DNA of 64,000 nucleotides from Microvirga sp. TS319 (lineage in GTDB: Bacteria; Pseudomonadota; Alphaproteobacteria; Rhizobiales; Beijerinckiaceae): positions 595,001 through 659,000 of the forward strand of contig NZ_JBGGGT010000002.1 of assembly GCF_041276405.1 (NCBI RefSeq), in the 5' to 3' direction. The notes beneath the pieces are model-generated. The model was not told where the DNA came from and did not search any database. It saw only the letters and a program-made list of their open reading frames with translations. Every line of letters begins with the position of its first letter. The stretch's first letter is position 1. Shown piece by piece: positions 1-64,000 of this stretch. The translations under genes and the position numbers were made by a program.

Positions 1-997
<997 letters not shown>

Positions 998-1275
998 AAC
1001 TTCAGAATTCGATCTCGACTGTTCGTCTTGAAAACGCAAAATTGACAGAGCACCTCTCACTCCGGCCAAAGCCAGAGCGGTGTACTCACCAAAAGCGCAA
1101 GACCATGGTCGATGTCTTGTTCAAAGCAGCCCCAAAGGGCCGCCGCAAGGACACCGCCGCCTGCGCTTCTTCTTCCTTCTTCACTTGTCAAAGAGCAAAA
1201 CCCAACCCGAAGGCCGGAAGCGACCCGCCCCGAAGAGCGCCCGCCCGGGCAGCGCCCCCAGGGCCGCCGCCGATG
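998..1275 (-). other. rRNA operon leader
   Basis: Transcribed spacer between the predicted rRNA promoter and the mature 16S 5' end, about 280 nt. It contains a boxA-type antitermination signal (1186-1197) and a second weaker boxA-like sequence, TGCTCTGTCAAT on the minus strand, at 1041-1052. No protein-coding gene is convincing here, although several overlapping open frames exist because the DNA is GC-rich. Confidence 0.7.
1186..1197 (-). promoter_or_regulatory. boxA antitermination site of the rRNA leader
   Basis: The minus strand reads TGCTCTTTGACA, a very close match to the bacterial boxA consensus bound by NusB/NusE in rRNA leaders. It lies about 90 nt downstream of the predicted -10 box and upstream of the 16S gene, the expected position. 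Confidence 0.75.
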
Positions 1276-1281
1276 AACAGG

Positions 1282-1310
1282 TGTCTAACCGATCGTCCCG
1301 CTTGCGTCAA
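1282..1310 (-). promoter_or_regulatory. rRNA operon promoter (-35/-10)
   Basis: On the minus strand TTGACG (1305-1310) is followed after exactly 17 nt by TAGACA (1282-1287). This is the housekeeping sigma-70 layout typical of alphaproteobacterial rRNA promoters. It precedes boxA and the 16S gene in the correct order. Confidence 0.7.
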
Positions 1311-2004
1311 CCGGCATTCGCAAAGAAAGTCGAAAGCCGTTTGCAGTGTTCGTCGGGCCCGTCATCGCACAGGCCAAGCAAAACCGCGCCCGGACACCGC
1401 AGGGCGCCCAGGCTGCACCGTCGAACGTCCCACGAGACCTCGACCAATACTCGGGATTTGCCGCCAGAGGAGCCGCAAGGCCCGCAGATCAACCCGCGGA
1501 CACTCAGGGCTCATGGTTCACCTCGAACACGCCATCTCGGGCGAGCCGCTCCAACCTGCGACGGCAGGAGGCGCTTCGCCCGACACCATGACGTCGCTCC
1601 CGGGCAAGGGCTCAGGAACGGACGGTCAGCATCGTCGAAAAAAGCCGCTCGCCAGCTGTCCTGGCGGCGCGGGGAGGCGACACATAGTCGAATTCCCCCA
1701 CTTTGCAAGCAGAAACCATCAAGCGACGCAAGGTCTCCCGGGGCAGAGCGCGCGCCTGAGACACCAAACGAACCGACAATAGGAGAGGGGGCCTCAAGGG
1801 TCGCTGATACGGCGCCCCTCCGGAGAATATTTAATGACGGCCATCTGCGATCCAAGGGCAGGGCGGGCAATTGCTTTCTCGTCGGACCGGGAATGCGCAT
1901 CATCGCGCGGCTTACTAACGGTGTCTTTACCCGTGTTGGCCAAAGTCCGGCTGACCGCACCGACGGTGTGCCGATTTCCAGTTCCAGCAGATTTGTCAGC
2001 TCTC
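1311..2004. other. intergenic region between rRNA promoter and ftsK
   Basis: About 690 bases between divergently transcribed rRNA and ftsK. Open frames cross it on both strands but none has a recognisable protein, ribosome binding site or neighbour logic. An in-frame extension of ftsK to 1834 is possible but its composition looks non-coding. No RNA gene seen. Confidence 0.5.
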
Positions 2005-4692
2005 ATGCGTAAGCCATTTAAGCCCAACGACTTCGTTGCAACGACAGCCCGTCCAGAAGGCAGAATCCCCGAGATGCGAGCGGAGATTCATGAGCGGGCC
2101 GATTCGACGCAGGCGGGAAATGATCGAACCATGTGGGAGGCCCCCTGGTCGTCCACCGGGGAGACCGAGCCCGGCTGGTGGAAGGCCTTCGCGCTCGACA
2201 AGGATGTGAGAGCGACGCGCACCCCCGACCGCTACATCAGAAAGCAGCCGGAGACCAATGTCGTGGCTCTTCCGGCCAGCGAGGCCATGAACGCCGTTCG
2301 CCTTGCGCGGGCCGCGGACCGGTCGTGCGAAGAGGCGATCCGGACGCGGCTGGAGCGGCTGCGGGCGGCCATGGAAACCAAGTCGACCATTTTTTCTCCA
2401 TCCCCGTCCAAAGCCGAACCTTCCATCGTTGCCGGACAGGCTGCTGCGATGCCCAGGACGGAAAAGGCGGATGCGCCGGCGTCAGGCCCTGAAACGGCCG
2501 AAGTGCCGACGAATGAGGCGACAGCCGAGGCCTCTGAAGTGGAGATCGTGCCCGAGAGCCCGGAACGATGCCCGGCCCCTCTCGATGCCATGAACGATGA
2601 GCTGTCGGCGGATCATCTGGAAGCCGAGGCGCCGGCTCCTGATCACGCGATCGGGCCCGAGCTGCGGCTGCCGGTGCCGGTCGAAACCTGGCGGCTGGGC
2701 TTTTCCGCCTTCGCGTTCCAGTCCGGCCTCTACAGGACCACAGTTTCTTTGAAGCTCGGATCGATCGCGGACCTGCCGGTGGAGGACATCGTTGCCGAAG
2801 AGGGTCTCGCCGACGAGGACGAGGATGCGCCCGCCCGGTTCGAGGACGTTCAGGGGCAGGATCTCCCGGAGCAGGATCTCCCGGAGCAGGATCTCCCGGA
2901 GGATGTGTCCGAATGGAGCGAGCTTGAGGAAACGCCTGTGCCCGATGCGGCGGAGCTCGCAGCTGAACCTCCCGCGGACGCATTCGATCCGGGCTATCTG
3001 GCCCTCTATGGGGAGGAGGTCGCACCTGCTGCAACGCCGCGGCCGGTTGTGGAAGAGATCCTGAAGGCAGGGGAGGATGCTGGCTACGGCGCTGCCGAGG
3101 TCGCAGCAGTGCCTGCATCTGCCCCCGTTGCGCGGGTCATCGAGTTTCCCGCACCGGATCGCGTGAGAAGCGCAGGCTACGAACTTCCCGATGTCGCGCT
3201 GCTGGCCGAGCCGCCCGAGACGGAAGGCGACGTTCTCACCGAGGACATCCTCGAGCAGAGGGCGGGTCGGGTCGAGAAGGTCATCCGCGACTTTGGCGTG
3301 AAGGGCGAGGTGATCCATGTTCGGCCGGGGCCCGTCGTCACGCTCTACGAGCTCGAGCCCGCCCCGGGTGTCAAGTCGTCGCGCGTGATCGCTCTCTCCG
3401 AGGATATTGCCCGCTCCATGAGCGCGGTCTCGGCCCGCGTGGCGGTGATCCCCGGCCGCAATGCCATTGGCGTCGAGCTGCCGAACGAGGCTCGCGAGAC
3501 CGTGTACCTGCGCGAGATCCTGGAGTCGGAGGCGTTCACAGGCTCGACGCAGAAAATGCCCTTGTGCCTCGGCAAGACGATCGGGGGCGAGCCGGTGATC
3601 GCGGACCTCGCCCGCATGCCGCATCTGCTGGTGGCCGGCACGACCGGCTCGGGCAAGTCGGTGGCGATCAACACCATGATTCTGTCGCTGCTCTACCGCT
3701 TCACCCCGGAGCAGTGCCGCCTGATCATGGTCGATCCGAAGATGCTCGAATTGTCCGTCTATGACGGCATCCCGCACCTGCTCACCCCCGTGGTGACCGA
3801 CCCGAAGAAGGCGATCATCGCCTTGCGCTGGGCGGTGCGCGAGATGGAGGACCGCTACAAGAAGATGGCGCGCCTGGGCGTGCGCAACATCGACGGCTTC
3901 AACGCCCGCGTGAACGAGGCGCGCGAGAAGGGAGAGGTCATCACGAGAACCGTTCAGACGGGCTTCGACAAGGACACCGGCGAGCTGACGTACACGGAAG
4001 AGGTCATGGACCTTACGTCTCTTCCCTACATCGTGGTGATCGTGGACGAGATGGCCGACCTGATGATGGTGGCCGGCAAGGAGATCGAAGGCGCGATCCA
4101 GCGCCTGGCCCAGATGGCGCGCGCCGCCGGCATCCACGTGATCCTGGCGACCCAGCGCCCCTCGGTCGACGTGATCACCGGCACGATCAAGGCGAACTTC
4201 CCGACCCGCATCTCGTTCCAGGTCACGTCCAAGATCGACAGCCGCACGATCTTGGGGGAAATGGGCGCCGAACAGCTCCTGGGCCAGGGCGACATGCTCT
4301 ACATGGCCGGCGGCGGACGCATCACCCGTGTCCACGGCCCCTTCTGCTCCGACGAGGAAGTGGAAAAGGTGGTCAACCACCTCAAGCGCCAGGGCGAGCC
4401 GGTCTACCTCGATGCCGTGACGGCGGATGACGAGGAGGCCGAGGACCTCGAAGCGCCGGAGCTTCCTGCAGAGGATGACGATGTGGGCTTGGGAGCGTCG
4501 GACATCTACGAGCAGGCTGTCGGAATTGTGCTCCGGCACAAGAAGGCGTCGACGAGCTACATCCAGCGCCGGCTGCAGATCGGCTACAACCGCGCCGCAT
4601 CGCTCATGGAGCGCATGGAGCAGGAAGGCATCGTCGGGCCCGCCAATCACGCCGGAAAACGCGAAATCCTGCGTGGAATAGGCGAGGACTAG
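2005..4692 (+). CDS. ftsK: DNA translocase FtsK, soluble form
   Basis: ATP-driven double-stranded DNA translocase of the FtsK/SpoIIIE family, which segregates chromosome termini at division. With the ATG at 2005 it is 895 residues. Residues 1 to about 400 are an acidic, low-complexity linker including a tandem QDLPE repeat (about nt 2860-2905). The alpha and beta motor domains follow, with Walker A GTTGSGKS at about 545-552 and Walker B VIVDE around Asp681. The C-terminal winged-helix gamma domain ([16 protein letters not shown] onward) reads KOPS sites. No N-terminal membrane helices are visible, unlike classical FtsK, so it may be the second, cytosolic paralogue many Rhizobiales carry. The start is uncertain: the frame stays open to 1834, but codons before 2005 look non-coding. 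A palindromic repeat begins right at the stop codon. Confidence 0.9.
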
Positions 4693-4742
4693 AGCATCGG
4701 ACGTGAAAAGTGGAATTCACTTTTGGGATTGGATCCGATGCT
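4693..4742. repeat. palindromic repeat after ftsK (half copy of the composite repeat)
   Basis: Arms AGCATCGGA (4693-4701) and TCCGATGCT (4734-4742) enclose an inner palindrome around aagtggaattcactttt. Same family as the second halves of the repeats at 22496 and 23986. It starts directly after the ftsK stop codon and could act as its terminator. Confidence 0.7.
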
Positions 4743-4810
4743 CCCTTCTAGAGGAGCGCAGCGTGCGTCCATGACGGCGACACGCGCAGATGAGGTGAGC
4801 CGCCAGCGTC

Positions 4811-4872
4811 ATGCCCGGCCTTGAGCCGGGCATCCACGTCTTTGGCTTGGTGCGGCGCATGGAGACGTGGAT
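4811..4872. repeat. nested inverted repeats, REP-like
   Basis: ATGCCCGGC (4811-4819) pairs with GCCGGGCAT (4825-4833) over a 5-nt loop. Overlapping it, ATCCACGTCT (4832-4841) pairs with AGACGTGGAT (4863-4872). This resembles extragenic palindromes that are common in Rhizobiales genomes. The interval 4693-5047 holds only repeats and no gene that I can support. Confidence 0.65.
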
Positions 4873-4963
4873 GGCCGTAAACCAAGTGCGGCCACGACGA
4901 TGAACGGTTACGGTGTCAGACGTGACATCGAACCCACATCCGATGCAATAAATCTATCGCTTT

Positions 4964-5013
4964 GAGCATCTTTTCACGCAAAACCGGTTCCCACTTCCCG
5001 CGTTCGATGCGCT
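4964..5013. repeat. palindromic repeat, inverted copy of the 7084/7146 type
   Basis: Runs from gagcatcttttcacgc to cgttcgatgcgct with the core aaaaccggttcccactt. It is the reverse complement of the two copies at 7084-7131 and 7146-7193. It sits just beyond the 3' end of the cheB-like pseudogene. Confidence 0.7.
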
Positions 5014-5047
5014 AGCCGCGAAAAACCAAAGCGGCCGGCCAGAGCCA

Positions 5048-5706
5048 TCAGCCTTGAAGGCTCCGGTCCTGCGCGTGAAGTTCCTCCCCTCCGGCGAACT
5101 CATCCGACTCCGCCACGAGGCGCAGCACGGCCGTTTGCTCGTTGAGCGGCAATTCGATAACGCAGCGGACGCCGTCCGCCGTGACACCGCGCACGATCGA
5201 CCGTCACGGCTTCAAGGGCGCTCCGGGGCATCTCATCGGCGATGGCGTCGGCCGGATCCTGGACGATGGCGACGCCGCCGCAGCGCTTGACGGCCTCCAG
5301 GCCGGAGGCTCCGTCCGTGAGAACGCCGCTCAGGATCACTCCGATGACCCGGGAGCCATAGGCCGCCGCCGCCGACCGGAAGAGGGGATCGATGGCCGGT
5401 CTCGCCATGTTCTCCCGCGGTCCGCGGCCGAGCCTCATGTGGCCCTTGGTCGGAATGAGGTGATGGCCGGGGCCGCGAGGTAGACGTTTCCCTGCTCGAT
5501 GGGCATCCCGTCCGTCGCCTGGCGGACCGGCAGGGGGCCCGCGGCGGACGCGACGGTCGACAGGACGCCGATGCTGCGGGCCGGGATGTGCCGGACGATG
5601 AAGACGGCGGCCGGCAGGTCCGCCGGGAGCGCGCCGAGAATGGCCTTGAGGGGGGCCGTCCCCCCGAGGAGCCTCCAGTGACGATGATGTCCCGATTGCT
5701 GCTCAT
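5048..5706 (-). pseudogene. CheB-type methylesterase domain protein, frameshifted
   Basis: Remnant of a stand-alone CheB methylesterase (chemoreceptor glutamate methylester hydrolase) without a receiver domain, about 219 codons. The ATG at 5706 begins MSSNRDIIVTGGSSGG (the catalytic-serine loop). Frame then shifts near 5660 into TAPLKAILGALPADLP, shifts near 5470 into GHHLIPTKGHMRLGRGPREN and VIGVILSGVLTDGASG, and shifts again near 5195 into ADGVRCVIELPLNEQT, ending at TGA 5048-5050. All conserved CheB segments are present in order, spread over different frames. Two of the three breaks fall at runs of 4 to 6 G, so sequencing error is possible, but three breaks in 660 bp favour real decay. No other chemotaxis gene is nearby. 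Confidence 0.8.
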
Positions 5707-5861
5707 GGATGGCTCTCGCTGCAAACTGTCGCGGAGGCAACATCGGGCTGCTGCCTCAGTTCCGCCGAAAGTCCCGGACGGCATCCATTCGGGCTAAGCT
5801 GGAATACGGGCCGCTGGAAAGCGTCTTCCCTTCAGGGTCTGGGGCCCAGAATGAGCAGGTC

Positions 5862-6226
5862 ATGGCTGATCCCGTCGCCGAAAGAGAGCACCTTGCCAGG
5901 GCTGAGCGGGATATCGCCGAGGGCGAGAGGCGCGTCACGCGCCAGATGCTCCTGGTCGAGGAACTGCGCCGCGACGGGCATGATACCACCGAGGCGGAGG
6001 ATACCTACTGACCCTGCAAGAGACCCTTGCATCGTGGTATAGTCACACAGACCTGATCCTGCAGGAGCTGGAGCGGCATGAAACGTTCCATCCCCACCGC
6101 CAGCGCATCATGCGAAAAAGTGGCCCCGGTTTTTCGCCAGAACGATGCGCTCTTTCCAGGAACGGAGCATCGGCCCCAAAAGTGCAAATCCACTTTAGGG
6201 GCCGATCCTCTAGCCGGCTGCAATGA
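5862..6226 (+). pseudogene. small hypothetical protein gene, frameshifted
   Basis: From ATG 5862 the frame reads MADPVAEREHLARAERDIAE and stops at TGA 6009-6011 after 49 codons. Moving by one base at that point gives LTLQETLASWYSHTDLILQE, which looks like the natural continuation of a charged helical protein, the kind of roughly 70-residue hypothetical common in Rhizobiales. A single missing base before the stop would explain it. In the second frame translation runs on through a dispersed repeat to a stop at 6224-6226, so the original C-terminus may have been replaced by repeat DNA. Function unknown. Family resemblance is from memory of the pattern and not verified. Confidence 0.5.
6102..6211. 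repeat. composite palindromic repeat, copy 1
   Basis: Two adjacent palindromic halves. The first runs from gcgcatcatgcg to aacgatgcgctc around a core aaaaagtggccccggttttt; the second runs from agcatcgg to ccgatcct. Same two-part organisation as the copies at 22496-22609 and 23986-24099. The second half is the most diverged of the three. Confidence 0.75.
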
Positions 6227-6328
6227 TGCTACAGTGAAGGGTGATGGATGCGATATCGAGAGAACGACCGGATCCGTCGTGAGCGATGCCTGTCGCTCGG
6301 CGACGCTTGAGGGGGTTGGAGGCGCTCG

Positions 6329-7066
6329 ATGAATCTCGCGCCGAACATGCAGGTGACGCAACATCCGTTCCTCCGGAAGCTGGAATCGATCGGAAGGCTG
6401 TCGGACGAGGAGAAACAGGCAATCCTTGACCTGCCTCAGGTGACCAAGGTGTTCGAGGCCGATACCGACATCGTTCAGGACGGCGACTGTCCCTCCGATT
6501 GCTGCCTCGTCCTCGATGGCTTCGTCTGCCGCTACAAGATCCTTCCCGACGGCAAACGGCAGATCATGGGATTCTACATTCCGGGCGACTTCCCGGACCT
6601 CCAGAGCCTTCACCTCAAGGTGATGGACCACAGTGTCGGCACTCTTGTGACGAGCCACGTGGTTCTGATCTCCCATCAGAATCTGCAGCAGCTCCTGAGG
6701 CGCTACCCCAATCTCGCCGATCTCTTCTGGCGCGACACCCTGGTCGATGCCGCCATGTTCCGCGAGTGGATGATCTCCATCGGACGCCGAACCGCTTTTC
6801 AGCGCATGGCCCATCTCCTGTGCGAGCTACAGATGCGCTTGAGCGTCGTCGACCTGACCAGGGACAAGGGATACAACCTGCCGGTGACCCAGAACGAACT
6901 GGCCGACGCCCTGGGCCTGTCGACCGTCCACGTCAACCGTGTGCTGCAGGATCTCAGGGCCGAGGGACTGATCGTCCTGCGGGGAGGCGCCTTGGCCATT
7001 CCGGATTGGGAGGCGCTCCAAAATGCCGGTGAGTTCGATCCTGCCTATCTCCACCAGACAAGGTGA
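6329..7066 (+). CDS. Crp/Fnr-family transcriptional regulator
   Basis: 245-residue regulator of the CRP/FNR superfamily. An N-terminal cyclic-nucleotide-binding-like beta-barrel covers about residues 15-140 (DGDCPSDCCLVLDGFVCRYK, then FYIPGDFPD). A linker helix follows, then a C-terminal winged helix whose recognition region is TQNELADALGLSTVHVNRVL at about 192-211. There is no N-terminal cysteine cluster for an FNR iron-sulfur centre, so it is not an oxygen-sensing FNR of the classical kind; the effector is unknown. GGAGG sits 8 to 12 nt before the ATG at 6329; a second ATG at 6347 is possible. It stands alone between repeats, so no target can be inferred from context. Confidence 0.88.
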   Translation: MNLAPNMQVTQHPFLRKLESIGRLSDEEKQAILDLPQVTKVFEADTDIVQDGDCPSDCCLVLDGFVCRYKILPDGKRQIMGFYIPGDFPDLQSLHLKVMDHSVGTLVTSHVVLISHQNLQQLLRRYPNLADLFWRDTLVDAAMFREWMISIGRRTAFQRMAHLLCELQMRLSVVDLTRDKGYNLPVTQNELADALGLSTVHVNRVLQDLRAEGLIVLRGGALAIPDWEALQNAGEFDPAYLHQTR

Positions 7067-7083
7067 CATGGATGGGCTCTTTG

Positions 7084-7193
7084 GAGCATCGAACGCAAAA
7101 GTGGGAACCGGTTTTGCGGGAAAAGATGCTCAAACCAAAATGTTCGAGCATCGAACGCAAGAGCGGAAACCGGCTTCGTGGGAAAAGATGCTC
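7084..7193. repeat. tandem pair of palindromic repeats
   Basis: Two copies of about 48 bp, 7084-7131 and 7146-7193. Each runs from gagcatcgaacgc to aaaagatgctc with an inner core such as gtgggaaccggttttgc. An inverted relative is at 4964-5013. They lie just after the Crp/Fnr gene and may end its transcript. Confidence 0.75.
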
Positions 7194-7303
7194 AAGATCA
7201 CAGACTGACGGCATCGGATGTGGATTCGATGTTACGTCCGATGCTGTAGACGTTCCGCAAGGGCAGGGAACAGGCATCGAGGCGGATTTCCGGAAACGCG
7301 CGG

Positions 7304-7522
7304 TCAGTCCACCTCTCCCGTCCAGGCTTCGATAGCTTCCTTGAGGCCGTCCGGCAAGTCGATCGGAGCTTCCGCCATCGAGGCCGTGCTCGATGACGCC
7401 AGCTCGGAAAGGAACGTGCGATATCTCTCCACCTTCGGCTCCTGCGAGGCGTCGAAACTTTCCGCAGCGGCATCGTCGGGCGAGCCGCAGAACAGACAGA
7501 GAAGTGCGAAAATGGCGCGCAT
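7304..7522 (-). CDS. small secreted hypothetical protein
   Basis: 72-residue protein starting MRAIFALLCLFCGSPDDAAA, which looks like a short signal peptide with cleavage near Ala20. The mature part of about 52 residues is acidic and ends in EAIEAWTGEVD. A good ribosome binding site, GGGAGG, lies 5 nt before the ATG at 7522, which is why this start is preferred over an upstream in-frame extension to 7672 with no such signal. I do not recognise a family. It follows the LprI-like gene in the same direction, so the two may be co-transcribed. Confidence 0.6.
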   Translation of the reverse strand: MRAIFALLCLFCGSPDDAAAESFDASQEPKVERYRTFLSELASSSTASMAEAPIDLPDGLKEAIEAWTGEVD

Positions 7523-7672
7523 GTTGCCTCCCTTGGGCCGGAGAGTAGGGCCCGGCACCGTGGCATTTTCGCGGCTCGAGGGGCGTGCGCCACGGCACGC
7601 CCGAATAGAAGATCCGTTATAACGGCTGCTCCCCCATCGCCTGGCGCTCACCTTTTCGAGCGGGACCTTCAC

Positions 7673-8029
7673 TCAGAAGGGGCCTCTTCTGGCAAGGGCC
7701 TCGAAGCCTCCTCTCAACTGGCGGAGCCGATCCTCATAGGCGTTGCTCAGGCAGACGCGGTCGTCCTTGCAGGCCGCGCGGCGCTTGAGCCAGGCGACCT
7801 GTTCATCCTCAAGATCTCCGCGAGCCCCCATGCCAAGAAGGGGCTTGAGCTGCGTGTAGAGAACAGACATCTCGACATCGTCGTCGTTCAACCTGCGGTC
7901 CGCGCAGATGGCCTTCTCATCGAGCGTTTCGGCCTTGGCGCAGTCGAAGCTTGCCGCCCGCGCCGGCGCTCCGGCCGTCATGACGATCAGGAGGGCGAGG
8001 ACGGCAAGGGGGAGGGCGTTTCTGAACAT
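7673..8029 (-). CDS. LprI-like (DUF1311-type) secreted protein
   Basis: 118 residues. Residues 1 to about 25 form a signal peptide (MFRNALPLAVLALLIVMTAG, then APARA), so the product is periplasmic. The mature part has the pattern of the lysozyme-inhibitor LprI-like family: FDCAKAETLDEKAIC, RRLNDDDVEMSVLYTQL, QVAWLKRRAACKDDRVCLSNAYEDR. Four cysteines (in DCAK, AIC, AACK and VCLS) could make two disulfides. Known members bind lysozyme, but many homologues are uncharacterised, so the activity is an inference. GAGGAGA stands 5 nt before the ATG. Confidence 0.75.
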   Translation of the reverse strand: MFRNALPLAVLALLIVMTAGAPARAASFDCAKAETLDEKAICADRRLNDDDVEMSVLYTQLKPLLGMGARGDLEDEQVAWLKRRAACKDDRVCLSNAYEDRLRQLRGGFEALARRGPF

Positions 8030-8200
8030 CGGCGTCTCCTCGAACGAGTTCCAGCTGTCAGAGAACCGTCTCGGACGCCTCGGGCTCCATGAAGGATCGC
8101 TGAAGTCCGGGGCATGGTTAACGGGATGCCGTGTCCCTGGCGGTCATGGAGGCGAAAGGATTGACGCTATTCGCCACGCTCATCTGTCCGCCGCGCATGA

Positions 8201-9496
<1,296 letters not shown>

Positions 9497-9499
9497 GCC

Positions 9500-10513
9500 A
9501 TGGCGCGGATGACGATGATCGAGGCGATCCGTGACGCGATGGACGTGATGATGGCGCGCGACGAGAAGGTCGTGGTCTTCGGCGAGGACGTCGGCTATTT
9601 CGGCGGCGTCTTCCGCTGCACGGCGGGCCTTCAGCAGAAATACGGAAAGAGCCGCTGCTTCGATGCGCCGATCAGCGAATCCGGCATCGTCGGTACAGCC
9701 ATCGGCATGGCGGCCTACGGCCTGCGGCCCTGCATCGAGATCCAGTTCGCCGATTACATGTATCCGGCCTACGATCAGATCGTGTCCGAGGCGGCGCGGC
9801 TGCGCTATCGCTCGAACGGCGAGTTCACGTGTCCTCTCGTCATTCGCATGCCGACCGGCGGCGGCATCTTCGGCGGGCAGACCCACAGCCAGAGTCCCGA
9901 GGCGCTGTTCACGCACGTGGCGGGTCTCAAGACGGTCGTCCCGTCGAATCCGCATGACGCCAAGGGGCTCCTGATCGCCGCCATCGAAGATCCGGACCCC
10001 GTGATCTTCCTGGAGCCGAAGCGCCTCTATAACGGCCCCTTCGACGGCCATTACGAGCGTCCCGTCACACCCTGGTCGAAGCACGAGCTCAGCGAAGTGC
10101 CGGGCGGCCACTTCACCCTGCCGCTCGGCAAGGCCTCAATCGTCCGCACGGGATCGGCGGTGACCATGCTGGCCTATGGAACGATGGTCTACGTCGCTCA
10201 GGCCGCGGCGGCCGAAACCGGCATCGACGCCGAGATCATCGATCTGCGGACGCTGATCCCGCTCGATCTGGAAACGATTGCTGCGTCCGTCAGGAAGACC
10301 GGCCGTTGCGTGATCGTCCATGAGGCGACCCTCACCTCCGGCTTCGGGGCCGAGCTCGCCGCGCTCGTTCAGGAGGCCTGCTTCTTCCATCTGGAAGCGC
10401 CGATCTCCCGGGTGACCGGATGGGACACGCCCTATCCGCACGCGCAGGAGTGGGATTACTTCCCGGGCCCCGTCCGCGTCGGACGCGCCCTGGTCGAGGC
10501 GATGGAGGCCTGA
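9500..10513 (+). CDS. bkdA2: branched-chain 2-oxoacid dehydrogenase E1 beta subunit
   Basis: 337 residues, the expected size for the transketolase-like beta subunit that completes the E1 alpha2-beta2 heterotetramer. Seen in order: FGEDVGYFGGVFRCTAGLQ, DAPISESGIVGTAIGMAAYG (TPP-binding Glu), EIQFADYMYPAYDQI, RMPTGGGIFGGQTHSQSPE, and a C-terminal domain with EIIDLRTLIPLD and VTGWDTPYPHAQEW. These are canonical for oxoisovalerate dehydrogenase beta. It lies directly between the alpha and E2 genes, with E2 beginning immediately after its TGA, so the subunits are translationally coupled. Confidence 0.94.
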   Translation: MARMTMIEAIRDAMDVMMARDEKVVVFGEDVGYFGGVFRCTAGLQQKYGKSRCFDAPISESGIVGTAIGMAAYGLRPCIEIQFADYMYPAYDQIVSEAARLRYRSNGEFTCPLVIRMPTGGGIFGGQTHSQSPEALFTHVAGLKTVVPSNPHDAKGLLIAAIEDPDPVIFLEPKRLYNGPFDGHYERPVTPWSKHELSEVPGGHFTLPLGKASIVRTGSAVTMLAYGTMVYVAQAAAAETGIDAEIIDLRTLIPLDLETIAASVRKTGRCVIVHEATLTSGFGAELAALVQEACFFHLEAPISRVTGWDTPYPHAQEWDYFPGPVRVGRALVEAMEA

Positions 10514-11824
10514 ATGGGCGAGCACCTGATCAAGATGCCCGATGTCGGCGAAGGCATCGCCGAGGCCGAACTCGTCGAATGGCACGTGAATGTCGGCGAC
10601 ATCGTTCGCGAGGACGACCTGCTTGCGGCCGTCATGACGGACAAGGCGACGGTCGAGATCCCATCGCCCGTCGAAGGCGAGGTCGTCTGGCTCGGCGCCG
10701 GAATCGGAGACGTGGTGGCCATTGGCTCCCCGCTGATCCGCCTGAAGGTGGGGAGCGACGATGCCGTGTCGACGGGCAGCGGCGACACGCAGACGACGTC
10801 GGCGGCGCTACCCGTCCGGCCCGCGCCCCAGGAAGCGGGCGAGCCCACGAAAGCCGTCATCGAGAAGAAGGAGCAGGTCCCGGCAGGATCCATCGCGCAG
10901 ATGCAAGGCGCCGCCGAGAGAATACAGCGCCCGCTGGTTCCGCGCGGCGAGGGCGCCAAGCCGATTGCCTCGCCGGCCGTCCGGCTGCGGGCCGGCGAGG
11001 CCGGAATCGATTTGCGGCAGGTACCGGGCACCGGTCCCGCCGGCCGGATCACTCACGAGGATCTGGATGCGTTCCTCACCCATGGCCCGAAGGTCGCGAG
11101 AGCCCCGGGTCTCGCTCCGGACACGTCGGTCCAGCACATCAAGGTGGTCGGCCTGCGCCGGAAGATCGCCGAGAAGATGGCGATCGCGAAATCGCGCATT
11201 CCGCACATCACCTATGTGGAGGAAGTCGACGTGACAGCGCTCGAGGATCTCCGCTCGGCGCTCAACGCGAACAAGCGGGCCGACCGGCCCAAGCTCACTC
11301 TCTTGCCTTTCCTGATGCGCGCCATGGTCAAAGCCATTGCCGAACAGCCGCACCTGAACGCGATCTATGACGACGAGGCCGGCATGGTTCATCAGCATGG
11401 CGGCGTTCACATCGGCATCGCGACGCAGACCGGGGCAGGCCTCATGGTGCCGGTCGTCCGGCACGCGGAAGCGCACGATCTCTGGGGCTGCGCCATGGAG
11501 CTGAACCGTCTCGCCGAGGCCGCGAAGGCGGGGCTTGCCACCCGCGAGGAGCTGAGCGGCTCGACCATCACCATCACGTCGTTGGGCTCCATGGGCGGCA
11601 TCGTCACCACGCCGGTGATCAACTACCCGGAGGTCGCCATCGTCGGCGTCAACAAGATCGCGGTCCGCCCCGTCTGGGACGGGTCGACCTTCATTCCCCG
11701 CAAGATGATGAACCTGTCGTCGGCGTTCGATCACCGCATCATCGACGGATGGGATGCGGCCGTCTTCGTGCAGCGCATCAAGACGCTGCTCGAGACGCCC
11801 GCAATGATCTTCGTGGAGGCCTGA
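10514..11824 (+). CDS. bkdB: dihydrolipoyl acyltransferase E2 of the branched-chain complex
   Basis: 436 residues. One N-terminal lipoyl domain with the lipoyl-lysine at Lys44 in [13 protein letters not shown] flexible Ala/Pro-rich linker follows, then a peripheral-subunit-binding domain ([20 protein letters not shown] to [10 protein letters not shown], about 155-195) and a C-terminal acyltransferase domain of CAT fold. The catalytic motif is DHRIIDG with His407. E2 forms the core of the complex and transfers the acyl group to CoA. A single lipoyl domain fits bacterial BkdB. The start abuts the E1 beta stop. The E3 gene follows 5 nt downstream. Confidence 0.94.
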
Positions 11825-11829
11825 CACCG

Positions 11830-13227
11830 ATGAAGGACATCTCCTGCAAGCTCCTCGTCATCGGGGCCGGTCCCGGCGGCTATGTCTGCGCCATCCGGGC
11901 CGGGCAGCTCGGACTCGACACGGTGATCGTCGATGCGAACAAACCCGGCGGAACCTGCCTCAACGTGGGCTGCATTCCGTCGAAGGCGCTCATCCACGCG
12001 GCGGAGGAATACGACAGGATCGCTCATCTCGCCTCCGGGCGAAATGCCCTGGGCATCACGGCGGCGAAGCCTGCGATCGATATGGCTCAGACCGTCGCCT
12101 GGAAGGACACGGTCGTCGGCCGTCTCACCAACGGCGTTTCCGGCCTGCTCAAGCGGGCCAAGGTCAAGATGGTCCACGGACAGGCGCGCTTTCGCGACGG
12201 CAAGACGGTCGAGGTGGATACCGAAACCGGCCGCCAGATCATCCGTGCCGAGACGATCGTGATCGCGACGGGATCGGCCCCCGTGGAGCTTCCGGGACTT
12301 CCCTTCGGCGGTGCCGTCATCTCGTCCACGGAGGCGCTCTCCCTGACAGACGTTCCGGACCGGCTCGTCGTCATCGGGGGCGGGTATATCGGGCTGGAAC
12401 TGGGAACGGCCTTTTCCAAACTCGGCGCGAAGGTCACCATCGTCGAGGCGCAGGCCCGCATCCTGCCGCAATACGACGGCGAGCTCACGCGGCCCGTGAG
12501 CAAGCGGCTGCAGGCGCTCGGCATCGAGGTGATGACGGGCGCGAAAGCGAAGGGGCTGATGAAAGCGGGCGGCACGCTGCTGGTCGAAACGGAGAGTGGT
12601 TCCGAGGTGTCGCTCGCAGCCGACCGGGTTCTCGTGACGGTCGGCCGCAGGCCGGTGACGCAAGGCTGGGGCATGGAAGAGCTTGTCCTCGACATGGACG
12701 GGCCCTTCATTCGCATCGATGAAAAGTGTCAGACCTCGATGCGCGGCATCTATGCGATCGGCGACGTGACCGGCGAGCCGATGCTGGCTCACCGCGCGAG
12801 CGCGCAGGGCGAGATGGTGGCCGAGATCGTTGCCGGGCACCGGCGCGTCTGGGACAAGCGGGCCATTCCGGCCGTCTGCTTCACCGACCCCGAAATCGTT
12901 GCGGTCGGCATGTCCCCGGACGAGGCTCAGACGTCCGGAGCCGACATTCGGGTCGGGCTTTTCCCATTCTCGGCGAACGGACGGGCCATGACGACATCCG
13001 CCGAAGATGGTTTCGTGCGGGTGGTCGCACGGGCCGACAACCATCTGGTGCTCGGTATCCAGGCGGTCGGTCAGGGCATCTCCGAACTTTCCGCGGCCTT
13101 CGGTCTTGCGATCGAGATGGGCGCGCGCCTGGAGGATGTCGCGGGCACGATCCACGCTCACCCGACCAGGAGCGAAGCGTTCCAGGAAGCCACCTTCAAG
13201 GCGCTCGGACTGCCGCTTCACATGTAG
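11830..13227 (+). CDS. lpdA: dihydrolipoyl dehydrogenase (E3) of the branched-chain complex
   Basis: 465-residue FAD flavoprotein that reoxidises dihydrolipoamide with NAD+. N-terminal FAD-binding [11 protein letters not shown]; redox disulfide in [14 protein letters not shown] (Cys43, Cys48); NAD-binding [19 protein letters not shown] around residue 180; second FAD motif [20 protein letters not shown]-terminal dimerisation domain carries the catalytic His in [15 protein letters not shown]. The ATG at 11830, just after the E2 stop, aligns with the family start; longer upstream in-frame codons overlap bkdB. Being inside the operon, it is probably the dedicated Lpd-Val type E3. Confidence 0.94.
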
Positions 13228-13347
13228 CAACGGCTGCGCTGGCCGTTCCATCGGTTGCGTCGTGTGTCGATGCAACGATGGGCGAATTGATCCTCCGGCG
13301 AGGCTGGGGCCTATGGTGCGGATCGATCCCCACCGCTGCGGCCCTTC

Positions 13348-14724
13348 ATGCTTCGACTTCTAACCATTGCTCTTGCCGCATTTCTTGCCCTTTCGGCCCA
13401 TGCAGCGGCAGCCGCCGCGGGCGAGACGGTTCATGCGGTGCGCATTCTCACGTCGTTCCCGCCGCAGTTCTTCGAGCCGTTCCGCAGGGCCTTCACGGAG
13501 CGCCACCGGGCGATTTCCCTCGAATTCGTGCAGCGCAAGACGACGACGGCGCTGGCGGATCTCATCGGCGGGAGGGACAGGGCGGACATCTTCTGGGCCT
13601 CGGCTCCGGATGCTTTCGAGATCCTGAAGAGGTCCGGCAGGCTGGCGGCATTGAAGCCGCGCCCCACGGAGGCGCCGGAGCGCATCGCCGGATATCCCGT
13701 GAACGATCCGGACCTGACCTATCTCGGTTTCGCGCTGTCGGGCTACGGGTTCGCCTATAATCCCGCCTATCTCGAGGCCAGGGGGCTGCCGGTGCCCAGG
13801 GGCTGGAGCGACCTGGCAGCGCCGATCTATGCCGGGCATATCGGCATCAGCTCCCCGTCCCGGTCGGGCACGATGCATCTCATGGTGGAGGCCATTCTCC
13901 AGGCTTACGGCTGGGACCGGGGATGGGGAATCTGGTCCGAGATCGGGGGCAATCTTGCGACAGTGACCGCCCGCAGCTTCGGCGTGTCGGCGGGGGTCGC
14001 CCGTGGGCGCTTCGGGCTCGGGCCCTCCATCGACTTCCTGGCGAACCCGGAGGGCTTTCCCACGGGCTCGACCCGGTTCGCCCTGCCCGAGGAGACGCTT
14101 TTCGTGCCCGCCAGCATCGCGGTCCTGGCCGATGCCGCCAATCGCGAGGGGGCCGAGCGCTTCGTCGATTTCGTGCTCTCGCCGGAGGGGCAGAGCCTTC
14201 TGCTGGACCCCGCCATCGCGCGATTGCCGATCTCTCCCTCCGTTTATCCGCCCGGCGGGGCTCCGGACGCCAATCCTTTTCTGCGCGAGGGCCTCTTCGC
14301 ACGAGGCCTGTTCGATGCCGGCCTCTCGGCGGCCCGCTACGAGCTCGTCAACATCATCTTCGACGAGATGATCACGTTCCGCAGATCCGAGCTCGGACGC
14401 CTGTGGCGATCGGTACGGGCGCTGGAGGCGGCCTTGTCCGAGAGCACCGATGCGGAGCTCGCGAGGCTGGTGAGCGAGGCGCGGCAGGCTCTGACGCAGC
14501 CGCCTCTGAGCGGCGCCGACGCCATGGAGCTGGAGCGCTGGAGGAGCCTGGTCCGTATCCCGCGGGGACTTCCCACACCGGAGCCCCAGGCGCGTCTCGA
14601 AGCCGACATCAAGGCGAGAATCGAGGAGGGCATGCAGCGGGCCACCCGGGCGCTGGCCGTCGCGGCCGCGACGCTGGAAGATGCGGAGCGCGGCCGGCGT
14701 GGAGCGGGGGCCGGAGAGCCATGA
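13348..14724 (+). CDS. PgtC-like periplasmic binding protein, putative sensor component
   Basis: 458 residues with a clear signal peptide (MLRLLTIALAAFLALSAHA). The fold is an extracellular solute-binding protein: DIFWASAPDAFEILK, YPVNDPDLTYLGFALSGYGF, SSPSRSGTMHLMVEAILQAY. The C-terminal 130 residues are helical and probably coiled coil. It is a paralogue of the binding protein at 18171, sharing WASAPDAFE, SPSRSGT and RSFGV motifs, but is encoded with a histidine kinase and sigma-54 activator, its stop overlapping the kinase start (ATGA). This is the arrangement of Salmonella pgtC-pgtB-pgtA, where PgtC is needed for induction by phosphoglycerate. I infer it presents the ligand to the kinase. 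The true ligand is unknown. Confidence 0.82.
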   Translation: MLRLLTIALAAFLALSAHAAAAAAGETVHAVRILTSFPPQFFEPFRRAFTERHRAISLEFVQRKTTTALADLIGGRDRADIFWASAPDAFEILKRSGRLAALKPRPTEAPERIAGYPVNDPDLTYLGFALSGYGFAYNPAYLEARGLPVPRGWSDLAAPIYAGHIGISSPSRSGTMHLMVEAILQAYGWDRGWGIWSEIGGNLATVTARSFGVSAGVARGRFGLGPSIDFLANPEGFPTGSTRFALPEETLFVPASIAVLADAANREGAERFVDFVLSPEGQSLLLDPAIARLPISPSVYPPGGAPDANPFLREGLFARGLFDAGLSAARYELVNIIFDEMITFRRSELGRLWRSVRALEAALSESTDAELARLVSEARQALTQPPLSGADAMELERWRSLVRIPRGLPTPEPQARLEADIKARIEEGMQRATRALAVAAATLEDAERGRRGAGAGEP

Positions 14725-16625
14725 TGCGGCGGACACGGCTTGGAATCGGCGGGCGCCTCATCATGGCGTTTCTCGGGGTCGGCGGGCTCGCGGTTGGCGC
14801 ATGCATCGTCGGATGGCTGTCCTATGCCCGCCTCAGCGAGGAGCTGAACTCCGTTGCGACGGCTCATCTCCCGGCTCTCGCGTTCTCGGCGCGCCTGGCG
14901 GAATCGGGCGCGAACGTGATCGCCAGCACGCCCGATCTGGCGGTCGCCGAGCGTCGCGAAACCTATGACCGCATCCGTGAGACGCTGGTCGAGCGCCTGG
15001 CCGCGCTCCGGTCGGTTCTCAACGAGCGGAGCGACCAGCATTCCCTGTCGCCGGAGCTTCTCGTCGTCGCCGATGCGATCGAAACGAACCTCAAGGCGAT
15101 CGACCGGGTCGCCGAAAGGCGCTTTCCCCTGCATGAGCGCTCGCGGAAGATTGGCGAGGAGCTGCGTTGGCTGCAGGCCGATCTGATCGAGGAAATCGAG
15201 CCGCTCATCGACGACGCCAGGTTCAACATGGAAACGGCCATCGGGCGGACCGCGCCCGGAGAAGCGGCCGGGGCCGGGCGCAGGACGCTCCTGGAGGAGA
15301 GCCGCAAGAGCGAGGCTCTGCTGACGGTCAACGCGCAGGCCAATCTCGTCGTCGGCCTGCTGGGGCGGCTCGGGACCGTGCCGACGATCGAGGATCTTCA
15401 GGAAACGAGCAACTTTCTCGGCGAGATCACGGACCAGCTCGACATCGAAATCAAGGCGTTGGCGAACTGGACCGACACGATTACCGTCAGTCAGATCGCC
15501 GCGCGTCTTCTCACCGTGTCCGATCCGGCCTCGGGGCTCGCATCCGTGAAGCGGGCCGAACTCCAGGCGGTGGCCGAGGCGCAGGCGCTTCTCGCCGAGA
15601 ACCGGCGCATCGTCACGCAGCTCGGCGCATTGATTTCGCAGGAAGTCAGCCGGACGGAGGCGATCGCACGGCGGGCGGCGGAGCGCTCCGCCGAGGCCAT
15701 CGTGATCGGACGAAATCTCCTTCTGGCGATCGCCGCAGCCTCGCTCGCCGCCACGATCGCCGTCGGCTGGTTCTACGTCCGCAGGAACCTCGTCGTGCGC
15801 CTTCAGGCCCTGACGCTGGCGGCGACGACGATCGCAAGCGGTCCCACGACGCCGGCCCTGCCTCCGCCGACCGACGACGAACTCGGCGATCTCGCGAAGG
15901 CGCTCGCGGTTTTCCGGCAGACGCGGGACGATCTCGTCCAGGCCGCGAAGCTCGCGGCGCTCGGCCAGATGGCGGCGGGCATCAGCCATGAGCTCAATCA
16001 GCCTCTCGCGGCGATCCGCTCGCATGCGCATAACGGGGCCGTCCTGCTGGAACGGGGGCGCGCGGAGGAGGCGAGGGCGAGCCTCGATCGCATTCAGGGA
16101 TTGACGGCCCGCATGGCGGAGCTGATCAGGCATCTGAAACGTTTCGCCCGCCGTCCGGCGGCGACGCTCGACGCGGTCGATCTGCGCGCGGTCGTCGATG
16201 GGGCCTTGAGCCTGTTCGAGCAGCGTCTCGACGAGGAGAATGTCGCCGTGCGGATGCACTTTCCGGATTCCTCCCTGAAGGTCCTGGCGGAGGAGATTCG
16301 TCTGGAGCAGGTCGTCGTCAACCTGATCTCGAATGCCCTCGACGAGCTCGCCGCGCAGGCGGAGCGGCGCATCGAGATCCGGGCGCAGGCACGGGGACGG
16401 CGCGTCCGCCTGGAGGTTGCCGACAACGGGTCAGGCATCGAGGAGCAGCACCGCAAGGCCGTCTTCGACCCGTTCTTCACCACGAAGCCCGCGGGCCTGG
16501 GGCTCGGACTCGGCCTGTCGATGTCCTACAACATCGTGAAGGATTTCGGAGGAGACTTGATTTTGGCGACCACGGGCAAAGAGGGAACGACCTTCGTGAT
16601 CGATCTGGCGGCGAGCGCGTCATGA
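14721..16625 (+). CDS. PgtB-like membrane sensor histidine kinase
   Basis: 634 residues. A transmembrane helix at about 13-33 (GRLIMAFLGVGGLAVGACIV), then a long helical periplasmic domain, a second helix at about 332-352 (NLLLAIAAASLAATIAVGWF) and a HAMP-like linker. The HisKA dimerisation domain has the phospho-acceptor His423 in GISHELNQPLAAIRSHAHNG. The HATPase domain has NLISNALDEL (N box), DNGSGI (Asp568), FFTTKPAGLGLGLGLS. It overlaps the binding-protein gene by 4 nt and the response-regulator gene by 4 nt, so the three are one operon. Likely senses the liganded periplasmic protein and phosphorylates the downstream NtrC-type regulator. Start chosen at the overlapping ATG 14721. Confidence 0.88.
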   Translation: MMRRTRLGIGGRLIMAFLGVGGLAVGACIVGWLSYARLSEELNSVATAHLPALAFSARLAESGANVIASTPDLAVAERRETYDRIRETLVERLAALRSVLNERSDQHSLSPELLVVADAIETNLKAIDRVAERRFPLHERSRKIGEELRWLQADLIEEIEPLIDDARFNMETAIGRTAPGEAAGAGRRTLLEESRKSEALLTVNAQANLVVGLLGRLGTVPTIEDLQETSNFLGEITDQLDIEIKALANWTDTITVSQIAARLLTVSDPASGLASVKRAELQAVAEAQALLAENRRIVTQLGALISQEVSRTEAIARRAAERSAEAIVIGRNLLLAIAAASLAATIAVGWFYVRRNLVVRLQALTLAATTIASGPTTPALPPPTDDELGDLAKALAVFRQTRDDLVQAAKLAALGQMAAGISHELNQPLAAIRSHAHNGAVLLERGRAEEARASLDRIQGLTARMAELIRHLKRFARRPAATLDAVDLRAVVDGALSLFEQRLDEENVAVRMHFPDSSLKVLAEEIRLEQVVVNLISNALDELAAQAERRIEIRAQARGRRVRLEVADNGSGIEEQHRKAVFDPFFTTKPAGLGLGLGLSMSYNIVKDFGGDLILATTGKEGTTFVIDLAASAS

Positions 16626-17968
16626 GCGCCGTCATGAAGGTCGTTCTGGTCGACGACGATTCGGAAGTGCGCGATGCCTACAGGCAGACGCTCGAACTCG
16701 ATGGCTTCGACGTCACGGCCGTCGCCTCGGCCAAGGCCGGGCTCGCGATCCTGTCGCCCGATCTTCCGGCCGTCGTCGTGAGCGATGTCCGCATGCCCGG
16801 GCTCGACGGCTTCGGGCTTCTCGAGGCCGTTCGTACCGTCGATCCGGACATCCCGGTCGTTCTGGTGACCGGGCACGGAGACGTGCCGATGGCCATCAAG
16901 GCGGTTCGGGCGGGCGCCTGGGATTTCATCGAGAAGCCGGCGGATCCCGTGCGGCTCGTCGAGACGGTCAGGCGGGCTTTCGCACATCGCAGCCTGATCC
17001 TGGAAAACCGGGCTCTCAAGGCGAGAGCCGCCGATCGGGACCCGCTTGCCGGAAGGCTCGTCGGCCATTCCTCCGCGATCGAGCGCCTGCGGCGCACCCT
17101 TCGCACGCTTGCGGGGGCCGAGGCCGATGTTCTCCTCCTCGGCGAGACCGGCACCGGCAAGGAAGTCGCCGCCCGCGCGCTCCACGATTTCGGGCTCCGG
17201 CAGAATGGGCGGTTCGTGGCGGTCAATTGCGGCGCGATGCCGGAGACCATGATCGAGAGCGAGCTTTTCGGCCATGAGTCCGGCGCCTTCACGGGAGCCC
17301 GCGAGAGGCGCATCGGCAAGATCGAGCATGCGAGCGGCGGCACGCTCTTTCTCGACGAGATCGAATCCATGCCCATGGCGGCGCAGATCCGGCTGCTGCG
17401 CGTGCTTCAGGAGAGAACCATCGAACGGCTCGGATCGAACAAGGAGATTCCCGTCGATATCCGGGTCATCGCCGCGACCAAGGCCGACCTGACGGAGCTT
17501 GCGGGCAAGGGCGCGTTCCGCGAGGATCTGGTCTACCGGCTGAACGTCGTCACGGTTCGCCTTCCGCCCCTTCGCGAGCGGCGGGACGACGTGGCGGTTC
17601 TGTTTACCCACTTTCTCGATCTCGCCGCCGCCCGCCAGGCGAGGGCTGCACCCGCGCTGGAGACGCCCTTCCTGGAAAAGCTCCAGCAGCAGGAATGGCC
17701 CGGAAACGTGCGTGAACTGCGCAACGCAGCCGAACGCTACCTTCTCGGCCTCGACGAGGACGAGCCGCAGACGGCGACGAACCTCCATGGCGCCCTGACG
17801 CTGGAACAGCAGATGGAGATCGCCGAGCGTCGGGTCATCGAGGAAACCCTCGGCCGTTGCGGCGGCCGCATCGGCGCCACCGCGGAGGCGCTCGGGATCA
17901 CTCGCAAGACCCTCTACCTGAAAATGAAGAAGCACGATCTCGGCCGGACCGGAGCAATCGAAGCGTGA
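16622..17968 (+). CDS. PgtA-like NtrC-family response regulator, sigma-54 activator
   Basis: 448 residues. Receiver domain 1-120 with phospho-acceptor Asp55 in VSDVRMPGLDG and the conserved Thr/Lys (VTGHGD, EKPADP). The AAA+ domain has Walker A GETGTGKE at 174-181 and the sigma-54-contacting GAFTGA loop at 221-226; the Walker B region is GGTLFLDEIESM. A C-terminal Fis-type helix-turn-helix (RIGATAEALGITRKTLYLKM) follows. All motifs needed for sigma-54 activation are intact. A well-formed -24/-12 promoter is found 124 bp after its stop, ahead of the binding-protein/ABC genes, so these are the likely target. Overlaps the kinase gene by 4 nt. Confidence 0.92.
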   Translation: MSAVMKVVLVDDDSEVRDAYRQTLELDGFDVTAVASAKAGLAILSPDLPAVVVSDVRMPGLDGFGLLEAVRTVDPDIPVVLVTGHGDVPMAIKAVRAGAWDFIEKPADPVRLVETVRRAFAHRSLILENRALKARAADRDPLAGRLVGHSSAIERLRRTLRTLAGAEADVLLLGETGTGKEVAARALHDFGLRQNGRFVAVNCGAMPETMIESELFGHESGAFTGARERRIGKIEHASGGTLFLDEIESMPMAAQIRLLRVLQERTIERLGSNKEIPVDIRVIAATKADLTELAGKGAFREDLVYRLNVVTVRLPPLRERRDDVAVLFTHFLDLAAARQARAAPALETPFLEKLQQQEWPGNVRELRNAAERYLLGLDEDEPQTATNLHGALTLEQQMEIAERRVIEETLGRCGGRIGATAEALGITRKTLYLKMKKHDLGRTGAIEA

Positions 17969-17996
17969 TGTTACGCGGATGACCCATCGCGCCGGG

Positions 17997-18010
17997 AGAC
18001 GTTACCGTCT
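17997..18010. promoter_or_regulatory. inverted repeat AGACG-N4-CGTCT, possible activator site or terminator
   Basis: Perfect 5-bp arms 17997-18001 and 18006-18010, about 85 bp upstream of the -24 element of the sigma-54 promoter. That distance suits an upstream activator sequence for the NtrC-type regulator encoded next door. The second arm is followed by TTTT, so it could instead be a weak terminator of the signalling operon. Confidence 0.35.
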
Positions 18011-18091
18011 TTTCCCGTGATGGCGATCCGCCGGAGGATTTCGCCTGAAAACGGCGTTCTGAAACAGAGAGCGGAGCGATACGGCCCAGTT

Positions 18092-18107
18092 TGGCATGAA
18101 TGTTGCA
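18092..18107 (+). promoter_or_regulatory. sigma-54 (-24/-12) promoter
   Basis: TGGCAT-N5-TTGCA: the invariant GG (18093-18094) and GC (18105-18106) are separated exactly as in the consensus TGGCAC-N5-TTGCW, with one mismatch (T for C at the sixth position). It lies about 64 bp before the ATG of the ABC binding-protein gene and directly downstream of a gene for a sigma-54 activator. Confidence 0.8.
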
Positions 18108-18170
18108 TGAGGCTCGTCGGCCGCCCTCGTGGCGGACCCAAGTCCATAGACATCATGTTGGAGGAAACTG

Positions 18171-19493
18171 ATGCTTCGCCATTCTGCCGCCGCGGCGGCC
18201 CTGGCCGGTGTCGCCCTGTTTACGGGTGCCGCCTTCGCCCAATCCGGCAAGGTCACCGTCGTGACCTCGTTCTCGAAGGACGTCACCGATCCGTTCAAGC
18301 AGGCTTTCGAGAAGGCCCATCCGGGCGTGACCCTCGATGTGCAGAACCGGAACACCAACGCGGGCGTCAAGTTCGTCGACGAAACGAAGGCCAACAACCA
18401 GGTCGACGTCTTCTGGGCCTCCGCGCCGGACGCGTTCGAGGTTCTCAAGGGCAAGGGCCTGCTTCAGAAGTACAAGCCGAAGGCCGAGGGCATTCCGGAG
18501 AAGATCGGCTCCTATCCCATCAACGATCCCGAGAACTTCTATTCGGGCTTCGCGGCCTCGGGCTACGGCGTCATGTGGAACGACCGCTACGCCAAGGCGA
18601 ACAAGCTGCCCGAGCCCAAGGATTGGCAGGATCTCGCCAAGCCGGTCTATTTCGACCACGTGGCCATGGCGGCGCCGTCCCGCTCGGGCACGACGCACCT
18701 CACCATCGAGACGATCCTTCAGGGCGAAGGCTGGGATCAGGGCTGGCGCACGCTCAAGGAAGTGTCCGGCAACTTCAGCCAGATCACGGAGCGCTCCTTC
18801 GGCGTGCCCGAGGCGGTCAATTCCGGACAGGTCGGCTTCGGCATCGTGATCGACTTCTTCGCCTTCTCGTCCCAGGCCTCGGGCTTCCCGGTGAAGTTCG
18901 TCTATCCGACCGTGACGACCATCGTGCCGGCGAATGTGGGCGTGATCGCCAATGCGCCCAACAAGGCCGGGGCCGAGGCCTTCGTCGATTACCTCGTCTC
19001 TCCCGCCGGCCAGGAGGTTCTGCTCGAGCCGAGCATCCGCCGTCTGCCCGTGAACCCGGCCGTCTACGCCAAGGCTCCTGCCGATTACCCGAACCCCTTC
19101 AAGGACTCGTCTCTGGGAGCCCGGGTGAAGTTCGACGTGGACGTGTCGGAGAAGCGCACGAACGTCGTCGACGTCCTGTACGACCAGACCGTTACGTTCC
19201 AGCTCGACGCTCTCAAGGCCGCCACCAAGGCCATCCACGCTGCCGAGGCCGCGATCGCCAAGAAGGACAATGCCGAGGCCAAGGCCCTGGTGAATGAGGC
19301 GCGCGATCTCGTGGCCGCCATGCCGGTCACCGAGCAGCAGGCTTCGTCGCCTGAAATCGCCGGCGCCTTCACGGGCGGCAAGGAGAAGGGCGCGCGTCAG
19401 GCCGAGCTCGAACAGAAATGGGCGGCCTTCGCCAAGGAGCGCTACCAGCAGGCTCAGGCCAAGGCCGAGCAGGCGCAGAAGCTGGCGCGCTGA
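18171..19493 (+). CDS. ABC transporter periplasmic binding protein (PgtC/Fe3+-type family)
   Basis: 440 residues with a signal peptide (MLRHSAAAAALAGVALFTGA, cleaved near AFAQ). SBP fold with KVTVVTSFSKDVTDPFKQAF, DVFWASAPDAFEVLK, AAPSRSGTTHLTIETILQGE and VGFGIVIDFFAF. The C-terminal 100 residues are a charged, Lys/Ala/Glu-rich helical tail that may form a coiled coil. It is the transport paralogue of the sensor-type protein at 13348 and the first gene after the sigma-54 promoter, with GGAGG 7 nt before the ATG. The substrate cannot be read from sequence: relatives carry iron(III), phosphonates or phosphorylated C3 acids. Expected to be highly expressed relative to the permease because of the hairpin downstream. 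Confidence 0.87.
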   Translation: MLRHSAAAAALAGVALFTGAAFAQSGKVTVVTSFSKDVTDPFKQAFEKAHPGVTLDVQNRNTNAGVKFVDETKANNQVDVFWASAPDAFEVLKGKGLLQKYKPKAEGIPEKIGSYPINDPENFYSGFAASGYGVMWNDRYAKANKLPEPKDWQDLAKPVYFDHVAMAAPSRSGTTHLTIETILQGEGWDQGWRTLKEVSGNFSQITERSFGVPEAVNSGQVGFGIVIDFFAFSSQASGFPVKFVYPTVTTIVPANVGVIANAPNKAGAEAFVDYLVSPAGQEVLLEPSIRRLPVNPAVYAKAPADYPNPFKDSSLGARVKFDVDVSEKRTNVVDVLYDQTVTFQLDALKAATKAIHAAEAAIAKKDNAEAKALVNEARDLVAAMPVTEQQASSPEIAGAFTGGKEKGARQAELEQKWAAFAKERYQQAQAKAEQAQKLAR

Positions 19494-19501
19494 TCGTCGA
19501 T

Positions 19502-19529
19502 CGGGCGGCTCGCTTCATCGAGCCGCCCG
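19502..19529 (+). terminator. intercistronic hairpin after the binding-protein gene
   Basis: CGGGCGGCTCG (19502-19512) pairs perfectly with CGAGCCGCCCG (19519-19529) over a 6-nt loop, followed after 10 nt by a T5 run. It lies between the binding protein and permease genes, where such hairpins protect the upstream message or attenuate downstream transcription. Confidence 0.6.
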
Positions 19530-19564
19530 TCAAAGGCCCTTTTTGACTTTTGAGGAGTGCGTCC

Positions 19565-21307
19565 ATGGCTGGCGCCACCACCGCGGGGCGAGCGCGACTG
19601 CCGTTCGCGTCGTCCACGTCTTTCCTGAAATCGTCGGCATCGCCGGGCCAGATCGCCCTGGCCTTCGGGATTGTCCTTTTTCTCGTCCTTTTCCTCATCG
19701 TGCCTGTCGGAACGGTGATCTACGTCGCCTTCACCGAGAAGGGGACGGGTGAATTCACCCTCGTCAATTTCCTCGATTTCGCCCGGACGGACCTGTTCAT
19801 CCGCTCGTTCTGGAATTCCGTCTACGTGTCCGCGATGGCGGTGGTCGTCGCGTCGGTCTTCGCGCTGCCGCTAGCCTACATCACCACGCGCTTCGAATTC
19901 CGCGGCGCGATGCTGATCCAGACGCTGGGCTTCCTGCCGCTGATCATGCCGCCTTTCGTCGGCGCGGTGGCGATGCTTCTGCTATTCGGCCGCAACGGGA
20001 CGGTGAACCTGCTCCTCGACGATTGGTTCGGCATCAAGATCCCCTTCATGGAAGGGCTGAACGGCGTCATCTTCGTGCAGGCCGTGCATTATTTCCCCTT
20101 CATCCTGATCAACCTCTCGGCGGCCCTGCGCAACATCGACCGGGCGATGGAGGAGGCGGCGCAGAATCTCGGCAGCTCCGGCTTCCGCCTGTTCCGCCGC
20201 ATCGTGTTTCCGCTCGCCATGCCGGGCTACATCGCAGGCGCGTCGCTCGTCTTCGTCAAGGTCTTCGACGATCTGGCGACGCCGCTGCTCCTGAACGTCA
20301 AGGACATGCTCGCGCCGCAGGCCTATCTGCGCGTCACCTCCATCGGCATCGCGGATCCGATGGGATACGTGATCTCCGTCGTGCTGATCTGCATGTCGAT
20401 CCTGGCCATGTGGATCTCGGCGCGGGCCATGCGTGGCAAGGATTACGCCACCGTGCAGCGGGGCGGCGGCGGCCTGGCGAAGCGCCGGATGCGGCCGTGG
20501 GAAAGCGCCATCGCGTATGGGGCCGTCCTGCTCATCCTGTTCCTGGTGCTCGCACCACATATCGGGCTTCTGCTGCTCTCCTTCGCGACTGTCTGGTCCT
20601 TCAGTCCGCTGCCCGACGCCTACACTCTTGCGCATTACGGGCGCGTGTTCGGCGAGAGCTTCGTCTACGTCAAGAACACGATGATCTATGCCTCCATCGC
20701 GGGCCTGATCGACGTCGTTCTCGGCACGGCCATCGCCTATCTGGTGCTCAGGACGAAGCTCATCGGCCGCGAATGGCTCGACTGGGCGGCGACCGCCGCG
20801 CTGGCGATTCCAGGCGTCGTGCTCGGCATCGGCTACTTACGCACCTTCTACGGCGTGCGGCTGCCCGACGGCACTCCGCTCGCGGCGCTGTGGATCATGA
20901 TCGTGCTGGCTCTGGCGATCAGGCGCCTGCCTTACGCTCTGCGTGCCTGCTATGCGGCCCTGCAGCAGATCTCGGTCTCGCTCGAGGAAGCGGCCGAGAA
21001 TCTCGGCGCCACCAAGCTGCGCACGATCCGGCGCATCGTGCTGCCGCTGATGGCGGGCGGTATCCTGGCGGGCTTCGTCACGAGCTTCGCCACTGCCGCC
21101 GTTGAGCTCTCGGCGACGCTGATGCTCGTTCAGTCGAATGCGGACGCGCCTCTCGCCTATGGCCTCTACGTCTTCATGCAGTCGGCGGCGGGCCGCGGTC
21201 CCGGTGCGGCTTTGGGCGTCATCGCGGTCCTGCTCGTCGCCCTGTGCACCTTCGCGTCCCATCTGATCATCGAAAAAAGTCAAAAGGCCAAAGCGGCCGG
21301 GCGCTGA
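19565..21307 (+). CDS. ABC transporter permease, fused two-domain (FbpB-type)
   Basis: 580-residue inner-membrane permease of the type in which two BPD_transp_1 domains are fused, about 12 transmembrane helices. Each half has its coupling (EAA) loop: MEEAAQNLGSSGFRLFRRIV in the first and LEEAAENLGATKLRTIRRIV in the second. This fused form is typical of iron(III) and phosphonate/phosphoglycerate-type importers. The ATG at 19565 is preferred because GAGGAG lies 7 nt before it; an in-frame TTG at 19550 exists. Works with the binding protein at 18171 and the ATPase at 21337. Confidence 0.9.
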   Translation: MAGATTAGRARLPFASSTSFLKSSASPGQIALAFGIVLFLVLFLIVPVGTVIYVAFTEKGTGEFTLVNFLDFARTDLFIRSFWNSVYVSAMAVVVASVFALPLAYITTRFEFRGAMLIQTLGFLPLIMPPFVGAVAMLLLFGRNGTVNLLLDDWFGIKIPFMEGLNGVIFVQAVHYFPFILINLSAALRNIDRAMEEAAQNLGSSGFRLFRRIVFPLAMPGYIAGASLVFVKVFDDLATPLLLNVKDMLAPQAYLRVTSIGIADPMGYVISVVLICMSILAMWISARAMRGKDYATVQRGGGGLAKRRMRPWESAIAYGAVLLILFLVLAPHIGLLLLSFATVWSFSPLPDAYTLAHYGRVFGESFVYVKNTMIYASIAGLIDVVLGTAIAYLVLRTKLIGREWLDWAATAALAIPGVVLGIGYLRTFYGVRLPDGTPLAALWIMIVLALAIRRLPYALRACYAALQQISVSLEEAAENLGATKLRTIRRIVLPLMAGGILAGFVTSFATAAVELSATLMLVQSNADAPLAYGLYVFMQSAAGRGPGAALGVIAVLLVALCTFASHLIIEKSQKAKAAGR

Positions 21308-21336
21308 CCGCGTCCGGACCTGAGGAAACGACACCC

Positions 21337-22434
21337 ATGAACCAGCCTTTTCCCATCTCGTCGCTCGGGGCGAACGCCGTCGACGTCGACATCCGAAACG
21401 TCGACCTGTCCTATGGCTCCAATCATGTTCTCAAGGGCATCAACCTGCATATCCGACCGGGCGAGTTCTTCGCCTTTCTCGGACCCTCCGGCTGCGGAAA
21501 GACGACGCTGCTGCGCCTCATCGCCGGGTTCAACCAGGCCGACGGAGGCGAGGTCCTGGTCGGCGGCCGCGACGTGTCGCGCCTTCCACCCTGGAAGCGC
21601 GACGTCGGCATGGTCTTCCAGTCCTATGCCCTGTGGCCGCACATGACGGTGAGGCGCAACGTCGCGTTCGGACTCGAGGAGCGGAAGGTCCCGAAAGCCG
21701 AGATCGACAGGCGCGTCATGGCCGCGCTGGAACTCGTCGGTCTCGCGCACCTCGCCGACCGGCGTCCTTCCCAATTGTCTGGAGGCCAGCAGCAGCGCGT
21801 CGCCGTTGCCCGGACGATCGCCATCGAGCCGAAGGTGCTTCTCCTCGACGAGCCCCTGTCCAATCTCGATGCGAAGATGCGCGTGCAGGTGCGGCGGGAA
21901 TTGCGCGATCTCCAGCAGAGGCTCGGGCTGACGACGATCTTCGTCACGCACGACCAGGAGGAAGCCAACACGATCTGCGACCGGATCGCCGTCATGAACG
22001 ACGGCATCGTGCAGCAGGTGGGAACCCCCATGGAGCTCTATGAGAAGCCCGCCAATCTGTTCGTGGCGAATTTCCTCGGCACGGCCAACATTCTGCCGGG
22101 CCGCGTGGTCCGGGAGGGGGGCGAGCGCTTCTTCGACATCGAGGGCGGCGTGCGCCTGCCGATCCCGGCGCAGGTGGTCGTGCCGGAGGGGGCCAAGCTG
22201 GTCTTCCGGCCCCAGCATGCGTCTTTGGGCAAGGACCGGGCGAGCGATGTCTTGCTGCCGGGCACCATCGTGCACAGCGAGTTTCTCGGTTCGACGCTCC
22301 GCTACGGAGTGAGAATCGGAGCCGCGGAGGTATCCATCGACACGCCGTTCCATTCGGGCGAGGCGCTCCACGAGCCGGGTTCCCCGGTGGAGATCGGCCT
22401 GTCCCTGCGCTCGGCCCTCTGGCTCGCGTCCTGA
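21337..22434 (+). CDS. ABC transporter ATP-binding protein (PotA/FbpC-type)
   Basis: 365 residues. Nucleotide-binding domain with Walker A GPSGCGKTT, Q-loop MVFQSYALWPHMTV, signature LSGGQQQRVAVART, Walker B KVLLLDEPLSNLD and switch His in FVTHDQEEA. A C-terminal TOBE-type regulatory domain occupies about 245-365. Drives import through the permease at 19565. The ATG at 21337 is preceded by GAGG. Upstream in-frame codons overlap the permease gene and are not used. A large palindrome follows the stop codon. Confidence 0.93.
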   Translation: MNQPFPISSLGANAVDVDIRNVDLSYGSNHVLKGINLHIRPGEFFAFLGPSGCGKTTLLRLIAGFNQADGGEVLVGGRDVSRLPPWKRDVGMVFQSYALWPHMTVRRNVAFGLEERKVPKAEIDRRVMAALELVGLAHLADRRPSQLSGGQQQRVAVARTIAIEPKVLLLDEPLSNLDAKMRVQVRRELRDLQQRLGLTTIFVTHDQEEANTICDRIAVMNDGIVQQVGTPMELYEKPANLFVANFLGTANILPGRVVREGGERFFDIEGGVRLPIPAQVVVPEGAKLVFRPQHASLGKDRASDVLLPGTIVHSEFLGSTLRYGVRIGAAEVSIDTPFHSGEALHEPGSPVEIGLSLRSALWLAS

Positions 22435-22444
22435 GACGACCGAT

Positions 22445-22468
22445 GCGGAAGGGGGCGCCCCCTTCCGC
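22445..22468. terminator. 24-nt perfect palindrome after the ABC operon
   Basis: GCGGAAGGGGGC (22445-22456) and GCCCCCTTCCGC (22457-22468) form a continuous palindrome 10 nt after the ATPase stop codon. A very stable cruciform/hairpin; without a T-run it is only terminator-like. Confidence 0.5.
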
Positions 22469-22495
22469 TCTGGCTATCCTGTTCCATCCACATCA

Positions 22496-22609
22496 GTGCA
22501 TCGTGCGAAAAAGTGGCCCCGGTTTTTCGCCAGAACGATGTGCTCTTTCCAGGAAGGAAGCATCGGATGGAATCCCAAAAGTGGATTCCACTTTTGGGTC
22601 CGATGCTCT
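22496..22609. repeat. composite palindromic repeat, copy 2
   Basis: Two-part element: first half gcatcgtgcg to aacgatgtgctc with core aaaaagtggccccggttttt; second half agcatcggatgg to gtccgatgctct with the palindromic core aaaagtggattccactttt. Nearly identical to copy 3 at 23986-24099. It lies immediately before gph. Confidence 0.8.
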
Positions 22610-22621
22610 AGTACCCAAGGC

Positions 22622-23290
22622 ATGTCCAAGCTGAAAGCCATCATCTTCGATCTCGACGGAACCCTCGTCGACAGCGCGCGCGACCTTCAGGACGCGACGA
22701 ACGCCCTCTTGGCGGAAGAGGGACTGCGGCAGATCAGTCTCGACGAGACCAAGTCCATGATCGGGGACGGAGCCGCCAAGCTCGTGGAGCGCGCCGTCCT
22801 GGCGACGGGAGGCGATGTGACGCGCATTTCGGCGTTTGTTGCCCGCTTCCTCGAGATCTACCAGGCGAATGCCTCCCGGCATACCGAGGCCTATCCCGGC
22901 GTGGCGGACACGCTGGTGGGCCTGCGGCGTCTGGGGCTTCCCCTGGCGGTCGTCACCAACAAGCCCCATGCGGCCACCATGGACATCCTGGAGGCGCTCG
23001 GACTGCGCGGCTATTTCGACGCGGTGATCGGGGGCGATACGCTGCCTGAGCGCAAGCCGCATCCGGCGCCGGTCCTGATGGCCCTCGGACAGCTCGGCGT
23101 GGCGCCCGAGGCGGCTCTCATGGTCGGAGACAATTATCACGACGTGCAGGCGGCCCGCGCGGCGGGCGTGCGTGCCTTCGCGGTCACCTACGGCTACAGC
23201 CACAAGCCGCACGCGGAGCTGGGCGCCGATCGTCTCATCGCGACCATGGCCGAGTTGCTCCCCATCGTGGAAGGCGGCCTCGCGGCCTGA
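22622..23290 (+). CDS. gph: phosphoglycolate phosphatase, HAD superfamily
   Basis: 222 residues, close to the family's usual 220-230. HAD motif I DLDGTLVDS (nucleophile and acid/base Asp), motif II region VVTNKP, motif III/IV GGDTLPERKPHPAP and VGDNYHDVQAARAAG. A helical cap domain sits between motifs I and II. It dephosphorylates 2-phosphoglycolate from oxygenation or DNA repair; other HAD substrates cannot be excluded. The ATG at 22622 begins MSKLKAIIFDLDG. Upstream in-frame codons come from the repeat and are excluded. A phosphohistidine phosphatase gene follows in the same direction. Confidence 0.85.
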   Translation: MSKLKAIIFDLDGTLVDSARDLQDATNALLAEEGLRQISLDETKSMIGDGAAKLVERAVLATGGDVTRISAFVARFLEIYQANASRHTEAYPGVADTLVGLRRLGLPLAVVTNKPHAATMDILEALGLRGYFDAVIGGDTLPERKPHPAPVLMALGQLGVAPEAALMVGDNYHDVQAARAAGVRAFAVTYGYSHKPHAELGADRLIATMAELLPIVEGGLAA

Positions 23291-23349
23291 CTTTTCCGAA
23301 CGATTGCGTCCCACGGCAGGCTCGCCGATCTGATCAGGAAACGCGCATC

Positions 23350-23979
23350 ATGAGATTGACCCTGGTTCGCCACGGCGAGACCATCTGGAATGCCGAGCGA
23401 CGCCTGCAGGGGCACGCGGATGCTCCCCTGTCGGAGCGCGGGATCGGTCAGGCCCGGCGCGCGGCCGAATTCTTCGCGGGCGCGCCTGCTCCGAGCCTCG
23501 TCGTATCGTCGGATCTGAGCCGGGCGCGTCACACGGCCGAGCTTCTCGGCTTCTCGGCCTTCGCCACCGACCGCCGTCTGCGAGAGATGGATCTCGGCGA
23601 CTGGACGGGCCTGTGGATCGAGGACATCGAGGCGTCCGACAAGGGGGCCTATCGCGACTGGCGGCTCGGGGCCTCGACGCCCCCTCGCGGCGAGGAATGG
23701 GAGCCGTTCTGCGCAAGGGTCGGGGATGCGCTCCGGGACGCGATCGGTCGGTCCGAGGGCGACATCGTGATCGTCACTCACGAAGGCGTGGTGCGCGCGG
23801 CCTGCGCGATCCTGGTCGGCCTGCCGCCGTCCCGGCTCGCACCCATTCCCCCGGCGGCCCTCACGATCTTCGACATCGACCGCGCGGCGCCATCATACCC
23901 GGCGCGCCTCGTGGCGTTCAACATCGCGCCGTCTCCGGTCGATCTGAGAACGCAGGGCCTCGATCACGCGCCGGTCTGA
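23350..23979 (+). CDS. histidine phosphatase family protein (phosphoglycerate mutase-like)
   Basis: 209 residues. The catalytic RHGET motif (His8) is at the N-terminus in LTLVRHGETIWN. The second half of the active site is VSSDLSRARHTAELLG, LREMDLGDWTG and VTHEGVVRAA. The size and the E-D-GDWTG pattern match the GpmB/CobC-like acid-phosphatase branch rather than glycolytic dPGM of about 250 residues. Substrate unknown. 59 bp downstream of gph and in the same direction, so possibly co-transcribed. A composite repeat starts 6 nt after its stop codon. Confidence 0.82.
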   Translation: MRLTLVRHGETIWNAERRLQGHADAPLSERGIGQARRAAEFFAGAPAPSLVVSSDLSRARHTAELLGFSAFATDRRLREMDLGDWTGLWIEDIEASDKGAYRDWRLGASTPPRGEEWEPFCARVGDALRDAIGRSEGDIVIVTHEGVVRAACAILVGLPPSRLAPIPPAALTIFDIDRAAPSYPARLVAFNIAPSPVDLRTQGLDHAPV

Positions 23980-23985
23980 TGCTCC

Positions 23986-24099
23986 AGCGCATCGTGCGAA
24001 AAAGTGGCCCCGGTTTCTCGCAAGAACGATGCGCTCATCTCAGAAGGGAGCATCGGATGGAATCCCAAAAGTGGATTCCACTTTTGGGTCCGATGCTCT
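23986..24099. repeat. composite palindromic repeat, copy 3
   Basis: Same two-part organisation as copy 2, with first half agcgcatcgtgcg to aacgatgcgctc and second half agcatcggatgg to gtccgatgctct. Differences from copy 2 are concentrated in the linker between halves. Confidence 0.8.
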
Positions 24100-24111
24100 C
24101 GGCCAAAGAAA

Positions 24112-24180
24112 AGAGCTGATTCCACTCCGGTGAAATCAGCTCTGGCCTATCCGGTGAAAGCGGACGCGTGACGCGTCCGC
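24112..24180. terminator. two hairpins between convergent genes
   Basis: AGAGCTGATT (24112-24121) pairs with AATCAGCTCT (24134-24143). GCGGACGCG (24160-24168) pairs with CGCGTCCGC (24172-24180) over a TGA loop. They separate the phosphatase gene (+) from the binding-protein gene (-) and probably stop transcription from both sides. Confidence 0.6.
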
Positions 24181-24197
24181 TCGTTCTCACGCGAGCA

Positions 24198-25250
24198 TCA
24201 GCGCTCGATGGTCTTGTTCCAGCGGTTGTTCCATTCCGGCCGCTTTTCGTTGATCGCGTCCCAATCGAGGGTGACCGCGGTCTTCATGTCCTCGTGGAAC
24301 TTCTTGAGCTTGGCTTCCGCTGCCGGCGTGGGCGCCTTGGCGTTCACGTTGGAGGGAATGATGTTGCCGTGCTCGAGCGCCTTGCTCTGGGCCTCGGGCG
24401 ACAGGAGATAGGCGGCCAGCTTCTGCGCCAGCTCGGGCTCGCTGTTGTTGGCGATGACGCACTCGGTCACCATCAGGACGACGGAGCCTTCCTTGGGCTG
24501 CGCGTACTCGACCGGGATGTTCTTCTCCTGATGCGCCGCGACGGCGGTGGGCGTCAGGGGGAAGATCGCGGCCTCGCCGGTCTGCACCATTTCGGAGATC
24601 TTGGCCGAGCTCGGAATGTATTCGAGCACGTTCTTGCCGATGGTGTCCTTGAACTTCGAGAAGCCGGGCTCGACGTTCTGCTCGTTGCCGCCCTGGATCC
24701 GGTTGAACATCAGGAATGCGTGAAGGCCGAAGGAGGACGCTGCCGCCGACTGGAAGACGACCTTGCCCTTGTACTTCGGATCGGCGAGATCCATCCAGGA
24801 GGTCGGAGGCGCCCAGCCGTTCTCGTCGAACATCTTCTTGTTGTAGGCAAGGCCCGTCATGCCGAGGTCGATGCCGATCGCCATGTCGTTCTTCAGCCGG
24901 GCGCCCGGGGCGAGATCGGCCAGAACCGGAGAATCCTTGACCTTCTCGCAGAGCCCGGCGCCGATCGCGCGCACCATGACGCCGTCGTCGAGGAACATGA
25001 TGTGCATCTGGGGATTGCCCTTGGATGCCGTGGCCTTCGCCAGGATGTCGGAGGACGTGCCCGGGACGACGACGATCTTCACGTCGTTCGCCTTCTCGAA
25101 ATCAGGGAAGACGTGCTGCGTATAGGTTCGTTCGAAATTGCCGCCGTTCATGCCGACATAGAGCGTCTTGGTCTGCGCCTGGGCGGCTCCGGTCGCGGTG
25201 GTCGCGAGTGCCGCGAAGGCGACAGCCTGCAGAAGTCTGGTCCTAGTCAC
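24198..25250 (-). CDS. ABC transporter substrate-binding protein (PotD-like)
   Basis: 350 residues with a GTG start and a signal peptide (MTRTRLLQAVAFAALATTAT, then GAAQAQ). Type II SBP fold like spermidine/putrescine-binding PotD: LYVGMNGGNFERTYTQHVFP, GIDLGMTGLAYNKKMFDENG, SWMDLADPKYKGKVVF, and a C-terminal NRWNKTIER. Last gene of a seven-gene minus-strand operon; its GTG overlaps the TGA of the upstream oxidoreductase. Transport partners are the permeases at 28094-29754 and the ATPase at 29764. The linked dehydrogenase suggests an amino-acid derivative or opine-type substrate rather than a simple polyamine. Confidence 0.87.
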   Translation of the reverse strand: MTRTRLLQAVAFAALATTATGAAQAQTKTLYVGMNGGNFERTYTQHVFPDFEKANDVKIVVVPGTSSDILAKATASKGNPQMHIMFLDDGVMVRAIGAGLCEKVKDSPVLADLAPGARLKNDMAIGIDLGMTGLAYNKKMFDENGWAPPTSWMDLADPKYKGKVVFQSAAASSFGLHAFLMFNRIQGGNEQNVEPGFSKFKDTIGKNVLEYIPSSAKISEMVQTGEAAIFPLTPTAVAAHQEKNIPVEYAQPKEGSVVLMVTECVIANNSEPELAQKLAAYLLSPEAQSKALEHGNIIPSNVNAKAPTPAAEAKLKKFHEDMKTAVTLDWDAINEKRPEWNNRWNKTIER

Positions 25251-26422
25251 TTGGATGTTCCCCTTGTCGTTGGCTCTGAAACGCTCCCCGGGCGGAGATC
25301 CATCTCCGCTGGGGCGAAACGATCGATGGCGAAAGATTGGATCGGCGTGCGGCTTTCGCCGTCACGGACGAGTTCGGCCAGGACTTCGCCAACTCCCGGC
25401 GCGATTTGGAATCCGGCTCCGGAGAAGCCGAATGCGTGAATGAGGTTCGGTGTCGTGCGGCTGAAGCCGATCACCGGGTTCCGGTCCGCCGTCTCACCTT
25501 CCGTTCCGCTCCAGAACCGGATCGCATGAGCATGGCGCAACGCGGGAAAAAGCGCTGCGGCGCGGCTCATGATGGTCATGGCGCCGGCACTCGTCGGACG
25601 CGAGAAATCCATGTCGGCATTCGCTTCGCCGCGCATGCCGCCGACGATGCAGTTGCCGCGCTCCACCTGGCGCGCATAGATGCCGCCGCCTTCCGCTCCG
25701 ATATTCACGCTCATGAACGATCCCATGGGTTCGGTGACGATCATGCTCGGGTAGATCTTCTTGAGCGGAACCTGATCCCCGAACGCTTCCGCGAAGCGTC
25801 CTGCCCAGGCGCCGGCGCTGTTGATGACGAAGCGCGCCCTGATGTCGATTCCCCTCTCGGCTGACAGGTGGAAGCCTTCCCGTGCCGTCTCGACATGCAG
25901 CACGGGCGTCTGTTCGAGAACGTCGGCTCCGGCCCGCCGGGCCGCATGCGCGAAGGCTGCGGACACTAGGCGCGGATTGGCGTGCCCGTCGCCCGGACAG
26001 AGCGACGCACCGGCGATGTCGCCTGCGATCCAGGGGAAGCGCTCACGCAGCCGGTTATGCCCGATGAGTTCCAGATCGAGGCCTAGTCCCGCAACCCGGG
26101 CGGCATAGGCCTCGAGAGACGCCATCTCGGCTTCGGTCCTCGCCAGCTTGAGATGACCGGAGCGCACGAACTCTCCGTCGATGCCGATGACGTCCTTCAG
26201 ACGCGGCCAGATCGCATGGGCACGCTGCGACAGGGCGATCTGCTCGGGCGGGCGGCCCTGGCGGCGCACGCCGCCATAGTTCACGCCGCTCGCCTGCGCG
26301 CCGCAGAAGCCCTTGTCGAGGAGCACGACGGAGAGCCCCATGCGCCGAAGGGCCAGCGCCGCCGAGCTGCCGACGAGGCCGCCGCCGATGATGGCTACAT
26401 CCTTGTCGAGGCGGAGGCTCAT
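25247..26422 (-). CDS. FAD-dependent oxidoreductase, DAO family (HcnC/OoxB/LhpB-like)
   Basis: 391 residues. N-terminal dinucleotide-binding motif DVAIIGGGLVGSSAALALRR. GVNYGGVRRQGRPPEQ and HAFGFSGAGFQIAPGVGEVL (C-terminal FAD-binding region) are typical of the D-amino-acid-oxidase/glycine-oxidase superfamily. Its companions, a BFD-type NAD/FAD subunit and a small [2Fe-2S] protein, mark it as the catalytic subunit of a three-part dehydrogenase related to hydrogen-cyanide synthase, opine oxidase and D-hydroxyproline dehydrogenase. Start ATG 26422 has AGGAGA upstream; longer in-frame extension is excluded because it overlaps the neighbouring gene. Substrate unknown, probably a secondary amine imported by the linked ABC system. 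Confidence 0.86.
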   Translation of the reverse strand: MSLRLDKDVAIIGGGLVGSSAALALRRMGLSVVLLDKGFCGAQASGVNYGGVRRQGRPPEQIALSQRAHAIWPRLKDVIGIDGEFVRSGHLKLARTEAEMASLEAYAARVAGLGLDLELIGHNRLRERFPWIAGDIAGASLCPGDGHANPRLVSAAFAHAARRAGADVLEQTPVLHVETAREGFHLSAERGIDIRARFVINSAGAWAGRFAEAFGDQVPLKKIYPSMIVTEPMGSFMSVNIGAEGGGIYARQVERGNCIVGGMRGEANADMDFSRPTSAGAMTIMSRAAALFPALRHAHAIRFWSGTEGETADRNPVIGFSRTTPNLIHAFGFSGAGFQIAPGVGEVLAELVRDGESRTPIQSFAIDRFAPAEMDLRPGSVSEPTTRGTSK

Positions 26423-27795
26423 GCGGTCTCTCCTTCGCTCACGATCGCGAGGGGAAGCGGCTTCACCGGTGGCTGGGCGCGCAGACGGCCCACGGCCGCC
26501 ACGGGCCGGCCTCCGGCGGCCGCCAGAACTTCGGCGGCGGCGGTTGAACACATGCGCCCCTGGCACCGTCCCATGCCGATTCGCGTGAGCGCCTTGAGAC
26601 GATTGAGCTCGGATACGCCCTGGTCGCGTGCGGCGTGACGCACCTGGCCCACCGAAATCTCTTCGCAGCGACACAGGAGAACGTCGTCCTCGACGCTGCT
26701 CGCCCAGGCGGTCGGGAACGGGAAGGCCGCCTCGAGCACGTCCCGGAACCGGCGAATGCCTTCGAGCCTGCGCTCCAGGTCCGCAACCCGCGCGCGGTCG
26801 ACGGCCAAACCGGCATCCTCGAGGAGTGCGAGAGCCGCGCGTTCGCCGGCGAGTTCCGCGGCGTCCGCGCCGGCGATGCCGGCACCGTCGCCCGCAATGT
26901 AGATGCCGGCCATACTGGTGCGCCCCGCGGCGTCGCGCTCAGGCCGCCAGGCGCGATCCCGTTCGTCGAAAACGAAGCGGCAGCCGGCGAGGTCCGCCAG
27001 TTGCGTCTCGGACCGGAGAGCGAAGCCGTAGCCGACGGCATCGCAGGCGAGACGGCGCTCACGTCCGTTCTCGCGCCAGACGACCGCGCCGACGCGGCCC
27101 TCACCCTCGATCCGGGCAGGCTCGACGCCGAAGCGGACCGGAACGCCGCGCGCCATGAGTTCGGCCACATAGCGCAGGCCGCGGACGACGACGCCCGGCT
27201 GCGACAGCGCACCGCGTGCAAGATGCAGTTTCGCCAGGAACGGTGCCGTATCGAGGACGGCGGCAACCTTGGCTCCGGCTTTCATGTATTGCCAGGCGAC
27301 GAGATAGAGCAGGGGCCCCGAGCCGAGGAAGACGACATTCTCACCGATGGCGCAGCCCTGTGACTTCAAGGCAATCTGCGCGCCTCCGAGGGTAAAGACG
27401 CCCGGCGTCGTCCAGCCCCGGAAGGGAACCACGCGATCGGTCGCGCCCGTGGCGAGGATGAGATGCGTGAACGGAAGACGGCGGTTGCGGCCGCCCTTCA
27501 TGGTATCGGCTGTCCTGTCGCGGATGTGCCAGACCAGGCTTTCGGGGAAGTAGTCGATCTTGTCCCGGATCCGGTCGAAGGCATGATGGAGAGCAGTCGC
27601 CTTGCCGGCTTCGGACCCGTAGAGATCGCGAGGACCGCGTTCGTCCGGAACGAGCCGCTGCCGGTAGATCTGGCCGCCCGCGGACGGCGCCTCGTCGACG
27701 ACGGCCGGCCTGATGGCGGCGGCCACGAGAGCCTGCGCGGCGCGGATGCCCGCGGGCCCGGAGCCGACGATCAGCGGTTGAAGGGCATCGCTCAC
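26419..27795 (-). CDS. FAD/NAD-binding oxidoreductase with BFD-like [2Fe-2S] domain (HcnB/OoxA-like)
   Basis: 458 residues from a GTG at 27795 that overlaps the stop of the preceding gene. PLIVGSGPAGIRAAQALVAA binds FAD; a pyridine-nucleotide-disulfide oxidoreductase core follows, with LILATGATDRVVPFRG, NVVFLGSGPLLYL and GIYIAGDGAGIAGADAAELA. The C-terminal 80 residues are a BFD-like [2Fe-2S] domain with CRC and CQGRMC cysteine pairs. Size and domain order match HcnB and opine-oxidase subunit A. It should pass electrons from the DAO-type catalytic subunit (25247) and the small ferredoxin-like subunit (27792) towards the respiratory chain. The ATGA overlap with the next gene indicates coupling. 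Confidence 0.86.
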   Translation of the reverse strand: MSDALQPLIVGSGPAGIRAAQALVAAAIRPAVVDEAPSAGGQIYRQRLVPDERGPRDLYGSEAGKATALHHAFDRIRDKIDYFPESLVWHIRDRTADTMKGGRNRRLPFTHLILATGATDRVVPFRGWTTPGVFTLGGAQIALKSQGCAIGENVVFLGSGPLLYLVAWQYMKAGAKVAAVLDTAPFLAKLHLARGALSQPGVVVRGLRYVAELMARGVPVRFGVEPARIEGEGRVGAVVWRENGRERRLACDAVGYGFALRSETQLADLAGCRFVFDERDRAWRPERDAAGRTSMAGIYIAGDGAGIAGADAAELAGERAALALLEDAGLAVDRARVADLERRLEGIRRFRDVLEAAFPFPTAWASSVEDDVLLCRCEEISVGQVRHAARDQGVSELNRLKALTRIGMGRCQGRMCSTAAAEVLAAAGGRPVAAVGRLRAQPPVKPLPLAIVSEGETA

Positions 27796-28082
27796 GATCG
27801 CGGCTCCGAAACGGTTTGGAGATTCATTCCTTCCTCCAGGGGCGTGCTGCAGGCCCGGATGCGACTGCCGTCGGCCGTCAGAACCCAGCAATCCTGACAG
27901 GCTCCCATCTGACAGAAGCCCGCGCGCGGCTCCCGCGAGAAGTCGCTGGAGCGCAGGCGGTCGGACTGGGTGAGGATGGCGGTCAAAACCGTGTCGCCCG
28001 CTCGTCCGGTGCAGGGCTCGCCGTTCAGCGAGAAGGCGATGGCAGGCAGGTTGTGTCGAGCGAGGCGCTTGAGGAGAGCCAT
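27792..28082 (-). CDS. (2Fe-2S)-binding small subunit (HcnA/LhpF-like)
   Basis: 96 residues, the usual size of the smallest subunit of HcnABC-type dehydrogenases. The fold resembles a truncated ferredoxin: AIAFSLNGEPCTGRAGDTVL, then a cysteine cluster C-x4-C-x2-C-x12-C (CQMGACQDC and the Cys in RIRACSTP) that binds one [2Fe-2S] cluster. Encoded directly before the FAD/NAD subunit, with GTGA overlap. Start ATG 28082, 12 nt after the permease stop. Confidence 0.85.
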   Translation of the reverse strand: MALLKRLARHNLPAIAFSLNGEPCTGRAGDTVLTAILTQSDRLRSSDFSREPRAGFCQMGACQDCWVLTADGSRIRACSTPLEEGMNLQTVSEPRS

Positions 28083-28093
28083 GGTCGTTTCCT

Positions 28094-28888
28094 TCAGCGC
28101 TGTCCGACGAGGATGCGGTCGAGACCGAACGCACGGTCGAGGACGATCATCGCGGTCGCCGTCAGGGCGATCATGAGAGCCGAGACGGCTGCCATCATCG
28201 GATCGATGGATTCCGTCGCATACATGTACATGCGCACGGGCAACGTGATCGTCGCCGGCGACGTGACGAAGATCGACATCGTGAGTTCGTCGAAGCTGTT
28301 GATGAAGGCCAGCAGCCAGCCGCCGGTGATGCCGGGCAGGATCATGGGAGCGGTGATGCGGCGGAACGTCGTCCACTGGTTCGCGCCGAGCGTCAGGGCC
28401 GCCTGTTCGGCGCTGCGGTCGAGCCCCGACAGCGCGGACAGCACGAGGCGCAGCACATAGGGCGTCACGATGATGATGTGCGTCGCGACGAGCCACGCGA
28501 AGCTGCCCGTCGCGCCGATGAGCGCGAAGAGGCGAAGGAACGCGACGCCGAGCACGAGATGGGGAATGATCAGCGGCGACAGGAAGAGGGCATTCAGGAA
28601 GTCTCTGCCCGGGAACGTGTAGCGGCTGATCGCCAGGCCCGCCGGCACGGCGAGCGCGACCGCCAGCGTCGCGGAGAATGCCGCGAGCCAGATGCTGTTC
28701 CAGAACGAGGTCACGAAATCCGGATGCTCGAAGATGGCCTTGAACCAGCGCAGCGACAGGCCGGCGGTCGGCAGGCTCAAGGTGTTCTCGGGCGTGAAGG
28801 CGACCAGACAGATGACGACGAGCGGGGCCAGGACGAAAGCCACCACGAGCGTGTGAAAGATGAGGGCGACGGGACCGTTCTTTTGCAT
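28094..28888 (-). CDS. ABC transporter permease (PotC-like)
   Basis: 264 residues, about six transmembrane helices. N-terminal helix PVALIFHTLVVAFVLAPLVV. The EAA coupling loop reads AEQAALTLGANQWTTFRRIT, followed by PMILPGITGGWLLAFINSFDEL, a hallmark of PotC-type permeases. Partners with the PotB-like permease 5 nt upstream. The ATG at 28888 gives a standard-length PotC; longer in-frame sequence overlaps that gene. Confidence 0.9.
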   Translation of the reverse strand: MQKNGPVALIFHTLVVAFVLAPLVVICLVAFTPENTLSLPTAGLSLRWFKAIFEHPDFVTSFWNSIWLAAFSATLAVALAVPAGLAISRYTFPGRDFLNALFLSPLIIPHLVLGVAFLRLFALIGATGSFAWLVATHIIIVTPYVLRLVLSALSGLDRSAEQAALTLGANQWTTFRRITAPMILPGITGGWLLAFINSFDELTMSIFVTSPATITLPVRMYMYATESIDPMMAAVSALMIALTATAMIVLDRAFGLDRILVGQR

Positions 28889-28893
28889 GGGGA

Positions 28894-29754
28894 TCACCCG
28901 AGTGTCCGGCGCGCGCGAGCTTCGACCATGCGGTTGTAGGCCAGCATGATGCATAGATTCGCGACGAGCACGATGATCGCGATCGTGGCTCCGAGGGGCC
29001 AGTTCAGCTCCTGCAGGTATTCGTCGTAGACCAGCGTCGCCGCCATCTTGAGACGGCGCCCGCCGAGCAGGGCCGGAACCGCGAAGGCGCTTGCCGACAA
29101 TCCGAACACGATGAGGCTGCCGGACAGCATGCCGAGCGAGACCTGGGGCAGAACGATCCGGCGAAGAGCCGTGAAGCGCGAGGCGCCGAGCGTCCAGGCG
29201 GCGGCTTCGACCATGGGATCGAGCTTCTGCAGGGCCGTCCAGACGGGAATGACCATGAAGGGCAGCATCACGTGGACGAGAGCGATGACAATGGCGGTTT
29301 CGGTGTAGAGGATCTTGGCCGGCGCCAATCCGAGGGCCGCGAGGGCCTGATTGACGAGCCCCTGCGAGCCGAGGAGCATGCTCCACCCGAACGTGCGCAC
29401 GACGACGGAGACGAGCAGCGGACCGATGATGACGAGCAGGAAGATCGACCGCCACGGATCGCGCATCCGCGACAGGATGTAGGATTCAGGGACCCCGATC
29501 ACGGCGCAGATGAGCGTCGTCAGGAACGCGATCCGCAGGGTTCTCCAGAAGACGCTGAGATAATACTCGTCCGTGACGACGGCGGCGTAATGGGAGAGCG
29601 TGAAGCTGTTCTGGATGCCGGTGGAATAGTCGTAGACGTGAAACGACAGGATCACGGTCAGCGCGAGCGGCAGCAGCACCAGCCCGGTGAAGAACAGGGC
29701 GCCGGGGCCAGCGAGCAGCCACGGAACAGATATGAGAGGGGAGCGCCGGGTCAT
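28894..29754 (-). CDS. ABC transporter permease (PotB-like)
   Basis: 286 residues with about six membrane helices beginning WLLAGPGALFFTGLVLLPLA. EAA loop VEAAAWTLGASRFTALRRIV, then LPQVSLGMLSGSLIVFGLSA. Shape and order (ATPase, PotB-like, PotC-like) are those of the polyamine/opine importer family. Starts 9 nt after the ATPase stop codon. Confidence 0.9.
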   Translation of the reverse strand: MTRRSPLISVPWLLAGPGALFFTGLVLLPLALTVILSFHVYDYSTGIQNSFTLSHYAAVVTDEYYLSVFWRTLRIAFLTTLICAVIGVPESYILSRMRDPWRSIFLLVIIGPLLVSVVVRTFGWSMLLGSQGLVNQALAALGLAPAKILYTETAIVIALVHVMLPFMVIPVWTALQKLDPMVEAAAWTLGASRFTALRRIVLPQVSLGMLSGSLIVFGLSASAFAVPALLGGRRLKMAATLVYDEYLQELNWPLGATIAIIVLVANLCIMLAYNRMVEARARRTLG

Positions 29755-29763
29755 CTTGACACC

Positions 29764-30828
29764 TCACGCGGCCACGGCATTGCCGGGCATGATGCGCAGA
29801 TTGGAGGGCGCCCAGTCGAGACCGACGGGAGAACCTTCCTTCGGTGGTTCGTCCCCCTGGTTTGGCGTGGAGACGGTCATCGTGCCGAGAGGGGTCTCGA
29901 CCGTGAAGAGCCACTGGCTGCCGAGGAAGAAGCGGCTCGCGATGCGGCCGTCGAGACGGCCCGCGCCGGCCGTGCGGAGCAGGATCTTCTCGGGACGGAT
30001 CGACAGTGTGACCGGCTCTCCGGCCACAATCTCCGGCGCGGCTGCCTCCAGAAGAAAGCCGTTGACGTCCACGGCGCCGGACGCACCGTCGCGGCGCCAG
30101 GTTCCGGCGATGAGATTGGTCTTGCCGACGAAGGACGAGATAAAGGCGTTCGAAGGCTGCTCGTAGAGACGGTAGGGCGCGTCCACCTGCGTCATTCGCC
30201 CGGTTTCCATGACGACCACCCGGTCGCTGATGGAAAGGGCTTCGGCCTGGTCGTGAGTGACCATGATGGTCGTCGTGCCGACCTTGCGCTGGATCCGCCG
30301 CAGCTCGAACTGCATCTCCTCCCGCAGCTTGGCGTCGAGATTGGAGAGAGGCTCGTCGAGCAGCAGGACGGGTGGCGCGATGACAAGGGCGCGGGCGATG
30401 GCGACGCGCTGTCTCTGGCCCCCCGACAATTGGCGGGGAAAGCGATCGGCGAAGGAGGAAAGCTGCACGAGCGAAAGCGCGTCGCGCACGCGCTCCGTGC
30501 GCTGTGCCTGCGGCACCCGCCGCATTTCGAGGCCGAAGGCGACGTTCTGCGCAACCGTCATGTGGGGAAAGAGGGCATAGCTCTGGAAGACCACGCCCAG
30601 GCCGCGCCGGTTGGGCTTTTCATGGGTGATGTCGCGACCGTCGAGCGAGATCCGTCCCCGGGTCGGTTCGACCAGCCCGGCGACCATCTGGAGCGTCGTC
30701 GTCTTTCCGCAGCCCGAGGGGCCGAGAAGGGAAACGAACTCGCCCTTGTCGATCTCCAGATTGAAGTCTCGCACGGCAGTGAACGGGCCGAATTCCTTGG
30801 AAACCCCTTCGAGTGTCAGGAACGCCAT
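29764..30828 (-). CDS. ABC transporter ATP-binding protein (PotA-like)
   Basis: 354 residues. Walker A GPSGCGKTT, Q-loop VVFQSYALFPHMTV, signature LSGGQRQRVAIARAL, Walker B VLLLDEPLSNLD, switch His in MVTHDQAEA. The C-terminal TOBE domain (about 240-354) includes SIRPEKILL. First gene of the minus-strand operon, with GGAGG before the ATG at 30828, and divergent from the IclR-type regulator at 31006, which probably controls it. Confidence 0.92.
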   Translation of the reverse strand: MAFLTLEGVSKEFGPFTAVRDFNLEIDKGEFVSLLGPSGCGKTTTLQMVAGLVEPTRGRISLDGRDITHEKPNRRGLGVVFQSYALFPHMTVAQNVAFGLEMRRVPQAQRTERVRDALSLVQLSSFADRFPRQLSGGQRQRVAIARALVIAPPVLLLDEPLSNLDAKLREEMQFELRRIQRKVGTTTIMVTHDQAEALSISDRVVVMETGRMTQVDAPYRLYEQPSNAFISSFVGKTNLIAGTWRRDGASGAVDVNGFLLEAAAPEIVAGEPVTLSIRPEKILLRTAGAGRLDGRIASRFFLGSQWLFTVETPLGTMTVSTPNQGDEPPKEGSPVGLDWAPSNLRIMPGNAVAA

Positions 30829-30949
30829 ACAATCCTCCGATCATTGCAGCGCCTCAGACCGCAGCCCCTTTCAGCGCAATGCCCAGGCCCAAATCACGGA
30901 CATGCGCCGGAGCAAGTCAACACTTCGGTTCCGCTTCGCGAAATTTTTT

Positions 30950-30963
30950 TGAAATTTATTTCA
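30950..30963. promoter_or_regulatory. palindrome TGAAAT-TT-ATTTCA, candidate IclR operator
   Basis: Perfect 6-bp arms with a 2-bp spacer, in the AT-rich divergent region between the PotA-like gene (start 30828) and the IclR regulator (start 31006). IclR proteins usually bind palindromes of 12 to 16 bp here to control both directions. The regulator-site match is an inference. Confidence 0.45.
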
Positions 30964-31005
30964 GGTAGCGTAAGAGTGATTTGATATAGAGGTAAGGAAT
31001 TTCAG

Positions 31006-31818
31006 TTGGCGGAAGATACTGTATCCGGAGTGAGGCGTTCGCTGAACCTTCTGAAGGTTCTCGGGGCCGGGGATCCCCAAGGCATGCGCCTGACCGACAT
31101 CGCCGTTGAAGGCGACATGAGCCAGCCCAGCGCCCATCGCGCCCTGAAGGCTCTGATGGCCGAAGGGTTCGTCGAGCAGGTCGAGGCAAGCCGCCGGTAC
31201 AGGCTCGCCCTCGACTTCTTCGTGCTGGCGGCGCGTGCGGCCCATGCCGGCGGCCTGCGCGGCACGGCGCGACCAGCGCTCCTGCGCCTGTCCTCGACCT
31301 TGAGCGACAGCGTCTTTCTGCTGGTCCGCAACGGCTTCGACGCCGTCTGCCTGGATCGCGTGGAGGGTCCGTTCCCAATCCGGACCTTCACGGGCGATAT
31401 CGGCGGCAAGGTGCCGCTCGGGATCGGGCAGGGCAGCCTCGCCATCCTGTCCTATCTGCCGGAGGACGAGCGCGAGACGATCATCCGCTTCAACGTCCCG
31501 CGTCTCCTCGACCGGGGCAGTTTTGACGAGGTCGGCCTGCGGATGGAGATCGAAACCGTGCGCAGGACCGGATTTGCCGGCCTCAATACGGGCCTCATCC
31601 CCGGCATGGCCGGTGTCGGGGTGCCTATCCTCGACACGGAGGGTCGCGCCGTGGCGGCGTTGAGCATCGGAACGCTCTCCAACCGCCTGGAGGGGGATCG
31701 TCTGCCGCTGGTGGTCGCGCTGCTGCAGAAGGAGGCGCGCGAGATCGGCCGCCAGCTCAACCCGTTCGATCCGACCCTACGCTACCCTGCCCGAAGCCTC
31801 GGAACGGGAGCGGCATGA
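31006..31818 (+). CDS. IclR-family transcriptional regulator
   Basis: 270 residues from a TTG start, with AAGGA 7 nt upstream. N-terminal winged helix (VRRSLNLLKVLGAG, MRLTDIAVEGDMSQPSAHRA, LKALMAEGFVEQ), then the IclR effector-binding domain from about residue 80: DSVFLLVRNGFDAVCLDRVE, VPLGIGQGSLAILSYLP, GLIPGMAGVGVPILD. Ligand pocket composition does not identify an effector. Divergent to the importer/dehydrogenase operon, so it is the probable local regulator, responding to the imported substrate or a product. Confidence 0.9.
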   Translation: MAEDTVSGVRRSLNLLKVLGAGDPQGMRLTDIAVEGDMSQPSAHRALKALMAEGFVEQVEASRRYRLALDFFVLAARAAHAGGLRGTARPALLRLSSTLSDSVFLLVRNGFDAVCLDRVEGPFPIRTFTGDIGGKVPLGIGQGSLAILSYLPEDERETIIRFNVPRLLDRGSFDEVGLRMEIETVRRTGFAGLNTGLIPGMAGVGVPILDTEGRAVAALSIGTLSNRLEGDRLPLVVALLQKEAREIGRQLNPFDPTLRYPARSLGTGAA

Positions 31819-31971
31819 CCGCTCGGGCGGGCCGACGGAGGATTGAGCGGGAGGAAACGGGATGCGGGGCGCTGAGAGCGCCCTGTCTTCCTGCCCGGCC
31901 GGGGCCGACGGAGGCTCCGGACGATCTCGCGCATCGCGCCGTGGCAGGCTGCTGCAGCACGACAAGTGACG

Positions 31972-33510
31972 CTATCTCCTGCCTTGCAGGACCGCCGCGC
32001 TGTCGTGGGCGGGAAGATCGCCGATCTCCGCCATCTTGTCGTCCAGCTTCTGCAGCATCCGCTCGAACACGTCCGCATAAGCCGGGTCGTCGGCGCGGTT
32101 GTAGAGTTCGAACGGATCCTCATCGCAGTCGAACAATTCCCATTCCGGCGGCTCGCTGCTCCCGTGGGCGCCCTCCTGGCCGAGCGGATCGTTGTACCAG
32201 TAGATCAGCTTGTAGCGCGCGTCGCGCACGCCGTAATGGGCATAGGCGTTGTGGAATTCGTCCTTGTGCATCCAGTAGCGGTGATAGGCGACCTCCTGCC
32301 AATCGGGGCCCGTGGCCTCCTCGAAGAGCGGCTTCAGGCTCGTGCCCTGCATGTAGCTCGGAATGCGCACGCCCGCGTAGTCGAGGAAGGTCGGGGCGAA
32401 ATCCACGTTGGTGGCGATCTGTCTGGAAATGGCGCCTGCCGCGATGCCTTTCGGATAGCGGACGAGGAAGGGCATCTGGAGCGATTCCTCGTACATGAAC
32501 CGCTTGTCGAACCAGCCGTGCTCGCCCAAAAAGAAGCCCTGGTCCGACGTGTAGATGACGATCGTGTTCTCGGCCAGGCCGGTCTCGTCGAGATAATCCA
32601 GGAGACGGCCGACATTCTCGTCGATCGACGCGACGGTGCGAAGATACCGCTTGATGTAGCGCTGATACTTGAACCCGGCGAGCGCGGCCGGGTCCCGGAA
32701 CGTGAAACTCCGGCCGGTCTCGGCGTCGATCAGGGTGAGTTCTTCCCCCTCCGTGAGTTCGGGAACCTTGCGGCCGGTCCAGCCCTCCAGAATGAGCTCG
32801 CCGACCTCCGATCCGCCTTCCGGCTGGACCAGGCCGAGATCGTCGTAGGTCATGTCCTGGCGGATCCGCATCTTCGCGGCCGCCGCGGCCGCCGCCCGGT
32901 TCGCGTAATCGTCCGTGAAGGTCTCCGGGATCGGAAGGTCCTCATCGGCCCAGAGCGAGCGGTGTTTCGGATGCGGCGCGAAGTTGCGGTGCGGTGCCTT
33001 GTGGTGGCACATCAGGAGGAAGGGGCGCTCGGTGTCGCGGTCGCGAAGGAAGTCCAGGCATTTGTCCGTGATGATGTCCGTGACGTAGCCGCGTTCGGTG
33101 CGCCGCTGTCCCATCTCGATCATCACGGGATCGAAATAGGCTCCCTGGCCCGGCACGACGGACCAGCGGTCGAAACCGGTCGGCTCGTGGGCGGGGCCTT
33201 CGCCGAGATGCCACTTCCCGAAGATGCCCGTCTGATAGCCGGCGGCGCGCAAGTGCTTGGCGACGTTGGGCAGGCGGTTGTCGATATGGGTGTCGAGGGT
33301 CGTGACGGCGTTCACGTGGTTGTAGGTGCCGGTGAGGATCGCGGCCCGGCTCGGCGTGCAGATCGAGTTCGTCACGTAGCAGCGGTCGAGCCGCATGCCC
33401 TCCTGGGCGAGCCTGTCGATGTTCGGCGTCTGATTCAAGCTCTGGCCATAGCTCGAGATCGCTCGCGCCGCATGATCGTCGGACATGATGAAGAGAATGT
33501 TGGGTCGCAT
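31972..33510 (-). CDS. sulfatase, arylsulfatase family (type I)
   Basis: 512 residues. Metal-binding PNILFIMSDDHAARA at the N-terminus (Asp11, Asp12). The formylglycine-generating motif is CTPSRAAILTG with Cys51 converted by FGE. Further sites are GKWHLGEGPAHEPTGFDRW and TSDQGFFLGEHGWFDKR, the latter holding conserved Asp/Gln and Lys. No signal peptide is visible at the chosen start ATG 33510 (MRPNILF), so the enzyme is probably cytoplasmic; upstream in-frame codons do not look like a leader. It hydrolyses a sulfate ester. Specific substrate unknown. Next to a sulfonate-type importer and sulfite exporter, which supports a role in organosulfur use. Confidence 0.9.
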   Translation of the reverse strand: MRPNILFIMSDDHAARAISSYGQSLNQTPNIDRLAQEGMRLDRCYVTNSICTPSRAAILTGTYNHVNAVTTLDTHIDNRLPNVAKHLRAAGYQTGIFGKWHLGEGPAHEPTGFDRWSVVPGQGAYFDPVMIEMGQRRTERGYVTDIITDKCLDFLRDRDTERPFLLMCHHKAPHRNFAPHPKHRSLWADEDLPIPETFTDDYANRAAAAAAAKMRIRQDMTYDDLGLVQPEGGSEVGELILEGWTGRKVPELTEGEELTLIDAETGRSFTFRDPAALAGFKYQRYIKRYLRTVASIDENVGRLLDYLDETGLAENTIVIYTSDQGFFLGEHGWFDKRFMYEESLQMPFLVRYPKGIAAGAISRQIATNVDFAPTFLDYAGVRIPSYMQGTSLKPLFEEATGPDWQEVAYHRYWMHKDEFHNAYAHYGVRDARYKLIYWYNDPLGQEGAHGSSEPPEWELFDCDEDPFELYNRADDPAYADVFERMLQKLDDKMAEIGDLPAHDSAAVLQGRR

Positions 33511-33737
33511 GGTGTGGTTCACGGCTTTGTGGGTGGCGGTCACAGGAGGAGAGGCAGGACGGGACGACGGACGCGCCGATACGGGCCCGCCCGTTGCAGG
33601 CACGGAAGCTGCGGGCCAGCGGCGTTCGCCTCGCGGTCTTGGCGGGACATGGCGTGCAACCTTCAGGGCCCGTTGCAGCGAATGTGCGATCGGCTCAACG
33701 GCCGCAACCCGGGCATGGCGGCTTCAAAGGACGTTTC

Positions 33738-33766
33738 TTGACCCCTGCTGATACTTCATATATGAA
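33738..33766 (+). promoter_or_regulatory. promoter with operator-like palindrome for the second IclR gene
   Basis: TTGACC (33738-33743) and TATGAA (33761-33766) are spaced by exactly 17 bp. The -10 overlaps a perfect 12-bp palindrome TTCATATATGAA (33755-33766), 36 bp before the regulator's ATG. A palindrome covering the -10 box suggests autorepression. The 292-bp gap 33511-33802 holds nothing else that I can support. Confidence 0.5.
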
Positions 33767-33802
33767 AACTAATCAACCACATTTGGAAGATGCTTCCGTC
33801 AC

Positions 33803-34582
33803 ATGTCCGAACCTGTCCGCAGAACGCTGAGCGTCCTGGAGTTCTTCGCTGGCAGCCCTGGGGAGGCCTTCACCCAGGCTCAGATTGCGGATGCTTGCGG
33901 TATCTCGGGCGCCACGCTGCACCGGATCATCAAGACCCTGGAGGATGGCGGCTACATTTTTCGCGACAGCTCCAAGCGCTATCGCTGCAATCTCGTGTTC
34001 CGGAAACTGATCGGACTTCCCCCCGAATATTCCGAGGCCCTCGCCAAGGTCGTGTCGTCGATCGTGAAGGAGACGAAGCAGTCGTGCGAGGCCATCGTCG
34101 TGCGCGGAAACGAGTTCGAGTGGTATCACAAGGAGGAGCACGCCGAGCTGTCGGTGCAGATCCGCGCGCGCACCGGTTACCGGCGCGGCATGAACGAGCT
34201 CGACTCCCTGTCCCGTCTCTATCTGAGCGGCCTCGGATGGGCGGAGGTCGAGCGCCGTTTCGATGTCGATGCGTTCTACCGGACCGGGATCCGTCATGAA
34301 CTCGTCACATCCGCCGAAGCGCGCAGGATCGTCGAGGCCGCCGATCCACAGGGCGTCGAATACGATATCGAGGGCAACCGGCGCATCGTGCGCCGCTTCG
34401 CGACGAGCGTACGAGGGCCGCACGGTGAATGGCTTCACATCCTCAGCATCGCCGAGGCCGCATACCCGCTCACCGACGAGGCGGGTCACGTTCAAAAGAA
34501 CATCGCCATCCTGAACAAGGGGCGCCAAGACCTCGAGCGATACGCCCGCCAGCTTTCGGAAATCCCGCATGCGGCCCAATAG
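33803..34582 (+). CDS. IclR-family transcriptional regulator of the organosulfur cluster
   Basis: 259 residues. N-terminal helix-turn-helix: VRRTLSVLEFFAGSPGEAFT, QAQIADACGISGATLHRIIK, TLEDGGYIFRDSSKRYRC. The effector domain is more divergent than usual for IclR (CEAIVVRGNEFEWYHKEEHA, YRRGMNELDSLSRLYLSG). Sits between the divergent sulfatase and the co-directional ABC importer, so it probably controls both. Confidence 0.82.
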   Translation: MSEPVRRTLSVLEFFAGSPGEAFTQAQIADACGISGATLHRIIKTLEDGGYIFRDSSKRYRCNLVFRKLIGLPPEYSEALAKVVSSIVKETKQSCEAIVVRGNEFEWYHKEEHAELSVQIRARTGYRRGMNELDSLSRLYLSGLGWAEVERRFDVDAFYRTGIRHELVTSAEARRIVEAADPQGVEYDIEGNRRIVRRFATSVRGPHGEWLHILSIAEAAYPLTDEAGHVQKNIAILNKGRQDLERYARQLSEIPHAAQ

Positions 34583-34712
34583 ACAATTCCAAGCACGGTG
34601 GCCGCGATGGCCTTGACGCGACGGACCGGTGCCGGTCTCGACCATGTCCGGGCGTGCGCGAAGCCACGTCGGAAACAACAATGATGTTTGCCTGCGGGGG
34701 AGGACGCACGTG

Positions 34713-35510
34713 ATGAGCAGATCGATGAGAAACCTGCCGCGGCCTCGGCCCATCCGGCGGTTCGCACCGCCGACGATGGTGGTGTTGAACGTTCTGGCCG
34801 TATGCGGCGGGATTCTCGCCTGGGGCGCAGTCGTCACGTTCGGCAAGGTCGTTCTGCCCGGGCCGCTGCAGGTGCTCGGCCGCGCGGGAGAGCTTCTGGC
34901 AAGCGGCCAGCTTCCGAAAGATCTGCTCGCCAGCCTCCAGCGGGTTCTGACCGGTTTCGCGCTGGGCGTCCTGCTCGCCATTCCGGTCGGATTCCTGATG
35001 GGGTGGTATAAGGTCGCGCGCGGCCTGATCGAGCCCTTCGTCCAGTTTTTCCGGATGATTCCACCCTTGGCCGTCATCCCACTCGCGATCGTCACGATGG
35101 GCATCGGCGAGACGCCAAAGGTGTTCGTGATCTTTCTCGCGTCGTTCCTGTCGAGCGTCGTCGCCACCTATCAGGGAGTGGTGAGCGTCGACAGGACCCT
35201 CATCAACGCCGCTCGCGTGCTCGGTGCGAGCGACGCGACGATCTTCAGGCGCGTCATTATCCCGGCATCGACGCCCTTCATTCTCGTGGGCATGCGGATC
35301 GGCCTCGGATCGGCCTGGGCGACCGTCGTTGCGGCGGAGCTGATCGCGGCGCAATCGGGTCTCGGCTTCCGCATGCAGCAGGCGCAGCTCTTCTACGATC
35401 TTCCGACGATCTTCGTCAGCCTCGTGACGATCGGGGCGATCGGCCTCCTCATGGATCGTCTGCTCCTCGGCGTGGAGAAGCGGCTCACCCAGTGGCAGGA
35501 GAGACTATGA
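34713..35510 (+). CDS. ABC transporter permease (TauC/SsuC-like)
   Basis: 265 residues, about six membrane helices. [39 protein letters not shown], the coupling loop [20 protein letters not shown], and [20 protein letters not shown] are characteristic of the taurine/aliphatic-sulfonate/nitrate importer family. GGGGGAGG lies about 10 nt before the ATG at 34713; a GTG at 34710 is equally possible. Its stop overlaps the ATPase start (ATGA). Confidence 0.88.
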
Positions 35511-36292
35511 ACACCAAGATCTCTTTCAGGAACGTGTCGCGCCGGTTCGATCTCGCCGGAAGCTCGTTCCTGGCGCTCGACCGGCTGTCCCTGGACGTCG
35601 CCGATGGCGAGTTCGTGACGGTCGTCGGGCCGTCGGGGTGCGGAAAGTCCACGGCGTTGAACATCGCCGCCGGCCTCGTCGAGCCCAGCAGCGGCGAGGT
35701 CCTCGTCGACGGCCGCAGCGTTCGCGGCCCCGGGCCCGAGCGGGGCGTGATCTTTCAGCAATACGCCCTGTTTCCCTGGCTGACGGTCAGAGAGAATGTC
35801 GAATTCGGGCTCCGGATCGCCAGGAAGGGGGCCAGGGAGCGGCGGGAGATCGCGGACCATTTCATCAAACTGGTCGGTCTCGAGCGCTTCGCGGATGCTC
35901 TTCCCAAGACGCTCTCGGGCGGAATGCGACAGCGCTGCGCCATCGCGCGCGCCTATGCGGTCAATCCGACGATCCTTTTGATGGACGAGCCGTTCGGTGC
36001 GCTCGATGCGCTGACCCGCGTCCAGATGCAGGTTCAGCTGCTTCAGACATGGAGCCGCGAGCGCCGGACGATCATGTTCATCACCCATGATGTGGACGAG
36101 GCCGTGTATCTCGCGAACAGGGTCATCGTGATGGCCGCGCGTCCGGGGCGGCTCTACGAGATCATTCCCGTCGATCTGCCCTATCCGCGCACCGAAGAGA
36201 TCCGGCTCTCGCCGGAATTCACTGCCATCCGCAACCGCGTATGGCATGCCGTTTATCACCAGCCGGCGATGACGGCGGAGGCAAACGTATAA
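35507..36292 (+). CDS. ABC transporter ATP-binding protein (TauB/SsuB-like)
   Basis: 261 residues. Walker [11 protein letters not shown]-loop [14 protein letters not shown], signature [15 protein letters not shown], Walker [13 protein letters not shown], switch His in FITHDVDEA. The signature and length are typical of the TauB/SsuB/NrtD branch. Translationally coupled to the permease through a 4-nt overlap, with CAGGAG upstream. Confidence 0.91.
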
Positions 36293-36326
36293 ATGCAAAT
36301 GTACAAATGAAGGAGGAAAGAGGGAC

Positions 36327-37298
36327 ATGACCAGCCTATCACGCCGCAAATTCGTCGCAGCTGCCGGTGTCTCGGCCGCGGTGCTCTGGAGTGGAAGCCC
36401 GAGGCGGGCTCTCGCGGCCGAGACCGTCCGGATGGGATACATCGCCGATTTCAACGGGGCCAGCCTCGCGGCGATCGCCACCGATCAGGACCTCTGGTCG
36501 CAGCAGGGTCTGACACCGGACCTGAAGGTCTTCACCAACGGCCCGATTCAGATCCAGGCCCTCGGCGCAGGGAGCCTCGATTTCGGCTATATCGGCCCAG
36601 GGGCCCTGTGGCTGCCGGCCAGCGGCCGCGCCAAGGTGATCTCGATCAACACGCTCGGATTCAGCGACCGTGTCATCGCCCAGGCCGGCATCAAGACCAT
36701 CGCCGACCTGAAGGGCAAGAAGGTCGGTGTGCCGGAGGGAACGTCGGGCGACATGCTGCTGCGTCTCGCGCTGCAGAAGCAGGGCATGAGGCCCGATGAC
36801 GTCGAACTCGTGCGCATGGATCCCAGCACGGTGGTCGCGGCCTTCGCCAGCAAGCAGGTCGATGCGGCCGGCATCTGGTACCCGCTCGTGGACGTCATCA
36901 AGGACCGCGTTCCAGATCTGAACGAACTCGCCAAGAACGGTGACTTCTATCCTGCGCTCGCCTTCCCGAGCGCCTTCGTGGCGCGGAACGAGGTCGCCGA
37001 CGATCTGACGAAGAAAGTCGTCGCCGTCCTGAAGAAAGCCAACGATTTCCGGGCGAGCAATCTCGACAAGGCCATCGAGATCACGTCGAAGTTCATCAGC
37101 ATCCCGGCCGACAAGCTCGCGGTGGAGGCGAAGAACTCCAAGTTCCTCACCACGGCGGACCTCAACGCCCAGACCAAGGACGGAACCGCCGCCGGCTGGC
37201 TCACGAAGATGAACGAGATGTTCAAGGATTTCGGCCGCGTGTCGAGCCCGCTGGATCCGAAGGAATATTTCCGGGCCGATCTGTATACCTCCGTCTGA
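36327..37298 (+). CDS. ABC transporter substrate-binding protein (TauA/SsuA-like), Tat-exported
   Basis: 323 residues. The N-terminus MTSLSRRKFVAAAGVSAAVL has a twin-arginine motif (SRRKF), so export is probably via Tat, with cleavage near ALAAE. The mature part has an NMT1/TauA-type fold: VRMGYIADFNGASLAAIATD, LDFGYIGPGALWLPASGRAK, LKGKKVGVPEGTSGDMLLRL, VDAAGIWYPLVDVIKDRVPD. AGGAGG precedes the ATG. Substrate probably an organosulfur compound, judging from the sulfatase and TauE neighbours, not from the pocket itself. Confidence 0.88.
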   Translation: MTSLSRRKFVAAAGVSAAVLWSGSPRRALAAETVRMGYIADFNGASLAAIATDQDLWSQQGLTPDLKVFTNGPIQIQALGAGSLDFGYIGPGALWLPASGRAKVISINTLGFSDRVIAQAGIKTIADLKGKKVGVPEGTSGDMLLRLALQKQGMRPDDVELVRMDPSTVVAAFASKQVDAAGIWYPLVDVIKDRVPDLNELAKNGDFYPALAFPSAFVARNEVADDLTKKVVAVLKKANDFRASNLDKAIEITSKFISIPADKLAVEAKNSKFLTTADLNAQTKDGTAAGWLTKMNEMFKDFGRVSSPLDPKEYFRADLYTSV

Positions 37299-37306
37299 TA
37301 CGGCAT

Positions 37307-37331
37307 CGGAGCGGATCGACGATCCGCTCCG
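37307..37331 (+). terminator. terminator-like hairpin after the TauA-like gene
   Basis: CGGAGCGGATC (37307-37317) pairs perfectly with GATCCGCTCCG (37321-37331) over a 3-nt loop, 9 nt after the stop codon. No T-run. Probably separates the importer from the tauE-like gene or stabilises the message. Confidence 0.5.
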
Positions 37332-37402
37332 GACGCCGGCTCGAACGGCGCGGCCGAGGGCCAATCGTTACGAAGACGCCAAGAGCTGGAACAAGGAAGA
37401 CC

Positions 37403-38332
37403 GTGACCCTATACCTCCCGATCGCCGAGATGCCGGTGAGCATCCTGCTCATCTTGGGGATGAGCGCAGCGGTGGGCTTCATCTCCGGTCTGTTCGGCAT
37501 CGGAGGCGGCTTCCTGATGACGCCCCTCCTCATCTTCCTCGGCATCCCTCCCGCAGTCGCGGTCGCCACCCAATCGGCCCAGATCGTCGCGTCCTCGACC
37601 ACCAGCGTTCTCGGGGCGCTCCGGCGCAACGCGCTCGATCACAAGCTCGGCGCCATCCTGGTCGCCGGGGGGCTTGTCGGATCGGCACTCGGCGTCTGGT
37701 TCTTCGCCGCCGTCCGGCGGGCAGGTCAGCTCGATCTCGTGATTGTCCTTTCCTACGTGACGCTGTTCACGGTCGTCGGCAGCCTCATGCTGAAGGAAAG
37801 CATCCGCGAATTCTGGCACAAGCGGAATGGCGGCGCCGTGCGCCTGAGGCGGCAGGCTGGCCGGCATGCCGCCTATCTCGGCTGGCCGCTGCGGATGCGC
37901 TTTTATCGCTCCAAGCTCTACGTGAGCGTCATCCCGATTCTCGGGCTCTCGCTCTTCATCGGCTTCGCCGGGGCTCTGCTCGGCATCGGCGGCGGCTTCA
38001 TCGTCGTGCCGGCGCTCCTTTACATCTTCCGCGTGCCGACGAATGTGGTCGTAGGCACATCCCAGTTCCAGATCGTCTGCACGACCCTCGTCGCCCTTAT
38101 CCTGCATGCAATCACCAACCAGGCGGTCGATCTGGTTCTCGCGATCCTGCTCATCGTGGGCGGCGTCTTCGGGGCCCAGTTCGGCGCGCGCATGGGGCGT
38201 CATCTGCGGGCGGAGCTGTTCCGCTTCCTTCTCGCTATCCTGCTGCTCGCCGTGGGCCTGCGCTTCGGCCTCGAACTCGTGCTCCGGCCGGACGAGCCCT
38301 TCTCGATCACCGTGCAGGAGGTGCGCACATGA
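37403..38332 (+). CDS. TauE/SafE-family sulfite/organosulfonate exporter
   Basis: 309 residues from a GTG with AGGAAGA just upstream; an ATG at 37430 would shorten it by 9. Eight or so membrane helices in two homologous halves, each with the family's glycine motif: GFISGLFGIGGGFLMTPLLI and GFAGALLGIGGGFIVVPALL. In taurine and sulfonate degraders these proteins export sulfite or sulfoacetate. The neighbouring sulfatase and TauABC-like genes fit. The stop overlaps the start of the TIGR02186 gene. Confidence 0.88.
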   Translation: MTLYLPIAEMPVSILLILGMSAAVGFISGLFGIGGGFLMTPLLIFLGIPPAVAVATQSAQIVASSTTSVLGALRRNALDHKLGAILVAGGLVGSALGVWFFAAVRRAGQLDLVIVLSYVTLFTVVGSLMLKESIREFWHKRNGGAVRLRRQAGRHAAYLGWPLRMRFYRSKLYVSVIPILGLSLFIGFAGALLGIGGGFIVVPALLYIFRVPTNVVVGTSQFQIVCTTLVALILHAITNQAVDLVLAILLIVGGVFGAQFGARMGRHLRAELFRFLLAILLLAVGLRFGLELVLRPDEPFSITVQEVRT

Positions 38333-39090
38333 GGGCGCTCGGCCTCCTCCTGATGTTCATGTTCGCTGCCGTCCCCGCCGCGGCCGAGACCCTGATCACG
38401 TCGCTGTCGAGCCACCGGGTCCTGATCAACTCGAATTATACCGGCACGCAGATCGCGGTTTTCGGAGCCATCGAGCGCGATGCCCAGACAGTCGCCCGGG
38501 CGACGGGCTTCGACGTGGTCGTCACCGTCCGCGGCCCCCGGCAATTTCTCACCGTGCGCGAGAGAGAGCGGCTCGGGCCGATCTGGATCAATCAGGACCA
38601 GCAGAAATTTCCCTCCGTTCCGGCCTATATCGGCGTGCTGAGCTCCAGGCCCGTTGCGGAGATCACCAGCGATCAGCTGCGCGAGCGGCAGAAGATCGGC
38701 CTTCAGGCGATCGTCAACGCCAACGATTTCACCTATTCGGCGGATGGCACGGACAAGCCTTTCCGCGAGGCGCTCCTGCGTCTCAAAATGCAGGAGGGAT
38801 TGTATCTCGAAGACGAGCGGGGGGTGACCTTCCTCACGCCGGACATCTTCCGGGCCAGCATCCCGCTGCCGGCGATCGCCCCTCCGGGCAATTACGAGGT
38901 CGAGGTCACTCTGTTTGCCGACACGGTCATTCTCGCCCGGACTCATACCGATTTCGAGCTGGTGAAGACCGGTTTCGAGGAGCAGGTGGGCGTCGTCGCC
39001 CGGGACTGGTCGCTGCTCTACGGCCTGGCGACAGCCGCGATCGCCATCTTCTTCGGCTGGCTCGCCAGCGTCATCTTCCGGCGGGACTGA
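38329..39090 (+). CDS. TIGR02186-family membrane-anchored protein
   Basis: 253 residues: signal peptide (MRALGLLLMFMFAAVPAAAE), a periplasmic beta-rich domain with TLITSLSSHRVLINSNYTGT and DVVVTVRGPRQFLTVRERER, and one C-terminal transmembrane helix (LYGLATAAIAIFFGWLASVI). This is the pattern of the alphaproteobacterial TIGR02186 family, normally encoded right after a TauE/SafE exporter, as here (4-nt overlap). Biochemical role not established; probably an accessory subunit of the exporter. Confidence 0.85.
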   Translation: MRALGLLLMFMFAAVPAAAETLITSLSSHRVLINSNYTGTQIAVFGAIERDAQTVARATGFDVVVTVRGPRQFLTVRERERLGPIWINQDQQKFPSVPAYIGVLSSRPVAEITSDQLRERQKIGLQAIVNANDFTYSADGTDKPFREALLRLKMQEGLYLEDERGVTFLTPDIFRASIPLPAIAPPGNYEVEVTLFADTVILARTHTDFELVKTGFEEQVGVVARDWSLLYGLATAAIAIFFGWLASVIFRRD

Positions 39091-39118
39091 GGGGTCCGGG
39101 CTGACCAAGGGCGGCCGG

Positions 39119-39150
39119 AGAGCATCGCGGTTCAAGCGATCCGACGCTCT
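39119..39150. terminator. hairpin between convergent genes
   Basis: AGAGCATCG (39119-39127) pairs with CGACGCTCT (39142-39150) with one mismatch. It lies between the ends of the TIGR02186 gene (+) and the MFS gene (-), overlapping the latter's stop codon, and resembles half of the dispersed repeat family. Confidence 0.5.
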
Positions 39151-40675
39151 AGCTGCCGCGGCCGGTGGGATTCCTCCGCATCAGGAAGACGAGCGGGATG
39201 ATGACGATGGCGGCGTACATCATCAGGAGGAAGTTGTCCGCATAGGCGATGCTCGACGCCTGGAGCTGGACCATGCTGTCGAGGTTGGCGCGGCCCGTGG
39301 GCGTCTGGAGCTGAAGCAGTGAGCCGTATTCGCGCACGCCGGGGCTGAACGGAGTGAGGTTCGTGACGATTTCCGCATGCATGATCGTCGTGTTCCGGGT
39401 GAGCAGGAACGACGTGAAGCTGATGCCGATGCTCGACCCGATGTTGCGCATCAGGCTGAAGAAGGCCGTCCCCTGGGTGCGCAAGGCGGGCGCAAGGGTC
39501 GTAAACGTCAGCGTGCTCAGCGGCACGAAGACGAGCCCGAGGCCGAAGCCCTGGATCATGCCGGTGCGGATGATTGCGCCCTGCGAGACGTCGGGCGTGA
39601 AGGCGGACATTTCGTAAAGTGCGAAAGCGGTCAGAACGAGCCCGAAGACGATGAGCCAGCGGGCGTCGAGATAACGGATGAGCTGGCCCACGAGCACCAT
39701 GGAGACCATGGTGCCGATCCCGCGCGGCGCGAGCACGAGGCCTGCGGTCAGCACGGGATAGTTCATGAGGCGTTCGAGGTAGGGCGTCAGCAGCGCCAGC
39801 GTTGCGAGCAGGATCGCGCCGATGCAGAAGATGAGGAGCTGGCCGACGACGAAATTCCGGTCCTGGAACATGCGGGGTTCCAGAAACGGCCGCCGCGCCG
39901 TGGTGAGATGCACCACGAACATGTAGGCGGCCAGCACCGCCAGGGTCGCTTCGATCCAGATCTCGGTCGCCTCGAACCAGTCGATCTGCTCGCCCCTGTC
40001 GAGAAACATCTGCAGCGATCCGATCGCGAGGCTCAGAAGCGCGAAGCCGAAGAGGTCGAAGGGTTGCGGTGCGGCCCGCGGCGGCTCGGGCAGGAAGATG
40101 TAAAGGCCCGCCACGGCCAGGAGCCCGATCGGCAGGTTCACGTAGAAGGTCCAGCGCCAGTTATAGGCCTCCGTGAGCCAGCCGCCCAGGGACGGGCCGA
40201 TGATGGGCCCCAGCATGACGCCGAGCCCGAAGATCGCCATGGCCTGGCCCCGGCGCTCGACCGGATAGGTGTCGAGCAGCACGGCCTGAGCCAGGGGCAC
40301 CATGGGGGCGCCGAAGATCCCCTGCAGCAGCCGGAACAAGACCATCTGGTCGAGCGACTGCGCCGCGCCGCAAAGGACGGATGCGGAAATGAAGCCCGCC
40401 ACCGAAATCAGGAACAGCCGCCGTCGCCCCAGGCGGTTCTCCAGGAATCCGGTGGTCGGGGTTACGATGGCGGCGGCGACGATGTAGGACGTGAGCACCC
40501 AGTTGATCTGATCCTGAGTCGCCGCCAGGGTGCCCTGCATGTAAGGCAGGGCGACATTGGCGATCGTGGTGTCGAGCGCCTGCATCAGGGCGGCCAGCAT
40601 GACGCAGGCCGTGATGGCGAGCCGGTTGCTGCCGGCGGAGGCGGCGGTTGGTGCGGGCGCTGCCGTGTCGGTCAT
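39149..40675 (-). CDS. MFS drug/H+ antiporter, DHA2 family (EmrB/QacA-like)
   Basis: 508 residues, about 14 membrane helices. DHA2 markers: MQALDTTIANVALPYMQGTL in helix 1, LTSYIVAAAIVTPTTGFLEN, RLGRRRLFLISVAGF (motif A) and LGVMLGPIIGPSLGGWL (motif C). Inner-membrane exporter that would pair with the adaptor encoded 9 nt upstream (40685-41851) and an outer-membrane channel not found here. GGAG precedes the ATG. Substrate unknown. Confidence 0.91.
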   Translation of the reverse strand: MTDTAAPAPTAASAGSNRLAITACVMLAALMQALDTTIANVALPYMQGTLAATQDQINWVLTSYIVAAAIVTPTTGFLENRLGRRRLFLISVAGFISASVLCGAAQSLDQMVLFRLLQGIFGAPMVPLAQAVLLDTYPVERRGQAMAIFGLGVMLGPIIGPSLGGWLTEAYNWRWTFYVNLPIGLLAVAGLYIFLPEPPRAAPQPFDLFGFALLSLAIGSLQMFLDRGEQIDWFEATEIWIEATLAVLAAYMFVVHLTTARRPFLEPRMFQDRNFVVGQLLIFCIGAILLATLALLTPYLERLMNYPVLTAGLVLAPRGIGTMVSMVLVGQLIRYLDARWLIVFGLVLTAFALYEMSAFTPDVSQGAIIRTGMIQGFGLGLVFVPLSTLTFTTLAPALRTQGTAFFSLMRNIGSSIGISFTSFLLTRNTTIMHAEIVTNLTPFSPGVREYGSLLQLQTPTGRANLDSMVQLQASSIAYADNFLLMMYAAIVIIPLVFLMRRNPTGRGS

Positions 40676-40684
40676 GGCCCGCTC

Positions 40685-41851
40685 CTAAACGCTTTGCCAG
40701 ATATCACGCCACAACCCGGACAGGGAGCGCTCCTGGCCGGTATCGATCGACACGGTGGCGCTCATGCCCGCACGCAGCTGAGGACCGTCGTCGAGCTGCC
40801 GCACGCTGATCTGCACCGGAATACGCTGAACCACCTTCACCCAGTTGCCGCTTGCGTTCTGCGGAGGGAGCAGCGCGAAAGTCGCCCCGCTCGCGGGATT
40901 GATGCTCTGAACCTGCCCCTGGAACGTAACGTTGGGATAGGCATCCACTTCGATGGTCACGGGATTGCCGACGCGGACATTCGTCAGGTCGGTTTCCTTG
41001 ATGTTGGCTTCCACCCAGACGGATGTGGTGGAGACCAGGCTGACCGCCTGCTGTCCGGAACTGAGGAACATGCCCACCTGAATGGTATCAACGTTGGTGA
41101 CGATGCCGGCGAAAGGCGCGCGCACTTCGGTCAGCCGCAGGTTGCGCTGCGCCGTATCCACATTGGCTTGCGCCTGCCGGTATTGCGGCCTCTGGTCCAG
41201 GGGTTCGTCTCCGTCGCCTCCGAGCTGCGCGAGGATCGTCGCCGCCTCCTCGCGCGCCGTCGCGAGGGCGGCCTGCGCGACCGAGAGGTTGCGCTGAGCC
41301 TCGTCGAGCTGTGCCTGCGAGGACACCCCCCGCCGTACGAGATCGTGAATGCGGTTGAAGTCGGTCTGGGCGTAATCCAGATTGGCCTGCGCCTGTTTGA
41401 CCTGCGCCTGCCGGCTGCGATAGGTCTCGATCATCCCGGACAGCTGATCGCGTGTCACGCCAAGCTGCGCCTGCGCGCCCGCCAAGGCAATCCGATACGG
41501 TTCCTGGTCGATAGTGAAGAGCAGGTCTCCCTCCCGGACCCGTTGATTGTTGTGCACCGAGATCTGGGCCACGAGCCCCGTGACCTGGGGCGAGATCGAT
41601 ACCGTATTCGCCTGAACATAGGCGTTCTCCTCGGACACGTATCGCCCGCCCGAGAGATAGAACGCCAGGGCAGCCACCGCGACCACCAAAGGTCCGAGGA
41701 CGAGAAGAACCCGCCGCAGCCACGGGCGACGCTTGCCCTCGGCCGGGGGAGGCGCGGCGTCCTGGGCAGGTTCGGGCGCGACCCGAGGTTCCGGCGGTGG
41801 GGCGCCCTCGGGCGCGCGCCGGGCGTAGGAAGCAGTCTGCGCATCGGTCAT
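40685..41851 (-). CDS. HlyD-family membrane fusion protein (EmrA-like)
   Basis: 388 residues. A cytoplasmic Pro-rich N-terminus of about 45 residues, one transmembrane helix (VLLVLGPLVVAVAALAFYLS), a barrel-sandwich lipoyl-like half-motif (NAYVQANTVSISPQVTGLVA), a long alpha-helical hairpin (about 120-215, Gln-rich), the second lipoyl half (LTEVRAPFAGIVTNVDTIQV) and a C-terminal beta-barrel. Periplasmic adaptor for the MFS exporter. AGGAG 9 nt before the ATG. First gene of the two-gene minus-strand operon. Confidence 0.9.
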   Translation of the reverse strand: MTDAQTASYARRAPEGAPPPEPRVAPEPAQDAAPPPAEGKRRPWLRRVLLVLGPLVVAVAALAFYLSGGRYVSEENAYVQANTVSISPQVTGLVAQISVHNNQRVREGDLLFTIDQEPYRIALAGAQAQLGVTRDQLSGMIETYRSRQAQVKQAQANLDYAQTDFNRIHDLVRRGVSSQAQLDEAQRNLSVAQAALATAREEAATILAQLGGDGDEPLDQRPQYRQAQANVDTAQRNLRLTEVRAPFAGIVTNVDTIQVGMFLSSGQQAVSLVSTTSVWVEANIKETDLTNVRVGNPVTIEVDAYPNVTFQGQVQSINPASGATFALLPPQNASGNWVKVVQRIPVQISVRQLDDGPQLRAGMSATVSIDTGQERSLSGLWRDIWQSV

Positions 41852-42163
41852 CAGGCCTTACTCCTGGACATTCGGAAGAGCGGCATGGCCTTAACGCCGG
41901 AGAACGGCAATGGATCGTGCCCGCCCGGCCGAATGGGGGAGAGGTGGTTTGGTCCGCACTTCGGGGTGGGACACGAGGGATGGGCCGGGAGGGGAGGGCC
42001 GGGAGGGGAGGACCGGCAGGGCCGGCAGGACCGGGAAACGGCCAAGCCTCGCATGAGCGCCCACAAGGGCCAATAGGCTTGGCGTTAACCTTCCCGACAA
42101 GGAAACGCCCGGGGAGACGCGAGACGGGTTGATTTGGCGACGCTGACACAGAATTCTGGAGAG
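41852..42163. other. divergent intergenic region with G-rich tract
   Basis: Lies between the EmrA-like gene (-) and the RNA-like element before the GGDEF/EAL gene (+). It holds a G-rich tract at 41982-42036 made of two copies of gggccgggagggga followed by ccggcagg units, with enough G-runs for a quadruplex. A CAGAATTCTG palindrome is at 42149-42158. No gene supported. Confidence 0.5.
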
Positions 42164-42266
42164 GCTGGCGTTATACCAGCGATGGCGGATTGGACGCTGC
42201 ACGGTCAGTGGCAGTTCAAGGCATGATGCCGCTCCGCCATACCGGTGCGAACCCGGTATGTTCCCC
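42164..42266 (+). promoter_or_regulatory. candidate structured RNA leader, copy A (before GGDEF/EAL gene)
   Basis: Four consecutive hairpins. P0 is GCTGG/CCAGC (42164-42168, 42176-42180; loop cgttata). P1 is CTGCAC/GTgGCAG (42197-42202, 42208-42214; one bulge). P2 is GGCA-tga-TGCC (42220-42230). P3 is CATACCGG/CCGGTATG (42238-42245, 42253-42260; 7-nt loop), followed by TTCCCC. The single-stranded string ATGGCGGATTGGA (42182-42194) separates P0 and P1. A related element with compensatory changes lies at 44998-45102. It ends 79 nt before the ATG of the MHYT-GGDEF-EAL gene. I do not recognise a known riboswitch family. Confidence 0.6.
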
Positions 42267-42345
42267 ACATTTCATTCTGGAGTAAAGCCTCTGGGCAACC
42301 CGCCATGGCTGCGGTTGCTCCGGCGAAGGGAGATTCGGGTTTGCT

Positions 42346-44739
42346 ATGCTGACGGTCTACACGTGCATCGTCTCAAACCACGATCTCCGCCTTGTCGCGC
42401 TCGCGGCTCTGGTGTGTGGTCTTGCATCGCTCACGGCCGTCCATCTCCTGCATCACGTCCGGCGGGCGGAGAGTTCCCGGTACAGCCTGTGGCTCAACGT
42501 CGCCGCGGTATCGACCGGCTTCGGGATCTGGGCCACGCATTTCATCGCCATGCTGGCCTTCTCTCCCTCCGTGCCGGCTGCCTACGATGTCCCCTTGACC
42601 GTCTTGTCCCTGTTCGTCGCTGTTATCGTCACGGGCATGGGCTTTCGCATGGCTTTCGCGCTGGGGGGCATGGGCGCAGGGTGGTTCGGGGGAGCGCTCG
42701 TCGGATTCGGCATCGGCGGCATGCATTTTACCGGGATGGCGGCTTTCGATGTCGCCGGCACCGTCTCGTGGGACTGGCCATTGGTCGTCGCCTCCATCGT
42801 GCTCGGCTCAATTTTCGCGGGCGCCGCGCTCTCGGTTGGGCTCAGAAGCGATGCGGCGCCATGGAAGCTCTCCGGCGGATTGCTTCTGACGCTGGCGATC
42901 TGCAGCCATCATTTCACTGCCATGGCGGCTGCGACCATCACGCCCGACGGCACGATCGAGCCTTCGCCCCTGGCGATTGCGCCCCATTGGCTGGCCGTTG
43001 GCGTTGCCGCCGTCAGCCTGGTCATCCTTCTGCTCGCCTGCGCCGCGCTGAGCCTCGATCTGAGAGCGCGCCGACGCGCCGCTCTCGAGATGGAACGGAT
43101 GCGGGATCTCACTGATGCGGCGGTTGAGGGGCTTGTTCTTTGCGACGGTGAAACCATCGTTTCCGTCAACCGCAGCTTCGCCCGGCTGGTAAACCTGACG
43201 CCTGATCAGATCTGCGGAAAGACATTGAGCGCATGCGTGCCCGACGCCGAGAAGCGCAACGCGCTCTTCGACGCCATGGGCCAGGCGATCGAGGGCGATC
43301 TGTCGAATGGCGAGGGCGATCTCGTTCCGGTCGAGCTGATCGCCCATCAGATCTCCTATAACGGGCGGCCCCATAATGTGGTGGCTTTCCGCGACCTGCG
43401 CGACCGCAGGAATGCCGAGGCTCAGATCCGGTATCTGGCGCATCACGACCCGCTGACCGGGCTCAACAATCGGACGAGTTTCGAGGAGCGCCTGGATCGC
43501 GAGATCAAGCTGCATCAGAGAACCGGGCAGAAGCTGGCGCTCCTGTGTCTCGACCTCGACGGGTTCAAGGAAGTGAACGATCTCTACGGCCACGCGGCCG
43601 GAGACCGGCTGCTCCGGGACACCGCTGAACTGTTCTCCGCAGCCCTCGCGGAGGACGACATGCTGGCCCGCCTGGGCGGTGACGAATTCGCCGTCATCGC
43701 TCCCCACATAACGGACCCGGCTCAAGTCGGGGCCCTGGCCGAGAGGCTGCTGCAGCGCCTCAAGAGCGCCGATCCGTCAAGGGTGCCGGCCGGCCTGCTT
43801 TCGGTCAGCGTCGGCATCGCGATCTACCCGTCCGACGCGCCGGACCGCACGGAGCTTCTCTCCAGCGCGGACGCGGCGTTGTACCGCGCCAAGCTGGAAG
43901 GCAAGGGCACATACCGCTTCTTCGAAGCCGCCATGGGGGCGCAGATCCGTGAACGTCGCAGCATCGAGAGCGATCTGCGCAATGCCATCGCCAATGGCGA
44001 GCTGCATCTCGTGTATCAGCCGCAGGCGCAGATCGAAACCTGCGAGGTGCTCGGCTTCGAGGTTCTGCTGCGTTGGCGGCATCCTGTTCGCGGCACCGTG
44101 CTGCCGTCGGTCTTCATTCCGATCGCCGAGGGGAGCGGTCTGATCCTCCAGATCGGTGAATGGGTCCTGCGGCAAGCCTGCCGGGAAGCCGCAGGCTGGC
44201 AGCGTCCGCTGAACATCGCCGTCAACGTGTCACCCTTGCAACTGGGCAGTGACGGTTTCTTCCAGGCGGTCCAGGCCATTCTGGACGAGACCGGATTGCC
44301 GCCCGAGCGACTGGAAATCGAGATTACCGAATCGGCTCTCATCCGCGACCCTGATCGTGCTCTCGCGGTTCTGCAGAAACTCAAGACGCTCGGCGTCAAC
44401 ATCGCCATGGACGATTTCGGCACCGGCTATTCGTCGCTGTCGAACCTGCAGCTCTTTCCGTTCGACAAGATCAAGATCGATCGGTCCTTCATTCAATCGG
44501 TCCACACGAAACCGCAGGCCGCCGCCATCGTGCGCGCCGTGCTGGGGCTCGGGCGAGGCCTGGGGCTTCCCGTCATCGCCGAAGGCGTGGAGACCTCCGA
44601 GGAGCTCAGTTTCCTCGGCCAGGAAGGATGCAGCGAGGCCCAAGGCTATCTGCTCGGGCGGCCGGAGCCCATCTCCGCCTTGACGTCGCTCATCCTCGGC
44701 GCGGCGGCCGTATCACCCTCGGCCGCGGTGAAGGCGTAA
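42346..44739 (+). CDS. MHYT-PAS-GGDEF-EAL cyclic-di-GMP signalling protein
   Basis: 797 residues. An N-terminal seven-helix MHYT sensor domain (about 1-235) has three motif copies: WATHFIAMLAF, GGMHFTGMAAF and SHHFTAMAA. MHYT is proposed to bind copper and sense a gas such as O2, CO or NO. A PAS-like segment follows (about 240-350). The GGDEF domain has an intact GGDEF at 444-448. The EAL domain reads EVL (Glu572), with NVSPLQL, EITES, DDFGTGYSSL, KIDRSFI and EGVET all present, so both synthase and phosphodiesterase activities look possible. It precedes the adhesin secretion operon and shares its leader element, so it may set the c-di-GMP level for adhesion. Ribosome site weak (GAAGGGA, 13 nt). 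Confidence 0.92.
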   Translation: MLTVYTCIVSNHDLRLVALAALVCGLASLTAVHLLHHVRRAESSRYSLWLNVAAVSTGFGIWATHFIAMLAFSPSVPAAYDVPLTVLSLFVAVIVTGMGFRMAFALGGMGAGWFGGALVGFGIGGMHFTGMAAFDVAGTVSWDWPLVVASIVLGSIFAGAALSVGLRSDAAPWKLSGGLLLTLAICSHHFTAMAAATITPDGTIEPSPLAIAPHWLAVGVAAVSLVILLLACAALSLDLRARRRAALEMERMRDLTDAAVEGLVLCDGETIVSVNRSFARLVNLTPDQICGKTLSACVPDAEKRNALFDAMGQAIEGDLSNGEGDLVPVELIAHQISYNGRPHNVVAFRDLRDRRNAEAQIRYLAHHDPLTGLNNRTSFEERLDREIKLHQRTGQKLALLCLDLDGFKEVNDLYGHAAGDRLLRDTAELFSAALAEDDMLARLGGDEFAVIAPHITDPAQVGALAERLLQRLKSADPSRVPAGLLSVSVGIAIYPSDAPDRTELLSSADAALYRAKLEGKGTYRFFEAAMGAQIRERRSIESDLRNAIANGELHLVYQPQAQIETCEVLGFEVLLRWRHPVRGTVLPSVFIPIAEGSGLILQIGEWVLRQACREAAGWQRPLNIAVNVSPLQLGSDGFFQAVQAILDETGLPPERLEIEITESALIRDPDRALAVLQKLKTLGVNIAMDDFGTGYSSLSNLQLFPFDKIKIDRSFIQSVHTKPQAAAIVRAVLGLGRGLGLPVIAEGVETSEELSFLGQEGCSEAQGYLLGRPEPISALTSLILGAAAVSPSAAVKA

Positions 44740-44997
44740 GGGCCCCGCTTGCGCGCCGCAACCCGGTTCCGGATGACCCCGCCGGGCGGATCTGAGCAGG
44801 CGGGCTGATCATCAACAACGGTATCGAAATCGCAACATTCCATGCGGGAATGTTGGTGCGCGGGCATCAGGCCTAGCGCATCGTGCGGCCCGCCGGATCT
44901 GCACGATGCGCTAAAGGCTGTTAACCCTTCCGAGAAGTCGTCTGCCGCTCTGAGAAAAATCGCTATCTCGGAATGCATCGGTTCCTTATCCTGCAAG
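44740..44997. other. intergenic region with two strong hairpins
   Basis: CAACATTCC (44833-44841) pairs with GGAATGTTG (44847-44855). TAGCGCATCGTGC (44874-44886) pairs with GCACGATGCGCTA (44901-44913); the latter is related to the first half of the composite repeat family. They probably end the GGDEF/EAL transcript, meaning the secretion operon has its own promoter upstream of the RNA element. No gene seen. Confidence 0.6.
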
Positions 44998-45102
44998 CAG
45001 ACTTTAGATCTGACTATGGCAGATTGGAGCGCTCACCTGAGGTGATGCTTGTCCAAAGGCATGATGCCGACCTGCCGTGCCGGTTAGAGCCCGGTATTCC
45101 CC
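44998..45102 (+). promoter_or_regulatory. candidate structured RNA leader, copy B (before secretion operon)
   Basis: Same order as copy A. P0 is CAGA/TCTG (44998-45001, 45009-45012; loop ctttaga). The ATGGCAGATTGGA string is at 45016-45028. P1 is TCACC-tga-GGTGA (45033-45045), extendable past a bulged T. P2 is GGCA-tga-TGCC (45058-45068). P3 is GTGCCGG/CCGGTAT (45077-45083, 45091-45097; 7-nt loop, two G-U pairs), then TTCCCC. Compared with copy A, P0 has T-A to A-T and G-C to A-T exchanges, P1 is rebuilt with different bases, and P3 keeps pairing through G-U. Ends 52 nt before the first ABC gene. Confidence 0.6.
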
Positions 45103-45154
45103 GTGAAAATCCCATTCGTATTCCTCCTGCGACCGAAAGGTACAAGGTGGCGTC

Positions 45155-46852
45155 ATGGACCGGTTTGCCGGCTCTGCTGAAACATCGTTTGCGTCGAACG
45201 CATCATGGCTGACTCGTCCCTTCGCAAGCCTGCTCGGCCGCCACGGGGTGGCCTTCCTGGTGCTGGTTCTCGAAGCGTCCCTGGTGCTGACCTTGCTGGC
45301 CCTGGCTCTGCCGGCGGCCCTTCTGCAGGTCTACGACCGGATTCTGCCGAACAAGTCCGTGGGCACTCTTGTCGTCCTCGCGACGGTCGTGACGGCTGCC
45401 ATCGTACTGGAGGCCTTGGTCCGACATGTCCGCGGGCGGATTCTGGCGCGCGTGGCGGCCACGTCCGAGGCGCAGGCGCATCGTCAAGCCATGGAGCGCC
45501 TTCTCAGCGCTCCCCTTTCTGCCCTCGAGGCCCACGGCAACGGCTATTATGCCGAGCGCCTGTCCGCGATCGGCGCATTGCGCGAAGCCTGGTCGGGACC
45601 CGCTCTGCAGGCCATGCTCGATCTCCCCTTCGCGCTGCTCTACCTGATCGGCATCTGGTATCTGGCCGGACCGCTGGTGCTTGTGCCGCTGACGCTTCTC
45701 GGCTGCGTCGGCCTGCTCGCCGCGGTAACCGGACACCGGGTGCGTGGCGCGGCATATGACTTCGCTCAGGCCGAGGAGCGCCGCTTCAACTTTCTCTTCG
45801 ATGCGCTGAATTGCATCCATGCCATGAAGGGCCTGGGCGCCGAGCCCCTCCTGGAGCGCCGCTACGAGCGCCTGCAGGGGAGCTCCGCCCAAATGCGTCG
45901 GGCGTTGAGTCATACGATCTCGACGGGGCAGGAGGCCGGCATGTTGCTGGCCCAGGCGGCGACAGTCGGGGTTGCGGCCTTCGGCTGCCATATGGTGCTC
46001 AACGGTCAGCTGAGCGTCGGCGGGCTTGGGGCATGCACGATGCTGGTCGGCCGCACGATGCAGCCTCTGCTCGGCGGCGTGGCGCTATGGTCGCGCCTGC
46101 AATCCTTGGCGGAGAGCCGGCGGCGCGTGGCGGAGATCGGAGCCCTTCCGCGGGAGCACCAGGTTGGTCTTCCGGCGCTGAAGGTTCATGCCGGACACAT
46201 CCTGCTTCGGGACGTCCGGTTCCGGTCGCGCGGTTATTCCAGCAGATTGTTCGAGAACGTCTCGCTGGAGGCCCATCCGGGCGAGGTCATTGGCATCACG
46301 GGCGCCAACGGCTCCGGCCGTTCGACATTGCTGCGGCTGATCGCCGGCGATCTCCGCCCGGAGGGCGGCGGTGTCTTCATCGACGGGCAGGACCTCGGCA
46401 AGGTCGACATCGGGCCTGCCCGTCAGTCGGTCGCCCTGGTTCAACCCAATCCCGCTTTGGTCCGCGGCACGCTGCTGCAGAACCTCACCCTGTATCAGCC
46501 CGAGCTGGAGAGCGATGCCCTGCATTTCGCCACTGAGCTCGGGCTCGATCAGGTGGCGAGCGCGATGCCCGGAGGATGGCATACCCCGGTCGGTGTCGCC
46601 GCGACGCCGCTGCCGCGCGGTGCCGAGCAGAGGATCGGCATCGTTCGCGCTCTGGTGGAGAAGCCGCGCATTCTTCTGTTCGATGACACCACGACGCAGC
46701 TCGATGCGGACAGCGATACGAAGCTCGCCAGGCTCCTGGCGCAGCTACGGGGAAAGGTGACGGTCGTCATCGTCACGCACCGGCCGTCCACGCTCGCTAT
46801 CGCCGACCGGGTCTACACCATACGGAACGGATATCTGGAGTCCGAGTCATGA
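45155..46852 (+). CDS. type I secretion ABC half-transporter with degenerate ATPase site
   Basis: 565 residues: a six-helix exporter membrane domain (about 25-310; EASLVLTLLALALPAALLQV at helix 1) and a C-terminal nucleotide-binding domain. The ATPase motifs are unusual: Walker A is GANGSGRST with Arg389 replacing lysine. The ABC signature is LPRGAEQR (486-493) instead of LSGGQ. Walker B is LLFDD with Asp511 where catalytic Glu is expected. The switch His542 remains. No C39 peptidase domain. Its stop overlaps the second ABC gene by 4 nt, so the two probably form a heterodimer for export of the giant protein downstream. AAGGTGG precedes the ATG. Confidence 0.87.
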   Translation: MDRFAGSAETSFASNASWLTRPFASLLGRHGVAFLVLVLEASLVLTLLALALPAALLQVYDRILPNKSVGTLVVLATVVTAAIVLEALVRHVRGRILARVAATSEAQAHRQAMERLLSAPLSALEAHGNGYYAERLSAIGALREAWSGPALQAMLDLPFALLYLIGIWYLAGPLVLVPLTLLGCVGLLAAVTGHRVRGAAYDFAQAEERRFNFLFDALNCIHAMKGLGAEPLLERRYERLQGSSAQMRRALSHTISTGQEAGMLLAQAATVGVAAFGCHMVLNGQLSVGGLGACTMLVGRTMQPLLGGVALWSRLQSLAESRRRVAEIGALPREHQVGLPALKVHAGHILLRDVRFRSRGYSSRLFENVSLEAHPGEVIGITGANGSGRSTLLRLIAGDLRPEGGGVFIDGQDLGKVDIGPARQSVALVQPNPALVRGTLLQNLTLYQPELESDALHFATELGLDQVASAMPGGWHTPVGVAATPLPRGAEQRIGIVRALVEKPRILLFDDTTTQLDADSDTKLARLLAQLRGKVTVVIVTHRPSTLAIADRVYTIRNGYLESES

Positions 46853-49038
46853 TCGAGCACGGGGAACAGCACATGGGCAGCCCCTTGCATATTCCCGAGG
46901 ATCTGCTGACCCCGTCCGATCTGGCATTCTGCCTTCCCGTCATGCTGTGGGCCCTGGGATGGTCGGGCGGGCCCGACGATCTGCTGGCGGCGCTTCCGCA
47001 CGCCAAACCGGACGTGGATATCACCGATCTGCGCAACACGTTGGCCGTTCTCGGCTACCCGACCCGAACGGTCCGTTTGAAGCGAGGGGGCCTGGATGCG
47101 CGGGGCCTGCCCGCCATGCTTCTGACGCCGGGCAAGGCAGCGGCCGTCCTGTACCGCGACGAGGCCGGGCAGGTCCTGCGATACGATGCCGCCTCCGGAG
47201 AGGCGGTGCCTTGCGGGCCGGAGAAATTGCATGGGACCCTGTTGCTCGTGGAAGACGCGCAGGTCCCATCGGCAAGGCAGGGCTGGTTCGCGGGTATGGC
47301 GCGGCGCTTCCGCGGCGAGCTGCCGACGCTTCTGAGCATCGGTGGATTGATGGCGCTCCTGGGTCTGGCCGTGCCCGCGTTCACCATGTCGGTCTTCGAC
47401 ACCGTCATCGCCGGCCATAGCCCCGACACGCTGCCCATGCTGGTCGCGGGCGCGGTCGGCGCGATCCTCATGGAGACGGCATTCCGCGTGGTCCGACAGC
47501 GCACTCTGCTGCGCATCGCAGAGCGACTCGACCGGCTGGTTACGAATGCCGTCTTCACGCAGCTCATGTCTCTTCCGGCAGCGCTCGTGGAGAGGGCAGG
47601 GACCGCCTCACAGGTTTCGCGCCTGCGCGATTTCGCAGCAATCCGCGAATTCCTCACGGGCAGCTTCGCCATCGCCGTTCTGGACATGCCGTTCACGCTC
47701 CTCGTCATCGTGCTCATGGTGGCGCTGGGCGGTTGGATCGCTCTCGTACCGGTCGGAACGGCGCTCGGTTTCGCTCTCCTGTTCCTGATCTCCCGCGCGC
47801 CGATGCGCCTGGCGATCGAGCGGGCGGCCCGTGCCGCGCAAGTGCGCGAGGCTCTGGCCGTCGAGGCCCTAGAAGCTGTCAGGACCCTGAAGCTCGGGCG
47901 GGCCGAGGAGCGCTGGACGGAACGCTACGCGGCCGCTGCGGCCGCTGCCGCGGTCGCATCGGCGCGGGTCGGCACGCTGGCAGGATCCGTGCTCGCCGCA
48001 AGCCAGGCGCTCGTTGCCCTGTCGGGACTTGCGGCCATGGTCACGGGCGTGCTCTCGGTTCTCAACGGCGCCATGAGCGCCGGTGCCTTGATCGCCGGCA
48101 TGATGTTGATCTGGCGTGTGCTCGGTCCGATGCAGGCCTTCTTCATGATGCTCTCGCGATGGGAGCAGACCCAGGCGTCCATCCGGCAGGTCGACGGGCT
48201 GATGGCGCTGGAAACCGAGCGGCCGAATCCTCTCGAGGCGCGGATGGCGCCGCCCGAGCACGGCGCGATCACCTTCCACCGCGTCACCCTGCGCTACCTC
48301 CCGCAATCCGAGCCCGTGCTCGCCGGCGCGAGCTTTTCGGTGCAGCCGGGGCAGGTCGTCGCAATCACCGGGGCGGAGGGCACGGGCAAGTCCACGCTCC
48401 TGCAGCTGATCGCGGGCCTCTATCGGCCTCAAGGCGGATTGATTCGCATCGACGGACACGACGTTCGCTCCTTCAATCCCGCCGTGCTCAGGCGCAGCAT
48501 CGGCTGGGTCCCGCAGTCGCCGGGGCTGCTCTACGGCACCGTTGCGCAGAACCTCCGCCTTGCGCGCCCCAGCGCCACGGATGCCGAACTGCGGGCCGCC
48601 GCCGCCGAAGCCGGCGTCCTCGAAGCGATCGAGGCGTTGCCGCATGGTTTCGACACGCGTGTCGGCGATAATTACAGCGGCAGGCTGCCCCGCAGCATTT
48701 TGCTGCGGATCGCCCTTGCGGGCGCATTGCTTCGCGATGCTCCCATTCTGCTCCTGGACGAGCCGGTCGCCGGTCTCGACGACGCGTGCGCGAAGGCATT
48801 CACCGACGTGATCGCTTCGCGGCGCGGCCGCTGCACCATTCTCATGGCGACGCACCGGCCGAGCCACATTCGTCTGGCTGATCGCGTTCTGCGCATTCGC
48901 GAGGGAGTGGTGGAGGAGGTCGAACCGCAGATGCCGCCCGTCGCTCCGCGCCCGGCGAGAGCCGCCATCGGCGCATCGGTCGCGGGCGCAGCCTTCGCCC
49001 ATTCAACAGCATCGAACGGCACGAGAGGCAGCCGATGA
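46849..49038 (+). CDS. type I secretion ABC half-transporter with C39-like domain
   Basis: 729 residues. An N-terminal domain of about 135 residues resembles the C39 peptidase-like domain of RTX exporters; the conserved catalytic DCG-type motif is absent (SDLAFCLPVMLWALGW), so it would bind but not cleave cargo. Membrane domain about 155-430. The nucleotide-binding domain has intact Walker A GAEGTGKST (Lys514), intact Walker B LLLDEP (Asp637, Glu638) and His669. The signature is replaced by YSGRLPRS (609-616). Complementary to the preceding half-transporter, whose Walker motifs are degraded. Overlaps it and the HlyD gene by ATGA junctions. Alternative start at ATG 46870. Confidence 0.87.
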   Translation: MIEHGEQHMGSPLHIPEDLLTPSDLAFCLPVMLWALGWSGGPDDLLAALPHAKPDVDITDLRNTLAVLGYPTRTVRLKRGGLDARGLPAMLLTPGKAAAVLYRDEAGQVLRYDAASGEAVPCGPEKLHGTLLLVEDAQVPSARQGWFAGMARRFRGELPTLLSIGGLMALLGLAVPAFTMSVFDTVIAGHSPDTLPMLVAGAVGAILMETAFRVVRQRTLLRIAERLDRLVTNAVFTQLMSLPAALVERAGTASQVSRLRDFAAIREFLTGSFAIAVLDMPFTLLVIVLMVALGGWIALVPVGTALGFALLFLISRAPMRLAIERAARAAQVREALAVEALEAVRTLKLGRAEERWTERYAAAAAAAAVASARVGTLAGSVLAASQALVALSGLAAMVTGVLSVLNGAMSAGALIAGMMLIWRVLGPMQAFFMMLSRWEQTQASIRQVDGLMALETERPNPLEARMAPPEHGAITFHRVTLRYLPQSEPVLAGASFSVQPGQVVAITGAEGTGKSTLLQLIAGLYRPQGGLIRIDGHDVRSFNPAVLRRSIGWVPQSPGLLYGTVAQNLRLARPSATDAELRAAAAEAGVLEAIEALPHGFDTRVGDNYSGRLPRSILLRIALAGALLRDAPILLLDEPVAGLDDACAKAFTDVIASRRGRCTILMATHRPSHIRLADRVLRIREGVVEEVEPQMPPVAPRPARAAIGASVAGAAFAHSTASNGTRGSR

Positions 49039-50459
49039 CTCTGACGACATCAAGCGCCGATACGCGCGCCTCGACGTTACTCCTGCCGCAGGCAAGCCGT
49101 GTGTCCCGCCCCGATAGTCACGTGCTGGCGCTGGAAGAGCTGCGCATCCACGGATTGGAGCGGGCAGTCGTGCTGGGAGCGGGACTGCTCGTCGCGGCGA
49201 CCCTGGTTTGGGCGTCGCTGACCCGCATTCCCGAAGTCGCCGTCGGCTTGGGCGAGATCGCGCCCGCGATGGCACTTGCGCCGGTGCAGCACTTGGAAGG
49301 CGGCATCGTCCACGAGGTGCTCGTCACCGAAGGGGAGATGGTCGAGGCGGGAGAGCCGATCCTGCGCATGAACGATGCAGCCGCGCAGGCTGAGTTGTCT
49401 CAGGCGAGACTTCGCCTCGAATCCCTGCAAATGCAGTCGCAGCGCCTGATGGCGGCGGCGGACGGAAACGGCAGCGCCCTGGAGTTCGGCAGCCTTCGCA
49501 GAACCTCCGTCGCCGCAGCGACTTTCAGTGGGGGGGCGAGCGATGCTCCGATGCTCACCTCCGGCCCCTTCGCGGCGCCACAGCGGGCCGCACTGGACTC
49601 GCGGCTGCGCTCGCTGTCCGATCGCATTGCGGTTCTGACGGAGCAGGCGGCTCAGCGGCGCAGCGACCTCGCAACCCTTTCCGGGCAGATCGCGTCCATT
49701 CAGGAGCAGATGGATCTGCACGCCCGGGAACTCGGCATCCGCGAAGAACTGGCCGGCAACGGACTGACGACCCGCCTGTCCGTGCTCGAGGCGCAGCGTC
49801 TCTTCATGAGTGCGAAGGCCGAGCATGAGCGACTGAACGGGCAGCATGTCTCGGCTCAGCGCGGTCTTGCGGAGGCGGAGGCGCGGATCCACGAAGCACA
49901 GTCCGCCGCTGTCGACGAGGCGCGGCAGGAGGCGGCCCGCGTCGCGCTCGAGATCGCCGAGACGGCGGAGGTCGTTCGCAAGCTCGAAGATCGCGCCGAG
50001 CGCACCCTGGTGCGCGCGCCCATCGATGGAATCGTGCGCGGGCTGACCGTGCACCGCCCGGGCACCGTGCTGCCGCCCGGCGGCCTTGTCGCCGAGATCA
50101 TGCCGCAGGATACGCCGCTGGTGGTGGACGTACGGCTGATGCCGCGCGACGTCGGCTTCATCAAGGTCGGGCAGACCGTGCAGGTGAAGGTGCAGGCCTT
50201 CGACTATTCTCGCTTCGGCTCCGTCGAAGGTGTCGTGGAGCGGGTTTCCGCAGGCACGTTCCTCGACGAGCAACGCCAGCCTCACTACCGCGCGCGGATC
50301 TCGCTGAAGCAGCCATATGTCGGCCACGATCCGCACCTGGCTCGCCTTGCAGCGGGCATGACGGCTCAGGCGGACATCACGACAGGCCACAAGACTGTGC
50401 TGCAATATCTGCTCAAGCCGATCTATTCAGCGATGGCCGGATCGTTTCACGAGCGCTGA
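49035..50459 (+). CDS. type I secretion membrane fusion protein (HlyD/PrtE-like)
   Basis: 474 residues. A cytoplasmic tail of about 42 residues, a transmembrane helix (AVVLGAGLLVAATLVWASLT), first lipoyl half VQHLEGGIVHEVLVTEGEMV, a long coiled-coil region (about 120-335), second lipoyl half ERTLVRAPIDGIVRGLTVHR and a C-terminal beta-barrel (RVSAGTFLDEQRQPHYRARI) as in PrtE/HlyD. Periplasmic adaptor linking the ABC pair to an outer-membrane TolC-type channel, which is not encoded in this window. Start overlaps the ABC stop codon; the cargo gene follows 9 nt after its own stop. Confidence 0.92.
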   Translation: MTLTTSSADTRASTLLLPQASRVSRPDSHVLALEELRIHGLERAVVLGAGLLVAATLVWASLTRIPEVAVGLGEIAPAMALAPVQHLEGGIVHEVLVTEGEMVEAGEPILRMNDAAAQAELSQARLRLESLQMQSQRLMAAADGNGSALEFGSLRRTSVAAATFSGGASDAPMLTSGPFAAPQRAALDSRLRSLSDRIAVLTEQAAQRRSDLATLSGQIASIQEQMDLHARELGIREELAGNGLTTRLSVLEAQRLFMSAKAEHERLNGQHVSAQRGLAEAEARIHEAQSAAVDEARQEAARVALEIAETAEVVRKLEDRAERTLVRAPIDGIVRGLTVHRPGTVLPPGGLVAEIMPQDTPLVVDVRLMPRDVGFIKVGQTVQVKVQAFDYSRFGSVEGVVERVSAGTFLDEQRQPHYRARISLKQPYVGHDPHLARLAAGMTAQADITTGHKTVLQYLLKPIYSAMAGSFHER

Positions 50460-50468
50460 GAGCCTCCC

Positions 50469-53400
50469 ATGACCCAGCAGATCGACCCGACCATCCCCTT
50501 CGACGCCAGCGTCATCGACGAGGAAATGCTGCGTGCGCTGCGCGCCGTGCAGCGCTCGCTCTCGCAGGGAGACGGCGGCGCCAGCGGCATTCTCGTGAGC
50601 GGCATCGCCACGGCCGCGATGGTCGCAACGGTGCAGGGTGGCGCGCAGGGCGGTTTCGTCCTCGGACCGGATGGCGCCCCCGCGCCCGAGGCATTGCCGA
50701 CATACGCACGGCAGGACGAACCCCTGAAGCCCCTGGACCCCGCGCTGTCGAACCCGTTGTCGATCCCGCAGGATTTCGCACTCCTCGAGCTCCTCGCGCC
50801 GAACGTGTCGGCGCCTGCATCCGCGATCACGATGCTCAGGGGCGCCGGCCCCCACGGCTCCTCCGACGCCGTTTCGCTCGATCAACCCAGCGCGCCCGCG
50901 GCTGTGCCGGTGATACCCGCCGCCCCGGGCGTATCGCCCAAGCCTCCCGTGGTGACGCCGCCGCCCGTGGTCCGTCCCCCCCAGGATCAGCCCGACGTCA
51001 CGGCCGAAACGCCGATCGCGCAGGCGGCCGATGCGGAAGGCGACGAGGACCAGGCGATCGCTCTCCACTTGACGGTTGCCCTGACCGATACGGACGGTTC
51101 GGAGACGTTGACGGTCAGGATCCTGGGTGTTCCCGACGGAGCGGTTCTGTCGCACGGTCACCGGGAGCCGGATGGCAGCTGGAGCGTCGATCCGCGCGAT
51201 GTCGCAGACCTGACCCTCACGCCGCCGCACGACTTCTCCGGCCGCATCGAACTGACGATGCGGGTCACCTCGCACGAGCGCAGCGGCAGCACGGCGGTCT
51301 CCGAGGCATCCTTCGCGGTTCATGTGGCTCCGGTTGCCGATGCTCCCGGCGTGAGTGTCGCCGATGCTCATGGCCGTGAGGACGAGGTGGTGTCCCTGGC
51401 CGGCCTCGGCGGCAGGCTGAGCGACATCGACGGCTCGGAAACCTTGAGCTTCGTGCTCAGCGGCGTGCCCACCGGCGCGACCCTGAGCGCCGGGACGAAT
51501 CTCGGCGGCGGCCGCTGGGCACTCACCGAAGGGCAGCTCTCCGGCCTGACCCTGACGCCTCCGGAAAACGCCTCCGGCACTTTCACCATGACGCTCACCG
51601 CCGTGGCCACCGAACGCGTCGGTGGCTCCAGCGCCAAGACCTCCGCCACGTTCACCCTCATTCTCGATCCGGTCGTGGACGATGGCACCATCGGCGGCTC
51701 CAGTGTCGGCGACGAGGATCAATGGATCGCCCTGAAACCCACCTTCGCCATGACCGACAGGGACGGTTCGGAGACATGGTCCGAAACCACGATGGTCTCG
51801 GGCGTGCCTGCCGGCGCCCTGCTCAGCCAGGGTAGGGAAGTCGCCCCGGGCGTCTGGGAGGTATCGACCGCCGCGCTGCAGGCGGGGCTCGTGTCGATCA
51901 AGCCGCCGGCGGACAGCGACAATGATTTCAACCTGACGCTCAAAGCGACCCTGACGGACACGGCGAACGGAGTGAGCGCAAGCCGTGAGGTGAGCGGCCG
52001 ATACGGGATCGAGGTGACGGCGGTCGCGGACGCACCGAGCGCCACGGCGAGCGACGTGGACGGGAAAGAGGATCAGGCGATCGCCCTCAAGCTGACGGCG
52101 GCGCTGACGGACACCGACGGCTCGGAGACCCTGTCGGTGGTCATTCTGGGCGTGCCGGATGGCGCTTCGCTCTCGGCCGGCCACCGGGCCGCCGACGGCA
52201 GCTGGCATGTCGATCCGGCCGATCTCGCGGGCCTCACGCTCACGCCGCCACGGGATTTCTCCGGCACCCTCGATCTCACCCTGCAGGCGACCTCCCGCGA
52301 GACTGCCAACGGAGCAATCGCCACCACGCGCTCCCCCTTCCAGGTCCATGTGGATGGTGAGGCCGATGCGCCTCGCGTCGACGCGCGCGAGGTCACCGGA
52401 CAGGAGGATGAGCCGATCGCCCTGAACCTCGCGGCCGCGCTCGTCGACACCGACGGGTCGGAACAGCTTTCGTCCGTGACGATCACGGGCGTTCCGCCGG
52501 GAGCATCCCTGTCCCGCGGCAGCCGGTCGCCCGACGGCACCTGGGTGCTCGATCCCTCCGACCTGCCGCACCTCGTTCTGACGCCGCCCGAAAACTACTC
52601 CGGCACGCTGAGCCTCACCGTGCACGTGACGTCGCGGGAAACGGCGAACGGCTCCCTCGCCACGACGGATGTGCCCTTCAAGGTGCATGTCAACGCCGTG
52701 GCCGACGAGCCTGAGCTGCGAGCGGACGGTGTCGCGGGAAAGGAAGACGAGGCCATTGCGCTGAAGCTCGAGGCGAAACTGACGGATACCGACGGATCGG
52801 AAGTGCTGTCGATCAGGATCCTGGGCATTCCCGACGGAGCGTCTCTCGATCACGGAACGCGCATGGCCGACGGCACATGGGTGGTCGATCCGGCCGATCT
52901 CGGGAGCCTGAAGATCACGCCGCCGAAAGATTTTTCCGGCACGATCGACCTGACCTTGGAGGCGACGGCGCGGGAGGGTTCGAACGGCTCCGTCGCGACG
53001 AGCCGCACGCCTTTCCAGGTTCAGGTGGAAGCGGTCGCCGATGCGCCCGAGATCACGGCCAACGGTGCATCCGGCCAGGAAGACGAGAGCATTCCGCTGA
53101 ACCTGTCGACGCGGGTGGCCGACAGAGACGGATCGGAAGAGATCGCGTCCGTGGTCATTCTGGGCGTTCCGGACGGCGCTTCGCTCTCCGCCGGCCACCG
53201 GGCCGCCGACGGCAGCTGGCATGTCGATCCGGCTGATCTCGGGAGCCTGAAGATCACGCCGCCGAAAGATTTTTCCGGCACGATCGACCTGACCTTGGAG
53301 GCGACGGCGCGGGAGGGTTCGAACGGCTCCGTCGCGACGAGCCGCACGCCTTTCCAGGTTCAAGTGGAAGCGGTCGCCGATGCGCCCGAGATCACGGCCA

Positions 53401-56400
53401 ACGGTGCATCCGGCCAGGAAGACGAGAGCATTCCGCTGAACCTGTCGACGCGGGTGGCCGACAGAGACGGATCGGAAGAGATCGCGTCCGTGGTCATTTC
53501 CGGCGTTCCGGACGGCTTCTCCCTGACCCATGGCACGCCTGTCGGACACGGCGCGTGGCGCATCGATCCCGCGGAGCTGTCGCAGGTCGCCATCGTTCCG
53601 CCGAAAGACTATTCGGGCACGTTCAACCTGACCATCGAGACGACGTCCCGCGAAATCTCCAATGGCTCGCAGGCGTCGTCGACGAGAACGTTCCCGGTTC
53701 GCGTGGAAGCCGTTCCGGACCAGCCGACCGTGGGCGCCCATGATGCCTCGGGCAAGGAAGACACGCCGATCGCCCTCAAGCTGACGGCGGCGCTGACGGA
53801 CACCGACGGCTCGGAGACCCTGTCGGTGGTCATTCTGGGCGTGCCGGACGGCGCCTCGCTCTCGGCCGGCCACCGGGCCGCCGACGGCAGCTGGCATGTC
53901 GATCCGGCCGATCTCGCGGGCCTCACGCTCACGCCGCCACGGGATTTTTCCGGCACCCTCGATCTCACCCTGCAGGCAACCTCCCGCGAGACCGCCAACG
54001 GAGCAATCGCCACCACGCGCTCCTCCTTCCAGGTCCATGTAGACGGAGTGGCCGATGCCCCGTCCGTCACGCTCAAGGACGTGTCCGGCGACGAGGACAC
54101 GTCGATCTCCCTCAGGCTGATGGCGGCGCTGACCGACACGGATGGCTCGGAGACCCTGTCGGTGGTCATTCTAGGCGTTCCGCCGGGAGCATCCCTGTCT
54201 CACGGCGCCCGCCAGCCGGACGGTACCTGGGTGCTCAATCCCTCCGACCTGCCGCACCTCGTTCTGACGCCGCCCGAAAACTATTCTGGCGACATCCGGC
54301 TCACCGTTCACGCCACATCCCGCGAGAGCGACGGCGATACGGCCTCGACCGAAAAATCGTTCACCGTCACGGTAAATCCCGTCGCGGACGCACCGAGCGC
54401 CACGGCGAGCGACGTGGACGGGAAAGAGGATCAGGCGATCGCCCTCAAGCTGACGGCGGCGCTGACCGACACCGACGGCTCGGAGACGCTGTCGGTGGTC
54501 ATTCTGGGCGTGCCGGATGGCGCCTCGCTCTCGGCCGGCCACCGGGCCGCCGACGGCAGCTGGCATGTCGATCCGGCCGATCTCGCGGGTCTCACGCTCA
54601 CGCCGCCACGGGATTTTTCCGGCACCCTCGATCTCACCCTGCAGGCGACCTCCCGCGAGAAAGCGAACGGCCACGAAGCGACGACCGAAGTCGAGTTCCA
54701 GGTGGATGTCGATGCGGTGGCCGATGCGCCTCGCGTCGACGCGCGCGAGGTCACCGGACAGGAGGATGAGCCGATCGCCCTGAACCTCGCGGCCGCGCTC
54801 GTCGACACCGACGGGTCGGAACAGCTTTCGTCCGTGACGATCACGGGCGTTCCGCCGGGAGCATCCCTGTCCCGCGGCAGCCGGTCGCCCGACGGCACCT
54901 GGGTGCTCGATCCCTCCGACCTGCCGCACCTCGTTCTGACGCCGCCCGAAAACTACTCCGGCACGCTGAGCCTCACCGTGCACGTGACGTCGCGGGAAAC
55001 GGCGAACGGCTCCCTCGCCACGACGGATGTGCCCTTCAAGGTGCATGTCAACGCCGTGGCCGACGAGCCTGAGCTGCGAGCGGACGGTGTCGCGGGAAAG
55101 GAAGACGAGGCCATTGCGCTGAAGCTCGAGGCGAAACTGACGGATACCGACGGATCGGAAGTGCTGTCGATCAGGATCCTGGGCATTCCCGACGGAGCGT
55201 CTCTCGATCACGGAACGCGCATGGCCGACGGCACATGGGTGGTCGATCCGGCCGATCTCGGGAGCCTGAAGATCACGCCGCCGAAAGATTTTTCCGGCAC
55301 GATCGACCTGACCTTGGAGGCGACGGCGCGGGAGGGTTCGAACGGCTCCGTCGCGACGAGCCGCACGCCTTTCCAGGTTCAGGTGGAAGCGGTCGCCGAT
55401 GCGCCCGAGATCACGGCCAACGGTGCATCCGGCCAGGAAGACGAGAGCATTCCGCTGAACCTGTCGACGCGGGTGGCCGACAGAGACGGATCGGAAGAGA
55501 TCGCGTCCGTGGTCATTTCCGGCGTTCCGGACGGCTTCTCTCTGACCCATGGCACGCCTGTCGGACACGGCGCGTGGCGCATCGATCCCGCGGAGCTGTC
55601 GCAGGTCGCCATCGTTCCGCCGAAAGACTATTCGGGCACGTTCAACCTGACCATCGAGACGACGTCCCGCGAAATCTCCAATGGCTCGCAGGCGTCGTCG
55701 ACGAGAACGTTCCCGGTTCGCGTGGAAGCCGTTCCGGATCAGCCGACCGTGGGCGCCCATGATGCCTCGGGCAAGGAAGACACGCGGATCACCCTCGACA
55801 TCTCGGCCGGGCTGACGGACACCGACGGATCCGAGGTTCTCTCCATCGTGATCCAGGGGCTGCCCGCCGGGACCAGGCTTTCGGCCGGCGTGGAGAACGC
55901 CGACGGCAGCTGGACGCTGACGCCCGCGCAACTGCCCGGCCTGACGATGACCCCGCCCACGAATTGGAGCGGCACCCGCACCATCACGGTGGTGGCTCAT
56001 TCCCGCGAGACATCGAGCAATCTGGAGGCCACCAACAGCACCACGTTCCAGCTTGATGTGGATGGAGTGGCCGATGCCCCGTCCGTCATACTCAAGAACG
56101 TGTCCGGTGACGAGGATACGGCGATCTCCCTCAACCTCAAGGTCAGTCTGGTCGATACGGACGGCTCGGAGACGCTGTCGGTGGTCATCTCGGGCGTCCC
56201 CCACGACGCGGTGCTGTCTCATGGCACCCGCCAGCCGGACGGCACCTGGAGCGTCAATGCGTCGGACGTGTCCAAGCTGAAGCTGACGCCGCCGCACGAC
56301 TTCTCCGGTGACATCCGGCTCACCGTTCACGCCACATCCCGCGAGAGCGACGGCGATACGGCCTCGACCGAAAAATCGTTCACCGTCACGGTAAATCCCG

Positions 56401-59400
56401 TCGCGGACGCACCGAGCGCCACGGCGAGCGACGTGGACGGGAAAGAGGATCAGGCGATCGCCCTCAAGCTGACGGCGGCGCTGACCGACACCGACGGCTC
56501 GGAGACGCTGTCGGTGGTCATTCTGGGCGTGCCGGATGGCGCTTCGCTCTCGGCCGGCCACCGGGCCGCCGACGGCAGCTGGCATGTCGATCCGGCCGAT
56601 CTCGCGGGCCTCACGCTCACGCCGCCACGGGATTTCTCCGGCACCCTCGATCTCACCCTGCAGGCGACCTCCCGCGAGAAAGCGAACGGCCACGAAGCGA
56701 CGACCGAAGTCGAGTTCCAGGTGGATGTCGATGCGGTGGCCGATGCGCCGGGATTGCGCGTGAGCCCGGCCGTCGGTGACGAGGATATGGCGATCCCGCT
56801 TCACGTGTCGGCATGGGCGACGGATCGCGACAATTCCGAGCGCATCGTCGGTTTCCATCTGATGGATGTGCCCGAGGGAGCCGTCGTAATGGCCGGGGGC
56901 GTTGTTCTGGAGAGAGACGCTAACGGCACGATTCTGGTGCCGCCGGGCGCGATCGATACACTCACCATCACGCCGCCTCCGCAATCCGATGTCGATTTCA
57001 CCTTGCGCGTTTCCGCCATATCGGAGGAGCCGAACGGCAGTCGCGCGGAAAGCGCTCCGATGGATCTTCCGGTCACGGTTCGCGCCGTGGCCGACATGCC
57101 GACGATGCTCACCCCCGGCGCCAGCGGCTTCGAGGATACCGAGATACCCCTCGACCTGAGGGCCGCGACGGTCGACACCGACGGATCGGAGACAATCACC
57201 TTCGTCATCTCCAATCTTCCGGCCGGCGCCATCCTGTCCGAAGGCACGTATCGCGGTTCCGGGATCTGGTCCTTGACGGCTGAGGAGGCCGCACGCGTCA
57301 CGCTTCTTCCGCCTCCGGATTTCTCCGGCTCCATCCCGCTGACCGTCACGATGATTGCGCAGGAGCGCAATGGCGGTGACCAGAAGGTGAGCACGATCGT
57401 CTTCCCGGTCCAGGTGGACGCCGTGGTGGATCGTCCCGCGGTCGGCGGACTCGACGGCAAGACCGGCGACTGGGGAACCATGCACGGCACGGAGGACAAG
57501 CCGATCCCCCTCGATCTCGATCCGGGCCTGTCCGACAGGGACGGATCGGAGAAGGTCGTGGGCGACATCATCGTCAGCGGGATCCCCGAGAGCGCGGTTC
57601 TGAAGCTCGCCGACGGAACGGTGATCCTTCCCGACACGGAAGGGCGCTACCGGATTCCCTCCGACCACATGGAAGGCGTGACGCTGACCATGCCCCTCAA
57701 CAGCGACAAGAGGGAAACGCTGACGATCGAAATGACCATCGAGGACCACGGCGGCGTCCGGGCGACGATCGGCGGTCACATGGTGGTCGATCCGCTCGGC
57801 GATGCCGATCCTCCGAAACTCGAGGTCGGTCCGTCAAGCGGGAACGGCCATGTCAGCATCGACGCGGAGCAGGGCTGGATCCCGCTTCACATCGCGGCGG
57901 AGCTCACCGACAAGGACGACTCCGAGACCCTCTACATGATGGTGCAGAACGTGCCTCGCGGAGCTTCGCTCTCCGACGGTAGTCCTGTCGGCAACGGAAT
58001 ATGGCTGGTGCCGGTGGCGTCTCTCCCCACCCTCGCCATTCGACCCGGCGCCCGCCAGTATGGCAACTTCGACCTGCAGGTGACCGCCATCGCGGTCGAG
58101 CGGGAAGGCGATCGGGAGGCTTCGACGAAGCCTCTGACCGTCACCGTCACCGTGCCCGAAGGCGCAGGCGACGGTGGAGGCGGCGAGGGCGGCGGCAGCG
58201 ATGGTGGAGGCGATGTTGGGGGCGGCGGAACAGATCCAGCATCCAAAATCGCGCAACCGCCGACATTGACGATCGGGCACGCGACCACGACGGAAGACAA
58301 TGCGGTCGCATTGTCGATCAAGGCCGAACTCGCGGATTCCGATCACGGCAGAGAAGCGCTCGGCATCCGCATTCAGGGGGTGCCGGAGAACGCACGCCTC
58401 TCGGTCGGCCTTCAGGACCCCAAAACGGGCGACTGGCTGCTGAGGCCCGAGGATCTCGCGAAGGTGGAGCTCGTTCCTCCGCCCGATTTCGCCGGCACGA
58501 TCACGCTGATGGTCACGGCGGTCTCTCAGGAGGCGACAGGGAGCCAGGCGTGCACGACGAGCCCGCTTGAGATCGTGGTCACGCCCGTTGCCGATGCGGC
58601 CGTCATCAAGGCCGCGCCCGCCAGGGGCTTCGAGGATCAGCCGGTCGATCTCAATCTCGACATCCGGACCGGCGACAGCGATGACAGCGAGACCATCACA
58701 TCCATCATCCTGTCCGGTCTGACCGGAGGCGCGCGGATCGCGGACGGTCCCGGCATCACGAACAACGGCGACGGCACATGGACCGTGCACCCTGACCATC
58801 TGTCGGGCGTTCAGGTGATCCCGCCTCCCAACGGCCATGGCCATTTCGAAGTGACAGTCCGGGTCACGACACAGGAGACCGCGAACGGACACGCGACCAC
58901 CACGACGAAGACGGTCGCCTTCGATGTCGCGCCCGTGGCCGATGCACCGACGGTGATCGTGAACGACGCGTCCGGCAGGGAAGACGGTTCGATCGATCTG
59001 CATCTCTCCGCGCGGCTCAACGACACCGATGGCTCGGAAGTGCTCTCCGTCGTGATCGAAGGCCTGCCTCCAGGCGCACGGCTGACCGCAGGCGTGAACA
59101 ACGGCGACGGCAGCTGGACGCTGACGCCCGCTCAGCTCTCGGGCCTCAAGCTGATCCCGCCCGCCGATTGGAGCGGCACGATGGATCTGACCATGCATGC
59201 CCATGCCCGCGAGCGTTCGAACGGCTCAGTCGAGTCCCGCAGTGCTCCGTTCCAGGTGCAGGTCGAGGCCGTGGCCGACGCGCCCCTCGCGAGCGCCCGC
59301 GACGTGTTCGGTGACGAGGACACGGATATTCCGCTCAACCTCTCGGCCTCCCTGGTGGACCGCGACGGCTCGGAGACGCTGTCGGTCGTCATCACGGGGA

Positions 59401-62006
59401 TTCCCGATGGGGCGGTGCTGTCCCACGGCGAGCCGCTGGGCAACAACAGCTGGAGCGTTCCGCCGTCCGCGCTGTCGCATCTGACGATCACGCCGCCGCA
59501 CGACTTCTCCGGCCGGATCGAGCTGTCGCTGCAGGTGACGGCTCGCGAGAAGAACGGCAGCACGGCGACCTCGGAGGCCTCCTTCGTGGTTCAGGTGGGC
59601 GGTGTCGCAGATGCGCCGAGCGTGACCGTGGTGGATGCTCACGGGCGGGAGGACACGCCGGTGTCTCTCGATGGGCTCGGCGGCGCCTTGAGCGACATCG
59701 ACGGCTCGGAGAGCCTCGCCTTCATCCTCAGCGGCGTGCCCGAGGGCGCCACGCTCAGCGCCGGCACCGATCTCGGCGGCGGCCGCTGGGCGCTCACGGA
59801 AGCCCAGCTGTCCGGCCTCACCCTGAACCCGCCGACGAACGCTTCGGGCAGCTACACGCTGACCCTCACGGGAATCGCGACGGAAAAGGCAGGCGGTCCC
59901 GGCGCCTCGACTTCGGCCACCTTCACCGTGACGGTCGATCCGGTGGCGGACAAGCCGGTCGTCACGGCAAGCAACGTGGTGGGGCAGGAGGACGAACCGA
60001 TTGCCCTCAGGCTGACGGCCGCTCTGACCGACACCGATGGTTCGGAAACTCTGTCGATCCTTTTGACGGGCGTGCCCGAGGGTTTCACGCTGTCGGCGGG
60101 CGTGAGAAACGCCGATGGCAGCTGGAGCCTGTCCGCGTCGCAGCTCGCGGGGCTCACCCTGAACCCGCCGGATGATTTCTCCGGGTCGCTCAATCTGACG
60201 CTGCATGCGACGGCAACGGAAAGCGCAACGGGCGATGCGATCACGACCGAGGCACGGTTCCAGGTGCAGGTCGAGGCCGTGGCCGACGCGCCCCTCGCGA
60301 GCGCCCGCGACGTGTTCGGTGACGAGGACACGGATATTCCGCTCAACCTCTCGGCCTCCCTGGTGGACCGCGACGGCTCGGAGACGCTGTCGGTCGTCAT
60401 CACGGGGATTCCCGATGGGGCGGTGCTGTCCCACGGCGAGCCGCTGGGCAACAACAGCTGGAGCGTTCCGCCGTCCGCGCTGTCGCATCTGACGATCACG
60501 CCGCCGCACGACTTCTCCGGCCGGATCGAGCTGTCGCTGCAGGTGACGGCTCGCGAGAAGAACGGCAGCACGGCGACCTCGGAGGCCTCCTTCGTGGTTC
60601 AGGTGGGCGGTGTCGCAGATGCGCCGAGCGTGACCGTGGTGGATGCTCACGGGCGGGAGGACACGCCGGTGTCTCTCGATGGGCTCGGCGGCGCCTTGAG
60701 CGACATCGACGGCTCGGAGAGCCTCGCCTTCATCCTCAGCGGCGTGCCCGAGGGCGCCACGCTCAGCGCCGGCACCGATCTCGGCGGCGGCCGCTGGGCG
60801 CTCACGGAAGCCCAGCTGTCCGGCCTCACCCTGAACCCGCCGCATGATTTCTCCGGAACGCTCAATCTGACGCTGCACGCGACGGCAACGGAAAGCGCAA
60901 CGGGCGATGCGATCACGACCGAGGCGCGGTTCCAGGTGCAGGTTCAAGGCGTGGCGGATGCGCCGCTGCTTCAGGCCAACGACGTCACCGGCGAGGAGGA
61001 TCATGCGATTGCGCTGAATCTCTCGGCGGCGCTGAGCGATACGGATGGGTCGGAACAGCTGTCCTCCGTCACAATCTCCGGATTGCCGGACGGCTTCGTC
61101 CTTTCGCAAGGCACGATGAGCGCGAACGGCACGTGGCGGGTGTCTGCGGACATGCTGTCGGATGTGCGGCTGATCCCGCCTCAGAACTGGAACGGAACGC
61201 TGCACCTGACGCTTCATGCCACGAGCCTGGAGACCGCATCGGGCAGCACCGCGACGTCATCGGCTCCCTTCACGGTCACCGTGGCGCCCGTCAATGACGC
61301 ACCTGAAGTCTCGCTCACGGCCCCCGGCCATTCGGATGCGGGCTCTCATGCCGTCAGCGCGATCGGCGGCGTGCAGGCGGAGGATGTCGACAGCACCCAT
61401 CTTTCCGGGGCGACCGTCACTCTCTCAGGAGGACATCCGGGCGACAGGCTCGATTTCGAAGGGTTCGCGCTCCATCACGAGAGCGGCCATGTGATGATCG
61501 GCGATACCGGCATCGAGCTGGTCGGGGGCGGCTACGACCCCGCGACCGGAAGCCTATCTCTCAGCGGCAGCGCCCCGCCGGACACCTATGCGGCGGTGCT
61601 GCGCGCGCTGGTGCTGGAGAACCCGGACGGAACGGGCCTTGCTGCCGGCACCCGGAGCATCGGGGTGACGCTTGTGGATCAGGAAGGGGCCGCTTCGGTT
61701 CCGAAGACGGTTGACGTGATCGTGGACGACATGGTGCCAGATCCCGTCGGGACGGGCGAGCAGGGCTTTGCCGCGGCCTCGCTCGAACCCGCGCAGGATC
61801 ACCTCGGGTCCGATGTCCTTTTGCTGATCGCAGAGAGCGGAGGTGAAACGACCGATACCGGCAGCCTGTGGACGGAGCATCTCGATCAAGGTCCCGATCA
61901 CGCCGCCGTGCCGCATGCACCGGCCGATCTCGATCATCTGGGATCCGATCAGATTCAGCCGATCAACGATTTTCACGTGGAGATCGGGCGTGTGAACTGG
62001 TCCTGA
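50469..62006 (+). CDS. giant repetitive surface protein/adhesin, type I secretion cargo
   Basis: 3845 residues, strongly acidic. Residues 1-185 are unique, with a hydrophobic stretch [19 protein letters not shown] and a Pro-rich linker. From about 190 to 3605 I count 30 tandem Ig/cadherin-like modules of about 113 residues. Each carries an EDxxIxLxL strand, a DxDGSE-type acidic loop that probably binds Ca2+, [13 protein letters not shown] turns, LTPPxDFSGT and an xVxVxxVADAP junction. A Gly-rich hinge lies at about 2565-2590 between modules 21 and 22. The last 240 residues are a different beta domain plus an acidic tail ending [11 protein letters not shown]. No signal peptide and no RTX nonapeptides. 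Encoded with its exporter; probably an adhesin or biofilm protein. Several DNA blocks are nearly identical, so copy number may vary. Confidence 0.9.
52361..53159 (+). repeat. long internal repeat of the adhesin gene, block 1
   Basis: About 799 bp that reads the same as 54719-55517 (offset 2358 bp) at every place I compared. The last 264 bp (52896-53159) are also repeated in tandem at 53235-53498 (offset 339 bp, exactly 113 codons) with a single base difference noticed. Confidence 0.85.
53235..53760 (+). repeat. internal repeat of the adhesin gene, block 2
   Basis: Nearly identical to 55254-55779 (offset 2019 bp, 673 codons, six modules). Differences I noticed are silent single bases, for example ttctccctg versus ttctctctg and ccggacc versus ccggatc. 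Confidence 0.8.
54291..54730 (+). repeat. internal repeat of the adhesin gene, block 3
   Basis: About 440 bp nearly identical to 56310-56749 at the same 2019-bp offset as block 2. Between the two blocks the corresponding modules have diverged, consistent with patchy gene conversion. Confidence 0.8.
59249..59834 (+). repeat. internal repeat of the adhesin gene, block 4
   Basis: 586 bp reading the same as 60257-60842 (offset 1008 bp, 336 codons, three modules). Covers the C-terminal set of modules, separate from blocks 1 to 3. Confidence 0.85.
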
Positions 62007-62133
62007 CGGGAGCGCGAAGGGGCCGCGCGTTCCCGCCGCCGGATCAGGCGGCGCCATATGGCTTGAGCTCAATGGGAGAGGTGGAACCGGCTCTTCGCGC
62101 GTCCGGAGGCGATTACTGGTCAGCGGCAGATAA

Positions 62134-62223
62134 TGGCGGAGGGAGCGGGATTCGAACCCGCGATACGGTTTCCCGTATACACACTTTCCAGGCGTGCGCC
62201 TTCAACCACTCGGCCACCCCTCC
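62134..62223 (-). tRNA. tRNA-Ser (anticodon GGA)
   Basis: On the minus strand the gene begins GGAGGGGTGGCCGAGTGG and ends with the T-arm GGTTCGAATCCCGCTCCCTC and an encoded GCCA. The anticodon loop contains GGA and reads UCC/UCU serine codons. A long variable arm is present, giving 90 nt including CCA. The acceptor stem GGAGGG/CCCTCC pairs fully. Confidence 0.96.
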
Positions 62224-62419
62224 GACGTGGAACTCTCCCGAAGGCGAAACCTTGTTCGCACCCTGTGCGAACCGGCGAGTTCCCTGCATCTCTGCGGAGC
62301 GCTCCTGTAGCTCCAAAACGGTCCCGATGGCAAGACCGAAGTGAAGAAAGTTTCTGCGGGGTGACTTTGCGGCACCTAAAAAACGCTCTAGATAGTTCCC
62401 TCTGTTTAGGGGGGCTCTT

Positions 62420-62740
62420 GTGAAATTCCTGGCGCGTAGTGTGGGGCTTCTATTGGTCGCGGCCGGTTTCATCGGCTTGGTGATCGATGGAACGCGATCC
62501 ATCGTCAATCACACGATCTCCTTCGTCTCCATCTCGAGCGCTGCGGGAACCCTGTTCCCGGACGGGGCGGCAGGCTTCGAGGGGCAGGTGGCGGCGCGCA
62601 CCTATCCGTGGCTGTGGGATCCCTTCGTGAGCCAGCTGCTCCAGCTTCCCGCCTCGGTCACAGGCTTTGTCGTCGGCGTTCTGCTCCTCTGGCTCGGCCA
62701 GAAGCCGCTCGAGCCGATCGGACATTTCGCGGGCCGCTGA
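62420..62740 (+). CDS. small membrane protein, PetM-like hypothetical
   Basis: 106 residues from a GTG start. Two hydrophobic segments: SVGLLLVAAGFIGLVIDGTR near the N-terminus, which could also be a signal anchor, and ASVTGFVVGVLLLWLGQKPL near the C-terminus. Between them is a short soluble loop with ISFVSISSAAGTLFPDG and YPWLWDPFVSQLLQLP. I have seen similar short proteins next to this tRNA/MsrA region in Rhizobiales but cannot assign a function. GGGGGG lies 5 nt before the GTG. Confidence 0.7.
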   Translation: MKFLARSVGLLLVAAGFIGLVIDGTRSIVNHTISFVSISSAAGTLFPDGAAGFEGQVAARTYPWLWDPFVSQLLQLPASVTGFVVGVLLLWLGQKPLEPIGHFAGR

Positions 62741-62827
62741 TACGGGTTCGCGGCAGGGTGAGGGACCAAGCCCCTCGCGCCGGGGCTAGGGAAGGCCTAC
62801 ATAAGGCGGGTCACAGGAGAGGTCTCC

Positions 62828-63487
62828 ATGTTCCGCTTCCGCAAACCCCTCGATCTTCCCACGCGCGAAGAGGCCTTGCCGGGCCGCGCCACTGAGATTC
62901 CCACCGCCGAAACCCATTTCATCAACGGCCATCCCCTGAAGCCGCCCTATCCCGAGGGAATGCAGAAGGCGCTGTTCGGGCTCGGCTGCTTCTGGGGCGC
63001 CGAGCGCAAATTCTGGCAGATGGGAGACGGCATCTGGGTGACGGCCGCGGGCTATTCCGCCGGCATCACACCCAATCCCACCTATGAGGAAGTGTGCACC
63101 GGCATGACCGGGCACAACGAGGTGGTGCTCGTCGTCTTCGATCCCAAGAAGACGTCCTACGAGGCGCTTCTGAAGTCCTTCTGGGAGAACCACGATCCGA
63201 CCCAGGGCATGCGCCAGGGCAACGATGTGGGCACGCAGTACCGCTCGGGGATCTACGTCTTCGACGATGCCCAGCGCAGGGCCGCCGAAGCCTCGAAGGC
63301 GGCCTATGCGGAGGCCCTTGCGGAGCGCGGCTACGGCCCCCCCACCACCGAGATCCTGGATGCCGGGCCATTCTACTTCGCCGAGGATTATCACCAGCAG
63401 TATCTGGCGAAGAACCCGAACGGCTATTGCGGCCTTGGCGGCACCGGCGTGTCCTGCCAGATCGGGACCGGCGTCGCGGCCGAATAG
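62828..63487 (+). CDS. msrA: peptide-methionine (S)-S-oxide reductase MsrA
   Basis: 219 residues, usual for MsrA with an N-terminal extension. The catalytic motif is [11 protein letters not shown] with nucleophile Cys54. Substrate pocket elements [49 protein letters not shown] and YRSGIYVF are all present. C-terminal recycling cysteines lie in [15 protein letters not shown]. It repairs methionine-S-sulfoxide in oxidised proteins using thioredoxin. AGGAGAGG precedes the ATG. Convergent with mepA. Confidence 0.95.
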
Positions 63488-63530
63488 GGCGCAAGCCCGG
63501 ACAAGGAGGGCGAGCGCCTCCGGGCGCCCG

Positions 63531-64000
63531 TCAGGGCGCCGCAAGGACGCGGCGGCATTCCTCGGGGAGCTGCGCCATCGTCAAGGGCGGGCGCGGCTTG
63601 CCGGGCTTCGGGTGCAGCATCTCCGGCGTGAACCAGGCGGCGAGATCCGCCCCGCACCCGTCGCCGCTCGGCGGCGGATCCTGATCGGAGCAGGCGGCGT
63701 CTCCCGCCGGGCAGGCGATCCGGATGTGGAAATGGTAGTTGTGGCCCCATGTGGGACGCACTTTTCTCAGCCAGCCTCGGTCCTCTCCGGCCTCGCGGCA
63801 CAGCGCTTTCTTGATGGCCGGGTTCACGAAGACGCGCGCGACGTCCTTCTCCTTCGCGGCCGCGCGGATGAGGGCCGTGTGCTGCGGCGTCCAGGTCGCC
63901 GGATCCACGTCGAGCCAGTCGCCGCGCACGACATTGGTGGCGGACATCTCCTCCCGCTCGACCCGCGACAGGCGGCGATCGGGCATGGGGGTGAGCCACA
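63531..64000 (-). CDS. mepA: penicillin-insensitive murein endopeptidase MepA, C-terminal part
   Basis: Minus-strand gene cut by the right window edge; about 156 C-terminal codons are visible. The frame reads WLTPMPDRRLSRVEREEMSA, WTPQHTALIRAAAKEKDVAR, VFVNPAIKKALCREAGEDRG, and then the zinc/active-site region WGHNYHFHIRIACPAGD, followed by a Cys-containing C-terminus (CSDQDPP, GDGCGADLAAWF) typical of MepA. It cleaves D-alanyl-meso-diaminopimelyl cross-links in the periplasm. The ATG at 63986 is internal, since the MepA-like frame continues past it to the window edge. The signal peptide and first zinc ligands lie outside. Confidence 0.92.
   Translation of the reverse strand, partial: WLTPMPDRRLSRVEREEMSATNVVRGDWLDVDPATWTPQHTALIRAAAKEKDVARVFVNPAIKKALCREAGEDRGWLRKVRPTWGHNYHFHIRIACPAGDAACSDQDPPPSGDGCGADLAAWFTPEMLHPKPGKPRPPLTMAQLPEECRRVLAAP

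Follow-up and report, generated by a model that had tools for sequence, protein, structure and literature searches.

Two related RNA elements of Microvirga sp. TS319, one ahead of a gene for a c-di-GMP enzyme and the other ahead of an adhesin-export operon, belong to an RNA family without a match in Rfam. Across Hyphomicrobiales, a large order of soil- and plant-associated bacteria, this element is above all a leader of flagellin mRNAs. The earlier note on this DNA, made from the sequence alone, had taken the pair for an undescribed cis-acting RNA common to c-di-GMP and adhesin-export genes, and the lack of an Rfam family, the covariation and the conserved gene associations described below bear this out. 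It had also proposed that the element co-regulates the two functions; the element is indeed shared by both in Microvirga, but the link to flagellins was missed.

Two elements in the window

The window, i.e. the whole analysed stretch of 64,000 nt, contains the following features.

42164..42180, + strand: P0 hairpin of copy 1, 5 bp with a 7-nt loop, 5′ of the core
42182..42240, + strand: three-way junction of copy 1 (from alignment A2, pair counts and model R1)
42182-42188 with 42234-42240, + strand: P1 of copy 1
42190-42195 with 42214-42219, + strand: P2 of copy 1
42220-42230, + strand: P3 hairpin of copy 1, GGCATGATGCC
42241..42257, + strand: P4 hairpin of copy 1, ACCGG/CCGGT with a 7-nt loop
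42346..44739, + strand: MHYT-PAS-GGDEF-EAL c-di-GMP enzyme (Pfam), 797 aa, after copy 1
44998..45014, + strand: P0-like hairpin of copy 2, weak alone (z -0.77)
45016..45078, + strand: three-way junction of copy 2 (from the alignment, pair counts and model R1)
45016-45022 with 45072-45078, + strand: P1 of copy 2
45024-45028 with 45052-45056, + strand: P2 of copy 2
45058-45068, + strand: P3 hairpin of copy 2
45079..45095, + strand: P4 hairpin of copy 2, GCCGG/CCGGT with a 7-nt loop
45155..46852, + strand: ABC transporter after copy 2, first gene of a type-1-secretion (adhesin export) cluster
46849-49038, + strand: second ABC transporter of the cluster
49035-50459, + strand: HlyD-type membrane-fusion protein of the cluster
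50469..62006, + strand: repetitive open reading frame of 3845 aa, 3′ of the exporter genes

In the 797-aa enzyme, the EAL, GGDEF and MHYT domains exceeded the Pfam cut-off and the PAS domain was marginal. The 3845-aa repetitive protein is presumed to be the secreted adhesin on account of its position and repeats.

Both elements are real and homologous, and they lie where the earlier note had placed them. A pattern made from the shared 5′ strings matched twice in the window with 3 mismatches allowed, against 0.05 matches expected in shuffles. A 47-position pattern with at most 3 mismatches found these two places only in the 6.26-Mb genome (reversed control, 0), and the covariance model R1 later scored copy 1 at 78.5 bits (42176-42273) and copy 2 at 81.1 bits (45010-45111). 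The invariant strings ATGGCRGATTGGA, GGCATGATGCCG and TTCCCC, as well as the 7-nt loops, also match their first description. Beyond the two places found by the pattern, the covariance model recovered more distant copies in the same genome. Two of these are strong, each 5′ of a flagellin-type start, and one lies about 8 kb from flbT.

Local duplication is an unlikely source of the two window copies because in M. lupini (G170) the corresponding leaders lie deep inside separate contigs (C3 and C4), each with its own gene.

The initial description of four separate hairpins had to be revised. GGCRG pairs with CYGCC on the far side of the GGCATGATGCC hairpin in the window copies, so that the core is a three-way junction followed by one 3′ hairpin. 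The supposed unpaired linker with a conserved GGA turned out to be paired: UUGGA sits in P2. Nor is P0 a structural part of the family. For the 28 nt 5′ of P1, folding was no better than that of letter shuffles in adhesin-ABC (mean z -0.58), CHASE4 (+0.13) and flagellin leaders (-0.34), and mildly better in MHYT (-1.63) and short GGDEF-EAL leaders (-1.67). The P0 hairpin of copy 1 is thus present in the MHYT leader class without being family-wide, and the P0-like fold of copy 2 is not kept in other adhesin-ABC leaders.

Single copies fold like shuffled sequences (z -0.64 to -1.44), and the structure was therefore tested by comparison. It is on comparison across sequences that the proposed fold rests.

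Consensus structure and covariation

A pattern search of 248 genomes of the family yielded matches in 15 genomes from 6 genera, and none in the reversed control. Alignment A2 comprises 20 sequences from 21 listed places (L008, a near copy of L009, was left out). In its consensus core, P1 (7 bp) encloses P2 and P3, and the P4 hairpin follows on the 3′ side. P3 reads GGC-AUNAN-GCC and P4 CCGG/CCGG; the P4 loop is mostly 7 nt long and shorter in some families. Both the P3 loop and the junction contain conserved unpaired nucleotides.

The earlier note had suggested a covariance-model search of the order. Run with model R1, it revealed the family well beyond this locus: at E≤0.01, matches occurred in 97 of 347 Hyphomicrobiales genomes and in 41 of 135 genera. 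Among 137 aligned matches (136 distinct), 94.5% of cells were paired, double changes were seen in 20 of 21 pairs, and the covariation score reached 0.478, compared with at most 0.056 when partners were slid.

Since the 137-row alignment was itself fitted to the model, a tree-aware control was added. In this home-made form of the R-scape null, 60 simulations redistributed the substitutions over a 130-sequence tree. The 137 rows had been reduced to 132 by removal of three likely false matches (L116, L122 and L124) and two cut rows, and then to 130 by removal of two near copies. Eleven column pairs reached E≤0.05, and 11/11 were pairs of the model, distributed over P1, P2 and the outermost P4 pair. 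Covariation above phylogenetic expectation, which the earlier note had named as a yardstick, was thus obtained under this null. The P3 pairs and inner P4 pairs varied too little or fell below the cut-off; P4 in its inner GC pairs and P3 in its stem and loop are nearly invariant in sequence.

Scanning the window with Rfam 15 at the gathering score returned a 16S rRNA and a tRNA and nothing else, and lax scans of both leaders gave sub-threshold matches to unrelated families only. A scan of 17 loci up to E 2 gave ylbH (E 2) at a position outside the element, and no family reached threshold in 20 loci at the gathering score. The Rfam models of c-di-GMP-I and c-di-GMP-II riboswitches gave no match, in line with the first impression that no common riboswitch core was recognisable. 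We found no description of the family in the open-access literature searched or in Rfam 15.

Leaders of flagellin and chemotaxis genes

At least 116 of the 137 aligned matches lie 5′ of a flagellin-type start, as called by N-terminal motif and not by Pfam. In 114, this start is 30 to 120 nt past P4, and two more are in cut sequences. Ten matches precede chemotaxis genes: 8 are 5′ of MCP-domain proteins (5 of these with a protoglobin domain), 1 of a HAMP protein truncated where the locus stops and 1 of a CheA-like kinase. Four are the two window copies, which are not 5′ of flagellins, and their two M. lupini counterparts. The remainder comprises three without an identified gene, three probably false matches and one cut by the locus end. 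In most families sampled, the element is found on flagellins only.

In flagellin leaders, AUGUCCC directly after P4 pairs with the Shine-Dalgarno region GGGACAU 5′ of the start codon. This pairing is kept through exchanges (UGUUCC/GGAACA and UGUCUUUC/GAAAGACG). For the 114 flagellin leaders, the mean helix score was 16.0, compared with 14.3 for swapped partners (highest of 200, 15.0) and 9.8 after letter shuffling. The hairpin is absent in a minority of flagellin leaders, e.g. L097, L100, L104 and L105.

Outside the order, a class sample of 385 genomes contained weak matches in 16 (best 29.9 bits, E 8.1e-5). Of the 17 weak matches in these genomes, 16 were inspected together with one weak match from the window's family. 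A flagellin start was seen in 0 of these 17 loci, of which 5 had no reading frame at all by the rule used and one was cut short. In this sample, then, there is nothing convincing outside Hyphomicrobiales.

Additional targets in Microvirga

Model R2 found the element in 45 of 48 Microvirga genomes. An orthologue of the adhesin-ABC gene occurs in 27 genomes, and the element is upstream in 27/27, 39-61 nt 5′ of the matched region (two of the 27 matches are partial). Pfam analysis of ten representative loci identified GGDEF-EAL proteins of MHYT, CHASE4 and short types in 8; the other two encode a TackOD1 protein and a protein with a sub-threshold RTX match. Sorted by start motif, 89 distinct Microvirga leaders comprise 23 MHYT, 21 ABC, 16 CHASE4, 9 flagellin, 7 short GGDEF-EAL, 2 TackOD1 and 11 other leaders, class counts which are not frequencies because loci were chosen by match length (~95-103 nt), with a bias against flagellins.

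Pairing with the Shine-Dalgarno region was not above controls in the adhesin-ABC leaders (10.2 vs 10.4 swapped and 11.5 shuffled), the MHYT leaders (11.6 vs 11.0 and 11.3) or the short GGDEF-EAL leaders (10.2 vs 11.5 and 10.7).

Among 80 of 582 relatives found for the MHYT enzyme, 79 lacked the element at E<0.01, with M. lupini L132 as the sole carrier; the next match (E 0.053) was on the other strand. A second strain named M. lupini, Lut6 (L133), has a relative of the enzyme without the element. The element on this MHYT enzyme is hence a Microvirga feature that is not universal within the genus.

Association with one type of FlbT

FlbT is encoded in 249 of the 347 genomes of the order, TS319 included. 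It is present in 94 of the 97 genomes with the element, and the three without it have weak element matches (E 4.8e-4 to 5.3e-3). At E<1e-4, FlbT accompanies the element in 91/91 genomes, as opposed to 158/256 of the others; the genomes being related, a Fisher value cannot be read here as a true probability. None of the 98 FlbT-negative genomes of the order has an element at E<1e-4.

In four genera, with FlbT-negative members left out, the element occurs in 27 of 28 genomes with two FlbT copies (the exception is G436) and in 0 of 12 with one. Six genomes with two FlbT copies from another genus (f20 g62) have no element among the matches listed. Of 43 stretches, 41 yielded an FlbT; the remaining two were flanks taken blind, including the one intended to contain the second FlbT of G422. 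In the resulting tree, a branch with 100/100 support separates 16 element-linked proteins (12 from element genomes with a single FlbT and 4 encoded near an element) from 25 others, and families f1, f36 and f44 occur on both sides. According to warnings from the program, the bootstrap had yet to converge and L351 sits on a long branch. Where two flagellar systems share a genome, the element thus accompanies one of them only. Judged by the distribution of the two types over the genera, the element-linked FlbT is probably the lateral type.

In Microvirga, 42/42 FlbT-positive genomes contain the element. Three of the 45 element-bearing genomes, all drafts, have no detected FlbT: G959 (100% complete, 380 contigs), G983 (92%) and G985 (89%). 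They keep elements before GGDEF-EAL and adhesin genes. Three further Microvirga genomes lack both element and FlbT. As read from genome content, the tie between FlbT and the element is one of co-occurrence, not of binding.

A putative operator and its alternatives

Passages in PMC4347634 and PMC3930126 report that FlbT binds flagellin 5′ leaders in Caulobacter. Those in PMC4347634 call its mode of action on flagellin mRNA unresolved and describe repression in Caulobacter until assembly and activation in Brucella, so that control here may have either sign. A passage in PMC9812332 ascribes to FlbT a class III set of 'flagellins and Che proteins', and the genes behind our element fit these targets, Che proteins included.

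The Caulobacter FlbT-controlled leaders (Anderson and Gober 2000) are, by these accounts, alike in being flagellin 5′ leaders in the presence of FlbT, with translational control proposed and Che proteins among the class III targets. They differ in that the passages on them name no RNA structure family. Our element, as far as convincing matches in the 385-genome class sample go, is confined to Hyphomicrobiales, accompanies lateral-type FlbT only and has extra GGDEF-EAL and adhesin-export targets in Microvirga. The flg-Rhizobiales RNA (RF01736; listed in a table of PMC2864571) shares the order, and its name suggests flagellar genes, but it matched neither the window nor the 17 loci up to E 2 nor the 20 loci at the gathering score. 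What is new is the RNA family itself and its reuse for adhesion and c-di-GMP enzymes, a flagellin-leader operator being a known kind of element.

By a modest degree, we favour an operator for lateral-type FlbT, reused in Microvirga so that the late-flagellar checkpoint also governs adhesion and c-di-GMP turnover. In Hyphomicrobiales, the element would serve the lateral-type flagellar system as a protein-responsive leader on mRNAs of its late (class III) regulon. Lateral-type FlbT, which we infer to be the ligand, alone or with flagellin or FlaF, would recognise P1-P4 in flagellin and some chemotaxis leaders and set the translation or stability of those mRNAs, which would tie them to flagellar assembly. 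The output in flagellin leaders would be the adjoining AUGUCCC...GGGACAU hairpin holding the Shine-Dalgarno region; non-flagellin leaders presumably have an output too. With the same element before GGDEF-EAL enzymes and the adhesin-export operon in Microvirga, attachment and c-di-GMP turnover may read the same flagellar signal. Several observations weigh against an FlbT operator. The same split would result from any component of the lateral system or from the flagellin genes as such, and in adhesin-ABC, MHYT and short GGDEF-EAL leaders the Shine-Dalgarno hairpin does not rise above controls. Elements occur without a detected FlbT in three Microvirga drafts, and G436 has two FlbTs and no element. 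FlbT is also found beyond the order, in Caulobacter, and the element not convincingly so.

Known c-di-GMP riboswitches control gene sets of the flagellin, MCP, CheA-like, GGDEF-EAL and adhesin-exporter type, i.e. motility, chemotaxis, c-di-GMP turnover and adhesion genes like those downstream of our element. This likeness, the conserved unpaired nucleotides of the P3 loop and junction, and the elements kept in the three drafts with no detected FlbT would suit a new riboswitch class in which P1-P4 form an aptamer for c-di-GMP or another second messenger and the leader switches its genes in response to the motile-sessile signal itself. We consider it rather unlikely, as the element is missing from all 98 FlbT-negative genomes at E<1e-4, flagellins are its sole carriers in most families sampled, and of two flagellar systems sharing a genome it follows only one. 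Slightly less probable again is the specific form in which an aptamer, most likely for c-di-GMP, controls flagellins and chemoreceptors in Hyphomicrobiales and closes a feedback network of GGDEF-EAL enzymes and adhesin exporters in Microvirga. A leader that is no switch at all, being structural or temperature-sensitive and tuning only mRNA stability or Shine-Dalgarno access, would account for the pairing hairpin of flagellin leaders and for unremarkable single-sequence folds. A stabiliser or thermometer, however, needs no nearly invariant sequence at the inner GC pairs in P4 or in the P3 stem and loop, and the element co-segregates with one flagellar system, which makes this reading very improbable.

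The earlier note had also suggested CsrA/RsmA contact at the GGA, a trinucleotide that both window copies indeed contain. This GGA falls within the P2 helix, relatives frequently have GA or AG instead, and a Pfam model search found CsrA in 0 of 347 genomes of the order, TS319 included, whereas the same search was positive in 3 of 14 control genomes (E. coli, B. subtilis and T. maritima). Gene content thus refutes this contact, barring a CsrA so divergent that the Pfam model misses it, and we give it almost no credence. It equally sets the element apart from CsrA-FliW control of flagellin mRNA (PMC4894983), a comparable translational flagellin checkpoint. Fairly unlikely, finally, is a ligand other than FlbT, namely FlaF, flagellin, an unrecognised RNA-binding protein of the lateral system or a small RNA pairing with the P3 loop. 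The FlbT split follows the whole lateral system equally well, and the conserved AUNAN loop might serve for base pairing or for contact with a protein; yet FlbT is the only such factor with flagellin-leader binding reported in the passages of PMC4347634 and PMC3930126.

Implications

A defined RNA with conserved loops, accompanying one of two FlbT types even within the same genomes, makes the FlbT question directly testable. If the riboswitch reading is true, the element would be a new aptamer class. If the FlbT operator is true, adhesin export and several c-di-GMP enzymes of Microvirga would be wired to the flagellar checkpoint via RNA, as a post-transcriptional motile-to-sessile regulon. The gene set itself hints that swimming and sticking may be under common control.

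Tandem elements and hairpins in the leaders

In the Microvirga sp. TS319 genome itself, both flagellin leaders (loci L117 and L118) carry a tandem pair of elements. When scored with the covariance model of the element, R2, the upstream member of each pair is weak (23–25 bits) and the downstream one is strong (53 bits).

Tandem elements, in locus coordinates:
L117, 1973–2040, upstream element, weak
L117, 2041–2123, downstream element, strong
L118, 503–567, upstream element, weak
L118, 572–654, downstream element, strong

Inspection by eye revealed a GGCC-GAAA-GGCC-like hairpin directly 5′ of the start region in many adhesin-ABC leaders, where it replaces the hairpin that pairs with the Shine-Dalgarno region. 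Examples just 5′ of the start codon are found at loci L244, L246 and L013.

Genes downstream of the elements

Elements also precede genes for TackOD1-domain proteins at the Microvirga loci L272 and L275 (the domain was assigned by a Pfam run on L272). At another locus, the gene product has an RTX calcium-binding match slightly below the Pfam cut-off and is possibly a further surface protein under the same type of leader.

L309, 192–292, element, 61 nt 5′ of the gene starting at 354

Three strong elements, at L298, L302 and L319, are not followed by an intact gene from any of the usual classes and are perhaps relics. By eye, the first is followed by a transposase-like frame and the second by a decayed gene.

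In the window, a large reading frame with repeated domains lies 3′ of the exporter genes.

50469–62006, 3845-aa reading frame

A promoter-like block

Most adhesin-ABC, MHYT and CHASE4 leaders in Microvirga, compared partly by eye, are preceded by a common promoter-like block, TTAACY followed by TTGACT. In non-flagellin leaders TTAACY lies about 85–101 nt and TTGACT about 50 nt 5′ of P1; in the window, TTAACY occurs near 42085 and near 44921. The same comparison found no such block 5′ of the flagellin leaders. Because of this distribution, the adhesin-ABC, MHYT and CHASE4 genes may have transcription control in common, too.
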